From NCBI RefSeq assembly GCF_026210795.1, contig NC_089454.1:2604001-2668000 (forward strand): a stretch of 64,000 nt of DNA, given 5' to 3'. The position numbers and the translations under genes are program-made. Source of the stretch: Rhizophagus irregularis (taxonomy: Eukaryota > Glomeromycota > Glomeromycetes > Glomerales > Glomeraceae). The notes under the pieces were generated by a model that was not told the DNA's origin, searched no databases, and saw only the letters and a program-made list of their open reading frames with translations. Of this stretch, positions 1 through 64,000 are shown piece by piece; positions within the stretch are counted from its first letter, which is position 1, and each line of letters opens with the position of its first letter.

Positions 1-2
1 TC

Positions 3-446
3 TTGACCTGGATTTTGGAATATAACGATAATTTACACGATTTTAATGCTCTTATGGCGCTTGATATATGGGATATATCTTATGATCCTAACGTATTTAC
101 TTTCATCGATCTTATTAAAGGACTTATACCTATGTCACTTTCAGATTTGTTGAGTTCTTGGACTACAAAGACAAACGTTGCTAATGTTTTAATTCAAATG
201 AGGCAGTTTATTTTTAATGAGATATTTGAAGAGGTTTGGATTCCAAGGTGTTCGCATTTGAAGGAATTTGAACGTTCTTTAGGGTTGACTAAAAAGAAAA
301 AATTAGAGTTTAAAAGCGTTCGTTCATTACCTAATAATAATAATAGTAATAATAATATTATTCATTATGATTCTTTAGATAGTGTTAGAAATTACATTTA
401 TTTTGGCAAAAATATAATAGAATTTTATACTAATCTTACTTCGTAG
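3..446 (+). pseudogene. 3' end of a LINE-type retroelement ORF (partial)
   Basis: An open frame entering from the left edge ends at a TAG at 446. The visible 147 residues include a segment reading SHLKEFERSLGLTKKKKLEF, followed by an Asn-rich tail. I associate this kind of C-terminus with reverse-transcriptase-bearing non-LTR elements that are abundant in glomeromycotan genomes; that link is from memory of the family, not from a search. Context supports it: about 280 bp of non-coding sequence follows and ends in an (AAATA)n-like tail at about 731-760, as LINE 3' ends do, and a 5'-truncated kinase relic starts right behind. No catalytic domain is inside the window, so it could instead be the end of an unrelated host gene. 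Confidence 0.45.
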
Positions 447-760
447 CGCCATCGTAGATTTTAGTAGTTGATTTATATAATTTTATAGGGTCAATTTTAC
501 TTTCTTCTGCAGGGCGGGCTTCAACTTACCAAGTTTCGGCTAGTGTATGGGAGGTAGTGGGTTAATTAAAGAAATGGTTTTTAGGTGTAGTTGGTTATAT
601 CTTTAATAGTTTCGTGTTTAATTGCCCCACCGTCGAAGTAGATTCTTCTGATAGTTTAGTTCATTTTTTTTATTTTACTTTTTCATTTTTGATATGTTTA
701 TAAAATTTGTATCCGCTAACTATTACTGTTAAATAAAAATAAAAATAAAAATAATAAATT
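447..760 (+). mobile_element. Probable LINE 3' UTR with A-rich simple-repeat tail
   Basis: This non-coding stretch is more GC-rich than its surroundings (a GC patch near 510-560) and ends in tandem AAATAAAAATAAAA units. It sits between the ORF ending at 446 and the kinase relic. The arrangement fits a 3' UTR plus tail of a non-LTR element that landed in the kinase gene and cost it its 5' half. The element boundary at about 760 is approximate. Confidence 0.4.
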
Positions 761-781
761 TGTACACATTTTAATAGATTA

Positions 782-1614
782 GAGCATATTCTCTTAATTA
801 TAATAAAAATATTATCCAAAATATATGGATTGTCTCAAAATCCAGATACAAAAGATTATATTATAGTTTTAGGTTATGCAAGTGGAGGAAGTTTATATTA
901 TCATTTAAATAAAAATTATGATAAATTTAATTGGACATATAAATTACATTTAACATTGAATATTATTACGGGACTTAAAAATATTCATCAAAAACAAATG
1001 GTTCATCGTGATTTCATGTAGGAAATTTATTAGTTGAACAAGAAATTTTACATGGTAAAATATATATTTCAGATATGGGATTATGTGGAGAAGTCGGTAA
1101 TATAAAAGATGAAAGCAAAATTTATGGAGTTATACCTTATGTAGCGCCTGAAGTGTTAAAAGGTAAACCTTATACTCAAGCAGCAGATATATGCAGTCTT
1201 GGCATGATTATGTATTTTATAGCAACTGGAAAACAACTTTTTGCCAATTGTGCACATGATGAGTTTTTAGTATTAAATATATGTAATGGAATTAGATCTG
1301 AAATAAACGAGTCAGAAATACCAAAAATTTACATTGATATAATGAAGAAGTGTTGGGATTCAAATCCAAATAATAGACCAAGTGTTATTGACTTAGAAAA
1401 ATCGATTAATTCATTTTATCCTGCTTTTGGGTACTTTATAGATAAGGAAATTAAAAAGCAATTTGAAAAAGCAGAAGAATATAGAAAAGCAAATCTTTTA
1501 TCTATTGAAAGTAATCAATCAACTACTCATCCAGAAGCTTATTACAGATCTCGATTACTTAATCCATTTACAAAAAAACTTTATTCAATGGAAGTTATTG
1601 ACTTCACAAAGTAA
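782..1614 (+). pseudogene. Protein kinase relic, 5'-truncated and frameshifted
   Basis: This is the C-terminal two thirds of a tyrosine-kinase-like kinase of the same family as the copy at 15156-16721. The frame opens near 782 and runs through KIYGLSQNPD (homologous to KFYGMTKDPE in the intact paralogue) to VHRDF of the catalytic loop at about 1012. One base is missing there: a +1 correction restores a GNLL segment, then an activation segment with DMG instead of DFG (about 1072-1080) and VAPEVL (about 1141-1158). The rest of the C-lobe is intact to a stop at 1614. The N-terminal leader, glycine loop and beta-3 lysine are absent; a probable LINE 3' end lies where they should be. It cannot make an active kinase. 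Confidence 0.85.
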
Positions 1615-2450
1615 GTTAGTTATGTTTATTTATTTATTTATTTATTTATTTGATTAAAAAATATTTAAAATTTATAAATTATTAAATTTATTTAATAGGT
1701 TATAAGTCTAAAATGAAAATAAATAATTAAAGGGAATAAAGGAAATCATTGTAAAACAATAATTTTTTTTCTTGATTGATAGTTTTTTGTTCAACACTGA
1801 TTATGAGGTATTTGTAAACTAGGTGAAATCAGTTTAATCAATTTGTAATTGGACAAATATTTTATTTATTTTTTTTTTATTCAACACTGATTATTATAGA
1901 GTATTTGTAAAACATTTTTACATAAATAAAATCAGTTTGTAATTGAATAATTTATCTTTTAATACTTTAATATTTAAATATTGTTGTGATAATGATCATT
2001 AATTTATATTTGCTAAATTAACATGTTAAAACCAACTTGGGTCCAAAATCAAATCTGGAATATAGAGTATAGACAAGTTTGGAGTATTTTATGCCCCAAA
2101 TCTGCCCATGTTCCAAATTTATTTATGCTAATTTAGAACAATCAAGTTGGAATACAACCAAATGTCCCAAACCCAGTCATAACCAAATTATCTTCAGTTG
2201 AATGTGTTCTATCTTGAAGTATAGTTAAATCTGGTCTATTTATATGTTTACATAGATATTGGCGAGTATTAATTAGAATAGCAAAATAACAAGTTTATTT
2301 TTAAAAATCATGCAATAATTATCATGAATATAAATATCAAATATATCACATAAAATTTTTTAATTTAGACTTATCTCATTAATCTTTTATTGAACACGCT
2401 TATAAAAATTATCTTTAGTTATTTTAGCCTAAAAATTAATATGAAAATTG
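1615..2450. repeat. Intergenic; degenerate direct duplication of about 85 bp at 1786-1955
   Basis: Two adjacent degenerate copies each contain CAACACTGATTAT, then GTATTTGTAAA, then an AATCAGTTT..TTTGTAATTG segment. They begin near 1786 and 1870. The rest of the interval is AT-rich and shows no supported gene. Confidence 0.5.
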
Positions 2451-2571
2451 CTAAAGCTCACCGGCGGTGATGGTAACCGTACCAGCATTATGATGTACTT
2501 TCGGCCAGAATTAAAAATCTAATAAAATACTGGCCGGCATTACATCATAATTTCACGCCGGTGATGTTTAG
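2451..2571. mobile_element. Short foldback MITE with CCGGCG-containing terminal inverted repeats
   Basis: The left end reads CTAAAGCTCACCGGCGGTG; the reverse complement of the right end reads CTAAACATCACCGGCGTG. A second nested inverted pair, GCATTATGATGTA and TACATCATAAT, lies inside. GGCCAGAATTA-type motifs in the core recur in other elements of this window. No clear target duplication was found. Confidence 0.6.
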
Positions 2572-4270
2572 TAATACCTTTTTAATATTACCAATCGTAT
2601 ATTGTTGTATACTTGTATTGTCTATAAAAAACTTGTCGCTATCATTGAGCAATAAAAATTTATTATATTTGAAAAACGTCAAAGTATATTGTGAAAATGT
2701 AAAACAAGCCTTGAATCGCTTTGCCACACAGATTGAAATTTGCGTTCAAAATTATGTTCTTATTTTTTTATAGTTAAAACGTCATGTCGTAATTGTATAA
2801 TTTTCAATTTATCTTTCAATTTTAATATAAAAAATAATTTTATTTTCTTTTATGAGATATCTAATTTAGTTTGAATTTTTTCTCAAAAAAAATTATTTAT
2901 ACGTCATAGACATGAAAGTTTCTGATATATGATAAAATATAATTTTTATTTTCTTATATATCTGATATTCTATATTATCTATATTATTACATCCTTCATT
3001 AAGAAATATTTGAATAGCAAATACATTATGTACCATGTTCTTATCTTTCATATAATTAAGATTTGAAGATGCACATTTTCAAGGCTAAATTAGATTATTC
3101 TTACTACCCGATACAAGTGCTTCAAACTATTTACCTAAACTAAAATGTTCAGTTTGTGTAACTGTTAATCAGGTGATACTCAGAAGATAAAAACTTTTGT
3201 TTTACCTGTTATTTTGGTTTTGTTACTTATTTGTGTTCCACTTGATTTATTAAAGAAAAATTTTTCTTTGTCATTCGTATAACATTCATCAGACCGAGTA
3301 GGACTGAGTAGCCATCTTTATTGATCGGCGAGTGATGAAAAATTCGATCAGACAATTTGATCGGCACATTCCGACATTCCGTCCATGATGATTACTAATT
3401 TGTAAAAGAATTTATATTAGTTTAAACCAACTCACTAACCCCGGTGCAAAGTATTCTGTGCCAACATATATACAAATAATATAAAATGATTTCCAAATAA
3501 TCATGTGATTTAGATAACTTTGGCTAAATTTCATAATTTTGCAAAATGTTAGACAAAACTTGTGACATAATTATATTTTCATTAGGGAATTTTTAAAAGC
3601 TTTGATTTATATTAATTACGTAATTATGATTGAATAAACTTAGAAAATAATACTAGTAAACGGAGATGAGGAGATAATTGTGAACCTGGAGCTTGATCAG
3701 CATTGTGTTATGTCGATTAATGAATTGTAAAATTAAAATAATTGAAATAATAATTATATTAAATATTTTGATCCAAATAATCCAATTGCAACGATAACAC
3801 TAATTTAAACATAAATCTAAATATTATTTCCTAACCAACTATTATACCACCTCGGTTTTTACATTTAGTTCTTTAAATATATGTTTCCATTTTATTAATT
3901 TTGTTTATGACGCATCTAGACATTGTTCTAAGAATAGATTTCCTTTTTTCTTTAAGTCTAGCCCATTTTTTATACTCTTTGTTGAAAAAAAATCTCTTCC
4001 ATTTAAATATTCCCCCAAAAATAACTAATGCTCATCATTACACTATTATTCATTTTAACTTCACGATCATAAATCGTAAGGTCTAATTTTTTTTAGTAAT
4101 TTTAACGCGTCCTCAATGTAAAAAATTTTCCCAAATTTATGAATTCCTGATAAATTACCTAGACAGTTTGATTACAGTAAAATTATTATTTATTTATTTA
4201 CTATTATGTTAAATATCTAATTTATCAACTGTGACCATTTTAACCACAAAAAAATAATTTATTTATTTGT
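2572..4270. other. Intergenic, no supported feature
   Basis: AT-rich sequence with only short chance frames on both strands. I see no domain, repeat array or convincing splice structure here. Confidence 0.5.
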
Positions 4271-4359
4271 ATTATTTATTTCATTGGGAGTTGGGAATAA
4301 TAGGGGTTTTTTCCCGAAGGAAAAAAACCCTAATGTTTCCCTTCCTATGAAATAAATGG
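4271..4359. repeat. Long imperfect hairpin with CGAA loop
   Basis: The centre is AGGGGTTTTTTCC, loop CGAA (4315-4318), then GGAAAAAAACCCT. Outer arms TTTATTTCAT and ATGAAATAAA extend the palindrome to about 45 bp per arm, with mismatches. It may be a degenerate MITE; no target duplication was identified. Confidence 0.6.
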
Positions 4360-4815
4360 TAATCCTCCGGAGCGTGTCACTCATTAAATATTAACTATTT
4401 TAAACTAAAATTAGTAATTTCCCGGCTATCTAGGAAATAAGTAAACGAAGATTCCCCGGTCATTTATAAACTCAGCCAATCACTCGCAATTTTTAAAAAT
4501 TAGTATGAAGTTTGATCATGAGTGATACTTGATGCGGCAGGGGATTAAAAATTTAATAACCAAATAAATAATAATGTTAAACTTATACGTTGAATAAAAT
4601 AAATGAATAATCTAATACATAAATATAAAAATGATTTTCCTACTAAAGTTTTTAATTGACGCATTAAACAAACTCGCATAGTTATTTTGGTTACAAAAAA
4701 ATTATAACTGTCAAGTCTGTGGTTGCAATTCGAAAGGTACATAACGATGTACAATAATTTTATTGCCAGTCCTCCAGGTAAATATATTTCGAAATTACGT
4801 ATAATGTTGTCCTAA

Positions 4816-4969
4816 GGGCAGTGACATTTATTACGTAATATCCATTTACTATAAGCCCATACTCCCCCACCCCCATGTAATATGAAAAATCTTACGTTAC
4901 ACTTATATGTTATATGACCTTTAAATACCCTCCCACCCCTAAAATATTACGTAATAAATGTCACTGCCC
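4816..4969. mobile_element. PIF/Harbinger-like MITE, 154 bp, TAA target duplication
   Basis: Terminal inverted repeats are essentially perfect over more than 20 bp: GGGCAGTGACATTTATTACG at the left and its reverse complement at the right. TAA flanks both sides (4813-4815 and 4970-4972), matching the TWA target duplication of PIF/Harbinger elements. The interior has C-rich runs (CCCCCACCCCC and CCCTCCCACCCC). The element at 17163-17345 is a diverged relative sharing the TIR plan and an internal TTACGTTACACTTAT segment. Confidence 0.8.
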
Positions 4970-4972
4970 TAA

Positions 4973-6255
4973 GTTGCGTCATGTAACTATGGATTATTAA
5001 ATATTTGATGTTAAAGTTCGAATTAACTAAATAAACAATTTTAAAAATAAATAAAACAAAAGTTTTACCACAAAATATATGATCCCCGATCTTCAACTAT
5101 TTTTTAACAATAATTTTATATAATTCTATCTAAGCAAAAATTTTGGTAATACTATTAATAAAATAGGTACCTGATTGTATATGTTTATGCTATTAACACA
5201 AAATTTATTGATTACATTTAATTTGTATGTTTAATTCCATAAATTTATCATCTGAAATTGCAAAACTATATTAAAGAAATTATTTGGTCTGATTTTTTTT
5301 TTTTATTAAATAGATTTTTAAAAACTCATTTGTTATCAAATCATCTTCTTTCTTTTATTAACTTCAATAACATTTTTCTTTGAGTTCTTTTATGTTTTAC
5401 CAAAAGCAAATTTACATTTTATAATAATTTATAAATATACTAATAGTGAACTTCTCATTATATGATACCTTTAGTAGTCTATTTTTTCAAAACTGATAAA
5501 TAAAAATTCCTTCATACTGCTAGTACTATTGCCTATTTTAAATTAAGCATAGTATATTATGGCAACAGAATCTGATTTACTTCACTTTTATAAATACTTT
5601 ATTCAATGTAAATAAATCCAGATTAAATGCTCTATATTAATCTATCATGCTCTTTTTTAAATTATATTGTCAAACTTGTACCACTGCATTATTATATACA
5701 TTATCAACTTATTTCAATTTTTAAACACACATAAATTATAAGTCAGACTATATTACATTATTATGATTGGCAAATGATTCAATTTTTATCAATTTTGTTA
5801 ATGTAATAAAGAATATAAGTCAAATGGATTATATATACTGATAAAAGTTGAGTCATTTGCTAAATATACAAATTAAATTTGATCTCCTAAGACCTAAGCT
5901 ATATATGTCTAATTTTTTAACTATCATATTGATATAATATTGTTTAAAAATTATATTATTCCATATTTGGAAAATTGATACAATTTTGTTATAATATGAC
6001 AAAGGATAGATTCAGTTATATATTTCATGCATCAATTTTTTTCACTTTTATATCACTATTATATTTCAATGCATCAGCTTGAGTTATACTATTTACAGAA
6101 GATTTTTTTTATTTAAGACTCCTTAAAATTTTGACTTTTCTGTCAAAATTGATTTTAAGATTTTTCACCAACTTTATTATCTTTATCTATTAAAGAGATT
6201 TTATTATCTATTAAGAGATTTTACAACTTATAATTTTTTATTGAAATTAATTAAC
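4973..6255. other. AT-rich upstream region of the bromodomain/nuclease gene
   Basis: No ORF, repeat array or RNA gene is supported. It should hold the promoter of the gene starting at 6256, but no motif stands out from the background base composition. Confidence 0.4.
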
Positions 6256-8327
6256 ATGAGCATATCTGAAAGCTATCCTGGTCAAAATGGTAAGTCTTAT
6301 AAAATATTAATTTGATTAGTAATATTTAATAACTAATAATTTTTTTCAATTTTTCTAGTTCTTATTTCTTATATAAAAAAGCAAAAAACAAAGATTTCAT
6401 ATTGTGGATTCTTGAAGAATTACCATGATATCATTGTTATTTCAACATTTACAGATAACTGGAATAAGCTTAATAGTACTTGGACTGTTTTAGACAATTG
6501 GAACAACCTTGATAATCTTTGGGCTGGCCGTTTTTTAAGTGAAGGAAAAGATCTTCCTAATTTAAAAGACAAGGTGTGTAATTTTTTTATTTTGCAATGA
6601 TAGGGTAACCCCTAAGTCGATCATGTGCTTGGCTTAGGGGAATTACTGGATTTGACAAACCCCAGTAACCATCCTGGGACTCTCAGTTCAGGTGTCCTAA
6701 CTTTGTAGTTGATAAAAGTCTGCTTATTCTGGAGGAGGAATTTGCTATGTACCTTCTTTTATTACTAAATAAAAACTTTTGCACACTATTAATAATAATA
6801 ATCTCTTTCTTATAATAGTTAAATATAGAACGTTCACGTTATGCAAGAACATCACAAATATACTGGAAAAGAATTATTGAGGAATATAAAAAAGAAAAAG
6901 ACAATCATTTAAAAAAGATAATTGAAGTTTCTGCTAAAGATCAATCTATTCCTGCAAATCATTCCATCCCTGTAATTAAAAATCATTCTTCCAATTCTAC
7001 CAAAGATTCTATTTTTATTAAAAATTATTCAATTTCAATTTCTGCTGAAGATCACTCCATTCCTACTAATGAACATTCTATTTCAGCCAGAAATCATTCC
7101 AAAATTTCTTTTAAAAATACTAACCTTAATAATTTCTGTAATGATATTCTTCAAAAACTTGATGAACAATCTAATATTCATCCATTCTATAATTATGATG
7201 AAGATTCAAACAAAATTATAAAAAATCAAATGGATTTATTTACAATAAATTCAAAATTGGAAAATAATCAATATACAAGTACAAAAGAATTTGAAAATGA
7301 TATTCGTCTCATATTTCGCAATTGTTATACATATAATGATATGGGAAGTGAAATATATTGTCTGGGAGAAGAATTAGAATCAGCTTTTAATAGAATATGG
7401 ACTGAAAAAATAATTTTTCATATTAAACAAAAGGAAAAATTAAAAAGAGCAAGAGATACTAATGATGCTGATTCATCTTCTGGTAAGTTATATATTATTT
7501 TTCTTACTTTTATGCATTATTTATATTAATATTATAAACTTTTTATATATAATTTATTAGAAATTGTAACAAAACAAATTCGAATTTTAGAACAAAACAA
7601 AGATAAATTAGTATATAGACAAGTTATAAATGATGCTTGTCTTATAGCTTCAGCATATGAAAATCTTGTTGCAGGTAATATTATACCTTTTATTGAAATT
7701 TTAAAAACATTCCTATCAACAAGATCAAAAATGTCATTATTTTCTACAGATGAGTCTGTTCTTCAGGCAATTGTTGAAAGCCTTTTACCATTGAAATATC
7801 GTATTCCTGAACTTTTATTAGTAATGGATGGCACAAAATTAAAAGGTTTTGGCCATTTTGGTTATTCTGATATTTTTGTTTTAAAAGGAATAGGAGATAA
7901 CAATGTTAGTTTGGAATTAAAATACATTTCATTGGTTAATTTAATTAAATTAATTAAAATTTATAAAAATAAGTTTAATGCAAATGATTTAGAAAATCTA
8001 GATAAAATTATTGAAAAAGAAAATGAAAAGGTTTTGTTGAAAAGATCATATTCATATTGGTCAAAAGAATATGGAGAAACCAGACAAACAACTATAGGAG
8101 AAGTATTAGAAAATGGGGTTAATCAACTGAAATCATATATGAATGTCATTTCAAATGGAAAAACAATTAATTATTCTAGTTCAGGAATATTTGATGAACG
8201 GGTCAAAATAACTAAATCAAATCCTAATAAATTAAAAGGATTTGTTATTTTGGTAGTTGGCTTTCATCGTGTTTTATGGAGATCTGTAGAAGAAATAATA
8301 TCTGATTATTCATATGATAAAATTTAA
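6256..8327 (+). CDS. Bromodomain-like / PD-(D/E)XK nuclease-like fusion protein, four exons
   Basis: The model joins 6256-6289, 6359-6573, 6819-7482 and 7561-8327; the exons total 1,680 nt and keep one frame (559 residues). Donors are GTAAGT, GTGTGT and GTAAGT; acceptors end in TAG. Residues about 190-275 look like a bromodomain: helix Z (NDILQKL), a short ZA loop, KNQMDLFTINSKL, and NCYTYN with the Asn that binds acetyl-lysine in this family. Residues about 400-470 look like a PD-(D/E)XK nuclease core: GYSDIFVL (D408), then LELKYI (E423, K425), and later NQLKSYM, which resembles a QxxxY motif. The middle is Ser/Asn/His-rich and probably disordered. A chromatin-directed nuclease, or a relative of effector- or TE-associated nucleases, is inference. 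The start ATG gives an 11-codon first exon and is the least certain part. Confidence 0.75.
6601..6775 (+). repeat. Stem-loop-rich GC island inside intron 2 of the bromodomain gene
   Basis: Intron 6574-6818 is 245 nt, against about 70-78 nt for the other introns of this gene. Its extra part is less AT-rich and holds perfect inverted pairs: CCCCTAAG (6609-6616) with CTTAGGGG (6633-6640), and TTACTGG (6643-6649) with CCAGTAA (6662-6668). A third weaker helix is possible in GCTTATTC..GAATTTGC. It could be a structured RNA (snoRNA-like or SINE-derived) or an inserted MITE. No tRNA A/B boxes or C/D boxes were convincingly found. Confidence 0.4.
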
Positions 8328-8474
8328 ACTAGTATACTTAGATTTTATAATCAATTTTTATATGCAATTTTTGAGTACACTGTAAATTTAATTAGTCCAA
8401 AAATTAATTAAATAGGATATCTTAATAACCAGTAATTCAAATTGGGTAAAATAGGTATTTTAATAATCTTAAAT

Positions 8475-8882
8475 TAGAGGTTGGAACCAGTTCAAAAAGT
8501 CTTAACCGGTTAATAACCGGTTAACCAAACCTATAACCAGTTAATTAACTGGTTAAAACTCAATCCTAGTCAGAATTAAAATTCGGCCAGGATTAGCATC
8601 AAATATATTTTTAATCCTGGCCAAAATTAGGCCAGACCAAAACTCAAACGAAACTCTAGCTGAAAGACGAAATTCAGGCCAAAATTGTCTGGCCGGCACT
8701 ATGAATTTCGGCCCGCATTATGAATTTTATATAACACAAAAAATTCCACCACCTGGTCCGTTGGTATTTTACCTGGTGGCTAAACTTTTATCCGAAGTCC
8801 CGTGATTTATAATTCTGGCCGGCACTGTAAATTTGGCCAGAATTACAAATATTTTCAGCATTTTAACCGGTTCCAACCTCTA
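8475..8882. mobile_element. hAT-type MITE, 408 bp, 8 bp target duplication
   Basis: The left terminus is TAGAGGTTGGAACCAGTT; the reverse complement of the right terminus is TAGAGGTTGGAACCGGTT. The octamer TCTTAAAT is present on both sides (8467-8474 and 8883-8890), as expected for hAT elements. The interior has subterminal AACCGGTTAA-type palindromes and many GGCC-containing inverted motifs (TTCGGCC, TCTGGCCGGC), but no ORF, so it depends on a transposase elsewhere. Confidence 0.88.
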
Positions 8883-8890
8883 TCTTAAAT

Positions 8891-9639
8891 AAGCAATTAA
8901 ATTTAGCATTAAATTAATATTAAATTCTTTCATTGATAAAAAATTACAATTTTTCTTATTCAATTAGAAATACTATTTATTTTCTATTATATTAAGCCTT
9001 ACTACTGAAGTCTCATGTATATAAAATACCTTAATATAATAAACTATAATTATAAAAAAAAAAATATCAGAGAAAAAGCATTCTGGTCTATTATTTGTAT
9101 AATGCAAAAATCAATACCAACTAAATACTTTTATATGTTATGTTAAGTTATTATATTGTAATTTAGTACAATCTGTTGAATGCTAAGTTTACTATATTTA
9201 TTAACTTTATGCATCATATCATATGACTAAAAATGAGTTTAAACCATTTATGGATGGGGATCCTTAACCTGTACCCCCGGGTATAGATTATTATCCTGTA
9301 CCCCCTTTTCCTTAAATATGATTGGTTTAAAATTGAAATTATCAGCCATAAAATTTATTGGATGTTTTTTTTTTGTGCAACATTTGCCTTAGAAATATTT
9401 TTCGTTCGCGCGAAAAAAATGCAAAACTTCAAAAATATTTTAATTTCATATTTAACAAAAAAAAAAGAAAAATTTCAATATCTTTAATATTTTCAATATC
9501 TTTAATATTTTTAATATTTTTAATATTACATTACATTTCAAATTAAAATAAAATGTTTAATATGTATTTTATTAAATTTAATAAAAAATAAAATACGAAA
9601 AATTTTTATAGAAAACCAAGAAATACTTTTATTCATTCA
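8891..9639. other. Intergenic, no supported feature
   Basis: AT-rich DNA with poly-A/T runs and a short AATATTTTTAATATTTT simple-repeat patch near 9481-9530. No gene is recognised. Confidence 0.4.
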
Positions 9640-10240
9640 TAAATATTCAAGTTAATTGAAAAAATTAGTATTCAGTAGACTTACTGAACAATTTTATGTA
9701 TTGACAAAAGCCGGTTTAGTTTAACTAAAGTGTTGAAATTATGTTACAAAATATAAATATATATACGCGCACAGTAAATTCCATTGCAAAAAATAAATAT
9801 AACTTCACAAACATCCATGCTAGCTTGGTGAAAATTCATATCTAAGTAGTTCCATACCCATTAAACAACTTTACTTAATCAATAAAGGCCAGTTTTGTTT
9901 GACCAAAGTGCTTAAATTACGCCATAAAATATCTGCACGAAAATATTACAAAAAATTAGCATAACTTCACAAATATTCAAGCTAACCTGATGAAAATTAA
10001 TATACAAGTAGTTCTATACCTCGTAAACAACTTTACTTATTCAATAAAGGCCAGTTTTGTTTGGCAAAATTGCTTAAATTACGCCACGAAGCATCTGCAC
10101 GAAAATATAACAAAAAATAAGTATAGCTTCATAAATATCAAAGCTAGCTTGGTGAAAATTAATTTTTAATAGTTCCATACCTGTTAAACAGCTTTGCTTA
10201 TTTGATAAAAGTCAGATTATTTGTAAAATTATATGTAATA
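9640..10240. repeat. Satellite-like tandem array, unit about 160-180 bp
   Basis: A landmark AAAGGCCAGTTTTGTTTG-like segment recurs at about 9702, 9884, 10044 and 10204, giving spacings of roughly 182, 160 and 160 bp. It is followed each time by a CTTAAATTACGCC-like segment, an AACTTCACAAAT-like segment, a GCTAGCTTGGTGAAAATT-like segment and a TAGTTCCATACC-like segment. The outer copies are more diverged. No ORF runs through the units. Confidence 0.8.
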
Positions 10241-10722
10241 AATTTTAGATAAAAAACGCGTCTGTTATCAAAAATAAAGTGTTAAATGTGAAAAATATTC
10301 ACAACTTTATAAATAATACTTCATATCCAAGTCAATATTAAATATTATCTAACTTTTTAAAGCTTTTAAAATATTTAAAAAATAAAAAAAAGAAAAAGGA
10401 AAAGAAAGTGGGAAAGGAAAAGAAAGAGAGTGCGCGCGTATTGCGTATAACGATAACTGGTAAACAACAAATAAATCCATGTGGCTGGGGCTGATGTGGC
10501 TGATGCAGGGGAACAGGATAAGAAGCGTATACCCCCTGGAACAGGTTAAGATTCCCCTTTATGGATAGGTGTTGTAATTTAGTAGGTACTAATAGATAAT
10601 AAAGTTTAGATAATTTAATAAAATTTACCCAATTTAGAAAAATTTCTATGAAAATTTGGCGATTATTATTGAAATGCAAAGGGACAATTTACTGAAACAA
10701 ATGAGTAAATATAAATTATGTA
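10241..10722. other. Intergenic with purine-rich tract
   Basis: About 10370-10430 is a strongly purine-rich run (AAAGGAAAAG repeats), followed by alternating GCGCGCG. The 113-codon minus-strand frame across it is low in complexity and is not supported as a gene. Confidence 0.4.
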
Positions 10723-10724
10723 TA

Positions 10725-11232
10725 CACAGTGAAATTCGATAAACTGGATCTATCGGTTCCACTAAAAATATCCGGTTTATTGGGATATCCGGTATATCGA
10801 AAAAACTGAAAATTTATTATACTGAATTTTCAAAAAATTTTCGTGCTAATAAAACTAATATATGCTATAATTTAATTTTTTCATCTTAGTTTTAAGTCAT
10901 AGAGTTCATAAAAATGAATATAAAACATTTTTAATTGAAGATATAAGTACCGTAATACATAACTTCAGCCGGCCGGAATTAAGATTCTTATAATTCTGGC
11001 CAAAATTAAGATTTACTACATCACGTTACTTAAATTTTATTGGTTAATGAACACGTGATCCGGTTTATCGAATCATTTTTACTATAGCTGATTAGAAAAT
11101 TGATCCGTTATAGTGAATATCGAGCTTTTACTAGTAAACTCCGGTATATCGAAACTATTTTAATATACGTGATTTGGTTCCAGCAAAAAAGTCCGGTTTA
11201 GGCCCAAATCTGGTTTATCGAATTTCACTGTG
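10725..11232. mobile_element. Pogo/Tc1-mariner-like MITE, 508 bp, TA target duplication
   Basis: The left end reads CACAGTGAAATTCGATAAAC; the reverse complement of the right end gives the same first 20 bases. TA lies on both sides (10723-10724 and 11233-11234). Internal ATCCGGTTTAT and CCGGTATATCGAAA segments repeat in inverted orientation. The CAGT-starting TIR and TA flanks fit the pogo/Tigger group. There is no transposase ORF. Confidence 0.85.
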
Positions 11233-11234
11233 TA

Positions 11235-12959
11235 GTTGATAATTTCGCAAGTGCTTTTAAAAATAAATCATTTTCCATATTTTTGTGCTTCAATATTTTA
11301 TTTATTAATATCGGAAGTCCTATAAAAAATTTTCTGGGGAAAATTCATTTTTCTAGTTTAATTGAATAAACATTTAACATATGTATTATCTAGTTATAAT
11401 AAAATATAAAGAATTTAATATAAATTTTATTTATTTGTTTTGTAGAGTATAAAATAAATTTTAATAAATTCATTGATAATTTTTTAATAAATAGTAATAA
11501 CTAATATAAATAACTTTATTAACAAATAAATACAGTACAAAAATTTATCTTAATAGTAAATACAAAATTTGTTAATAAATAGACACGAAGATATTGGAAC
11601 CGGATCGGATTCAAAAATATGAATTTTTGTGCAAGACTACTGTTTAAATTAGGAAATTTATATAGATTTGTTAAATTTATATCATAAACAATCCTTTTAA
11701 TCTCCAATTTCAAAATACAAATACAAATAAAATAAATACGATAATCTTTTATACTTTAATTTTAAGTAATCCGAGTTTAATTACTTTCGTCTATAATAAA
11801 AGATAGTTTTAATTAAAATTTAATAAATCAAAAAAATCACATACAGGAATAATTTACCTTTAGAATTAATATCAAGTTTAGTAAAATCGATTTTTAAGGA
11901 ATCTACAAATATTAGTTATTAGCATTGTAAAAACTAATTTAAATATGTTTACCTGAATATTCTATTCCATGAAAAATGGTGATTCAATTCAATTTTTACT
12001 TAAATAACCATAATAATGATATAAATACGACAATAAATTTGATTCTCTTATATAATATGCTGTTAAAAATCCAAGTAGGGTACCATTTATGTCTTGAATT
12101 TAATGATTCACAAAAATAATCTAGGAGATGATTCATATTATTTTCAACACGAAAATCATATGATAACTTCGCAAAATTGATTTTGTTGAAAATGGCAATA
12201 AAAGAAATAACTTTGATTATTAAATTTCTTGCCATATTTAAATTATATAGAAATTTTTACATTGAAAAGTTAGCTGATAATTGTTATATTAAAATAGCAT
12301 TAAAATTTTTTATTAAATTAGAGTATTTACACAAAATTAATATACTCAATGATTTTTTTTTTAAATTGATAATTTTTCTTTTTTTTTATTAAAGAACATA
12401 ATTTTCCAAGATCTTTTTTTTTCGACAGTTATGAAAGGAATTTTTTTTGAAGATTTATTAATGGCTTAGCACATTATATGATTGAAACCTAAAATCTTTT
12501 CAGTCATAGAGTATTTGTATTAATTCTATTATTTATTAATACCCATCAAAAAATGCAAGATAAATTTAACGAATTAATTTCATCTCAAAACTTCTAATCA
12601 TCATAAAGTTTTACTTTACTATTCATTAATATTTAAAGCTCCCTGACAAGTTTAATGTTTACTTGTTGAAATGTAATATTAGTTATACCATGCAAGTATA
12701 CTGTACCATGCAATCAGTATCCGTTATTTATTATCATTTCTCTATTATTTTTTAAACAGAAAAATGACTACTTGTTTTGATAACTTTCAAAGACACTATA
12801 CTGATGTATCTATTATGGGAGACAGTATTAAACTATACCTTTTTTCTTGAAGTAATATTTAAGGTTATTTATTTTGTTTGAAAATCGTTTAATAATTTCT
12901 ATTATATTTCCAAAATTTACAAAGGATATTAAACTATAATTTTATATCAAAATTCAACT
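11235..12959. other. Intergenic, no supported gene
   Basis: Two minus-strand frames of 64 and 79 codons (11519-11713, 11996-12235) are separated by an intron-like stretch, but neither resembles a known family. Left unannotated. Confidence 0.35.
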
Positions 12960-13370
12960 GGTATTCTTGAAATTATTTATCAAAATGAGTCATTTACAGG
13001 TTTGTGGAAGTTTTGTCTTAAAAAATTTGTCAAAGAACCTAAAATTTTATTTTTAATTCTGATAATTTTATTAATTTAAAAATTTCATAATTGGAATTAT
13101 TAAGAGATGATTTAAATATGGATGAAATTGTAGTTTGAAAAGGTTTAGTGAAATGGTGTTTTACTCACAAAATATAGATAATGATCCAACCAAATTAAGC
13201 GAGATGGATTTAATGCTGAATCATTTTATATAAATTTTGATAATAAAGGAACTACTATTTAGGTAGCAAAAATTCGACAATTAATTGGAGGATATAATCC
13301 ACTTGATTGGAACGGAAATTGTTGGAAAATTACTAAAGATAGTGTTTCCTAATTTATAGTTTTATAAATA
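12960..13370 (+). pseudogene. Broken BACK/TLD-domain protein relic
   Basis: With frame changes, the stretch reads like pieces of the BTB-BACK-TLD proteins that are highly expanded in glomeromycotan fungi. Around 13100-13150 a DDLNMDEI segment matches the end of a BACK-like repeat; around 13200-13310 there is RDGFNAESFY, then IGGYNPLDW, typical of a TLD domain. An in-frame TAG within the TLD part and several frameshifts show it is dead. The BTB domain is not identifiable upstream. Assignment rests on motif memory only. Confidence 0.6.
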
Positions 13371-15055
13371 AAAAATATTTCTACTTCTAAATTAATTGCA
13401 CATGAATATATATGTTTATATTTATTTATCTATAAATTTGTTTAAGGAGTATTTTTTTATGATAGTTTTACGTCCTTTTGGACTTCGTTCAATCATTTTT
13501 TTTTTATTTGAGAAAAAAAATGATTTTTTTGATAATCAATTTATTGTGGATGATAAATTACTGTACGAATCAGAAATTGCGCTATTAAGTATTGGATTAT
13601 GTTCATTCATTACACGACTTAAGATAGTTTTACAATATTAATGCCGAATATTAAATTTTTAGTAATACTATACTCACCACTATAAAGATCTCCGATTATA
13701 TCCTCCAAGAATTTCCACTTTAACGGTCCGAGAATAATAATTACAAAATTGATGAAAATTTATTTTCATGTGTAAGTCCGTCCATCACGCGTTTCACGAA
13801 ATAATAATTTAAATTTTTATGGAGAAATCATCGTCCGTGATATTTAATCTATTGAGATTAATTCAACATGTTAATGTGTAATAATCATGCTTTTTAAATG
13901 GACTATAACCACGATTAAAAATACTTTAATAAATTTATACATAATTTCTCGGATAGAATATCTTTATAAAGAAATGCATTATTTAAAAATTCTTTTTTTG
14001 AAGTTAAAGAAATGTATTCCTTTTATTAAAATTTTAAGTTATTCTTTAAAATAATGAAATCATCTTTTGAATAACTTGTTTAAATTTAAGAAAAAATTTT
14101 TTTTCTCCAGAATTGAATACTTGCCCGTTTCTGCATTCTTTTCAAAGTTCACTTGTAAGTTTTACTTCCCGAATTCTTCTGTTTCTTTTGTCCGTTTCTG
14201 TTATTTCGTTCATAATCACTTGTAAGACGTACTTCACGATGTTCAAGTAGTTTTAACACTTAGGATCGGTAATTTGGTCTGGTTTATGGTTAATATTAAT
14301 TTTTACTGAATAAATTAATTTATAGTTCAAATTAAAGTTTTTGTTTAAAATATTGAATTAAGCAGATAATCTTAGCCAAAAGAAAAATCCAATATATGAT
14401 CAGAGGTGTTTATTATGTAATTATGTATGAATCAAGTGATTCGTTTATTTTTTTTTTTGTATGAGAAATAACTAGTAATCAATTAATAATTGGATAAATT
14501 TTTATTTATAATATTTTATTCAATAAATGTATATGATATAAATTATTACTATAAAAAATATTTCTATTAACACCTTGTCGAAGAGATTTTGACTTCGATT
14601 ACCATCGTTGTTTGTCACGTGCCGCTAATTAGATCTTCCGCTCCGGACTAAAACGGGAAACGTTCCCTAGTTTTAATTTATTAATGGTATTATTATGGTT
14701 TCTAGACAAATCAAACTTCAAATTCAATTTAGTCCAGAAAATACATGTTAGCGTCGAGATTTGACTGAAGAAATTACTAAAAAATATTTTGCATAACTTA
14801 ATATTTTTTATGTCAATTTATAAAATAAAAAAATTATGTATGGAGGAGAAAGTTTCACATAATTGCCGATCTGCTATTTGACGATGGTGTCAATTATGGT
14901 ACATATAATTCTATATTAGCTCTCATAGAATTAAATCCTATAGGTGGGTTGTTTAGAGAAAATATTAATGACGTAGCAAGAAACCTGCTGATCAACCGTG
15001 TATTACTGTGATACGAAATTTAGATTTTAATTATTCCTTTTTTATCCTCATTAAA
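13371..15055. other. Intergenic, no supported gene
   Basis: AT-rich DNA. A short open stretch around 14860-15000 is not matched to any family. The 81-codon frame at 13396-13641 starts in simple sequence and is not supported. Confidence 0.4.
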
Positions 15056-15155
15056 AATATAATTTAAAGTAACGCAAGTAATGCAAGTAACACAAATAAC
15101 GCAAATAACGCCTTTTTTTATTTCTACCCAAAATATATAATAAAAAAAATTAAAG
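15056..15155 (+). promoter_or_regulatory. Repeated AACGCAA-type motif upstream of the kinase gene
   Basis: Between about 15068 and 15112 the motif TAACGCAA/TAATGCAA/TAACACAA occurs in five near-tandem copies, followed by a T-run, and ends about 45 bp before the ATG at 15156. A related arrangement (ACGCTCAATAACGT, ACGCTTAATAACGTAAA) precedes the dead paralogue at 19289. Position and conservation suggest a promoter element; this is inference. Confidence 0.45.
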
Positions 15156-16721
15156 ATGGATAAAGGAAATGAAACTCAAGTTCCTATAGAAACAGAATTT
15201 ATTAATTTAAATATTTCGGATAAAGATTCTAGTTCAGTAAATATTAGCGATAAAAATTGTTCTTATTGCAATAAACCATTTATCGAAGAATTATGGTGTA
15301 AAGAATGTGATCCTCGTCACATGTTTGAAGGTTGGACCAGCGGAAATAATGACATTGATAAATTTATCAAAGATACAATTTATGATGCAAGAAATGGTCC
15401 TAGGTCTATATTTCTTGAATGGGTACCATTTGATAGGTTTAAAGACGTAAAGCAAATTGGTGTAGGTGGGTTCGCAAAAGTGTATTCTGCAACATGGATT
15501 GATGGTAAAGCAGAATATGATTACGACTGGAAAAGAAAAGAACCTCAACCTATCAAAGTCGCTTTGAAAAGATTAAATGGATCAAAGAATATGTCAGCTG
15601 AATATTTGAATGAGGTATGTTTTGTATTGACTTTACATATTTTACTTAATTTTCAATTAATCAAATTAATCAAAAATTTTAATATTAATTTTAATGTATG
15701 TAAATAATAGCTTAAAATAAATTGGGATTATTGTAAAACAAATAACATAACATTAAAATTTTATGGAATGACCAAAGATCCTGAAACTGAAGAGCTTATG
15801 ATGATTTTAGAATTCGCAGATCGAGGAACTATGAGAAGTGTTCTTTCACACAATTTCAATAATATTTTATGGAAAGATAAAATTCTTTATTTACTTTGGA
15901 TAGCATATGGTCTAAACGAGTTACATAAATTAGGATATTTTCATAAAGATTTTCATAGTGGAAATATATTGCAAATTGCTAATAAGGATCGCAATTATTC
16001 TTATATTTCAGATTTTGGATTATCTGGACCATCAACCAAACAAAAATCTGATGATAAAATATGTGGAGTAATGCCATATGTCGCACCAGAAGTTTTGAAT
16101 GGAGAACCATATTCATTATCCTCGGATATTTATAGTTTTGGTATAATTATGACAGAATTATCATCTGGAAAACCACCTTTTTATAAAAGAAAACATGATA
16201 CTACCTTAGCATTAGAAATATGTAATGGACTCAGACCAGAATTTGGAAAAGGAACTCCTGAAATTTATAAGAAACTAGCTTATAAATGTATGAATGCTAA
16301 TTCAAATCAAAGACCAACAGCCAGTGAATTATTTGATATAATACAATTTTGGCATTATTCTAGTATTAAAAAGGATGATTATCAAGAAAAAGAAAAATTT
16401 GGATATAAAGGAAAGGAAATTAAAGCTATGTTTGAAGAAGCTGATAAGGAAATACCAAACATTTCAACTTTGTATGAGATAAATCCTGATGCCATATATA
16501 CTAGCAGAGTATTTACATTTAGCAATTTAACTAAACCTGTTAATTCATCTATTATTACGTCATACCTTGATGAAGAAAATAATGAAGGTATTATTTTTAA
16601 TAATTTTTAACCAAACTTTTAATATTCCTTAATTGCTAATATTATTACTTTTATAGATTGTAAAGATTCTAAATTATTTGACTTAGAGGTTTCTAGCTCA
16701 TTACAATTAAAAGGTAGGTAA
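15156..16721 (+). CDS. TKL-like protein kinase with N-terminal Cys-pair leader, three exons
   Basis: Exons 15156-15614, 15711-16587 and 16657-16721 join in one frame (466 residues); donors GTATGT and GTATTA, acceptors TAG. A CX2C-X9-CX2C leader (C35, C38, C48, C51) may bind zinc. The kinase has a glycine loop GVGGFAKVY (about 102-110), beta-3 lysine K138 in VALK, catalytic loop HKDFHSGN (D233, N238) with Lys in place of the HRD arginine, DFG at 254-256 and APE at 278-280. All catalytic residues are present, so it is probably active on Ser/Thr or Tyr substrates in the cytosol; the substrate is unknown. Exon 3 is supported by its homologous remnant at the dead copy (21466-21531). Expanded kinase families of this type are typical of these fungi. 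Confidence 0.88.
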
Positions 16722-17159
16722 TAGCAATATATAATTCATATAAATTAATTAATTTAATATGAATACATATTTAATTTATGGTAAAATTTGTCTTTTTTTT
16801 TGTTATATTTTTATTTTTTTTAAATTATATATTTTAATAATCTATAGTTATTATGTAATACTGGGCAACATTATATGTAATTCTGATCATAATTTTATTT
16901 TTATTAAATAAAATTTGAAGAAATTCAGTACATCGAAGATCTGTGATACGATAACGAAAAAAAAAATTATTTTTAAAAATTTACATTAATTTATCTATAA
17001 TAAATTTTATACGTTTAACACTACAATCATGTTATTATGATTTAACAACACGATTAATTATAAATTTGATTAAATTATTTTCTTAAAAAAAAAAAAATTC
17101 TTTTTCATGGTCAATAAATTAAATATTTAAAGGGATCTTACAATAATTTTATCGTTAAA
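16722..17159. other. Intergenic, no supported feature
   Basis: AT-rich DNA downstream of the kinase with poly-T and poly-A runs; nothing recognisable. Confidence 0.4.
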
Positions 17160-17162
17160 TAA

Positions 17163-17345
17163 GGGAGCTTACACATATTATGTAATTATTATAGGGGGGG
17201 AGGGGGGTAGTTAAAATTTTACGTTACACTTATTTAAATCATATGATTTATAAATATTATAATTTGATTGGTTATGAAATCTAACAGGGGGGGGGGGGGT
17301 AAGGTTTATAAGAAAATGAATATTACGTGATATGTGTAACTCCCC
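17163..17345. mobile_element. PIF/Harbinger-like MITE, 183 bp, TAA target duplication, with G-runs
   Basis: The ends read GGGAGCTTACACATATTATG and, reverse-complemented, GGGGAGTTACACATATCACG. TAA flanks both sides (17160-17162 and 17346-17348). The interior contains two long G runs (about 17194-17207 and 17287-17299) and a TTACGTTACACTTAT segment shared with the element at 4816-4969, so they belong to one family. Confidence 0.8.
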
Positions 17346-17348
17346 TAA

Positions 17349-17986
17349 CCGAATTAAAATGATAATCAGTTGATAACAAAAATTTATACAAAATTTAAGA
17401 TGTATGGAAAAATGATTCTGATAAATATACGATATATAGTTGATCGCAATATCCTATTATGAATATTGCTCAAATTGCTTTCAACAATTAAAACAATAGA
17501 TTTTTGTAGACCGTGATAATAATGAAACGATTTAAAAAGAAATTTGACGTACTCATTTCATTATTTCATATTTTTCTATGTTAGTAAATATGTAATTTAA
17601 TTAAAAAAAAATCAATGATATAGTGTTCGAATTAATTTTACTACTTGTGCGTCGTGTGCTAATTTCTTACGATCCCCGTTTGTAAATTTATACTATATAA
17701 TCTCATAATCAGATTTTCTTTTACATTTATTGTATCAATTGTATTTGATATATTAGTCTTTATATTATATTATATCAATAAAATTTAATTTAAACAATTT
17801 TTTGAAAATTTCAATATCATTTTCGATGAAATCTAAAATATTCAAGATTTAAATACTACATGTATTAATCGCTATTTTTACTGTCTAATTTTTCGATAAT
17901 AAACCTTCATTCAATATCGGTCAAAATTATGATTTGTGTCATGTTTTCCGTAAAGGTGACAAGAATTTATCAACTCTGACTCCGGT
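17349..17986. other. Intergenic, no supported feature
   Basis: AT-rich sequence ending at the target site of the MULE-type element. No gene is seen. Confidence 0.4.
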
Positions 17987-17996
17987 CCGTTGCAAC

Positions 17997-18746
17997 CGGT
18001 TATGCCTTACAGTGTCCGGTCTGATGATCTTTCTGAGTCCAGTCATGTCAATTTTTAGTACAGTCATGTGGATTTGGGTCCGGACCCTCGGACCATGCGG
18101 TCCGATGATCCGCTTAAAATCACTTGAGTCCGATTAATTGTAAAGCTTTGATCTACACTGGATTTTTTTTTGCCATTCGCTTCATAATGAGTCATTAAAA
18201 AAAATATTTTTAATTTAATGAGATATTACTATTATGCCATAATGAATAATTATAATGGCATTAATATTATATAATTAATAATTTTAATTAATAATTTCAA
18301 ATTTGTAAGCCTTCCAAATGAAATTTTACAAAGTATTTCTTTCAATTTTTCATGTATTTAATTTTATAAAGAAAAACATGGATGTAATTAACATTACTGA
18401 AAATAATAAAAATAATATTACATTTAGTTCACTAATAGAAATACCAAATGTTAGTTATAAAATTTTCGTGCCAATATTAATATTAATGTTATATTTTATA
18501 ATAATATTAAATACTATTATAATTGTAATTATTAAATTCAAGGAATGTAGATCAGATCAGTCGTGTAAATTTAGTTCAGTCCGATTGATCAACATCACAG
18601 GACTCGGCACAATTAACTCAGCCCGATGGTAGTGAAGTCCGATCAAAGTTTAAATTCAATCCGCATCAAAATTCACATGACTGTGCTAAAAACTGACATG
18701 ACTGGACTCAGAAAGATCATCGGACCGGACTCAGTAAGGATATACT
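17997..18746. mobile_element. MULE-type non-autonomous element, copy A, 750 bp
   Basis: Terminal inverted repeats are about 80 bp long; both contain GATGATCTTTCTGAGTCCAG followed by TCATGTCA and CACAGTCATGTG-like segments. The decamer CCGTTGCAAC stands on both sides (17987-17996 and 18747-18756), fitting the 9-11 bp duplications of Mutator-like elements. Many TCCGGTCCGA/GGACTC motifs are scattered subterminally. The internal 104-codon frame (18318-18632), with a hydrophobic stretch, is AT-driven and unsupported. Confidence 0.85.
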
Positions 18747-18756
18747 CCGTTGCAAC

Positions 18757-19288
18757 TATTTATGGAATTTTGATTACCTATTTATTTTCTTTAATTCTAA
18801 ATTAACGAAAAAAATAATAAATAGGTAACAAGAGAGATCGCTTCACTCTTCAGGGACAGAATTACGTATTACCGCCTGGCATTATTCAAAAAAAGAAAGG
18901 ATCTACACATTATTTAGGCATCCTTACTATTGCTCGGGTCCTATAACGCCCAATAATACTATTTTATTCTTTTATTATTTCTTTTTTTAATCTAATTGAT
19001 TTAATTAATTAATTATAAAAAAAATAACGCTCAATAACGTAAAAGACGCCAATCATTCTTTATGAGGAATTTTTTCATTGATTTCATTGATTAGAATGGA
19101 AGCCCAATAACAAGTATGGTATATTATTTTCATTATTTTATTCCTTTATTTAGAATTCTAATTCCTTTTTAATCCTCATAAATTTAATTGATTATAAATA
19201 CGCTTAATAACGTAAATAATTTTATATCGTAATATACGAAAAAAAAAATATAACAAATAAAAATAAATCTGAAATCTTCAAATATAAG
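18757..19288 (+). promoter_or_regulatory. Upstream region of the dead kinase, two degenerate direct repeats
   Basis: Two copies of a TTATTCCTTTATT..TTAATTGATTATAAA..ACGCTTAATAACGTAAA-like module occur at about 18961-19045 and 19139-19225. The module resembles the promoter region of the intact paralogue at 15056-15155. A perfect inverted pair TACCTATTTATT / AATAAATAGGTA surrounds 18776-18828. Confidence 0.4.
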
Positions 19289-19502
19289 ATGAATAAAGAA
19301 AATGAAACTCGAGTTTCAACAGAATCTAATGAATTAAATATTTCCGATAAAAATTCTAACATCAACCTTGAAAATTGTTGTTATTATTGTAATAGACCAT
19401 TTACCAAAGAATTATGGTATGAAGAATGTGACCCATTTAGAATGATTGAAGGACCAGTGGAAATAATGATATTGATAGATTTATCAAAGATACAATTTAT
19501 TA

Positions 19503-20087
19503 GGTTATGCCTTACGGTGTTTGGTCCGATGATCTTTCTGAGTCCAGTCACGTCAATTTTTAGCACAGTCATGTGAATTTGGGTCCGGATCATCGGACCA
19601 CGCGGTCCAGAAATTCGCTTAAAATTACTTGGGTCCGATTGATTGATTATAAAGCTTGATCACGATTTTTTTTTTGCTTTTTCGCTTTATAATGAGTTAT
19701 AAAAAATATTTTTTTTTTTACTATTAAATATTTAATAAGATAATGGTTTTAGTTGATGATATAGTATATATAAATTGCTAAGAACCTTTTGTTTCAATAA
19801 ATTAAGATGCAATTAATTTTTGTTTTAAGTTTTTAAACATTTTATTGTATAAAAATGTTTATTTAAATCTACAATTAATAAAAAAATAAAATGTAGATCG
19901 GTCATGTAGATTTAGTTCAGTCCGGTTGATCAAAATCACAGGACTCAGCACAGTAACTCAGTCCGATGGTAGCGAAGTCCAATCAAAGTTTAAATTCAGT
20001 CTGCATCAAAATTCATATGACTTTGCTAAAAATTGACATGACTGGACTCAGAAAGATCATCGGACCGGACTCAATAAAGATATACTT
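19503..20087. mobile_element. MULE-type non-autonomous element, copy B, 585 bp, inside kinase relic
   Basis: Same family as 17997-18746: both ends carry the GATGATCTTTCTGAGTCCAG core in inverted orientation. The flanking decamer CAATTTATTA (19493-19502 and 20088-20097) is a perfect target duplication; its first eight bases are kinase coding sequence. It is 165 bp shorter than copy A because the interior differs. Confidence 0.9.
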
Positions 20088-20373
20088 CAATTTATTACGT
20101 AAAAAATGATGAGAGATTTCTTGAATGGATAACATTTGATAAATTTGAAGATATAAAGCAAGTTGGTGAAGGCGCATTTTCCAAAGTATATTCTACAATA
20201 TGGACTAATTGCAAAACAAAATATTCTAAACAAGATGATGGAAGTTGGAAAAAAGAAGAATCAAATCCTATAAAGGTTGCTTATTAACAAAAAAAATTAG
20301 ATATCCTAATAACAAAACGTACCACATTTAAATGTTCATCTAACATATTTTGTGATCAATTTAACTTTTTCAA

Positions 20374-20500
20374 AGTCTGCCCTTAATATAGTGAACTCTG
20401 ACACATGATATTAAGTCAAATTCGTAAGAAATTCTTTCGTTATATCTCCTAATTCTATTACAACGGATTTAAGGATAATTCGCTATATCGAGGACAAACT
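20374..20500. mobile_element. Small inverted-repeat element in the kinase relic
   Basis: The left end AGTCTGCCCTTAATATAGTG and the reverse-complemented right end AGTTTGTCCTCGATATAGCG are inverted copies of one about 24-bp sequence. The AGT(T/C)TG start recalls pogo-like TIRs. Target duplications are not clear. It lies where the exon-1 end and intron 1 of the kinase should be. Confidence 0.55.
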
Positions 20501-21531
20501 GTGATAATGATTAATGATAATTTAAAAATTTTCTATTAATGTTATGATTTTCGGTACCTTAAATTTATAGCTTAAAGTACATTGGAATTCAAGTAGAACC
20601 TCATTAACTTTTTATGGTATGACTAAAGATCCAGAGACTAAAGAATTTATGATGGTTTTAAAATTTGCAAATCAAGGAAATTTGAGAAGTTTTTTCTCAA
20701 ATAATTTTAACAACATTTTATGGGAAGATAAAATTAATTATTTGTATTGTTTAATATATGATCTTGAAAATTTACATAATATTGGATATTATCATAAAAA
20801 TTTACATAGTGGAAATATATTACAAATCGATAATATACCTTATATTTCAGATTTTAGAATATCTGAACCATTATTTAAACAAAAATCTGATGATAAAATA
20901 TGTGGAGTATTACCATGTATTGCCCCGGAAGTTTTGAATGAAGAATCATATACATTTCTGTTATTTATAGTTTTGGTGTAATTATGGCTGAATTATCAAC
21001 TGGAAAACCACTTTTTTATAGTAGAAAACATGATGCTAACTTAGCATTAGAAATATATAATGGGATTAGACCAGAATTTGGAAAAGGAACTCCTGAAATT
21101 TATAAGGAACTAGCTTACAAATGTATGAATGTTGATTCAAATCAAAGACCAACAGCCAATGAATTGCGTAATATTTTAATTTTTTGGTACTGTTCTTCTC
21201 ATGGTGATAAAGAATTTCAAGAAGAAGAAAAATTTGGATATAAAGGAAAAGATATTAAGGCTATGTTTGAAGAAGCTGATAAAGAAATACTAAATATTTC
21301 GACTTCATATGAAAAAAACCCTGGTGCTATATATTCTAGTAAAGTATTTACTTTTAACAATTTAAAAAATCTAAATTAGTTCATCTAAATAATAAAGGTA
21401 TTATTGTTTAAAAATTTATTATTATTATTTAATCGTGTAATTACTAAATTGATTGCTTTTTATCGATAACCAAGATTCTTAGTTATTTGACTCGGAAGTT
21501 ATTAAGCCCATTACAATTTAGAGATAATAGA

Positions 21532-22430
21532 ATATTTGGTTTATTTTAAAACAACAGTATAGACGGTTTTAGTATTTAAATAATGCTAATAACGAAATAA
21601 ATTTCATTATTTTATTATTATTTTTTTTTATTTATTAAAATTTCTTATATTTATATTATTTGTTTTAATTATGCGTCCAATAACATGATTTGTTTAAAAA
21701 TATCAAAAAGCTTATATCATTTTAAATTGAAAATAACTATATTTAACTGAGACCTACCGAATATTATGCATAGGACGTTAAGAATATAGGAATGTGGTTG
21801 GAATTTTTACAAATAATGATACTTTTCCCATTATACCACGTCCCAAGCTAATATTAAAAACCACAGAATAAAAAATCTATAATAAATTCCAAGTTATAGA
21901 AATAAACATTAAATTAAATTACTTTTAATGCTCCTTCCAAAATTCCTGGAAGGGAAATTAGTAAATAAATAATCCTTCACAATTGTTGTTTATATTTATA
22001 TTTGGATTTGGAGTTCATATATTTCATATATCCACAGAAATGACAGAGCACAATGACGTATAACAAGTCACTTTATTATTAATAAAAGTAAAAAGTATAA
22101 TATAACTTTAATTAAAATACATCAAAAAGAACAAAAATACACTTGCTTTGAAAATTAATAATTTTTATTTATATCTTAATAGGCTGGATTTACAATTTTT
22201 CAATAAAAATATCAATCATATTATTAACCAAATGAGGAAATGGAATCTCAGGTAAATACCGCAACAAGTCTAATCATTTATTTGGGCGTCAGTCAAAGAA
22301 AAAGAATAAACTAAAATAACAATCACTTCTATTTACAACGTAATATTTACTTGAATTCAAGTGCTATAAGATTTTCTTTGAGTCGAACTGATTATAGGAA
22401 AGTTAACTCCAGGTTTTTGTTTATTAATGC
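21532..22430. other. Intergenic, no supported feature
   Basis: AT-rich DNA. A short hairpin CTTCCA..TGGAAG lies near 21935-21953. No gene is seen. Confidence 0.4.
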
Positions 22431-22437
22431 CTCAAAT

Positions 22438-22772
22438 TGGGCGGACTCATAGCAAAAGGTGGGGCTCAGACAATCACATGATTTCGAAAAAATCGAACTT
22501 TAATATTATTGGTTAATTTAATCATTTTTAAAGATTTTTAAAATCAATTTTTCGCAAGCTAGGGTAAATTTTTGCAAGGAATTCATTAAAAGCATTAGTT
22601 TTTTTCCAAAGCATCTATATTATTTGTTAAATGCAATAATAGAAAAATACAAAATTTGCAAATTCTTAAATAAAAAATTTTTTATTAATATATTATAAAC
22701 AAAAATTTTTTTTTTCTGAATAAAATTTCAAAAAAAAACTTTTGGCCAAGCCCCCCTTTTGCTACAAGTCCG
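22438..22772. mobile_element. MITE-like inverted-repeat element, 335 bp
   Basis: The left arm GCGGACTCATAGCAAAAGGT and the reverse-complemented right arm GCGGACTTGTAGCAAAAGGG match. CTCAAAT occurs on both sides (22431-22437 and 22773-22779) and may be the target duplication. There is no ORF; the superfamily is unclear (7-8 bp would suit hAT). Confidence 0.65.
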
Positions 22773-22863
22773 CTCAAATAAAAAAAAAGATTTATGTTAA
22801 TTTAATAAAAAAAAAAATTGTAATATTAAATTATAAATAATTACCTGAGCAGGAGTTCTATTA

Positions 22864-25800
22864 GGCCACACAAATTCAATTTTTCGGTTCACGTAACATT
22901 GAAATTTAAAATCGACCTGGGGACCCAGGGTTTATTGTTTATTAGTAAAAAAAGTTTATATATAAAATCGTGACATCTGATTGGTTTACTTTTATTTTTT
23001 ATTTTTTATTTTATTTATTTTATTACTAAAAGAGTAGTACTCCCAAAACTATTACAAAATAAGAGTAAAACATCATTTACATGATGGTACAAAAAGGCAT
23101 GTATAGAATTTTGGAAATTAATCCCCTACGGGACCCCACCCTTCGAACAATACTATTCAAACTACTAGAACTACGCTAATACTTCGAATGGGGAAAAGAA
23201 AAAAAGAAAACCTAAAGACCCATCCGTAGAAAAAGAATCTAAAAATAAAACAATTATATATATAGAAAATTAATAGTTCTAGAGTGGTATAGTCTATAAA
23301 AAGCAACGCATGCGAACGACCATGGAGGATTCGCATTGATAATTAGTAAATAAGGTTGTGTTCTCATGATCCATATTTTTCTTTTGGCTAAAAAAGCCAC
23401 CACCTGTAAATACTGTTAGAGGTGGAATGGTTCACACTAATTTTGAGTTGTTGTATGGATAATCCTGACTCATTACAAAAGTTAATATTGAGCAGAGGTA
23501 GAACCTTCTTCCAGGGAGTCATCAGGGTAACTGGTAGAAGTTCCTTTATGTTTCTTGTAAAGTGATTGTTGATTAGAAGTGTCTTTGGAATCTTTAATAA
23601 TAATATTATCGAGTTGCACGTTGATGATGTCCCATTGACGTTTATTATTCTCCATAATGTTTTGTTGTAAATTTGAAAAGTCATTATATTGTTGTATATT
23701 ATTGTCATTATGTGAAGTAATGTCACTAACTGATGTATTATCTAAAGTAAAGTGGGTAGAAATAGGACTAGAGGTGGTAACCCTAAAGTCTCGAAAGGGT
23801 AAAGTACCGTTTTTAATATTCTTTCGTAAATAATCAAACCACAAACGTGATCCAGGGATACAATAAGTATATGTAGGGGGTCTAACTTTTTTGCTCTTTT
23901 TATATGGTAATGGGTCCATCATATATATTGGTCCATCAGGTATATATGGGCGAAGTTCGTTCAGAACAACAATGTTATCAGGAACAGGGTCCATATCCGG
24001 CGGAAGAGGATAAACGATATCTTTACAGAAAGTAGTAGAAGGAGTAACAGCTTCAATAAAGAAGCTAGTAGATTTTTGAGATCGAGGTACATGATTATAA
24101 CTAGAACTAAAATTATAGGTGATATGATTTGTTCTCCAAATAGGGGGTACTTTCTTTTTAAAAGAAAAAAAAGGCACATTAAAATTATAATCAGATTTTT
24201 TAATACTTCTTCTCTTGTTTGAATATCTTAGATGTGTGACCGGTTTATCTATATATTGTGATGGTGAGGTAAGAAATCTGCGGCGAAAAGCCAACCTAAG
24301 TTTTTGTAGATCATTTAACTTCCGTAATTTGTTGTTCTTATTATAAACGCGAGTACACTTCCGCTTAAAGCGAGCCTCTTGTTTCTTTTTCGTCGAATTA
24401 TTGGTACTATAATTGTGACTGAAATTATTGTAACGCTTTTTATACATATAGCGATATTTGTTGTGTTTCTTAAAAATATGTTGATGACCGTTAGCGTAAT
24501 AACTGACGGTGTATTTAATTCCTAATCGATTTGAATAGACTTCTTTTTTTGTGTGCGAAAACCATTTGTTAAACACATTTGATGCATGTGTGCTCTTGTT
24601 GTTGTTAATTTCATTCCTTAGATTCTGAGTAGGACGCAGGAAATGATTCACTTCCATACAAAAGAATTTCTTCTGATGCATCACGCAAGCACGTCGATGA
24701 TGCGACATAATGAAAGGGGATGGAATTTGACAAAAACAAAGAGTTTTTGGAGTTTGTGTAAGGAAAGTAGGTTTGTCTGATAAAGAGTCAGATGTACAAT
24801 CAGGTAAACAAGGAATATAAATACCGAAATGAAAGCGATATTTTTTGTAAGAAAAATTAAAAAAAGTTTTTGTAGATCTATTACGATTGCTATTACTAGA
24901 ACCACGTGATCGTATTATATTAATTCTATCCAATAATTTTGAACGAATAAAATCAAAAAATTTTGTTTGTATTCTACGAGGCAGAACTTCTTGTAAAGAA
25001 AAAAAGTGTGTGAGCATTTTACTAATTTGGTATTTGTGATTAGGGAGTCTACTTGTGGAGGGAAACCTAATTGGTGTAGTATCCATCGTGTAATCGTTAG
25101 TGTGGATCTTCAGGTGAATTTCATTGGTGTTTTTATTAGGATCAGCAAGCTCAAAAAAGAAACTTTTTGAGCGGCGGAAATCATAAATCCTGTTATAACC
25201 AGATCTGTTGGAGTTTGTCACGTGAAATTTTTTCATAGAGACCAAGAAAGAATTTTTTCCCACCGGAAAATGAAAAGGTTTTGATAAAGACATAATAAAA
25301 GAGTGTAAAAAAATAATATTATATAATAATAATAATGTAAAGAGCTAAATAATAAAATTTTTTTGTTTTTATTGAAAATATTGAAAATATGAGATGTCGT
25401 AAAGTAATAAACTCTTTGTAATAAAGTACTTGTGTATCTATTGAAAATATAAAGTAAAAAAACTTCACCCTTCGAAAAAGGTCGTATATTTCGTTTAAAG
25501 GTCGAAACCTTTACCATATGTATATACTGTAAGATATGGAATGATGTCGTCAAAAGACGTATCCGCACTTGTGTGAGGTTTTAAGCAGAAAAAAAGTAAT
25601 AAATTTCTTGAAGTTATAAAACTTTACTGCGCCAAGTTATGAAAATTGTGATTTATCAGAAAGAGTTTTTTTTTTTTTTCCATTGGTTTACTTTTAAAAG
25701 GGAGGAATTTATTTTCGCTCTAGAAGTTCTCAGCCGTGTGATAAACTTACCCGCCAATAAAATTACGTCCTGATCACGTGATAATTTTTTTATATATAAA

Positions 25801-25872
25801 CTTTTTTTTATTGAAATTTGAAAAAGTGATCCGGCCGGGTGAAGTGAACCGAAAATTCGAATTTGTGTGGCC
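22864..25872. mobile_element. TIR element of 3.0 kb with TTA flanks carrying one long ORF
   Basis: The left terminus reads GGCCACACAAATTCAATTTT; the reverse complement of the right reads GGCCACACAAATTCGAATTT. Both continue into TTCGGTTCAC, and a weaker inverted match (TATATATAAACTTTTTTT) lies further in. TTA flanks both ends (22861-22863 and 25873-25875), matching the TWA duplication of PIF/Harbinger. A typical autonomous Harbinger carries a DDE transposase and a Myb-like gene; here only one long ORF is present and it resembles neither. It may be a non-autonomous carrier of a captured gene, or a new element type. Confidence 0.8.
23482..25293 (-). CDS. 603-residue basic protein of unknown family, cargo of the TIR element
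   Basis: An uninterrupted ATG-initiated frame of 603 codons in AT-rich DNA is far longer than chance allows, and it fills most of the element at 22864-25872. The protein is rich in Lys, Arg, Ser, Asn, Tyr and Phe. A His/Cys patch with HHRRACVMHQ lies near residues 195-205. A very basic middle (KYRYMYKKRYNN, then KKKQEARFKRK) suggests nucleic-acid binding. A Pro-rich segment reads VYPLPPDMDPVPD, and the tail is Ser/Thr/Asp-rich. No DDE, Myb/SANT, helicase, RT or nuclease motif is recognised. There is no signal peptide or membrane helix. About 580 bp separate the ATG from the right TIR, so upstream exons cannot be excluded. Confidence 0.65.
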   Translation of the reverse strand: MSLSKPFHFPVGKNSFLVSMKKFHVTNSNRSGYNRIYDFRRSKSFFFELADPNKNTNEIHLKIHTNDYTMDTTPIRFPSTSRLPNHKYQISKMLTHFFSLQEVLPRRIQTKFFDFIRSKLLDRINIIRSRGSSNSNRNRSTKTFFNFSYKKYRFHFGIYIPCLPDCTSDSLSDKPTFLTQTPKTLCFCQIPSPFIMSHHRRACVMHQKKFFCMEVNHFLRPTQNLRNEINNNKSTHASNVFNKWFSHTKKEVYSNRLGIKYTVSYYANGHQHIFKKHNKYRYMYKKRYNNFSHNYSTNNSTKKKQEARFKRKCTRVYNKNNKLRKLNDLQKLRLAFRRRFLTSPSQYIDKPVTHLRYSNKRRSIKKSDYNFNVPFFSFKKKVPPIWRTNHITYNFSSSYNHVPRSQKSTSFFIEAVTPSTTFCKDIVYPLPPDMDPVPDNIVVLNELRPYIPDGPIYMMDPLPYKKSKKVRPPTYTYCIPGSRLWFDYLRKNIKNGTLPFRDFRVTTSSPISTHFTLDNTSVSDITSHNDNNIQQYNDFSNLQQNIMENNKRQWDIINVQLDNIIIKDSKDTSNQQSLYKKHKGTSTSYPDDSLEEGSTSAQY

Positions 25873-25954
25873 TTAATTCCCTTTGAAATAGGGATAACGT
25901 CATCTAAAATTTTCTGATTTTTTCATTTTTTGCAGTATCCACAACTATTTGATC

Positions 25955-26165
25955 AGGACCCCGAAATATATATGTAGAGGTCAGGTCCAGAAGTGGTCCA
26001 AAATACGCATTCTTTCAGGGCCGGAATTACGATAATTTCAGCCATTATCTAAATTAGGAAATATTATTTTGGCTGGGATTATCCATAAAAGGAATGATCT
26101 ACATGATTTTTTTGACTCATTATACGCAAACTCTGACCTGACCCTTTTATGTATATTTCGGGGTC
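25955..26165. mobile_element. MITE, 211 bp, with 9-10 bp target duplication
   Basis: The left end AGGACCCCGAAATATATATG and the reverse-complemented right end GACCCCGAAATATACATAAA are inverted copies; further in, GTCAGGTC pairs with GACCTGAC. CTATTTGATC is present on both sides (25945-25954 and 26166-26175). The duplication length suggests a Mutator-like origin. The interior has a GGCCGGAATTAC motif shared with other elements here. Confidence 0.8.
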
Positions 26166-26175
26166 CTATTTGATC

Positions 26176-26813
26176 GTGACATCCTGATTTTGGATCAGAA
26201 AGTACTTCTTTCGTATATTTTCCCAAAAGAAAACTATTTTATAAAAATATTATGTAAATTAGGAATAAATGATCACTGACAATTACCTCTGCAATACCAT
26301 CAGGACGTCGGACATTTATAATCATGTGATCCTGATCTGGTCATTCCAAAAAAACCAAAGATCGTCGGACTCACCAACCCACCAATCACACCACTGCACA
26401 AATTACTCTAATTCACATGATCACATCTCCTACCTTTAGAAGAATCTCCGAAATCCAAGAAATGTTATATAAGCTTCGTAATTATTTTTATTGACAAGCA
26501 TCCCAAGAAATACAAAGTCATAGCAATTTTCTATTTTTCTTTCAATTTCTGTAATTACGGATTTTTGAGAAACAGTCTACTTTTACATGTAACTTTATAT
26601 GTAACTTTGCTTATTCAATAAAAGATTATTACATTATTGTTATATTGCACATTTAAAGTTTTTACGATTTAGTATGTTAACAATTAAAAACATATATTTA
26701 TTAATGCTTGCTCTTGGCCAGATATAGTTAACCTATAAACTGTTTCTCCTGAACACCATGTAGATGTGGCAAGCTTCGTTCAGGCTTACCTGCTACAACC
26801 AGTTTATAATTAT
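26176..26813. other. Intergenic, no supported feature
   Basis: AT-rich sequence between two MITEs. No gene is recognised. Confidence 0.4.
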
Positions 26814-26817
26814 TTAA

Positions 26818-26991
26818 GGGCAGTAACATATAATGGCCAATAAAATTTAAAAAGAAATTACGCAACCATTTTTCGCACTTAATTCTGGCCAAAGTCCTCA
26901 TAATTCCGGCCAAAATCAGCTTAATGCGGGCCAGGGCTGCTTATTTTCGGGGTTGCTTAATTTCGGAACCGTATGGTATATGTCACTGTCC
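26818..26991. mobile_element. MITE, 174 bp, flanked by TTAA
   Basis: The left end GGGCAGTAACATATAATGG and the reverse-complemented right end GGACAGTGACATATACCATA are inverted and resemble the Harbinger-like TIRs at 4816 and 17163. TTAA flanks both sides (26814-26817, 26992-26995), which could be a Harbinger TWA site with an extra base or a piggyBac-type site. Three GGCC motifs (TTCTGGCC, TTCCGGCC, GCGGGCC) lie in the core. Confidence 0.7.
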
Positions 26992-26995
26992 TTAA

Positions 26996-27857
26996 TGGGT
27001 GATAAGCTACAAAATATTAAAAAATAAATGATGGGTTTATTAAGAAAAAATTGAGTAGAGACTGATCTGTGCCTCTTCTGTTACGTATTATACCTTCTAA
27101 ATCCTTTACCTATGCACTAAAATGAGAAAGAAATTATTCTTAAATAAACTTTCCCATTTTACCCATATAATCATATATAAATATTTTGAACTATAGGACT
27201 AAGGACCAAGGATTAAACACAGGTTTCTCTACCAAATTTCAAATTTTATATTCGTTCAAGTATGCTTAATATGTGGAATACGTGGAAATACGTGGAGAGT
27301 TGGTTGTACCTTACCTTTGGCATACTTGACGAAATATAATAGAAGAAAAAAGAGGGAAAAAAGTAAGGGTAAAAAATTTTTTTCTACTTCATGAGGTATT
27401 TAAATATTAAAAATAACTATTGATACTCGTTGACTCATTGAAGATCACAATGTGCTGACTCATTTCTTTGTTAATGTTGTTAATAATAAAGGATGCAAAT
27501 TAATAAGATGGAAAAAATTAAACGATAAACAAATAATTATGATCATTATTCCTAGAATTCTGATGGGAGTAGTTGTAACAAAGAAAGAATGTGAAAAATT
27601 TAGAATCAGATTGTAAATTGTACCTCTATTATTTTGTATTAATTCAACCCGAATTTTCTACAGGTCAACGTTGTACTCTAGGTCATTCTTTTCATGTTAA
27701 TTGTCAGTGAAATAAAGAACTGGCTTCAACCTTTTATTAGAAATCATTTTCATCACATGTATAGTTGAGTATAATTTCTTGATTCAAACTATTAAATATG
27801 CACTGGCTTGAGACCTCGTTAAATAAAAATGCTTCGACATGGCATATGTGGCAATGA
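26996..27857. other. Intergenic, no supported feature
   Basis: AT-rich DNA without a supported gene or repeat. Confidence 0.4.
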
Positions 27858-28373
27858 AATCTATTTATTCTTACTGTTATTTGGCTAGCGGAGTCTCATC
27901 CTCCAAATTTTATATTATATGATAAAGATATAAAAAATATATATGATTTACAGCTAGAAATATTATGTAAAAATTTACTTTATCAAGCAAATGGTAATAA
28001 AATCAACATACAGATAAGACAATTAAAAAAAGATTTTTGGATCACAAGTTGTATTGGGAATAATGGTAAAATTATAATAAAAATAAAAAATAGTTGTATT
28101 AGAGCCGCGATCAATTTATTGGCGACAAAAAACATTAAGTTATGTGATCACGTCTCGTTAAATTTAAAAGAAAATCATAAAATACAAGGAGGTTTGACGG
28201 AAATTAGAAGTATTTTAAATGATAAAGAATTCATGAAAGCAAAAAATTTATTAAAAAATAAAGGAATATTATTATTGGAACAGCTGTTAGATGCGAAGCT
28301 TATGAAATGGAAACATTTTTGCATAGAAATGAATGTAATTTTTTGGGAGTACAACCAAAATGGTATAAAATAA
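27858..28373 (+). pseudogene. Decayed ORF, possibly a retroelement fragment
   Basis: The frame is open from 27858 to a stop at 28373 (about 172 codons) with no obvious ATG start. Its end, LLEQLLDAKLMKWKHFC, vaguely recalls a segment of glomeromycotan LINE proteins, and basic/Ile-rich spacing resembles retroelement linkers. Sequence on either side has stops in all frames. The resemblance is weak and the identity is uncertain. Confidence 0.3.
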
Positions 28374-29329
28374 TACGAGATATAATTACTATAGGTAATA
28401 GTAGATTTTAAAAAGAGAGTTCATTAAAAGAGAAAAACAAAAGTAAATAGAATAGAGGTTTTAATGAAGATGTTAAAATTAATAAAAATATGATTATAAC
28501 GTGAAGTATTTTTAAAGAAAATGATGCTTCATATGGAAAGATGCATTTTAATTTAGTTATAGCATTTAAAAATAGAAAATAGAGATGATGTTGATTTTCT
28601 TTGTCATTAATGTTTAAAGATTTTGGTAAAACTAATCGAGAATGATAGTTCAAATGGATGATTATGATATAATATTAATACTGTAATATGATATTATTAA
28701 TAATTCCTTCTAATAGTAACTATGTAATGGGCAGATAATGAGAATTTTTATTAAGTATTGACTTTATAAATGAGAGAAATATACAAAGACATCTTGATAA
28801 TAATTACATGGTCGATCGAGTTATCTTTTATTTCTTTTATTGAAGAATGGTTAGATAAGTACAAAATTAATATTATCGAGGTAGAAAACATATTTTGCCT
28901 ACATCATAGAGAAATATAAGAAGGATTTGGAAAGTTGATATTAAAAAAATCAACGTTCATTTATTAATGGATTATATGTTAAGACTCAAAAGTAGTAATA
29001 GAATTCGTGTTATTGGAAGAGTTTTTTAATTTCAGGAAATTATCATAACTGGGCTAAAGAAGTTACAATCGCTAATTACAAAAATGAAATATTGCATTAA
29101 ATGATTTTTTGGTATTATTAGTCCTCATGAAATTGATTGGCAGAAGAAATTTGATTTATTAATCATAGAAATATTTATAACAAATTTCAATGTAATGAGA
29201 AGGATAGGTTAAAAATTATTTGAAAATTCTTCCAACATACGATTTATTACTAAATCCGTTATAAAGGTTACTAGTAATTACTATATCTAAAATGACAAGT
29301 AGTTATTATATGTAAAATATATATAAAAA
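28374..29329. other. Intergenic, no supported feature
   Basis: AT-rich sequence with short broken frames, possibly decayed coding DNA continuous with the fragment upstream. Confidence 0.3.
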
Positions 29330-29900
29330 AAAAATTTAGAAAAAATGAGGAATAAAATTAAGACACGTAAAAATGGGAGGAATAAAATCAAGACGTGTAA
29401 AAAGAGAGGAAGAAATCAAGTGTAAAATAAAATCAAGACGCGTAAAAAGAGAGATGTGTAAAAAAGGAAATAATAAAACAAAAAAGAGAGGGACAATAAA
29501 ATGTAAAATAAAATCAAGACGCATAAAAAAATGGGTATAAAATCAAGAAGAGAGGAAATAATCAAGTGTAAAATAAAATTAAGACGCGTAAAAGGAGAGA
29601 TGTATAAAAAAGGAAATGATAAAATCAATGTGAGATACGTAAAAAGAAAAATGTGTAAAAAAAGGGGGAATAAAATCAAGTAAAACCGAAAAAAAGAGAA
29701 GAATAAAATCAAGAAAAGAGGAAAACATCAAGATGCGTAAAAATAGGAGGAATACACCAAGCCGTGTAAACAAGATATGTAAAAGGGGGAGGATACATAC
29801 TTATAAAAGATAGAAACATGTAAAAAAGAGAAGAATAAGATGCATAAAAAAAGAGAGAGAAAGATATGTAAGAAAGAAGATGTGTAAAAATATTTATTAA
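29330..29900. repeat. Purine-rich degenerate minisatellite
   Basis: Repeated AATAAAATCAAGACGCGTAA-type units alternate with AAAAAGAGAGATGTGTAAAA-type units; the core AAAATCAAG occurs many times and spacing is irregular (about 30-65 bp). Almost every base on the plus strand is a purine apart from fixed CAAGACGCGT cores. The minus-strand frames here are low-complexity by-products. Confidence 0.8.
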
Positions 29901-29904
29901 AAGT

Positions 29905-30498
29905 TAGCTAAGTATTCCAAGTTTACCGAATTTCAATTTAGATAGAAATGAAGCACAAATTTCAAATGAATTTAGTATACTTACAATAATTATACGTTTA
30001 ATTTTACAAAAAAAGTAATAAGTATTAAATTTAACAAATACTAAAAATACTAAGACAATTATTACAAAAACTATATAAATTTTATACAATGACTTTTTAC
30101 TGGGCAATGGGCATACTCCAATTTTCTTAAACAACTGAAGAGAAAAAAGAGAATTTATTTTTTAAACATTTATTATTTACTTTGTATTAAATTGAAAAAA
30201 AAATGTCAATCACTAACATTTCAGCCAAAATGTCCTCCAACAAAATAGATGATTCAGAGGAGGCAGAGTCAGCGAAATGCAAATGACTTTGGAAAAATGA
30301 GTTTATGCGAAACAGACTTTATAGGTGAAATATACCATAATCATTATAATTTATAAAAAATAATAAAATAAAAATATTGTATAAACGAACATTATTCAAT
30401 AATTATTATACTTGTATTTAATAATATTTATTTTTGCCAAAATTGTAAATTACATAATATAAATATTTTCATAATTCAATAAATAATGAACAAGATCA
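29905..30498. other. Downstream region of the Sel1-kinase gene
   Basis: AT-rich sequence. A 27-codon ATG frame at about 30203-30286, rich in Ser, Asp and Glu, is too short to support. No other feature is seen. Confidence 0.35.
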
Positions 30499-33400
30499 TT
30501 AATCTACAACCATACATTCAAAACACTCAGACTTTTCTTGAACGATTTCCTGAATTATGAATTCGGACTTTTCTTGAGCTAAAATTTCAGTAAATTTAGT
30601 AATTTTGCGACTTGTATAATATGCTTGTGGATGAGATTGCATAATAGAAGTATTTGCTTGTTCTTGTACTAAAGTTTTGTTTGCTTCTACAAATTCAAGC
30701 ATATCATCTTTTAATTGATTATCAATATTACGTACTGAAAATTTATAATTTCCATCCTTGTTTATTTCATAATATTCATTAATACATCTAATCCATTCAG
30801 ATACAATATATTCAAGCATTCTTATAGTTGGTCTATTAGAAGGATCTGAATCCCAACATTTTTTCATTAAATCTATATAACATTTTGGAGTATTTTTTAT
30901 AATTTCAGGACGTTTTTCTTCTTCACAAACACTCAAGATAAGGTTATGATCATGTGCTTCATCTCCAAATGGAGGTTTACCTGATGTAAATTCCCACATT
31001 ATCATTGAAAAACTATAAATATCACTTGCTGGTGTATAAGGATTACTTCTTAATATTTCAGGCGCCATATAAGGTAAAACTCCATAAATTTCATTATCAT
31101 TATTATCAGAATCTTGTAAATCACTTATAGGTTTACATAATCCTAAATCAATAATGAATAACTCATTGTGATTATCTGATATTAAAATATTACCATCATG
31201 AAAATCACCATGAGTTAAATTTGATTCATGTATTACTTTAAGTCCTAATATAATTTTTTTCAATAGTTGTAATTTGTCTTGCCACTTAAATTTAATTATA
31301 TCAGATAAACATTTTCTCAAGCTTCCTTTTTTTGCATAACTCATTACTATTATATAATTTAAATTATTTGGATCTTGGGTAATTCCAAAAAATTGAATAA
31401 ATTTTGAAAATGATTTTTTCTGGCAATTATAATGATATTTCCACTATAAAAAAAAAAATTATTAAAATTTTTGTAAAGAAAATAAAATTTGCTATTAAAT
31501 ATAAGTACTTTACCTCATCCAAAAATTTATTATTTAAACTTGATGAATTATTAATTATTTTAAGAATGACTTCATAATCTGTTTGTCTAATCCATCGCTG
31601 TTTATCAAAATTCCAATTAAAAATAGGTCCATCTGACCAGATAGCTTTATGAATCTCACTAAATCCTCCTTTATTATAATAATTAATACTTAACAATTTA
31701 TTATAAGGTATCCATTCTAAAATTTCATAACTATTTTTAGCATTTAATTGTGCATCCTGAATAAATTTATCAATAAATTCATTTCCACTAGTCCACTTTG
31801 AAAAATCTTGTTGAAACCGTTTAGTAATACATTGTTGACACCACTGGTAATCTATATATGGTTGATTACAGTTATTACATAATTCAACTTCATTATTAGT
31901 ACTTGCTTTATCACTTTCTGCTGCTATTTGATTCCAATAAAAGGCTTTTTCTAAATTCCTATTTGTCCCTTCTCCATTATTGTAGCATCTTACTAAACTA
32001 TTCATTGCTAATTTATTACCATAATTTTCTGCTGCTTTTTGATACAAATGAAAGGCTTTTTCTAAATTCTTTTCTGTTACTTCTCCATCTTCATAACATA
32101 TGGCTAAATTATACATTGCACCAGTATGATCATTTTCCGCTGCTTTTTGAAACCAATGAAAGGCTTTTTCTAAATTCTTTTCTGTTCCTTCTCCATTATA
32201 ATAACATATGGCTAAATTAAACATTGCTTTTTCATAGCCATTTTCCGCTGCTTTTTGATACCAATGAAAGGCTTTTTCTAAATTCTTTTCTGTTCCTTTT
32301 CCATTATAATACCCATTGGCTAAATGAAGCATTGCATTTTCATAGCCATTTTCTGCTGCTTTTTGATACCAATATAAGGCTTTTTCTAAATTCTTCTCTG
32401 TTCCTTCTCCATCATAATACTTATTGGCTAAATTATACATTGCACCAGTAATATCATTTTCTGCTGCTTTTTGATACCAATGAAAGGCTTTTTCTAAATT
32501 CTTTTCTGTTCCTTCTCCATTTTCATAACATATGGCTAAATTATTAATTGCTCCAATATGATCTTTTTCTGCTGCTTTTTGATACCAATGAAAAGCTTTT
32601 TCTAAATTCTTTTCTGTTCCTTCTCCATAATAATAACATATGGCTAAATTATCCATTGCATCAGTATTATCATTTTCTGCTGCTTTTTGGTACCAATGAA
32701 ATGCTTTTTCTAAATTCTTTTTTGTTCCTTCTCCATTTTTATAACATATGGCTAAATTATACATTGCACTAGTATGACCATTTTCTGCTGCTTTTTGATA
32801 CCAATAAAAAGCTTTTTCTAAATCCTTTCCTGTTCCTTCTCCATTTTCATAACATATGGCTAAATTATTCATTGCATTTTCATCACCATTTTCTGCTGCT
32901 TTTTGATACCAATAAAAGGCTTTTTCTGAATTCTTTTCTGTTCCTTCTCCATTTTTATAACATATGGCTAACTTTTTCATTGCATTTTCATCACCATTTT
33001 CTGCTGCTTTTTGAAACCAATAAAAGGCTTTTTCTAAATCCTTTCCTGTTCCTTCTCCATTTTCATAACAAATGGCTAAATTATTCATTGCACCAGTATG
33101 ATCATTTTCAGCTGCTTTTTGATACCAATAAAAGGCTTTTTCTGAATTCTTTTCTGTTCCTTCTCCATTTTTATAACATATGGCTAAATTAATCATTGCA
33201 CCAGTATAACCATTGTCTGCTGCTTTTTGATACAAATGAAAGGCTTTTTCTAAATTCTTTTCTGTTCCTTTTCCATGATAATAACATATGGCTAAATTAT
33301 TTATTGCACCAGTATGACCATTTTCTGCTGCTTTTTGATACCAATGAAAGGCTTTTTCTAAATTCTTTTCAGTTCCTTCTCCATTTTCATAACACATGGC

Positions 33401-35077
33401 TAAATAAAGAATTGCACCTTCTTCACCATTTTCTGCTGCTTTTTGATACCAATGAAAAGCTTTTTCTAAATTCTTTTCTGTTCCTTTTCCATTTTTATAA
33501 CATATGGCTAAATTATTCATTGCTTTTTCATAGCCATTTTCTGCTGCTTTTTGATACCAATGAAAGGCTTTTTCTAAATTCTTTTCTGTTCCTTCTCCAT
33601 ATTCATAACATACGGCTAAATTTTTCATTGCATTTTCATCGCCATTTTCTGCTGCTTTTTGATACCAATGAAAGGCTTTTTCTAAATCCTTTCCTGTTCC
33701 TTCTCCATTTTCATAACATATGGCTAAATTTTTCATTGCATTTTCATCACCATTTTCTGCTGCTTTTTGATACCAGTGGAAGGCTTTTTCTAAATTCGTT
33801 TCTGTTCCTTCCCCATTATAATACCCATTGGCTAAATTAAACATTGCATTTTCATCACCATTTTCTGCTGCTTTTTGATACCAATGAAAGGCTTTTTCTA
33901 AATTCTTTTCTGTTCCTTTTCCATGATAATAACATATGGCTAAATTATTCATTGCACCAGTATGACCATTTTCTGCTGCTTTTTGACACCAATGAAAGGC
34001 TTTTTCCAAATTCTTTTCTGTTCCTTCTCCATTTTCATAACACATGGCTAAATAAAGAATTGCATCTTCTTCACCATATTCTGCTGCTTTTTGATACCAA
34101 TGAAAGGCTTTTTCTAAATTCTTTTCTGTTCCTTCTCCATTTTCATAACATATGGCTAAACTATACATTGCACCAGTATGATCATTTTCTGCTGCTTTTT
34201 GAAACCAATGAAAGGTTTTTTCTAAATTCTTTTCTGTTCCTTCTCCATGATAATAACATATGGCTAAACTATTCATTGCATTTTCATCACCATTTTCTGC
34301 TGCTTTTTGATACCAATGGAAGGCTTTTTCTAAATTCTTTTCTGTTCCTTTTCCATTTTCATAACATATGGCTAAATTATACATTACTACTTTATTACCA
34401 TATTCTGCTGCTTTTTGATAACAATAAAAGGCTTTTTCTAAATTCTTTTCTGTTCCTTCTCCATAATAATAACAAATGGCTAAATTTTTCAATGCATTTT
34501 CATCCCCATTTTCAGCTGCTTTTTGATACCAATGAAAGGCTTTTTCTAAATTCTTTTCTGTTCCTTCTCCATTTTTATAACATATGGCTAAACTATTCAT
34601 TGCTTTTTTATCATCATTTTCCGCTGCTTTTTGATACCAATGAAAGGCTTTTTCTAAATTCTTTTCTGTTCCTTTTCCATTATAATAACATATGGCAAAA
34701 TTATACATTGCACCAGTATGATCATTTTCCGCTGCTTTTTTAAACCAATGAAAGGCTTTCTCTAAATTCTCTTCTGTTCCTTCTCCATTATAATAACATA
34801 TGGCTAAATTATTAATTGCTCCAATATGATCTTTTTCTGCTGCTTTTTGATACCAATAAAAGGCTTTTTCTAAATCCTTTTCTGTTCCTTCTCCATCTCT
34901 ATATCTATTGGCTAAGTTAAACATTGCTACTTTATCACCATTTTCTGCTGATCTTTCTAAAGAATTAATACTTTCTTTACACCATAATTCTTCAGTAAGT
35001 GGTTTGCAACAATTTTTGGTATTTATTGTATCAGTATCTTTATCCGAGATATTTAAATTATTAAGATTAGTTCCCAT
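30499..35077 (-). CDS. Sel1-repeat protein kinase, two exons, 1,502 residues
   Basis: Exon 1 (31514-35077) and exon 2 (30499-31443) join in phase 0 across a 70-bp intron (donor GTAAAG, acceptor TATAG). The leader NISDKDTDTINTKNCC..LTEELWCKE matches the leader of the kinase at 15156. Then 28 Sel1 repeats of 36 residues follow (consensus core EKAFHWYQKAAENG..AMNNLAICYENGEGTEKNL), forming a TPR-like helical solenoid for protein binding. Next comes a second Cys-pair motif (CNNCNQPYIDYQWCQQC), WTSGN, a glycine loop NKGGFSEIH, K1173 in VILK, catalytic loop HGDFHDGN (D1268, N1273) and DLG (D1287) instead of DFG, then MAPEIL. Catalytic Lys, Asp, Asn and Mg-binding Asp are all present, so activity is possible though HRD and DFG are altered. 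Such Sel1-kinase fusions are a hallmark of these fungi; partners are unknown. Confidence 0.9.
31860..34960 (-). repeat. 28-copy 108-bp tandem coding repeat (Sel1 array)
   Basis: Near-identical 108-bp units encode the Sel1 repeats; one unit carries one extra codon. Higher-order copies are visible: units 9-10 and 15-16 share E.AILYLAMCYENGEGTEKN, then NGHTGA.NNLAICYYHGKGT; units 17-18 and 19-20 form another pair (KNGEGTEKNSEKAFYWYQ, then ENGEGTGKDLEKAFYW). This points to recent unequal exchange. The antisense strand is also open for long stretches because of the repeat. Confidence 0.9.
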
Positions 35078-35744
35078 TTGGTTATTTTAGAAATTTTTTT
35101 ATTGAAAAATTTTTTTGAAAAAAAAATTTTTTTTTTTCATTCAATATGCCATGAATAAGTTACTAAAAAGGGAATATTTAGCCAAAAGTAGAAAAAATGA
35201 ATTTTTCGGGTCATATTTTTTCCGATGCACTGATCTAATAAGCAGTCACGTTTTCCATAATATACCAAATTTTTGAAAAAGTTTTCTATTGAAACAGATT
35301 GGCCCAATGTGTCGGATTTCACTGCGCAAAATTTCAAACAATTTTAACACCCTATTATTTAAATAAACTGAATTAAAAGCTCTATTTAAGTAGAATCTAA
35401 ATAAAAAAAAGTGTTAATTTAAAAATAAACAAGCTTAATTTTTGAAAAATTTTAAGATTATAAAACTTATTATATAAGTGTACAAAAATCGTCATACTAA
35501 TATAATTGTAATAATTACATTCAATAGTAATTTTTTTTGTTCTCAGAAATTTGACGATACATAGTATAATAAATGATTATTATAAATTAAGAATCCTGTC
35601 ATACTCAAAAATATACTTACAAATACACAAATAGTAATAAAAAAAAAAAATTCTGGTATCATAACTATCATATGCTTAAAAAATAGTAAAAGTTAAATAT
35701 ATAAATTAAATCTATTTTTGATGTCAAAAGACAAAAGTTACAAT
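35078..35744. other. Intergenic upstream of the Sel1-kinase gene
   Basis: AT-rich, with A/T runs directly before the start codon at 35077. A TTTCACTGCGCAAAA motif at about 35317-35331 recurs elsewhere in the window. No gene is seen. Confidence 0.4.
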
Positions 35745-35748
35745 AAAT

Positions 35749-35905
35749 GGGGACAAGCACAGCAAAACAAGGGGATAGCCTCAAAAAAAAATTTCTTAAG
35801 TTTATATGATAATTATGCTCCAATTTATCCAAAAATTACAGTTGTAATGAAATCTCAAAAAAAAATTTTTAGATCCTATCCCCTTGTTTTGCTGTGTGTG
35901 TCCCC
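35749..35905. mobile_element. MITE-like element, 157 bp
   Basis: The left arm GGGGACAAGCACAGCAAAAC and the reverse-complemented right arm GGGGACACACACAGCAAAAC match, and both continue into AAGGGGATAG. AAAT stands on each side (35745-35748 and 35906-35909). No ORF of its own; the superfamily is not assignable. Confidence 0.75.
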
Positions 35906-35909
35906 AAAT

Positions 35910-37812
35910 GAATCCTAAATTTAGATTGGCCCATGTGCAATTACGAATTTTAATTTTCGCATATTAATTAAATTTGAAAAAAAAATTTCAAAAATTCTTC
36001 TACTAGTAAAATAAAGATTATAGGTTTCTTACGTAAACAACCATAAAACAGCCATTAAAAACATGCATATCCTCGGAGAAAAACGGCGATAAAAATTCGC
36101 CAATAACAAATAACAAATACTGTAAAAACATAACGCAGATCATTGTATCGGAAATAATACGGCCCGAAAAAAATTAATAATCGTGATCATTCCTTCTATT
36201 TTTGGTTAAAACCTTCCTTTTTCAATGATAAATTGTGATATCGTGGTTTTTTAATACTAAAACTAGGCGTAACCCGTCGCGCTGCGCCGGGAATGAAACT
36301 TGCCCATCAAGTAAGAGAGTAATAATAATAACATATTTTATTTGCCATGAAGTATTGATAGGTCTAGTTTTTTACTATTATTATGATGGTATTAGTAGGA
36401 AATAAATATAATAAATTACACATTATACAAATAACAATGAATTGTGTGCAAGTGTTAAACAGTATATGAAATATTATTAAATGCAAATTTTATTTTGTAA
36501 GTTATGAGGAAAAGTGATAATTTTGTATAAGTAGTTTATTCCATTGTAACAAAAAACCTTTTTTTTTTTATCTTAAAAAATTTCATTGTAGCGTTAAAAA
36601 AAATTACATCTTCTGCCAAAAAAAATACATGTATAAGAAATATTAATTATAACGATCTATTGTTACAAAAAATAAATAAATAAGTAATTATATTAGTCTA
36701 TTATTGAGCTTGATACAGCCCAAAAAATATTATTATTATTAATAATAATAAGAATCGGGAATTTATAAAAAAGTTTTTATTGTAAATTATTACTCTTCTG
36801 ATATTAAAATTATTAAAACTTAATAGGTAATCGTCGTGATGCCGCAGCATCGACCCAAACCTAAATGGTGAAAGAATGTATTCGGAAAAAAAAAATTCGG
36901 CTTGAAAAAAAAAGCCAAGCTGAAAAAGGAAGAGGAAAAAAATTTCAGATTTGAGAAAAGCCAACCGGAAAAAAGAATAAAAAAATAAAAATAAAAAAAT
37001 TTGAAAAATAAAACCGAAAAAAAGAAACCGAAAAGGAAAAGAAATTGAAAAAAAAATAAGTACCGAAAAAAAAGGATAATAATTCGAATAATTCGAAAGA
37101 AAAGGAAAAAAAAATTCTGATTAAAATTTCATTAACCGGAATTGGATTAGATGTACAGGTCTTCTAAACGAATTGTTTTATTATATTATATAGATATTGA
37201 TATTGATATAATTTTGAATAACCTAATTAATGTGTAAAGGAAAATTTTACTGCGCACATCAAAAATAATTGTAGATTACAGTACGTTAAAAAATAACAAA
37301 TCAGATCTTTGCTTTTGATTCTCACGTTTACCCCAAAAAAATGAAATTGGTACTAGCAAATTAATTAATTAAACTGAACATTTTTAATAAAGAGCGGCTG
37401 ATTTCTTTGCAAATTAATTTGGCAAAGAAGTTTCTATATTGGGAAAGAGGCCGGGAGGCCTCACACTTTTATATACCTATTCGGAAATTCTGTCCAATAT
37501 TGTCTATATCTATTGGCCAATTTTTATATCATTTTACCAAATTTATATCACCTCACCTTATATTGGTTGACTCAATCACATGCGTAACCGACGTAAAAAA
37601 AATTACAAGAAATTATCATTATATCGATGTACAGTATGTAAAAAATATTTTTATATTATTAAATATTTAACAGAAACCGTATATAATTTATTACAAACAG
37701 TATAAATTAAAATTAGTGATCAAATTACGGAGTAGAATCACGTGATAATAAATATTTGAACCATCTGTCACACCCCCACGCTTTTCATTTTTTTTTTTCC
37801 TATTTCATCTCA
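35910..37812. other. Intergenic, no supported gene
   Basis: AT-rich, with a small GC patch near 36270-36290 (CCCGTCGCGCTGCGCCGGG), an AG-rich CCGAAAAA-repeated tract at about 36880-37120, a palindrome AGGCCGGGAGGCCT near 37448, and TTTTACTGCGCAC at about 37245. None identifies a gene. Confidence 0.4.
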
Positions 37813-40800
37813 TTATTCGTCTCGTAATTTCTTAATGCGGTTAAATCTACTCCGCCTTAGACGACCACCAAATATAGGTCTTGATTGTGATTTTTTTATT
37901 CTTTTTAACAATTTCTTTAATGTGGCGTCAATTTTATCAATCTTCTCCACATTATCTGGAATATCAAGTTTTTTAAATAAATCTTTCTTCATTTCCGGAA
38001 ATGCATCTGCGTTCCATTCATTGCTGCTAATCAATCTCTTAATTTCTTCACGAGTCTTATCGGCATTGGCATAATAATATCTTAATAAAACAAATTATAT
38101 GGAATATTAGAATCAGAAAAAAGTTTGGTTTTATACTATTATAAAAGAAAAATATACATACATTACTTCAGGAAACCATGATTCCCAACGTCTCTGATTT
38201 GGTAATAGGTAAAATAACTCGATTTCAGCCAAAACCTATAGGAAAAGAGAAATTTTAAACACTTTTACAAAAAAAAATGGAAATGATACTACGTTACTAA
38301 TAAATACCTCAGCCTTCTGCTTTAAATATGAGACCCTCTCATTATCTTTATTAATTGCCATATTGAGTAATCCAATAAACAAATTCATAAGATATACAAC
38401 AACCAATAGTGAAAATAAGACAATCAATATTACAAGTGATTGATTATTGAAATATGACCAATTGGATAATGCACTTGAATCACCTAGTAATATTTGATTA
38501 TAAAAAGTTAAGTAAATTATATTGGAAATTCAAAATAATGTATTCATTCTTTCTTGACTTACCTGTTAGGAATTTATACATTGCTAAAAGTGCAGTTCCA
38601 AAATTTATAAACATATTTGTATTTTCATCTGGTTTTTGAATAAAAAATGAATCCATAGTCCCATTATCAAATACTTGATTAAGAGTAAGAGCCATATTCC
38701 AAGGATTATTAGGATCAGTATTTTTTGTATATTGATCAAATGAATAATCAGATCTTGGTGATAATAAAATATAAAATGCATGTGCAAAACTTATTATAAT
38801 AATAAATAAGACTAATAAAAAATAAATAATCTGTTTTGCAACATTAATAATTATTTCAAAATATAAACCAAAAGATTCAAATGCTCTAAAAAATAACAAA
38901 AATTTTATATCTAAAAATAGACATGAAAAAGAAAGCAATTGAATTATATGATCATTCATATCATTTGTTTGAAGGCATTTAATAGAAGTGATTATTGGAA
39001 GTAAATATGCAATTAAGTCTATATTAGATAATATAATAAATAATATTAATATATGTGCGTGGTAATTTATTTATTTAAACAAAAAAATTTTACATACCAA
39101 ATATATTCCAAAAATCACGAATCCATTTTTTAGGTGAATAAATAAATTGACGAGTTTCAAAACTCAAATGAATAAATCCAAGTATTATTGAAGTAATAAA
39201 AAGTTGATTTTGAATATTTTTGTCAATATATTGTTGAGGAACTGTTGCAGCAACAGTGAAACAACCAAGTAAAACCATAAATGAAATCCAAATTACTGCG
39301 TAGTAATATTTTCCATAGGCATTCCATTTAAAATTAATTAATGCCTCTCCATTCCATGTTTTATAAATATTTTCATTTATTGTTTCAATAAAAGGACTTG
39401 GTTGAGGTTTAATTAATTCCAAAAACCAATTATAATCTTTTGGATAATTAACAAATTTAATGTAAGGAATCATAAAAATGATTGTCGGTGTAATTGTTGA
39501 TGTAGATATATATTTTGAAAACTTTTCAAACTTTTCAGCAACATCAAAATATAATTGAACAAATCTGCCAGCTAATGTTCTCTTAAATTTGATATCATTA
39601 ATAAAATGATATTTTAACGATAAATAAATTATAAAAAACAAAATGGGTAAAATAGGAAGAGTTAAAAACATAATAAAAAGAAAAAGTAAATTACAAAAAG
39701 TATCATTAAACACATCGCTCATTATTATATTGTATTTAAACCATAAAATAGATCGAGTCAAATCAATAATTTGAGGATTATTTGAATAAAGATGTAAATT
39801 TTTCTTTTTATCATCTATATTATAAAACTGAGAATCTGTAATCATATTTGTCTCTAATGAATATTTTAAAATAAACTCTGGATAATGCTCATTTAATAAT
39901 GGCATTGTAATACTAATAATACCTAAAAAAGCCTTATTATTTCGTAAATCTTCATTAAAATAAAGTATACATTTCTTATAAATTTCATCTATTAATTTGA
40001 AATTACGTTCTCTGATTGCGAATGAGAATAATTCAACTCCATATCTCAAAAGGCTTTCCTTATTATTTATAATATCAGAAATCCATTCATCACAATTTTT
40101 AAAACTATTATCATTTTGTAAAAGTAAAGGAGATATTGAAAATCCTTCAGCTTCAGAACAGTGAAAATGACTTAATGAAATTTTATTACTGTTTTCATTA
40201 AAATGATAAATGGAAACATATACTAATGATGAACAATGCGATACAAATAATATATCATTGTTCTTGAATAACGTATGTCTCATTCTTGCTGAATGAATAA
40301 AATCTTGAACTCTTATAATTCTCGACTCATCATTATTTAAAAACCAAATCTCAATTTCGCCGGCAGTGGACCAATTTATTTCCCATTTGTCACAATTAAC
40401 AGAAAACTTATTATCCTCATTTTTATCACCAAAATATAGGTCGGTTGGATTACCAACTAAGCATTCAATCAACATCTCTTGAAGATTTTCATCATTTATA
40501 TCATCTGCATATAGACTAAATGAATGAACATTTAAATGTTCAAGCTTATCAACAAGAACCTTAAATCTAATATTCAGAATATGACCATCTAGAATAGAAC
40601 CATTTAGATTTCCAATTATGTATTCGATTGATTTAGTATCTTGTGCTATTTTTGATAAACTTTCTGTTCTACAGTCTTCATGATAATATGCCATAATTGA
40701 ATCATAGATTTTATTATTTAATAAGGGATGCAAAATATCTAATAAACTAATAAAACCAGAGGTCTGAACATTGGTTTGTTCTTTGTCCTTCTCTTGAATT

Positions 40801-41739
40801 TCAACTTCTCCAGTCTGTAAAGTAATACTAGGGATATTTAATTCAATCGAATAAATAATAATTTTATCCTCGATTATTAGACAAACAAACTTTTCATTGC
40901 TGGAAATTCTGATTAATCCTGGCTTTAAGTGCAAAATGAATAATTGTTAATTATAATGCATAATATATTTAATAATTTTAAACGAATAATTTTACCTTAA
41001 TCACTTCCTCGTAACTACAAAACATACTTGTAATTTTTTCAGTAAGAAGATTCCATTCATAAATGTAATTATTCGAAAATAATAAATAAATTTTACTATA
41101 TTTAGATACACTAATAAATTTAAAATCTTCGGGTATCTCGTACATTCTTTTACATGTCCATTTGTTATTTTTTGTTTGTGTGGAGTAAATCCAAATCATA
41201 TTCATGTATTTACCACTATCATCACTACAAAATTCACTAAATAAAATAAATTCCCTTTTTAAATTGAAGGTGCAATACCTATATGATCCTTCAATTTCAT
41301 CGTGATCCAAATCTAGTTTAATTCCTTTATTATTATTGTTCATATCGATTATTTCTAATAAAATGTACAAAACATTAGTTACTATAATAAATAAATAAAT
41401 TTAATAATTACATTTACCTAAATAATTGCTGCAATCTTTTTTGTAAACATATGCAAGTTTCTTATCATCAGAAACACACATTTTTTCCATTTTGTTGTAA
41501 AGTTCAGAATCATTTGTTTCAATAAAAGGAACGTCATAACGGTAGTTGTCTAACTCAAGTTCGCCTTTAGCGATACACCAACAGAAAATTGAATGATCAC
41601 TAAGACTATAGGTAACAAGGTATTTTTCTTCCGGTGATATTTCTATCTTAGTAATAGGTTCACCGTTATGTGGTGGCTTAAAATTGATATCATCTTTTTC
41701 GCTATCAGAACCACTGACTTTTACAGATACTTCACTCAT
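37813..41739 (-). CDS. TRP-like ion channel with N-terminal propeller-like region, seven exons
   Basis: The exons, in transcription order, are 41418-41739, 40996-41354, 39098-40922, 38563-39018, 38308-38483, 38162-38235 and 37813-38080. All junctions are GT-AG and phases agree (3,480 nt, 1,159 residues). Residues 1 to about 330 contain WD40-like strands (ITKIEISPEEKYLVTYSLSD, then FCWCI; later RISSNEKFVCLIIEDKIIIY). The C-terminal half has hydrophobic helices at about 635-665, 767-790 and 800-818, followed by several in exon 4. A pore-like region with NQVFDNGTMDSFF comes next, then a last helix with LVVVYLMNLFIGLLNMAI, typical of TRP-family S6. A basic C-terminal tail (LKKLLKRIKKSQ) follows. 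The likely role is a non-selective or calcium cation channel in a membrane. The cytosolic N-terminus may sense a ligand or partner. Propeller blade count cannot be set by eye. Confidence 0.85.
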
Positions 41740-41874
41740 TTGATATTTAAAATATTAAGGTTAAGTTTTTTTTAAAAAAACTGTTGAAACATACTTCCGT
41801 TCGCTACGTTTATATAAAAAAAAATATGATAATACGTACATAGCATTGTTTATTGATCGATCACCGATCATCGT

Positions 41875-42011
41875 ACATTACGCTCAATATAGTAATTTAC
41901 ATCATGCTCAATATGGTAATTTACATCATGCTCAATATGGTAATTTACATCATGCTCAATATGGTAATTTATATCATATTCAATATCATGCTGAATATGG
42001 TAAATAGTAAT
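41875..42011. repeat. 24-bp minisatellite upstream of the channel gene
   Basis: About five copies of the unit GCTCAATATGGTAATTTACATCAT; the first and last copies are diverged. It starts about 135 bp before the channel start codon, so it may lie in its promoter. Confidence 0.85.
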
Positions 42012-42850
42012 TTTACTGAATGTGGTAATTTACAATTAAACAATCTGTGCACGCCATTTACATTGAATTTATCTATATTTGCAGATCATCATTAACTAAA
42101 AAAAATATCAATCAAATCATCGAAATATCAACTGATGATTGGAACGAATTTTGATTACAACGTTTTACTGAAAATCCAATTATTTAAATATATTTCGCAC
42201 CCCCTGATTGTGCATGAATAGAAACTGCCCACAAAACGAAGCTGCATATATTTCGGGAGTCTGCGTTACTAATAAATGAAAGCCACATGTAAAATATCAC
42301 GTGTGGTCTGTGTAGATCACCAGAGTGTGACATTTTTGTGTGATGCCCTGATTGTCACACATTAATCGTCCCCTGCCTTGATCGATGCCCCTGCAATATA
42401 TAATATACCCCAATAAAAACAGTACGCACTGATCACGTAATAAATTAAATCATTTTAGCGAATATGTTATCCCCGTAATAGATGATAGTGAAAAAGTTTA
42501 ACGATGCTGAAAGCCGGAGAAAAAATTTTGCTAAGATTTTGATCGTTACCAATGGTAACGGTTTTAATAAAATACATGGTACATTGTAAATGCACAGCCA
42601 CAAAAGCCCGAATCAATAAATAACATTTATCTAAAAATCTCATGTGTGCACGATCCGTTTAGAAGAGCGAAATCTTTATTAACTAATGCACTGTGCAACA
42701 TTACTTAAGACAAGTACTTTTTACAATTAGGAACTACAAGTATTCCGCTATTTAGTACAAATTATCTAAAATTCCGAAAGGATCTTGCTTTTGTTTTTTC
42801 ACGGAAGGAGGGGAATTTGTGGTACTATGTTGAGATCCCCCAATTCCCTC
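42012..42850. other. Intergenic left flank of the outer LTR retrotransposon
   Basis: No gene supported. GTGTGACA (about 42323) and TGTCACAC (about 42352) form an inverted pair. The 62-codon minus-strand frame at 42752-42940 crosses the inferred LTR boundary and is not supported. Confidence 0.4.
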
Positions 42851-44026
42851 TGTCATCAATTTACAGAGTTGCCACATCGAACGGGCATTCTCATGGTCGA
42901 ACGAACGAATAAACGAACGAACAATTAAACGAGCGAACAATTAATCAACAACATAATCAAACAACATAATCAACGAACAACATACAACAACATATAACAA
43001 CAACATTCTTGGTTCACAAAATAAATAGCGTTAGTAATATAAAACGTTGAACGATATAAAATAAAATTTAACTTCTCTAAATTTTCCCCAAATTATATCC
43101 ACTTTTACCTTTAATTTCAAACTTCGATAGCTCTCGCTACGAATTATTACTTTTCAAAACATATATTTAATTCATCTTAAAATTTTCATTTATTTAATTA
43201 AAATTAATTAAGCGAACATTAATTAAAGTTTAGGGCGAACCTATTACCTTCAATTAATATTAAACTTTACTAACAAATAATTAAATGAAACTTATATTTT
43301 TATTGAGTTCTGTGGATGAGAACTAAGGAATTACCTTGAATTCCGCTCTCTATATATACAATTTTTATGCTACTTTCTATTCTATCTATATACTATCTTT
43401 TATGTTCTTTTTACATATTATCTTTGAACTATCTTTCTAATATACTATCTATATTTTAAATACGCTATCTTTTAATATGCTATCTTTTAATATGCTATCT
43501 TTTTATATATATTCTTTTTAATATATATTATCTTTTACGTTCCATCTTTATACTATCTTTTTATATTATCTTTTACATTATTTTGTGTTCTTTAATCTTT
43601 CTGACATTATTTTATATGTTCTTTTAATTCGCTTTATGTGTTTTGCTTATAATCTATCTTTTGTGGCTTATAATTATTCTTTCTTATCGTTCTTATTGTT
43701 AAAGATTGCTAAGCCGCAATTGATCGACTCTAATTATCCTATTGGTTCTTTGTCAATTATTTGATGAATATTACGTCATGTAGATCATTACTCTTCCTAA
43801 ATGTTTATCAACATTGTAGATATCACTTAGTTTATATATCACTAAGAATTTGAGTTCATAAAAATTATGGGATTCCCATTACTCTTCCTAAATGTTTATC
43901 CTTTTCGGCTAATTATTTATCCATCTACGCCAATTCGCAATCAATTTGTTCATTCTTAGTATTTGGAAATTACATTTGGTGGTTGAATTTTATCATCTTT
44001 TCATGCTTGATATTCGGCCGTTTACA
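42851..44026 (-). repeat. 3' LTR of the outer retrotransposon
   Basis: The right boundary is set by a polypurine tract (minus strand GAAGAGGGGATAA) followed by TGTAAACGG. The left boundary at TGTCATCA is inferred: it begins like the inner LTR (TGTCACC) and gives 1,176 bp, almost the inner LTR's 1,174 bp. Both LTR types share a segment with AAGTTTAGGGCGAACCTATT. CGAACGAA and ACAACATA simple repeats lie at about 42895-43010. Confidence 0.7.
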
Positions 44027-44041
44027 TTATCCCCTCTTCGC
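44027..44041 (-). other. Polypurine tract of the outer element
   Basis: The minus strand reads GCGAAGAGGGGATAA immediately before the LTR TG. It is the expected plus-strand primer for reverse transcription. Confidence 0.7.
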
Positions 44042-44100
44042 TATTTGTGACCTCACAAATAACTTTGATAGAATCGAACTCATGTCTTATCCATAATATT

Positions 44101-45327
44101 TTACTCGAATCGAACTCGGGTCCTATCGAATACCTCTTTTCCTTTAATTACTATTTTTGGTGTAAATCTCCCTCGATCATAAAATTTCTTTAACCATTCT
44201 CCATTTTGCGGAGTCTTTAGTATTCTTCCATCCAATTCTTTGAGTTTATATGCCCCATTTCCAAATTCTTCGTGAATTAAATATGGTCCTTTCCATTTGT
44301 TCTGTAATTTTCCAGACCATTGTTTTTCTCTCCACGCTTCGTATAATAATACTTTTTTTCCTATTTCAAATTTAGGTTTCCTAATTCCTCTTTTGTCATG
44401 TTGTTGTTTTTGTTTTTCTTGAGCTTCTTCCACGTTCTCTTTCATTTTTCTTCTTATTACTGGTAGCTCCTCAATTAGTATTTTTACTCTATCAGCTAAT
44501 GTTATCTTGTTTTCATCTTTGTCTAATGGTAATTTCGCTCTCCTTCCGTACGTTGCATAAAAAGGTTTAATTCTTGTTGACGATTGCTTCTTTGTTCTGT
44601 ATGCAAATAATACGGATGGTATATGTTTATCCCAGTTTTCTTCCCCTAATTTGGCTAATCCTTCGCATAAAGTTTTATTGAATCTTTCGACCAAACCATT
44701 TGTTTGTGGCCTATATGGTGTACTTAATCTATGATTTATCCCACATCTTTCTACTAATTCTTCCATCATTTTATTGTTAAAGTGAGTCCCTCTATCGCTA
44801 ATTATTTTCTTTGGACATCCATGTCTACAAATTATGTCTCTCCAAATAAATTCTACCACTTCTTTTGCTGTAGCTTCTTTTAGTGGTGCGGCCTCGGGCC
44901 ATTTTGTAAAATAATCCATTGCTACTACAATATACTTATTTCCCTTTTCTGTCTCTTTTAATGGTCCAACTATATCTATTCCAATCATCTCGAATGGTTC
45001 ATTTATCTTTATTGGCATTAATTCGTTCTTTCCTCTTGGTTTTCCTCTCATTTGACAATTCCAACACGTTTTTACATATTCTTCTACATCTTCTTTCATA
45101 TTTTTCCACCAATAATTTTCTTTTATTCTATCTAATGTCGCTTCTACTCCAAAATGTCCTGATAATTCGTTATCATGCATCATGTACATCAATCCTTCGT
45201 ATTCATAATCCCTGATTACTCTAAATTTGTTTTGTCCTTTTACTCTACATAGAATTCCTTCTTTCAATTCATATTTATTCTCCTTTTCGATATTGTCAAT
45301 TATTTTCTTGTAATTATTTTCTTCCAT
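44101..45327 (-). CDS. Integrase of the outer LTR retrotransposon
   Basis: The ORF has 408 residues. An N-terminal zinc-binding HHCC region has H51, H58, C88 and C91. The catalytic core has D118 (GIDIVGPL), D178 (ISDRGTHFN) and E214 (NGLVERFNK), a DD35E triad. The C-terminal part holds WKGPY of the GPY/F module; no chromodomain is seen. It inserts the cDNA into host DNA in the nucleus. It is a separate ORF about 60 bp after the RT-RH-kinase ORF, in contrast to the single Pol of most Ty3/Gypsy elements, so its own translation start or a translational recoding step is needed. Confidence 0.92.
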   Translation of the reverse strand: MEENNYKKIIDNIEKENKYELKEGILCRVKGQNKFRVIRDYEYEGLMYMMHDNELSGHFGVEATLDRIKENYWWKNMKEDVEEYVKTCWNCQMRGKPRGKNELMPIKINEPFEMIGIDIVGPLKETEKGNKYIVVAMDYFTKWPEAAPLKEATAKEVVEFIWRDIICRHGCPKKIISDRGTHFNNKMMEELVERCGINHRLSTPYRPQTNGLVERFNKTLCEGLAKLGEENWDKHIPSVLFAYRTKKQSSTRIKPFYATYGRRAKLPLDKDENKITLADRVKILIEELPVIRRKMKENVEEAQEKQKQQHDKRGIRKPKFEIGKKVLLYEAWREKQWSGKLQNKWKGPYLIHEEFGNGAYKLKELDGRILKTPQNGEWLKKFYDRGRFTPKIVIKGKEVFDRTRVRFE

Positions 45328-45387
45328 AATACCTCTTTAATTGATTTCGCTTCTAAATTTGTTATTTTCGTTATGTGTTCTGTATTT

Positions 45388-47469
45388 TTAGTTCTGTGCT
45401 CTTCTCCATTTCTCCACCTCTTTAAATACTTTTCTCCAACTACTATTGTCATTTTTAACTTTTACTCGACTGTATCTTTTAGTATCTTTGTACACGCCCT
45501 GATTTTCTTCAAACATTCTAACCATGTCCAAATATTCATCCTTCTTTAATGTTGGATATGACGATTTTTCCGTTTTCTTTGTTTCTCTTCCAATGTAATT
45601 TTTCCAACATACATCACTATCCTTTTCTAAAAATATCACTATTGATTTGTCTATTGTTTCTTTCAGTCTGAATATTTCTTTTTCCATCTCATGATTTCCA
45701 TGTGGAGTAATTAATCCTCTGTCAAAACTTTTCGTCTTTTGATAATAATATTCACAATATGGTGATTTGTCTAAAATTATTATATCTGTATCTTCGTCAT
45801 ATTCTAGCATTCTTCTGTTTATTTGTTCCACTACTTCTTTTCTGAATTTCCATTCTGTCTCCATCTTTGATTCATAAAATTCATCTTTATCTTTTCTTCT
45901 TCTCTTATAAGTGTTGAATCTTACTTTTAATCCTTGCTTTTCCCATTCTTCAATTAAATTTTGTACTATACTTGTCTTTCCTAATCCGTCTACTCCATCG
46001 ATTATTACTATTTCTGGTTGATCCTCTACTATCTTTAATAACCTACTTAATGCGTCGGCGTTCGTATTTTCTTTTCCCGACCTATGTATTACTTCAAAAT
46101 TATATTGCTGTAATTCCATCACCCATCTTGCTCTTTTTCCTTTTGGTATCTTTGCATTCATTAATCCTTTTAATGCACTGTGATCTGTTATTACTTTAAA
46201 TTTTCTATCGATTAAATATTTATGAAAATGTTGAATTCCCCAAACTATTCCTAAACATTCCAATTCTGTTATCGGATAATTTTCTTCTGCTGGTAATAAA
46301 CTTCTACTTGCATATGCTATTACTACTTCTTTTCCTTTTTCATCTTTTTGACTTAATACTGCACCTAATCCTTTTCCTGATGCATCTGTTATTAATAAAA
46401 ATTCTTTCTTCCAATCTGGATGTCGCAATATTGGATATTGTATTAACTTTTCTTTCAATTTTTCAAACGCTTCTTGTTGTTCTCTTCCCCAAATGAAAGG
46501 TATTCCCTTCTTTCTCAAATCACTTATTGGTCTTGCTATCTTTGAAAAATTCTTCACAAATTTTCTGTAATATGAACAAAGTCCCAAAAATGATCTTACT
46601 TCTTTCACTGTTGTTGGTGCCTTCATTTCTTTTATCTTTTCTATCTTTTTATCGTCTGGCCTTAATCCATCATTTCCTACTATATGTCCTAAAAATTCTA
46701 TATTTCTTTCCAAAAATCTGCATTTCTTTAATTTTATTATTAAATTATTCTCCTGTAACTTCTTCAATACTTTTTCCACATGTTCCATATGGTCTTTTAA
46801 ATTTTCTGAATATATCATAATATCGTCAATATATACTACTACAAAATCGTTTATGTATTCTTCTAATATTTCATCCATTAATCTTTGAAATGTTGCTGGT
46901 GCATTAGTTAAACCGAATGGCATTACATTATACTCAAATAATCCCTTTGAACATACAAATGCTGTTTTTTCTTTGTCTTCTTCTTTCATTTCTACTTGAT
47001 TAAATCCTGCCGCTAAATCTATACTTGAAAACCATTTTGCTTTTCTGTATTTGTCTAACAATTCATCCATTCTTGGTAAAGGAAAACTATCCATTATAGT
47101 TATCTTGTTTAGCTTTCTGTAATCAATACAGAATCTATATTTTCCCGTTTTCTTTCCTGCTAACGTAACTGGTGAACTCCATGGACTTTTTGATTTCCTT
47201 ATCCTTCCTTGTTTTAACAATTTATCCACTTCTTCGCTTATAAATTTTGCCTTTTCATCTGTTTCTTTGTATCTTCTTTGCTTTATTGGTTCTACCCCCT
47301 CTTTTATTTTTATCTCATGTTGCGCCGCTTTCGTTCTTCCTTCTATCTCTTCGTCATATTCCAAAATATCTTGGTATTCTAATAGTAATTTTACCATATT
47401 TTCCCAAATTGGTTCTTCTACTTTCCCTATACTTAGTTTTTGCATAAATTTTCCACTTGGTTCGAGCAT
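45388..47469 (-). CDS. Reverse transcriptase-RNase H with C-terminal thymidylate-kinase-like domain
   Basis: The ORF has 693 residues. RT occupies about 60-265 with D151 and YIDD (D215, D216). RNase H occupies about 355-475 with D362, E404, D429 and D472. From 485 to the end is a nucleotide kinase domain: Walker A GVDGLGKTS (492-500), an Arg-rich stretch, ILDKSPYCEYYYQ (about 565-577) resembling the DR(Y/W) region of thymidylate kinases, and a charged C-terminal half. The fusion of RT-RH with a dNMP-kinase-like enzyme could supply dTDP/dTTP precursors during cDNA synthesis; that role is inference. Homology with the inner element continues upstream of the first ATG in this frame, but the inner element's ATG position reads ATA here. 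Confidence 0.9.
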   Translation of the reverse strand: MLEPSGKFMQKLSIGKVEEPIWENMVKLLLEYQDILEYDEEIEGRTKAAQHEIKIKEGVEPIKQRRYKETDEKAKFISEEVDKLLKQGRIRKSKSPWSSPVTLAGKKTGKYRFCIDYRKLNKITIMDSFPLPRMDELLDKYRKAKWFSSIDLAAGFNQVEMKEEDKEKTAFVCSKGLFEYNVMPFGLTNAPATFQRLMDEILEEYINDFVVVYIDDIMIYSENLKDHMEHVEKVLKKLQENNLIIKLKKCRFLERNIEFLGHIVGNDGLRPDDKKIEKIKEMKAPTTVKEVRSFLGLCSYYRKFVKNFSKIARPISDLRKKGIPFIWGREQQEAFEKLKEKLIQYPILRHPDWKKEFLLITDASGKGLGAVLSQKDEKGKEVVIAYASRSLLPAEENYPITELECLGIVWGIQHFHKYLIDRKFKVITDHSALKGLMNAKIPKGKRARWVMELQQYNFEVIHRSGKENTNADALSRLLKIVEDQPEIVIIDGVDGLGKTSIVQNLIEEWEKQGLKVRFNTYKRRRKDKDEFYESKMETEWKFRKEVVEQINRRMLEYDEDTDIIILDKSPYCEYYYQKTKSFDRGLITPHGNHEMEKEIFRLKETIDKSIVIFLEKDSDVCWKNYIGRETKKTEKSSYPTLKKDEYLDMVRMFEENQGVYKDTKRYSRVKVKNDNSSWRKVFKEVEKWRRAQN

Positions 47470-47504
47470 CTTTTCCGTCTCTCTCTCTTCAGAGCCAAGA
47501 CTTT

Positions 47505-48008
47505 CTATTTAAAATTCTGGTGCATTTTGAATACCTCTCCTTCATCGTTGCTTTCATATTCTTCGTCATCCTCGCTCTCCTCACTTTCACATATTGCTTC
47601 TCTTTCATATCCTACTGGAATCGTTATTATTTCTCCTTGTTCTTCTATTCTTAAGGTATGATCTTCAAAATTTATTTTTGCATTATACAGCTTCCATATA
47701 TCATTTCCCAAAATTAGATCCTCTTCTTCTGAATCGATTACCTCAACTTCTTTTAGTATTTCCAATTCATCTTTGTATCTCAAAGTTATATTTGCCTTTC
47801 CTAACGCTGCTATCTTTTGCCCATTTGCTATTGTACATCTAAATTTACTTTTTCCAAATATAGGTATATTCAATCTCCTCCTTAATTTGTCTGTTATCAC
47901 ACTTACTGCTGCTCCAGTATCTATTATTACATTCACTAATTGATCTTCAACTTCTAATTCTGTTCTCATTGCTGTAGTTCTTTTCTCTTCATTTTTCATA
48001 GTTCCCAC
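47505..48008 (-). CDS. Aspartic protease of the outer element, in frame with Gag
   Basis: The retropepsin-like domain has DTGAAVSVIT near residue 32 and the second-half motif LILGNDIW. It cleaves Gag and Gag-Pro. It has no ATG close to its start and lies in the same frame as Gag, four codons after the Gag UGA; a UGA-CUA-CAC-UCG readthrough is the probable way it is made. The first plausible internal ATG is four codons into the frame. It ends at a TAG that sits at the same place as the inner element's TGA. Confidence 0.88.
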   Translation of the reverse strand: MGTMKNEEKRTTAMRTELEVEDQLVNVIIDTGAAVSVITDKLRRRLNIPIFGKSKFRCTIANGQKIAALGKANITLRYKDELEILKEVEVIDSEEEDLILGNDIWKLYNAKINFEDHTLRIEEQGEIITIPVGYEREAICESEESEDDEEYESNDEGEVFKMHQNFK

Positions 48009-48017
48009 CGAGTGTAG

Positions 48018-51000
48018 TCAATTTTTCTCATTTATGCTTCTTGGTCTATATGTTCCTTCTCTCAATTGTTTATGATACTTAGTATTCTCATTTATCATTT
48101 GTCCAATTGTTATATTCGCTCTACAATTTTTCACGTCTTCCACAATATCGTAAGGTGGTATTCCATCAGTTAATCTCGGTCCATATTCTCTGGGCTTTCC
48201 TGTCCCTGATGGCTTTGTTCTAACCCAATTTCCAAATTCATCTTGCCGCATTCCAGGGTAAAATGCTTTGCCTTCCTTTGTGAACATTGGTTTATAAAAT
48301 CTTCCATCTTTTGTCATGGGTCGCCGACCATAATTATAATCTTCTGGTCCTATTGGACTATCCCAATTTTGACTATCTTTGTATACATTATTTTGTTCTA
48401 TCCTTTCAGGCGTATATCTTGGTGTTGTTGTTCCACTTGGTATTTCTCTATCATCCATTCTATTTCCCGCTTCTCTTAATTCTTCTTGTAAATTTCCTTC
48501 TTCACCATTATTTTTATATCCCATTATTGGATTCGACCTTCTTGTTTGTCTTCTTGTTTTTACTGCGTTATCTTTTGCGTATAATTCATTATGGTAATTT
48601 AATTCCCTATCTTCATAATCATCGTAATAACCTTGTGTATAATACATTTCACCGTATTGTGGTTCCCCATATTCATATCCATCATAATCATATTCTTCTT
48701 GATCATCATATTCGTCCATCACATTTATTCTCGCATTCCTTCTTTTCTCTGGACACTCTCCTGAATAATGACCAACTCTACCACATGTATAGCATGTCGG
48801 TACCCTTTTTTGGAATGACTGATTTCTTTGAATTGGTTGACTTCTTTGCATTGGTTGGTTTCTTTGCATTGGCTGGTTTCTTTGTGGCAATCGCCTATAG
48901 CTCTGACTCGCTAAATTTCTTAATCTTTCATTCTCATCTTCTAACATCTTAATTTGTAACTTCGCAAAACTGTCTGCTAATTCATCTACACTTACCCCTT
49001 TATTATTCCTTACATTCCCTTGAACAATAGGTTCTTGTCTTCTTTGTTCATCATTAATTCCTTTTGGTTGTACTTTATCTGTTAATGCTTCTAAACCTCT
49101 TTCTACGTTTTTTGCTATCTGAAATGTTGCATTTAGATCTGCTGGATTTCCCATTACTACGTCTTTAGTAAAGTCTGGTTTTAATCCTCTAATAAAAATT
49201 CTCTTTTGCTGATTTGCTGCTACTGCTGCATCACCTCCCGCTCTCTTTAACATATATTTAAATCTCGTAAGGTATTGAGTTACATTCTCGTCTCCCTGTC
49301 TAATCTTTTCTAATTGTTCTAGCCATCTATCTTTAATTTCATCACTTGCATACTTTCCAATTATTCTTACTCTTAATCTTAAATTATGATCTCCATTAAC
49401 ATTCCAATCGACAATATTTACTCCTTCAGTCTTTAACCAATCTGCTGCTCCTCCCATTAATTTCGCTTTTGCTAATCTAAATCTCTGTGCGTCATCATTC
49501 CCTAAACCATTCGCTGTAAATGTCTCCTCAAATTTATCTGCCCATTCTTCTGGATCTTCTCCACTGGTACCATAAAATACTGGTATTTCCACAATAGCTC
49601 CCCTATTTGCGTTTAAATTTCCTATTGCATTAGTATTCGCTTGAACTTCTCCTTGTAATCCTGTCAATGTTACTGGTGGTAATGCTAAATTGTTCCAATC
49701 TGCCCCAATATCATGATTATACATAGTATTCATTAGTGCTCTTAGATCTGCTCTGAGTTCATCTCTTGATGCTGCCATTGTTATCTTTGGTTTTATTGGT
49801 GGTACTGGTATTATTGGTATTATAGGTGTTTTCTTCAATTCTTTGTTTTCCTTTTTGCTTTTTGATTTTTTACTTGAGCCAATTTCGGGTCCTTTTATAT
49901 CCTCTTCCACTCCATCTTCATCATCTATTGGATTTTCTTTTTCAATATCTTTTTCACATTCTATGCAAGTTTCTTTTCCAATTTTGAATTCTTTCTTTAA
50001 TCTTTCAATTTCACATCTTTCACATTCTTTTGTGTTTTCAACTCTCCATTGTAATATTTGTTCATCTAATTCTTCATCTTCAAGATTCCATATTGTTAAA
50101 TATTTCTTCATAAATTCATATGTTGTTATTATCTTTGCGGTTACTCCAAATTTTCTTATTCTTTCAATTTCCGTTATTTCTACATCATATCCCATTCTTT
50201 TCAAATCCATTCTAATTATTTCTTCGAATATCTTTGTTGTTTCTGTTTCTTCAACATTATTAGATTCATTAGATTCCTCATCCGACATTTCTTCATTTTT
50301 ACTAATCGGTAAATTTTCTTCTTCCCCATCATCTGTTTCTGTTATAGTATAGCTTCTTGGTGTGTCATCACTATCTGTTTCATCTATATTTAATTGTTCA
50401 AACCCCCTAATCTTATCATAAACTTTTTCAGTTATTTCTTTGCTAATTCCCCAACCATGTTCACGAACTTTTATGTGCATTGTGTGCAACATTAATCTAA
50501 TCTTTTGTTTGAACGCTTCTATCTTTTCTGTTGACTCGTCTTCTTTTAATTCAGCTTCTTCATATAATATATTTTTGTACCTTCTAATAGTGCTATCTTT
50601 ACATTCTACAAAATCTGTTATAGCTTCTTTATACCATTCATAAAATTCCCCAAATCTTATATTCACGTCCCAATCTTCCAAAATATAACCATATCTTATT
50701 AATTCTTCATTCCCTATCAATCTGTCCATTGTTTCATCTTCTTTATCATTTTCTATACAATCTCTCACGATCACTATTATTATTATCTTTAATCCTTTTT
50801 CTCTTAATATTGGTTGTTTCAAGTATCTTATCGATTCGACCATTACATCTAATGCATCTCTAGTTCTTCCTTTTGTATAATTATTTCTTTCTTCACTATC
50901 TATACTCAATAAATTTAATAACGCTCTTATAGTTTCTGCATTATAATCTTTTATCGTATATTCAAATTTTTGCAATATTTTCCAAAATTTCTTGAAAACT

Positions 51001-51143
51001 TCTGGTGTATCTCTTATTGGATAACATATTTCACATGTTATATTTTCTCCTCTTAATTCGTCTATATCTACATTTCCGATATTTTCGTCATGTCTTAATT
51101 TGTGGTTCTCGTAATCAACCCTCCAAGTTTCATACCATTCCAT
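48018..51143 (-). CDS. Gag of the outer LTR retrotransposon
   Basis: The ORF has 1,041 residues, starting ACGATGGAATGGTA (same start context as the inner Gag). An unusual N-terminal extension of about 500 residues has a Cys pair near the start (CEICYP) and one helical module ending in CERC..CIEC. A capsid-like retrotransposon Gag domain lies at about 540-720 (WADKFEETF, YLTRFKYML, FIRGLKPDF), then a Gln/Arg/Pro-repeated linker and a single CCHC knuckle CYTCGRVGHYSGEC near 785. An acidic/Tyr-rich tail follows. It forms the virus-like particle and binds RNA. It ends in UGA followed by CUA. Confidence 0.9.
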   Translation of the reverse strand: MEWYETWRVDYENHKLRHDENIGNVDIDELRGENITCEICYPIRDTPEVFKKFWKILQKFEYTIKDYNAETIRALLNLLSIDSEERNNYTKGRTRDALDVMVESIRYLKQPILREKGLKIIIIVIVRDCIENDKEDETMDRLIGNEELIRYGYILEDWDVNIRFGEFYEWYKEAITDFVECKDSTIRRYKNILYEEAELKEDESTEKIEAFKQKIRLMLHTMHIKVREHGWGISKEITEKVYDKIRGFEQLNIDETDSDDTPRSYTITETDDGEEENLPISKNEEMSDEESNESNNVEETETTKIFEEIIRMDLKRMGYDVEITEIERIRKFGVTAKIITTYEFMKKYLTIWNLEDEELDEQILQWRVENTKECERCEIERLKKEFKIGKETCIECEKDIEKENPIDDEDGVEEDIKGPEIGSSKKSKSKKENKELKKTPIIPIIPVPPIKPKITMAASRDELRADLRALMNTMYNHDIGADWNNLALPPVTLTGLQGEVQANTNAIGNLNANRGAIVEIPVFYGTSGEDPEEWADKFEETFTANGLGNDDAQRFRLAKAKLMGGAADWLKTEGVNIVDWNVNGDHNLRLRVRIIGKYASDEIKDRWLEQLEKIRQGDENVTQYLTRFKYMLKRAGGDAAVAANQQKRIFIRGLKPDFTKDVVMGNPADLNATFQIAKNVERGLEALTDKVQPKGINDEQRRQEPIVQGNVRNNKGVSVDELADSFAKLQIKMLEDENERLRNLASQSYRRLPQRNQPMQRNQPMQRSQPIQRNQSFQKRVPTCYTCGRVGHYSGECPEKRRNARINVMDEYDDQEEYDYDGYEYGEPQYGEMYYTQGYYDDYEDRELNYHNELYAKDNAVKTRRQTRRSNPIMGYKNNGEEGNLQEELREAGNRMDDREIPSGTTTPRYTPERIEQNNVYKDSQNWDSPIGPEDYNYGRRPMTKDGRFYKPMFTKEGKAFYPGMRQDEFGNWVRTKPSGTGKPREYGPRLTDGIPPYDIVEDVKNCRANITIGQMINENTKYHKQLREGTYRPRSINEKN

Positions 51144-51515
51144 CGTTGTAGTCGTTCATCCAGAATCTTAACTAAAATCTCACCTCCTTTTATATATATA
51201 TATTTCACTCTCATCGTTTCTATTTTCAATCTTCTAAACATTCTTTTATCTTTAAATAGATTGCTTCTTTCAATCTTTAAATTCCATCTTTCGGTTCTAT
51301 ATATTTACTACGCCATATTTTACTATTAATTTTTGCTGCGCCTCAAAATTTCAAAAATTATTCTAAGTCCACGATCTTCTCAGTCTGCGGAGGTTTTTGC
51401 TGCGCCACAAAGTTTATCTTTTATCACCGATATTCATAATTTCACATATCACAAACTCCAAAATTTTCATAACTTTTAAAGTTTGCGAATTTCCAATCTT
51501 TCTTATCGTCCACAT
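51144..51515 (-). other. Remaining 5' leader of the outer element
   Basis: It is homologous to the first part of the inner element's leader (61247 onward), including CTGCGGAGGTTTT and the TTTTGCTGCGCC motif twice. It ends abruptly at the inner LTR. Confidence 0.8.
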
Positions 51516-52689
51516 TGTCACCCCCGTCTGCCACCCGGCGGTAAACAAAGTTCCCTGCTTCTGTTATATGTGCTCCACGAAACATTAACATTCTTGCTTG
51601 GTTTAGTTTTATTACTACTTAACTTTCAAATTGCGATAGCTCTCGCCACAATATTTCATCCATTATCTTCTTTCAAAATACGATAGTTCTCTTTACAAAA
51701 GTTTATATTTTATTCATTTCATAATTCTTGTTATGACATTAAATTCACCATGAATTTGTCCAATTAAAATTAATTAAGCGAACATTACAGTAAAGTTTAG
51801 GGCGAACCTATTACCTTTAAAATAACATTACGCTTTACTAACAATTAATTAAACAAAATTACTTTTTCATCATAAGAAAATAGTAACAAAAACAATCGAA
51901 ACAATTAATTTTCATATCAAAGGGTATTTTATTTATTCTTCATAAAATTCACAATTAACTAATTTACTTAAAGTTTTACATCGTATCTGACGACTGTGGA
52001 ATTCACCTCCCATTCCGCTCCTATTTAAACCAACTTTCTTATTCTTTCTTTTCTTACTTCTTATTTCTTTCTAATATTTTATGTTATGTGTTCCCTTTTA
52101 TGCGCTATCTTGTATGCTATTTATATATTATCTTTTCTAATATGTTATACTATTTTAATACGCTATCTTTTCTTCAAAATAATCTTTCAAATATTATGTC
52201 GTAAAGATATAATCCATCTTTTGTGGCTGTGCTATCTTTTCTTTAAAATAAAATAATCTTTCAAATATTATATCGTAAAGATCCATCTTTTGTGGCTGTG
52301 CTATCTTTTCTACTGCGTCTCGTCAGCTATTCTTCTACTGCGGCTGCAGTTCATCAATATTTTACATGTTCCTATTTTTTTTGTTCCTTTAATTCGCTAT
52401 CCTTCCTTTTTATATGATTTATCATTTGTGGCTTATGATTACTCCTCCTAATTGTTCCTATTGTTGAACTTGATAAACTGGTTGCTAAGCCACATCGATC
52501 AACTTCCTACTGGATCTATTGGTTCTCCGTTAATCATTTAATAAACATTACATCATGTAGATCATTCCTTCTCCTAAGAGTTTATCCTTTCCGGTTAATT
52601 TTATCCAATCATGTGACTTTCTATCGTCTGATCTTTTATTCCATATTATTCCTCCATATTATGCGATTACTCCAGTATCTATGGCTACA
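51516..52689 (-). repeat. 3' LTR of the inner retrotransposon
   Basis: It starts TGTCACCCCC and ends GGCTACA in plus orientation, 1,174 bp. The left edge is fixed by the identical copy at 62999 and the right edge by the polypurine tract. By eye the only difference from the other copy is T at 52122 versus C at 63605. It contains tandem AAAGAT..TTTTGTGGCTGTGCTATC modules near 52200-52310. Confidence 0.9.
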
Positions 52690-52708
52690 GTTTGCCCCCC
52701 ACCTAAAA
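52690..52708 (-). other. Polypurine tract of the inner element
   Basis: The minus strand reads AGGTGGGGGGCAAAC directly before the LTR TG (TGTAGCC). It starts about 12 bp after the integrase stop. Confidence 0.75.
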
Positions 52709-52719
52709 TTTGAGTCCCA

Positions 52720-53907
52720 TCAAATTCGAACTATTACTTCAAAATTTGTCCTATCAATATATTCCTTCAGTAATTCACCATTTACTGGCGTTTTCAATAT
52801 CTTCCCTTCCATAGTTTTAATTCTGTATGATCCTTTAGAAATTATCTCATGTACATAATAAGGTCCTTTCCATTTTTCTTCTAACTTTCCAGACCATTGT
52901 TTCTCTTTTGCTGCATCATAATATAGTACTTTATCTCCGATTTGTAATTTCTGCTTTATTCTATTCTTTTTATCATGGTACGATTTTTGTTTTTCCTGAG
53001 ATTTCCTGACATTTTCTTTAGCTTGATTCCTAATGTTTGGTAATCCTTCGATCAACCCATTAACTCTCTCTGCCATGGTAATTTCCTTATCTTCTAAATC
53101 TAATAATGTCTTCATTTGTCTCCCATATATTAAATATCCTGGTTCCATTTTCGTTGAATCATTCCTTTTAGTTCGATACGCGAACAATACTCCTGGTACT
53201 TTCAAATCCCAATCTTCGATATTACTTAGCTTTGCTAATGATTCACATAATGTCTTGTTAAATCTTTCAATTAACCCATTAGTTTTTGGATGATAAGGCG
53301 TCGAAAAGTTATGTTTTATCTGAAATTCCTCCATTAATGATTTCACTAATTTATTATTGAAATGACTTCCTCTATCACTCAATATCTTCTTTGGACATCC
53401 ATGCCTACATATTATATCTTCATAAATAAATCTTGCAATTTCCTTAGCATCTGCTGTTTCCAATGCCTTTGCTTCAGGCCATTTTGTAAAATAGTCCATC
53501 GCTGTAACTATATATCTATTATTTCTCTTTGTTACTGGTAATGGTCCCACTACATCAATCCCAATTTGATAAAATGGTTCTATAACTTTGATTACATTCA
53601 GTTCATGTTTTCCTATTGGTTTTCCTCTTCTCTGACAATTATTACATGATTTGACATAAGCTTCTACATCTTTTCTCATCCCTTTCCAATAATACCCATC
53701 CTTGATCCTATTATACGTTGCATCTATTCCAAAGTGTCCTGATAATTCATGATCATGAGCTATGTACATTAACCCTTCAAATTCGTATTTTCTTATCACT
53801 CTTAGTCTTTTCTCATCTTTTATTTTGTAAATTAATCCTCCTATAATTTCATATCCCCGTTCGTCATTGATATTCCTCGCTATCCTATTATATTCTTCCT
53901 CTTCCAT
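52720..53907 (-). CDS. Integrase of the inner LTR retrotransposon
   Basis: The ORF has 395 residues and is collinear with the outer integrase: zinc ligands H51, H58, C88 and C91; DD35E triad D118, D178 and E214 (GLIERFNK); C-terminal WKGPY. No chromodomain is seen. It is separated by about 140 bp from the 113-codon ORF upstream. That gap holds short tandem AAGTGTTGTAAAA-like repeats (plus strand about 53930-54020). Confidence 0.92.
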   Translation of the reverse strand: MEEEEYNRIARNINDERGYEIIGGLIYKIKDEKRLRVIRKYEFEGLMYIAHDHELSGHFGIDATYNRIKDGYYWKGMRKDVEAYVKSCNNCQRRGKPIGKHELNVIKVIEPFYQIGIDVVGPLPVTKRNNRYIVTAMDYFTKWPEAKALETADAKEIARFIYEDIICRHGCPKKILSDRGSHFNNKLVKSLMEEFQIKHNFSTPYHPKTNGLIERFNKTLCESLAKLSNIEDWDLKVPGVLFAYRTKRNDSTKMEPGYLIYGRQMKTLLDLEDKEITMAERVNGLIEGLPNIRNQAKENVRKSQEKQKSYHDKKNRIKQKLQIGDKVLYYDAAKEKQWSGKLEEKWKGPYYVHEIISKGSYRIKTMEGKILKTPVNGELLKEYIDRTNFEVIVRI

Positions 53908-53929
53908 GTCTATGTTGTAATTCTAAAAG

Positions 53930-54020
53930 CTAAAGTGTTGTAAAAGGTTGAAATGTTATAAAGGGTTGAAGTGTTGTAAAAATTAAGGTGTTGTAAAAAT
54001 TAAGGTGTTGTAAAAATAAA
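53930..54020. repeat. Short tandem repeat between small ORF and integrase
   Basis: Units of the form AAGGTGTTGTAAAAATT repeat about five times with small changes. It lies in the non-coding gap before the integrase start and is absent from the outer element. Confidence 0.7.
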
Positions 54021-54047
54021 GCGTCGTGATAACTGTTCCATATATTT

Positions 54048-54389
54048 TTAATTTTTATCTCTCAATTTATTTTTGATCCTTGGTATTTCTATCCTTCTTA
54101 TATATTTTTCATTCCCTATAATCAATTTAGATCGTACCCATCCTAATCCTTTTTCTATTGGTCTTTCTTCTATTATCATATTGTTTCCATCTTCCATAAT
54201 TAATTTTACCTTTTTCTCTTTTAGTCTTATTATAATGTGTACATCTACTAGTATGAAGTCTTCTTCTTCTTCAATCCTTAAATGGATAATTGTTTTGTTC
54301 TCTTCTTCTTTTATAGTCACTTTCCATATCTTATCGACCTTTACTCGATAGGTAAGAAACCAATTCATATAACAATCTCCTAATACCAT
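54048..54389 (-). CDS. Small ORF of unknown function in the inner retrotransposon
   Basis: 113 codons starting MVLGDCYMNWFLTYRV. Alternating hydrophobic and charged residues (KVTIKEEENKTIIHLRIEEE) predict mostly beta strands. It has no Cys motif, membrane helix or family resemblance. It starts 16 bp after the stop of the RT-RH-kinase ORF. The outer element has no counterpart, since its integrase starts about 60 bp after the kinase. It could be a captured accessory gene or a remnant of a split Pol linker. Confidence 0.6.
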   Translation of the reverse strand: MVLGDCYMNWFLTYRVKVDKIWKVTIKEEENKTIIHLRIEEEEDFILVDVHIIIRLKEKKVKLIMEDGNNMIIEERPIEKGLGWVRSKLIIGNEKYIRRIEIPRIKNKLRDKN

Positions 54390-54404
54390 TTTGGAAATAT
54401 AATT

Positions 54405-56738
54405 TTAAGCTCTTTGGTGTTTTTCTATCTCCTTATATACTTTTCTCCAACTACTATCGTCATTCCTAACTTCAATTTGACTGTATCTTTTGGTATCTTT
54501 GTATACATCCTGGTTTTCTTTAAACATTTTAACCATGTCCAAATATTCATTTTTCTTTAATGTTGGGTATGACGATTTCTCCATTTTCTTCGTTTCTCTT
54601 CCAATATAATTTTCCCAACATACATCGCCATCTTTTTCCAAAAATATCACTATTGATTCATCTATTGTTCCTTTTAATCTGAATATTTCTTTTTCCATCT
54701 CATGGTTCCCATGTGGAGTAATTAATCCTCTGTTGAAACTTTTCGTCTTCTGATAATAATATTCGCAATATGGCGATTTGTCCAGAATTATTATATCCGT
54801 ATTTTCATCATATTCTAACATTCTTCTGTTTATTTGTTCTACTACTTCCTTTCTAAATTTCCATTCTGTTTCTAATTTTGATTCGTGAAATTCACCTTTG
54901 TCTTTTCTTCTCCTTTTGAATGTATTAAATCTTACTTTTAATCCTTGCTTTTCCCACTCTTTAATCAAATTTTGTACTATACTTGTTTTTCCTAATCCAT
55001 CCACTCCGTCGATTATAATAACTTGTGGCTTATTTTCTCTTCCCAATTTCTTTAATAATTCTTTTTCTGTCCTTTCCTCCAAATTCAAAAGTATGGCTTC
55101 TTTATCGGTAAAATATTTTTCATCATCCCATCTCCCTTTAAATCTTTTAGCATTATACCATTTATTCCTAAATTTGATATATCTCAATTTCCCCTTATTA
55201 CTTTCTATTTTTGTTATTTCTTGATTCTCGTTCCTTTCTGTTTCTTTTTCTTTAAATCTCAGTCTTGATAATCCATCTGCATTTTTAATTTTCTTTCCAC
55301 TTCTATGTACTATTTTAAAATCAAATTGTTGTAATTTCATTACCCATCTTGCTCTCCTTCCCGTTTGTTCCTTTCCATCTGTTAATCCTTTTAATGCTGC
55401 GTGATCTGTTATCACTATAAATTTCCTTCCTACTAAATATTTCTGAAAATGTTGTATTCCCCAAAATACCGCTAAGCATTCCAATTCTGTTGGTGGATAA
55501 TTCTTCTCTGCTCCAACTGTACTCCTACTTGCGTGAGCTATTACAACCTCTTTATTTTCTTCATTCATTTGAGCTAACACTGCTCCTAATCCTATCTTAG
55601 ATCCATCAGTTATCAATATAAATTCTCTGCTGAAATCCGGATATACTAAAATTGGATTTTCTGTCAATTTTGTCCTTAATACGTCAAATGCTTCTTGTTG
55701 TTCTTCCTTCCATTCAAACTTTTCATTCTTTCTTGTTAAGTTAAGCAAAGGTTTTGCTATCTTCGAAAAACCTTTTATAAATCTCCTATAATATGAACAT
55801 AATCCTAAAAATGATCTTACTTCTGTGACAGTTTTCGGCCTCCTTATATTTTCTATTTTCTCAACTTTCTCTTTATCCGGTCGCAATCCATCTCTTCCTA
55901 CTATATGCCCTAAGAAATTTATATTTCTCAATCCAAACTGACATTTCTTCAATTTCACAATCATATTATTCTCTCTCAATTTACTCAATACTTTATCTAC
56001 ATGTTCTATATGTTCCTCAAAATCTTCTGAATAAATCATTATATCATCTAAATACACTGTAACAAATTCCCCTATATATTCTTTTAATATTTTATCCATT
56101 AATCTCTGAAATGTTCCTGGTGCATTCTTCAATCCAAATGGCATAACATTGTATTCATATAATCCTTGTGAACAAATGAATGCTGTTTTCTCTTTATCTT
56201 CTTCTGCCATTTCTACTTGATGATATCCTGCTGCTAAGTCCAAACTTGTGAACCAACTTCCCTTTCTAAATTTTTCTAACAATTCGTCTATCCGGGGTAA
56301 AGGATATTCATCTGACTTTGTCACATTATTTAGCTTTCTATAATCTATACAAAATCTATAATTTCCAGTTTTCTTTCCTGCTAACGTTACTGGAGATGCC
56401 CAATTACTCCATGATTCTCTTATCTTCCCCATCTTTAACAATTGTTCAATTTCTTTCTTTATAAACTTTCCTTTTTCATCAGTTTCTTTATATCTCTTTT
56501 GTGCTATTGGTCCTTGATTTTCTTCAATTATTATTTCATGTTTAACTGTATTTATCCTTCCCAGTTTCTCTTCGTCATATTCGAATATATCTTCATATTC
56601 CCTTATCAATTTTTTAAATGCTATTCTCTCCTCATCGCTCATTTCTCCCAGATGTGTTTTCTTTTCAAATTTTTCTTCTTTGCTCTCATTTAGCATCTTT
56701 ACCGTCTCTCCTTCATTCAGAAAGCCAAGACCATTCAT
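54405..56738 (-). CDS. Reverse transcriptase-RNase H with thymidylate-kinase-like domain, inner element
   Basis: The ORF has 777 residues. RT carries SLDLAAGYHQVEM and YLDDIM; RNase H carries LITDGSKIGLGAVLAQ, ELECLAVFWG, VITDHAALKGL and NADGLSR. After RNase H comes an extra 90-residue segment absent from the outer copy (RYIKFRNKWYNAKRFKGRW). From about 571 to the end is the kinase domain with GVDGLGKTS (about 578-586) and LDKSPYCEYYYQ. Its ATG overlaps the protease stop as ATGA (56735-56738), suggesting coupled re-initiation. The kinase part is about 86 percent identical to the outer copy by hand count. Confidence 0.92.
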   Translation of the reverse strand: MNGLGFLNEGETVKMLNESKEEKFEKKTHLGEMSDEERIAFKKLIREYEDIFEYDEEKLGRINTVKHEIIIEENQGPIAQKRYKETDEKGKFIKKEIEQLLKMGKIRESWSNWASPVTLAGKKTGNYRFCIDYRKLNNVTKSDEYPLPRIDELLEKFRKGSWFTSLDLAAGYHQVEMAEEDKEKTAFICSQGLYEYNVMPFGLKNAPGTFQRLMDKILKEYIGEFVTVYLDDIMIYSEDFEEHIEHVDKVLSKLRENNMIVKLKKCQFGLRNINFLGHIVGRDGLRPDKEKVEKIENIRRPKTVTEVRSFLGLCSYYRRFIKGFSKIAKPLLNLTRKNEKFEWKEEQQEAFDVLRTKLTENPILVYPDFSREFILITDGSKIGLGAVLAQMNEENKEVVIAHASRSTVGAEKNYPPTELECLAVFWGIQHFQKYLVGRKFIVITDHAALKGLTDGKEQTGRRARWVMKLQQFDFKIVHRSGKKIKNADGLSRLRFKEKETERNENQEITKIESNKGKLRYIKFRNKWYNAKRFKGRWDDEKYFTDKEAILLNLEERTEKELLKKLGRENKPQVIIIDGVDGLGKTSIVQNLIKEWEKQGLKVRFNTFKRRRKDKGEFHESKLETEWKFRKEVVEQINRRMLEYDENTDIIILDKSPYCEYYYQKTKSFNRGLITPHGNHEMEKEIFRLKGTIDESIVIFLEKDGDVCWENYIGRETKKMEKSSYPTLKKNEYLDMVKMFKENQDVYKDTKRYSQIEVRNDDSSWRKVYKEIEKHQRA

Positions 56739-57325
56739 TTTTCCTCATCCCTCTTTTCTCTATCAGTTTTTACAATCGATAACAACTCTTCTTTTTCCAT
56801 CTCCTCATATTCATCTTCACTCTCTGACTCTTCACTAGAATTGCCATCTATATCATCTATATTCTTTGGATCTCCATTAAATTCACCCCTATTCCCTGAC
56901 TCCTCAAATTCAACATTTTTCTTTCCTCTAAAATCAATTGGTATTTCATATATTCCATTATCCCATTCTATTGTTAACAGACCTTCTTTCATATTTATTA
57001 TCCCATATCTTAATAAATCAGTTCCTAATATTAAATCTTTTCTTCTCGAGTCGATTACTTCGAACTCCAAAGGTATTTCTAAATTTTCGTCAATTTCTAT
57101 TCTAATTTCCACTCTTCCTAATGAAGCTATGTTATTTCCATCTGCTATTGTTAATACGACATTACTTTCCTTCGTTATTGGTATATTTAATTCTTTTCTC
57201 AGTTCATTCGTTATTACTGAAGGTCCTGCTCCTGTATCAACTAATGCTCTAATCATTTTTCCTTCAATTATTATATTACATCTTGTTGCTTGTGATTTTT
57301 CTTCTTTCTGATTAATATTCTTCAA
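56735..57325 (-). CDS. Aspartic protease of the inner element, in frame with Gag
   Basis: The retropepsin core has DTGAGPSVIT and LILGTDLL. No ATG stands at its start; the frame is continuous with Gag across a single UGA (57341-57343) followed by CUA CAC UCG. It therefore probably exists as a Gag-Pro readthrough product. An acidic C-terminal tail leads into the ATGA overlap with the RT ORF. Confidence 0.9.
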   Translation of the reverse strand: MKNINQKEEKSQATRCNIIIEGKMIRALVDTGAGPSVITNELRKELNIPITKESNVVLTIADGNNIASLGRVEIRIEIDENLEIPLEFEVIDSRRKDLILGTDLLRYGIINMKEGLLTIEWDNGIYEIPIDFRGKKNVEFEESGNRGEFNGDPKNIDDIDGNSSEESESEDEYEEMEKEELLSIVKTDREKRDEEK

Positions 57326-57340
57326 TTCCCCCGAGTGTAG

Positions 57341-60300
57341 TCAATATCTCAAACCATTTAATAATTTCTTCCTTACTTCTGGTCTTTCATTCATCATTTG
57401 TCCCCAATTAATTGGTACGCTTGAATTTACAAATTGCTCAAATGGATCAAAATCTCCAACATTTGGTATATTTCGATTTAACTTCACTTTCTCGTTTGTA
57501 CATTCTCTAGCAAAATGTCCTTGTTGTCCACAATTGTGACACCTATTATTATTCTTTCTAGTTTCATATCCTTTCTGTAATTGTTCTTTTGTAAAACCCC
57601 TCTTATTATTCTCCTGTGCTTTTTGCTGTTGTCCTTGCCATTGTACATTTCTTCTTCTATCTCTTTCATCGTTCATAACCTTGTCTTTATTTCTTTCACT
57701 CTTTCTAGGTGGTACTGGGAACATATCATATCTCTCCTCATCTTCATAGTTATTCACTTCGTAACCATCGAATCCATTATTATAGTTATCATATCCACCA
57801 CCCTCATTATATCCATCATATTCATCATTATATTCCATATTATACACATTATATCCTTCACCATAATATTCTTCATCAAGGTAATTAACTTGATTATTTT
57901 GGCTATATGACCCTTTATTATTTCCTCCATATGATCTTCTTTGACCTTCCCTACAAACTCTAGAAGTATGTCCTTTTCTTCCACATGTATAGCAAGTCAT
58001 TCTATCCCAGTTCATATTATTTCTTTGGACATTATTATTTCCGATCGGTCTCCTATCATTCCCATTCCTTTGCATTACATATGCTTCATTTCTCTGCATT
58101 ACATGTGCTTCCAACCTTTTTATTCCATTAATTAACTCATCCCATTCATCACTTTTAACTTCTTTTTTTTGTAATTCTTTCGCAATTGGATTCATTCCTT
58201 TATACTTATTTATCTCTTCTTTCAAAATTTCTTCCATGTTTTTCTCTTGTCCTACTCGTTTCATATCTAATCCCGTTGTTTTCATTAACAACTCATCCTT
58301 CGCTTCCTCTTCTCTTTTTGCTTCGTTAACTGCATCATTCAGATTCGTCAGATTACTTCTCCTAACATGATAACCTAGCATGGCATCTAACCCTTGAATA
58401 AAATAATTCACTTGATATAAATCATCTAACGCATGACCTCTAGTTGCAACTCTTAATATTGACCTAAATCTTCTAGTATATTCTTCAACACTTTCATTTG
58501 TTCCCTGTTTAATTCTTGTTAATTCTAACATTTTTCTTCTTTGAACATCATTCCTAGTAAATCTGTCGATTAATCTTCTTTTCAAATTTCTGTCCTCATT
58601 ATGATCACACCAATTCACTAAATTAGCTGCTACCTTTTCTTTTTCCTCATTATACCATTGTAATGCAATTCCTCTTAAACAAGTTATAGCTATATTCGCC
58701 TTATTTTGTCTACATACACCTCCTCCAACATTTCCTTCTGGTCGTCCACTTACTGTAAATGCTATCTCAAATTGTCTAATCCAATCATTAATATCTTCAT
58801 CCTCTTTTCCACTAAAAGTTGGCATACCTACTATTCCCCCCATTCCTGCAGTCTGAATCCTATCCGCCAAAGTCTGTCCTGCCCCTAACGCATTATCTAA
58901 TGCATTTGGTGCCAATCCCATAGCATTCTCCATTATTCTTCTTATTTGTGCTTCATTTGCCATATTTACTATATTCTCTTGAAATAATCCTTGTAAATTG
59001 TAATCAGATAATTCACTTTCGTTGTCAGAATTTTTAATATTTAATGAACTATTTGTATCTGAGTTTTGACTTAAGTCGCTACCCCCTCTATTTATAACAT
59101 TTTCAATTTCATCTTCAAACTCATCTTCATTAAAATTTTCAATATTTCCATCCCATATTTCATCTGGACTTAATATTTCTCCAGTCTTTTCTGAATCATC
59201 TGTATTTTCTTCTTTTGATTCTTCATTATCACTCTTTTCACCACTTTCTTCACTATCTATCACTCCTGCTTGTTCTTTCAACAACTTATCTAACTTTTTC
59301 TTTAATTCTCTTTCTGACTCATTTTTATTTTCTTGAAAGATTTCAATAAATTCTTTATCCAAAATTTCTCCATCTGTATATCCCATACTAGTTAATCTTA
59401 ACAATTCCTCTTCAATTATCATTATTCCAATATCCTCAAAAATCTTTTGCAATCTTTTTACCCGATCATCAATTTCATCAATATCTTCTTCCTCACAATC
59501 TTTGCATATAGTTCCTTCTAATCTAAACATATCATTCATCCATCTTATTTCGCATCTTTCGCACCAAGTTGTATTCTCATTTAACCACTTATGAATCTCT
59601 TTTCTTAACTCTCTATCTTCTAATTCTATTATTCCCATATACCTTTCTATGAATTCTTCTGTCACCATTATTCGATTATTAACTCCAAAATTCTTTATTC
59701 TTTGAATTTCCGATACATCCATTTCGTATCCTAATTTTTCTAAGTTGTTTTTTAGTTCTATTAATTCATCTTGTTCATCTTCCCGTATTTCCCGATTACA
59801 TTCTTCACATCTGCCATTTTCTTTTGATATTATATACTCTAATTTCTGCTTATTGCATCTATTACATATTATCGTACTCAAATCCATCCATTCCTTTATG
59901 TCTTCAGACTTATCAAATCTCCCTTCCTGAAAAATATAGTATCTTATAAAATTACTTGTTGACAGTATTCCCGTTTCTATCTTTTCTTTTATTCCAAATT
60001 TCATTATTTCTCTGACGAGCTTTTCCTTTGGGTTTACTATTAGTTGTTTTAATCCTATTCTTATTTCACTTAACTTCCACGTTTTATCTTCTACTATTAT
60101 TTCTATTTCTTCTTCAGAATCATGTATTTCATTATCTTCTCCTTGCTCTATCTCTATAAGCTTGAATTTTTGTGTTCTTTCCATCGCTTCTTTTAAATCT
60201 GTTACAATCCATTCTATTACTCCATCATCTATTCTCAATATAATAGGATCTCTTGCGTCTATATCTTCACTATCTTTAAATGTCATGCTATCTGTCAGTT

Positions 60301-61246
60301 TTCTTACAGTATCTTCTTGCAAATTCTCTCCCTCAGATAACATCTTCTCGAACCATTCTGGTGAATCATTTTCATGATATGTATGTATTTGTTTACCTTC
60401 ATATTTGTCATTCCACCAGTACCTGAATCTTTCAAATCTAAGATATAAACTCATGTTAAAATTCTTTTTCATTTCATAACTTTCTAAGCTATCTTCACTT
60501 TCTGAATCTTCTGGTTCTTTTGTAAAGCCCCTAGTATCTATAAATATTCTTATTATCTTTTGTACCATATTCCTGTGATATTCGTGAACATTTTCTATGT
60601 CTATATTCCCATATTCCATATTGGACATTAATTCTTTTACTTTCTCCTCATTCGTAGCTATTCCCTCCTCTTCATAAAGTAATTCCCTGAATGTCTTTAT
60701 TGCTCCCAACTTTACTCGTAATGGCTCAACTTCTTTCGATGTGATTTTGTACCATTGCCAAAATTTTTCAAACCTTCTTTCAACATCCCAATCTTCCAAA
60801 ATATATTTGTGTTCTATTAATTCAGGATTTCCGATTAATCTATCAAATACTTCATTCTCTAAATCTCCTTCAATACAATCTCTTACAATTACTAATATAA
60901 TCGTTCGTAATCCTTTTTCTTTCATTTTTGGTTGTATTCTATATCTTATTGATTCCGTTATTCTATCCATTATGTCTCTACATCTTCCTTTATGTATTGT
61001 ATCTTCTCTTTCTGAATTATTCATACTTAACAAATCCAATACTCCTTTAATTGTTACATCGTTATATATTATTATTGTATCTTCGAACTTAAATAATGCA
61101 TCCCAAAATTTCTTGAATACCATTGGTTCATTTCCCATCGGATGACATAATTCACAATTTAAACATTCATCTAATTCTCCTGTTCTCAATTCATGTTCCT
61201 CTTTATGTGCTCTATATTCACTTTCCCATTGATGGTACCATTCCAT
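57341..61246 (-). CDS. Gag of the inner LTR retrotransposon
   Basis: About 1,301 residues from the ATG at 61246 (context ACGATGGAATGGTA; an upstream TTG extends the frame by four codons but is unlikely). The N-terminal extension is about 750 residues: a CLNCELC pair near 35, then tandem modules with CNRC..CEEC (about 460-480) and CERC..CKDC (about 560-590). The capsid-like domain (PTFSGKEDEDINDWIRQFEI, YTRRFRSIL, YFIQGLDAM) follows. Two CCHC knuckles are present, CYTCGRKGHTSRVC (about 1085) and CHNCGQQGHFAREC (about 1235), where the outer Gag has one. A Tyr/Asn/Gly/Asp-rich region lies between them. It packages RNA and builds the particle. Confidence 0.9.
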   Translation of the reverse strand: MEWYHQWESEYRAHKEEHELRTGELDECLNCELCHPMGNEPMVFKKFWDALFKFEDTIIIYNDVTIKGVLDLLSMNNSEREDTIHKGRCRDIMDRITESIRYRIQPKMKEKGLRTIILVIVRDCIEGDLENEVFDRLIGNPELIEHKYILEDWDVERRFEKFWQWYKITSKEVEPLRVKLGAIKTFRELLYEEEGIATNEEKVKELMSNMEYGNIDIENVHEYHRNMVQKIIRIFIDTRGFTKEPEDSESEDSLESYEMKKNFNMSLYLRFERFRYWWNDKYEGKQIHTYHENDSPEWFEKMLSEGENLQEDTVRKLTDSMTFKDSEDIDARDPIILRIDDGVIEWIVTDLKEAMERTQKFKLIEIEQGEDNEIHDSEEEIEIIVEDKTWKLSEIRIGLKQLIVNPKEKLVREIMKFGIKEKIETGILSTSNFIRYYIFQEGRFDKSEDIKEWMDLSTIICNRCNKQKLEYIISKENGRCEECNREIREDEQDELIELKNNLEKLGYEMDVSEIQRIKNFGVNNRIMVTEEFIERYMGIIELEDRELRKEIHKWLNENTTWCERCEIRWMNDMFRLEGTICKDCEEEDIDEIDDRVKRLQKIFEDIGIMIIEEELLRLTSMGYTDGEILDKEFIEIFQENKNESERELKKKLDKLLKEQAGVIDSEESGEKSDNEESKEENTDDSEKTGEILSPDEIWDGNIENFNEDEFEDEIENVINRGGSDLSQNSDTNSSLNIKNSDNESELSDYNLQGLFQENIVNMANEAQIRRIMENAMGLAPNALDNALGAGQTLADRIQTAGMGGIVGMPTFSGKEDEDINDWIRQFEIAFTVSGRPEGNVGGGVCRQNKANIAITCLRGIALQWYNEEKEKVAANLVNWCDHNEDRNLKRRLIDRFTRNDVQRRKMLELTRIKQGTNESVEEYTRRFRSILRVATRGHALDDLYQVNYFIQGLDAMLGYHVRRSNLTNLNDAVNEAKREEEAKDELLMKTTGLDMKRVGQEKNMEEILKEEINKYKGMNPIAKELQKKEVKSDEWDELINGIKRLEAHVMQRNEAYVMQRNGNDRRPIGNNNVQRNNMNWDRMTCYTCGRKGHTSRVCREGQRRSYGGNNKGSYSQNNQVNYLDEEYYGEGYNVYNMEYNDEYDGYNEGGGYDNYNNGFDGYEVNNYEDEERYDMFPVPPRKSERNKDKVMNDERDRRRNVQWQGQQQKAQENNKRGFTKEQLQKGYETRKNNNRCHNCGQQGHFARECTNEKVKLNRNIPNVGDFDPFEQFVNSSVPINWGQMMNERPEVRKKLLNGLRY

Positions 61247-61894
61247 CGTATACTTCAATTAAATTATTAAAAATATTCATCCAGAATTCAAATTGGAATT
61301 TCGCTTTCTTATATATCATTTTTATCGCTTCTATTCTGATCTTCTAACCATTCTTTACTATATCATCCTTTCCTATTATCTATATTAAATGTATAATCTT
61401 TCTTTCATTATGAATATTCATTTAACAACTTATTATTTTTTTTTTTTTTCTAAATCTTTTACTTATTCATAATATTCTTATATTAATCTTTCAATCTTTA
61501 AATCCTCTTTTTTTTTTGATTCTCACAAGTTTCTTCTGCTATTCTTATCTTTCATAATTTCATGTATATATTTTACTGCGCCATTAATTCAAAAATTATT
61601 CTAAGTCCACAATCTCCTCAGACTGCGGAGGTTTTTATTGCGCATTCTAAAAATTCCAAAAATTTTCTAAGTTTTTACTGCGCCTCAAAATTTTCTTTTA
61701 TCATCAAAATTTGTAATTTTCGCATTTCACGAACTTCAAAATTCTCATAACTTCTAAAGTTTGTGAATTTTTAGTTCTTTTTCATTATATATGTAATCTT
61801 TACATCTATATATTCAATATTACGCAAAATATCTTCTTTGTTTAATCTTGTACTAATTCTTATTATCACCATTATGTCGACACACAACATATTA

Positions 61895-61975
61895 TACTTT
61901 ATGCGACACACGCATTTACACTTATGCGACACACGCATTTACACTTATGCGACACACGCATTTATACTTATTTAA
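61895..61975. repeat. Three tandem 24-bp units with TGCG/CGCA hairpins
   Basis: ATGCGACACACGCATTTACACTT occurs three times; each contains the inverted pair TGCG-ACACA-CGCA, able to form a small stem-loop in the genomic RNA leader. Confidence 0.85.
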
Positions 61976-62339
61976 CGATGTTTCTTCTTATTTATTATCT
62001 TTTACAATTTAATAACCTATACTCGGCTTGCCTTTACCTTCACAATGAAGTATAGTAGTTTCGAGGTTTGTTATTCACATTTTATCATTTGACCAGCAAA
62101 TATTCCTAAATTTCGCATTATTCCATAACGTTCATCTTCTTTTCGTGAGTTCAATTGCGCATTTCCCTAAATGCTTTCAGTTTTATCTGAAGAAGTTATA
62201 CTCACGATGGTTTCTCTTTTTGCCTTGTGAATTCAATTACGCATTTTCAAAATGCTTTCAGTAGGGAGATGTTCCACTCACGTCTGAGTCCAATTATTTC
62301 AATTCCCATCTGAAGAAGTTATATTCACAGCCGGTGTTT

Positions 62340-62432
62340 TTGTAATAGGTTCTCACGTAACCCTTGTGTTTTAAATAGGTTCCCACGCAACCCTTGTGTT
62401 TTGGTAATAGGTTCCCACGTAACCCTTGAGTT
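62340..62432. repeat. Three tandem 30-32 bp units in the leader
   Basis: The units read AATAGGTTCCCACGTAACCC followed by TTGTGTTTT, with small variations. Confidence 0.85.
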
Positions 62433-62980
62433 TATAGCTTACTCGTCAACTTTTCGTTACAACATTGTATCCCCAGGAACTTCTGGCATCTGCAAAATAC
62501 AATGGTGCCCCTCCCAGAATACCACATCTTACGAGGGCTTCCTTAATTTCTTGGTTTTACAATTATTAGCGCGAAAACTTTAAAGACGACAACTTTTGTG
62601 ACTTACTACAATACTTTTCCGGATATTCTTGTAACAAATCTATTATTTTGAAACGAGTTCATTATATTCCATCATATCACCGCATCCTTCTTTTTATAAT
62701 TCCTAAGGTAGGTGTACAATATCGCTATTTTGCCCGTTCCCATTTTAAAGTTTTTCAGGTACTTACAACCTTTTTCCCCAATCTTATATTTTAATTCTAA
62801 TACCTCTTTTTCTGAGTTCAGATTCTTCGGAATACCATGTCGGTACCATGATCGGAATGATCTTTCCCTTCGCGAGTGATCAATTCACTTAGTTGTTAAC
62901 CATTTCCTTCTTAATACCGCATAGGTACTTGACTATATGAAGATAGTCAAAATGTCGACGCAAAGTCAACATTTCCTTTC

Positions 62981-62995
62981 TCGGAGCATGCACCA
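62981..62995 (-). other. Primer-binding site of the inner element
   Basis: The minus strand reads TGGTGCATGCTCCGA three bases downstream of the 5' LTR end. The initial TGG pairs with the CCA end of a tRNA. The tRNA identity is not assigned. Confidence 0.7.
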
Positions 62996-62998
62996 AAT

Positions 62999-64000
62999 TG
63001 TCACCCCCGTCTGCCACCCGGCGGTAAACAAAGTTCCCTGCTTCTGTTATATGTGCTCCACGAAACATTAACATTCTTGCTTGGTTTAGTTTTATTACTA
63101 CTTAACTTTCAAATTGCGATAGCTCTCGCCACAATATTTCATCCATTATCTTCTTTCAAAATACGATAGTTCTCTTTACAAAAGTTTATATTTTATTCAT
63201 TTCATAATTCTTGTTATGACATTAAATTCACCATGAATTTGTCCAATTAAAATTAATTAAGCGAACATTACAGTAAAGTTTAGGGCGAACCTATTACCTT
63301 TAAAATAACATTACGCTTTACTAACAATTAATTAAACAAAATTACTTTTTCATCATAAGAAAATAGTAACAAAAACAATCGAAACAATTAATTTTCATAT
63401 CAAAGGGTATTTTATTTATTCTTCATAAAATTCACAATTAACTAATTTACTTAAAGTTTTACATCGTATCTGACGACTGTGGAATTCACCTCCCATTCCG
63501 CTCCTATTTAAACCAACTTTCTTATTCTTTCTTTTCTTACTTCTTATTTCTTTCTAATATTTTATGTTATGTGTTCCCTTTTATGCGCTATCTTGTATGC
63601 TATTCATATATTATCTTTTCTAATATGTTATACTATTTTAATACGCTATCTTTTCTTCAAAATAATCTTTCAAATATTATGTCGTAAAGATATAATCCAT
63701 CTTTTGTGGCTGTGCTATCTTTTCTTTAAAATAAAATAATCTTTCAAATATTATATCGTAAAGATCCATCTTTTGTGGCTGTGCTATCTTTTCTACTGCG
63801 TCTCGTCAGCTATTCTTCTACTGCGGCTGCAGTTCATCAATATTTTACATGTTCCTATTTTTTTTGTTCCTTTAATTCGCTATCCTTCCTTTTTATATGA
63901 TTTATCATTTGTGGCTTATGATTACTCCTCCTAATTGTTCCTATTGTTGAACTTGATAAACTGGTTGCTAAGCCACATCGATCAACTTCCTACTGGATCT
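62999..64000 (-). repeat. 5' LTR of the inner retrotransposon (partial, runs off the window)
   Basis: Matches 51516 onward base for base as far as I could compare, except for C at 63605. Extrapolated end is about 64172. Confidence 0.92.

Follow-up and report, generated by a model that had tools for sequence, protein, structure and literature searches.

Retroelements are known to carry dUTPase. The lentiviral enzyme is described as lying between RNase H and integrase, and most studies reportedly find it critical in non-dividing cells alone (PMC4531489). Fungal Gypsy elements carry a dUTPase whose position varies (PMC2864245), and bdelloid LTR elements have one as well (PMC5408684). A kinase of the deoxynucleotide pathway would apparently be new in retroelements.

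Here we describe a candidate for such an enzyme in Ty3/Gypsy elements of Rhizophagus irregularis. We use KIN as a working name for this kinase-like P-loop domain of about 205 residues, which follows RNase H and precedes integrase. Like the dUTPase found in non-primate lentiviruses and in fungal Gypsy elements, KIN would add to Pol an accessory enzyme of the dTTP pathway, and in lentiviruses the slot is the same; dUTPase, however, catalyzes another reaction. Its fold would be unrelated to that of KIN.

Two nested elements with an additional Pol domain

The window, that is, the whole stretch of 64,000 nucleotides that was analyzed, has a GC content of 23-35%, and its minus strand carries two nested Ty3/Gypsy elements, each with gag, protease, RT-RH-KIN and integrase ORFs (Table 1). 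Both show the Pol order protease, reverse transcriptase (RT), RNase H (RH), integrase (IN), with the protease identified by motif or position only, and a gag with zinc knuckle. Both are bounded by LTR pairs with TG...CA ends and 4-bp target-site duplications, and share a TGGTGCATGCTCC motif located 3' of the 5' LTR, which we read as a putative primer binding site. In all these features they resemble Ty3/Gypsy elements in general, but they differ from typical ones in the presence of KIN between RNase H and integrase and in the division of Pol among several ORFs. The 5' LTR of the outer element lies beyond the window (window-equivalent 65307-66502) and is identical to the 3' LTR at 1196 of 1196 positions; that of the inner element (62999-64172) runs past the window end at 64000 and has two mismatches in 1174 bp. 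With LTR identities of 100% and nearly 100%, respectively, both elements are young.

Table 1. Features of the outer and inner Ty3/Gypsy elements in the window
Feature	Position	Strand	Remarks
Outer 3' LTR	42831..44026	-	4-bp target duplication ATGT at 42827-42830
Outer integrase ORF	44101..45336	-	Pfam Integrase_H2C2, rve; ATG at 45327
Outer KIN domain	45388..46017	-	last ~209 aa of the RT-RH ORF, including the stop; residues 485-693
Outer reverse transcriptase + RNase H, from ATG	46018..47469	-	Pfam RVT_1 5.9e-45, RT_RNaseH 3.2e-37
Outer aspartic protease ORF	47505..48017	-	motif IIDTGAAVSVI, by motif only
Outer gag ORF	48018..51143	-	Retrotrans_gag, zinc knuckle; long N-terminal extension
Inner 3' LTR	51516..52689	-	target duplication ACAT at 51512-51515
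Inner integrase ORF	52720..53907	-	Pfam scan
Inner KIN domain	54405..55022	-	last 205 residues of the 777-aa product
Inner linker, RNase H to KIN	55023..55262	-	NKWYNAKRFKGRWDD...EKELLKKLGR
Inner reverse transcriptase + RNase H	55263..56738	-	Pfam scan
Inner protease ORF	56735..57325	-	inferred from position
Inner gag ORF	57341..61258	-	Retrotrans_gag, two zinc knuckles

The outer RT-RH-KIN ORF (45388-47508) spans 706 codons from stop to stop, or 693 from the ATG at 47469, without any internal stop, and its KIN segment, read from 46017 to 45388, contains GVDGLGKTS and LDKSPYCEYYYQ. The outer integrase ORF is in the same frame as KIN and separated from it by two stops. The inner ORF (54405-56738) provides a second copy of the RT-RH-KIN layout. 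Its linker between RNase H and KIN is shared with two other copies of this layout, L032 and L033, and is missing from the outer element.

Distribution, selection and exchange of KIN

How widespread is this arrangement? The R. irregularis assembly that contains the window (146.7 Mb, 32 contigs) holds 151 KIN matches, some of which are fragments of one copy. Compared with the outer KIN, the 150 matches listed mostly show identities of about 93-100%, 83-87%, 58-66% or 53-58%; a few lie at 70-82%. Out of 344 candidate RT-RH relatives, 110 were scored, each sharing at least 67% identity with the outer RT-RH: 109 of these have a KIN on the same strand no more than 3 kb downstream, and for the remaining one the closest KIN is at a distance of 15.3 kb. 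In the reverse direction, 113 of the 150 KIN matches listed have one of the 110 scored RTs upstream. When the best 120 of 6232 RT-RH matches were considered, 24 had KIN in the same protein, a count that is no gauge of KIN absence because many of the others stop just past RNase H, with KIN possibly in the next ORF.

The domain occurs in two layouts. KIN ends the RT-RH ORF and integrase is separate in the outer and inner elements, L032, L033 and L034; in L031, a 493-residue RT-RH ORF is followed by a 600-residue ORF that joins KIN to the integrase domains recognized by Pfam, and the same arrangement is seen in three protein relatives (P0033, P0035 and P0037). The feature common to both layouts is the KIN slot between RNase H and integrase.

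Two protein searches retrieved 37 and 98 KIN relatives, and the protein matches at 99-100% bear the name R. irregularis. The organisms named among them are R. irregularis, R. clarus, R. diaphanus and Glomus cerebriforme, and the other entries come from metagenomes or other sources; no bacterial, phage or other fungal name appears among these 37 and 98 proteins. Rhizophagus belongs to the Glomeraceae, and G. cerebriforme was checked to be a member of the same family. The names given to the relatives in their source databases refer to polyprotein, protease or integrase, to unrelated proteins, or are 'hypothetical'. Exceptions are metagenome entries that carry the name thymidylate kinase, or in one case uridine kinase, and the UniRef entries P0062, P0087 and P0101, which are named thymidylate-kinase-like domain.

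Selection on KIN was measured between families, using five Pol sequences that represent four families, with L032 and L034 in the same one, plus L031 against each. The dN/dS ratios (Nei-Gojobori) are 0.09-0.26 for KIN and 0.06-0.30 for RT-RH. KIN is under purifying selection. Within the outer family, the ratio of nonsynonymous to synonymous variants across the 30 best-matching copies is 0.10 in KIN, 0.24 in RT-RH and 0.29 in integrase, and the KIN columns are free of stops in all 30; the copies were picked by KIN protein similarity, a choice that lowers the KIN ratio and biases the stop count towards KIN, and from which the between-family values are free. We rejected a chance ORF extension or a one-off chimera on the basis of the genome matches, the RT linkage and the low dN/dS. 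The initial annotation had proposed an uninterrupted fusion of RT-RNase H to an extra P-loop domain, and had allowed that it might be confined to these copies: the fusion is borne out in both RT-RH-KIN ORFs of the window, and KIN recurs in the genome, in other Glomeraceae and in several element families.

The outer and inner proteins are 86% identical in KIN and only 64% in RT-RH, while the inner protein and L033 are 88% identical in RT-RH and only 64% in KIN. Trees of 14 sequences (P0016 and P0022 were left out, their domain start not being located) show the same pattern. In the RT-RH tree the inner element falls in one group with P0017, P0018, L033, P0027, P0028 and P0031 (100/100); in the KIN tree it is placed, along with P0017 and P0018, in a group that includes the outer element, P0012 and P0019 (98/99). 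This is the behaviour of a cassette: the inner element combines the RT-RH of one lineage with the KIN of another. The simplest reading of these sequences is that recombination between lineages would have swapped KIN and kept RT-RH and the linker.

Relatives of KIN among P-loop proteins

We aligned 41 KIN domains, five from the R. irregularis assembly and 36 of the 98 protein matches, chosen for near-full length. PHROG 761, a phage thymidylate kinase (TMPK) family, matches all 41 (best 4.3e-17), and in the outer KIN its match spans residues 16-217. This profile marks the superfamily, because it also matches E. coli Tmk (7e-38) and a dNK-like host gene, L037 (2e-17). With Pfam at E<=1e-3, Thymidylate_kin matches 35 of the 41, the outer copy not among them, the deoxynucleoside kinase (dNK) profile matches three, and KTI12, AAA_14 and NPHP3_N match 21 each. 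Against Thymidylate_kin (PF02223), the two copies in the window reach 19.2 and 22.2 bits, below the cut-off of 27. Among ten relatives chosen because they already bore the PF02223 label, five reach this cut-off (P0047, 28.9; P0068, 32.5; P0082, 27.1; P0111, 27.4; P0033, 30.2). Seven of the same ten pass the 22-bit cut-off of KTI12 (PF08433), which the outer KIN, at 18.3 bits, does not; the KTI12 matches of the relatives are confined to the first 80 or so of 271 profile positions.

A sequence search of the PDB placed mostly FtsY P-loop fragments on top, followed by TMPK chains at E of about 0.1-1, mostly over the P-loop, and found no full-length similarity to solved TMPKs. Against single sequences, hhalign ranks the dNK-like host gene best (probability 97.1 over 181 columns), with seven phage kinases at 86.9-94.0 (79-127 columns), FtsY at 90.9 (38 columns), Cmk at 80.4 (26 columns), E. 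coli Tmk at 67.9 (90 columns), and other E. coli P-loop proteins at 13-51 over 17-35 columns. The hmmsearch scores run from 44.5 bits for L037 through 22.5 for one phage kinase, 21.0 for FtsY and 10.2-15.7 for the other six phage kinases to 8.4 for E. coli Tmk, the remainder reaching at most 3.5. The lead of the phage kinases is partly built in, since all seven were chosen as KIN matches. FtsY was dropped as the family of KIN, its match covering those 38 columns only, and no search assigned the whole length of KIN to an unrelated P-loop family.

Profile-profile comparisons, made with small and unequal panels of 2-10 sequences, gave probabilities of 97.8 for pooled TMPKs (ten sequences), 97.2 for six phage TMPKs and 95.2 for three bacterial and one phage TMPK. 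Two solved dNKs gave 24.7, rising to 95.7 once the dNK-like host gene was added. The TMPK alignments cover about residues 14-143 of KIN (the two highest probabilities applying to its first 130-143 residues), and stop short of the presumed LID.

Which residues have been kept? In all 41 aligned domains we found D23 and K27 of the P-loop, R52, R54, D96, K97, R157 and E158. At the position of D23, TMPKs have the acidic residue that contacts the deoxyribose; an acidic P-loop residue is a TMPK feature, and the dNK-like host gene and the solved dNKs have I instead. The glycine after D23, present in 38 of the 41, also occurs in the E. coli P-loop EGLEGAGK, and the P-loop of a presumed host TMPK exon reads EGCDKAGKST. 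In the DRX motif of TMPKs, the arginine is replaced by K in every member (DKS), with D kept in all 41 and the final Q in 40; the D-x9-Q spacing of DKSPYCEYYYQ matches that of DRHDLSTQAYQ in E. coli Tmk. K51 R52 x R54 forms an invariant basic stretch, and R157-E158 is presumed to be part of a LID. The dNK motifs, ERS and a strand-2 glutamate with tryptophan (E-x3-W), were not found in KIN, which has DKS and F-N-T-F-K-R-R-R instead.

KIN thus shares with TMPKs the acidic P-loop residue, the D-K/R-x motif with its Q spacing and the basic residue of the presumed LID. It differs from them in having DKS instead of DR, in an identity of only about 25% in the longest phage matches and in being embedded in a retrotransposon Pol. 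In our reading, KIN would be a very divergent member of the TMPK/dNK superfamily, with the TMPK side favoured, and the kinase name holds at superfamily level only. The initial annotation had identified the domain as thymidylate-kinase-like and had proposed a profile search against Thymidylate_kin and dNK; the superfamily stood, with most aligned members on the Thymidylate_kin side, but the narrower identity is less certain, given the sub-threshold window copies, FtsY first in the PDB, DKS for DR and a dNK-like gene as best match. It also knew of no described LTR retrotransposon with a nucleotide kinase in this position. Our survey agrees, in that we found no description of a retroelement-borne nucleotide kinase in the open-access literature, although this does not prove its absence from print. 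In the main text of the R. irregularis transposable element paper PMC8647823, the word 'thymidylate' is absent and the kinase passages covered here concern signalling kinases.

Candidate function and source of KIN

These comparisons make it somewhat probable, in our view, that KIN belongs to the thymidylate kinase/deoxynucleoside kinase superfamily as a nucleotide-kinase-like domain gained at the RNase H/integrase junction, most likely a dTMP or dNMP kinase serving reverse transcription. Could it instead be a deoxynucleoside kinase, or derive from one, perhaps from the dNK-like host gene, and salvage deoxynucleosides rather than dTMP? DNKs (PF01712) belong to the same superfamily, and L037, which is itself recognized by Pfam dNK (1.2e-31), is the top single-sequence match by both hhalign and hmmsearch; 200 shuffles of its sequence reach 5.9 bits at best, against 44.5. 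However, the L037 match has a high composition bias (14.1 bits), few aligned members match Pfam dNK, and the two solved dNKs (6ybh and 1zm7, near-duplicates), taken as a profile, align over only 15 columns at the P-loop. The active site also departs from that of dNKs, with an acidic P-loop residue for I, DKS for ERS and no E-x3-W after strand 2, and we regard a dNK as unlikely.

It is also conceivable, if rather unlikely, that KIN has no metabolic kinase role: its P-loop fold could serve as a module that binds NTPs or nucleic acids in assembly, RT release or integration, or the domain could fall in a different P-loop branch. The universal loss of the DRX arginine and the invariant basic stretch would suit such a role, as would a divergence too great for most matches to solved TMPKs to extend past the P-loop region, and FtsY and KTI12 match similarly strongly over the N-terminal part. 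Yet lysine for arginine is a conservative change, and the PHROG 761 match runs along nearly the whole domain. The residues also fit catalysis rather than a non-metabolic module, because conservation extends jointly over the P-loop, the basic positions that follow strand 2, DKx and the putative LID. A functionless passenger, fused by chance and spread by an active element, appears very improbable: neutral hitchhiking is possible in the outer family, which is young and high-copy, but dN/dS is well below 1 between deeply diverged families, two layouts and cassette exchange are seen, and KIN is also present in R. clarus, R. diaphanus and G. cerebriforme.

The donor of KIN was sought in the host, in phages and in bacteria. 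Against the presumed host TMPK, the best exon frame scores 13.0 bits with the KIN profile (E 6e-4), as opposed to 44.5 for the dNK-like host gene; this comparison, which involved exon fragments only, lends no support to a host TMPK source. For a recent bacterial or phage donor, confirmed relatives numbered none in 81 stretches of viral contigs and none in 46 of genome contigs. Among phages, tblastn with the outer KIN returned nothing at E<=0.01, and with P0101 two records at chance level. With the KIN of L033 and E up to 10, it returned 182 records, eight of which cover at least 80% of the query at about 25-26% identity; thymidylate kinases are numerous among those listed, which also comprise PhoH proteins, a helicase and short pieces of up to 48% identity. 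In 295 genomes from the phylum of a Mycoplasma genome, 45 match the KIN profile at E<=1e-4, and the matches listed fall in positions 8-111 of its 254, around the P-loop. As to the genomic context of the seven phage kinase genes with annotation, five adjoin a dUTPase or MazG-like gene and two do not.

How might a dTMP or dNMP kinase serve the element? A Glomeraceae Ty3/Gypsy lineage would have acquired KIN at the RNase H/integrase junction and retained it since. Made within Pol, the RT-RH-KIN fusion would carry the kinase wherever RT is packaged, and the protease could free KIN from the fusion. KIN would then phosphorylate dTMP, and perhaps other dNMPs, to the diphosphate (dTDP in the case of dTMP), and the host nucleoside-diphosphate kinase would complete dTTP close to reverse transcription. 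We propose that dTTP supply may be limiting because non-replicating nuclei have low dNTP pools and the DNA is AT-rich. One tentative reading goes further: a dNMP (dTMP) kinase of its own, integral to Pol and exchangeable between elements, would let a retroelement lineage control the dTTP supply of its particles, in convergence with the lentiviral dUTPase in the same Pol slot. We judge this to be just short of probable.

If KIN is active, a retroelement can supply dTTP precursors besides removing dUTP, and the RNase H/integrase junction would be a recurrent docking site for enzymes of dNTP metabolism, modules that would be exchanged among element lineages. An active KIN would also provide a way to test which factors limit retrotransposition in arbuscular mycorrhizal fungi, which are coenocytic and AT-rich.

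Kinase genes of the fungus and of phages

The fungus carries a deoxynucleoside-kinase-like gene of its own at the host locus L037; its product has a long N-terminal extension, and the Pfam dNK match covers residues 131-328 of 336. In five phage loci chosen as matches to KIN, the kinase-like domain of the elements (L040, L041, L044, L045 and L047), the similar thymidylate kinase genes are adjoined by genes for dUTPase or a MazG-like pyrophosphohydrolase. Some records label the same kind of phage kinase gene polynucleotide kinase.

Organization of the two elements

Each element has a gag ORF of more than 1000 aa, and the two open with long N-terminal extensions that resemble each other (CEICYP/CELCHP ... 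FKKFW). A single stop parts gag from protease in the outer element, where both lie in a common frame; KIN and integrase likewise share a frame, with two stops between them. The gap from the KIN stop to the integrase start is only 60 nt long there. In the inner element, a 113-aa ORF lies between KIN and integrase. The protease stop of the inner element overlaps the RT start, and this overlap is a possible termination-reinitiation site.

Elsewhere in the window lies a gene for a 1216-aa protein built of repeats of about 36 aa, which look Sel1-like by eye; shifted copies of the repeats are 78-88% identical in DNA.

Coordinates of genes and ORF junctions
Feature	Position	Strand	Remark
Deoxynucleoside-kinase-like gene	L037 1480-2490; G000 C28:1224005-1224616	- (in L037)	Pfam dNK, 1.2e-31
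Gag ORF, outer element	window 48018-51143	-	
Gag/protease stop, outer element	window 48018-48020	-	
KIN/integrase stops, outer element	window 45337-45390	-	
Gag ORF, inner element	window 57341-61258	-	
Protease stop/RT start overlap, inner element	window 56735-56738	-	ATGA
113-aa ORF, inner element	window 54048-54389	-	
1216-aa repeat protein	window 31427-35077	-	

Other tails after RNase H

Nine related RT-RNase H proteins (P0216, P0218, P0220, P0225, P0227, P0228, P0230, P0231 and P0238) carry tails other than KIN, extending about 250-385 aa past the RNase H motif. These tails may represent additional insertions at the junction that KIN occupies.
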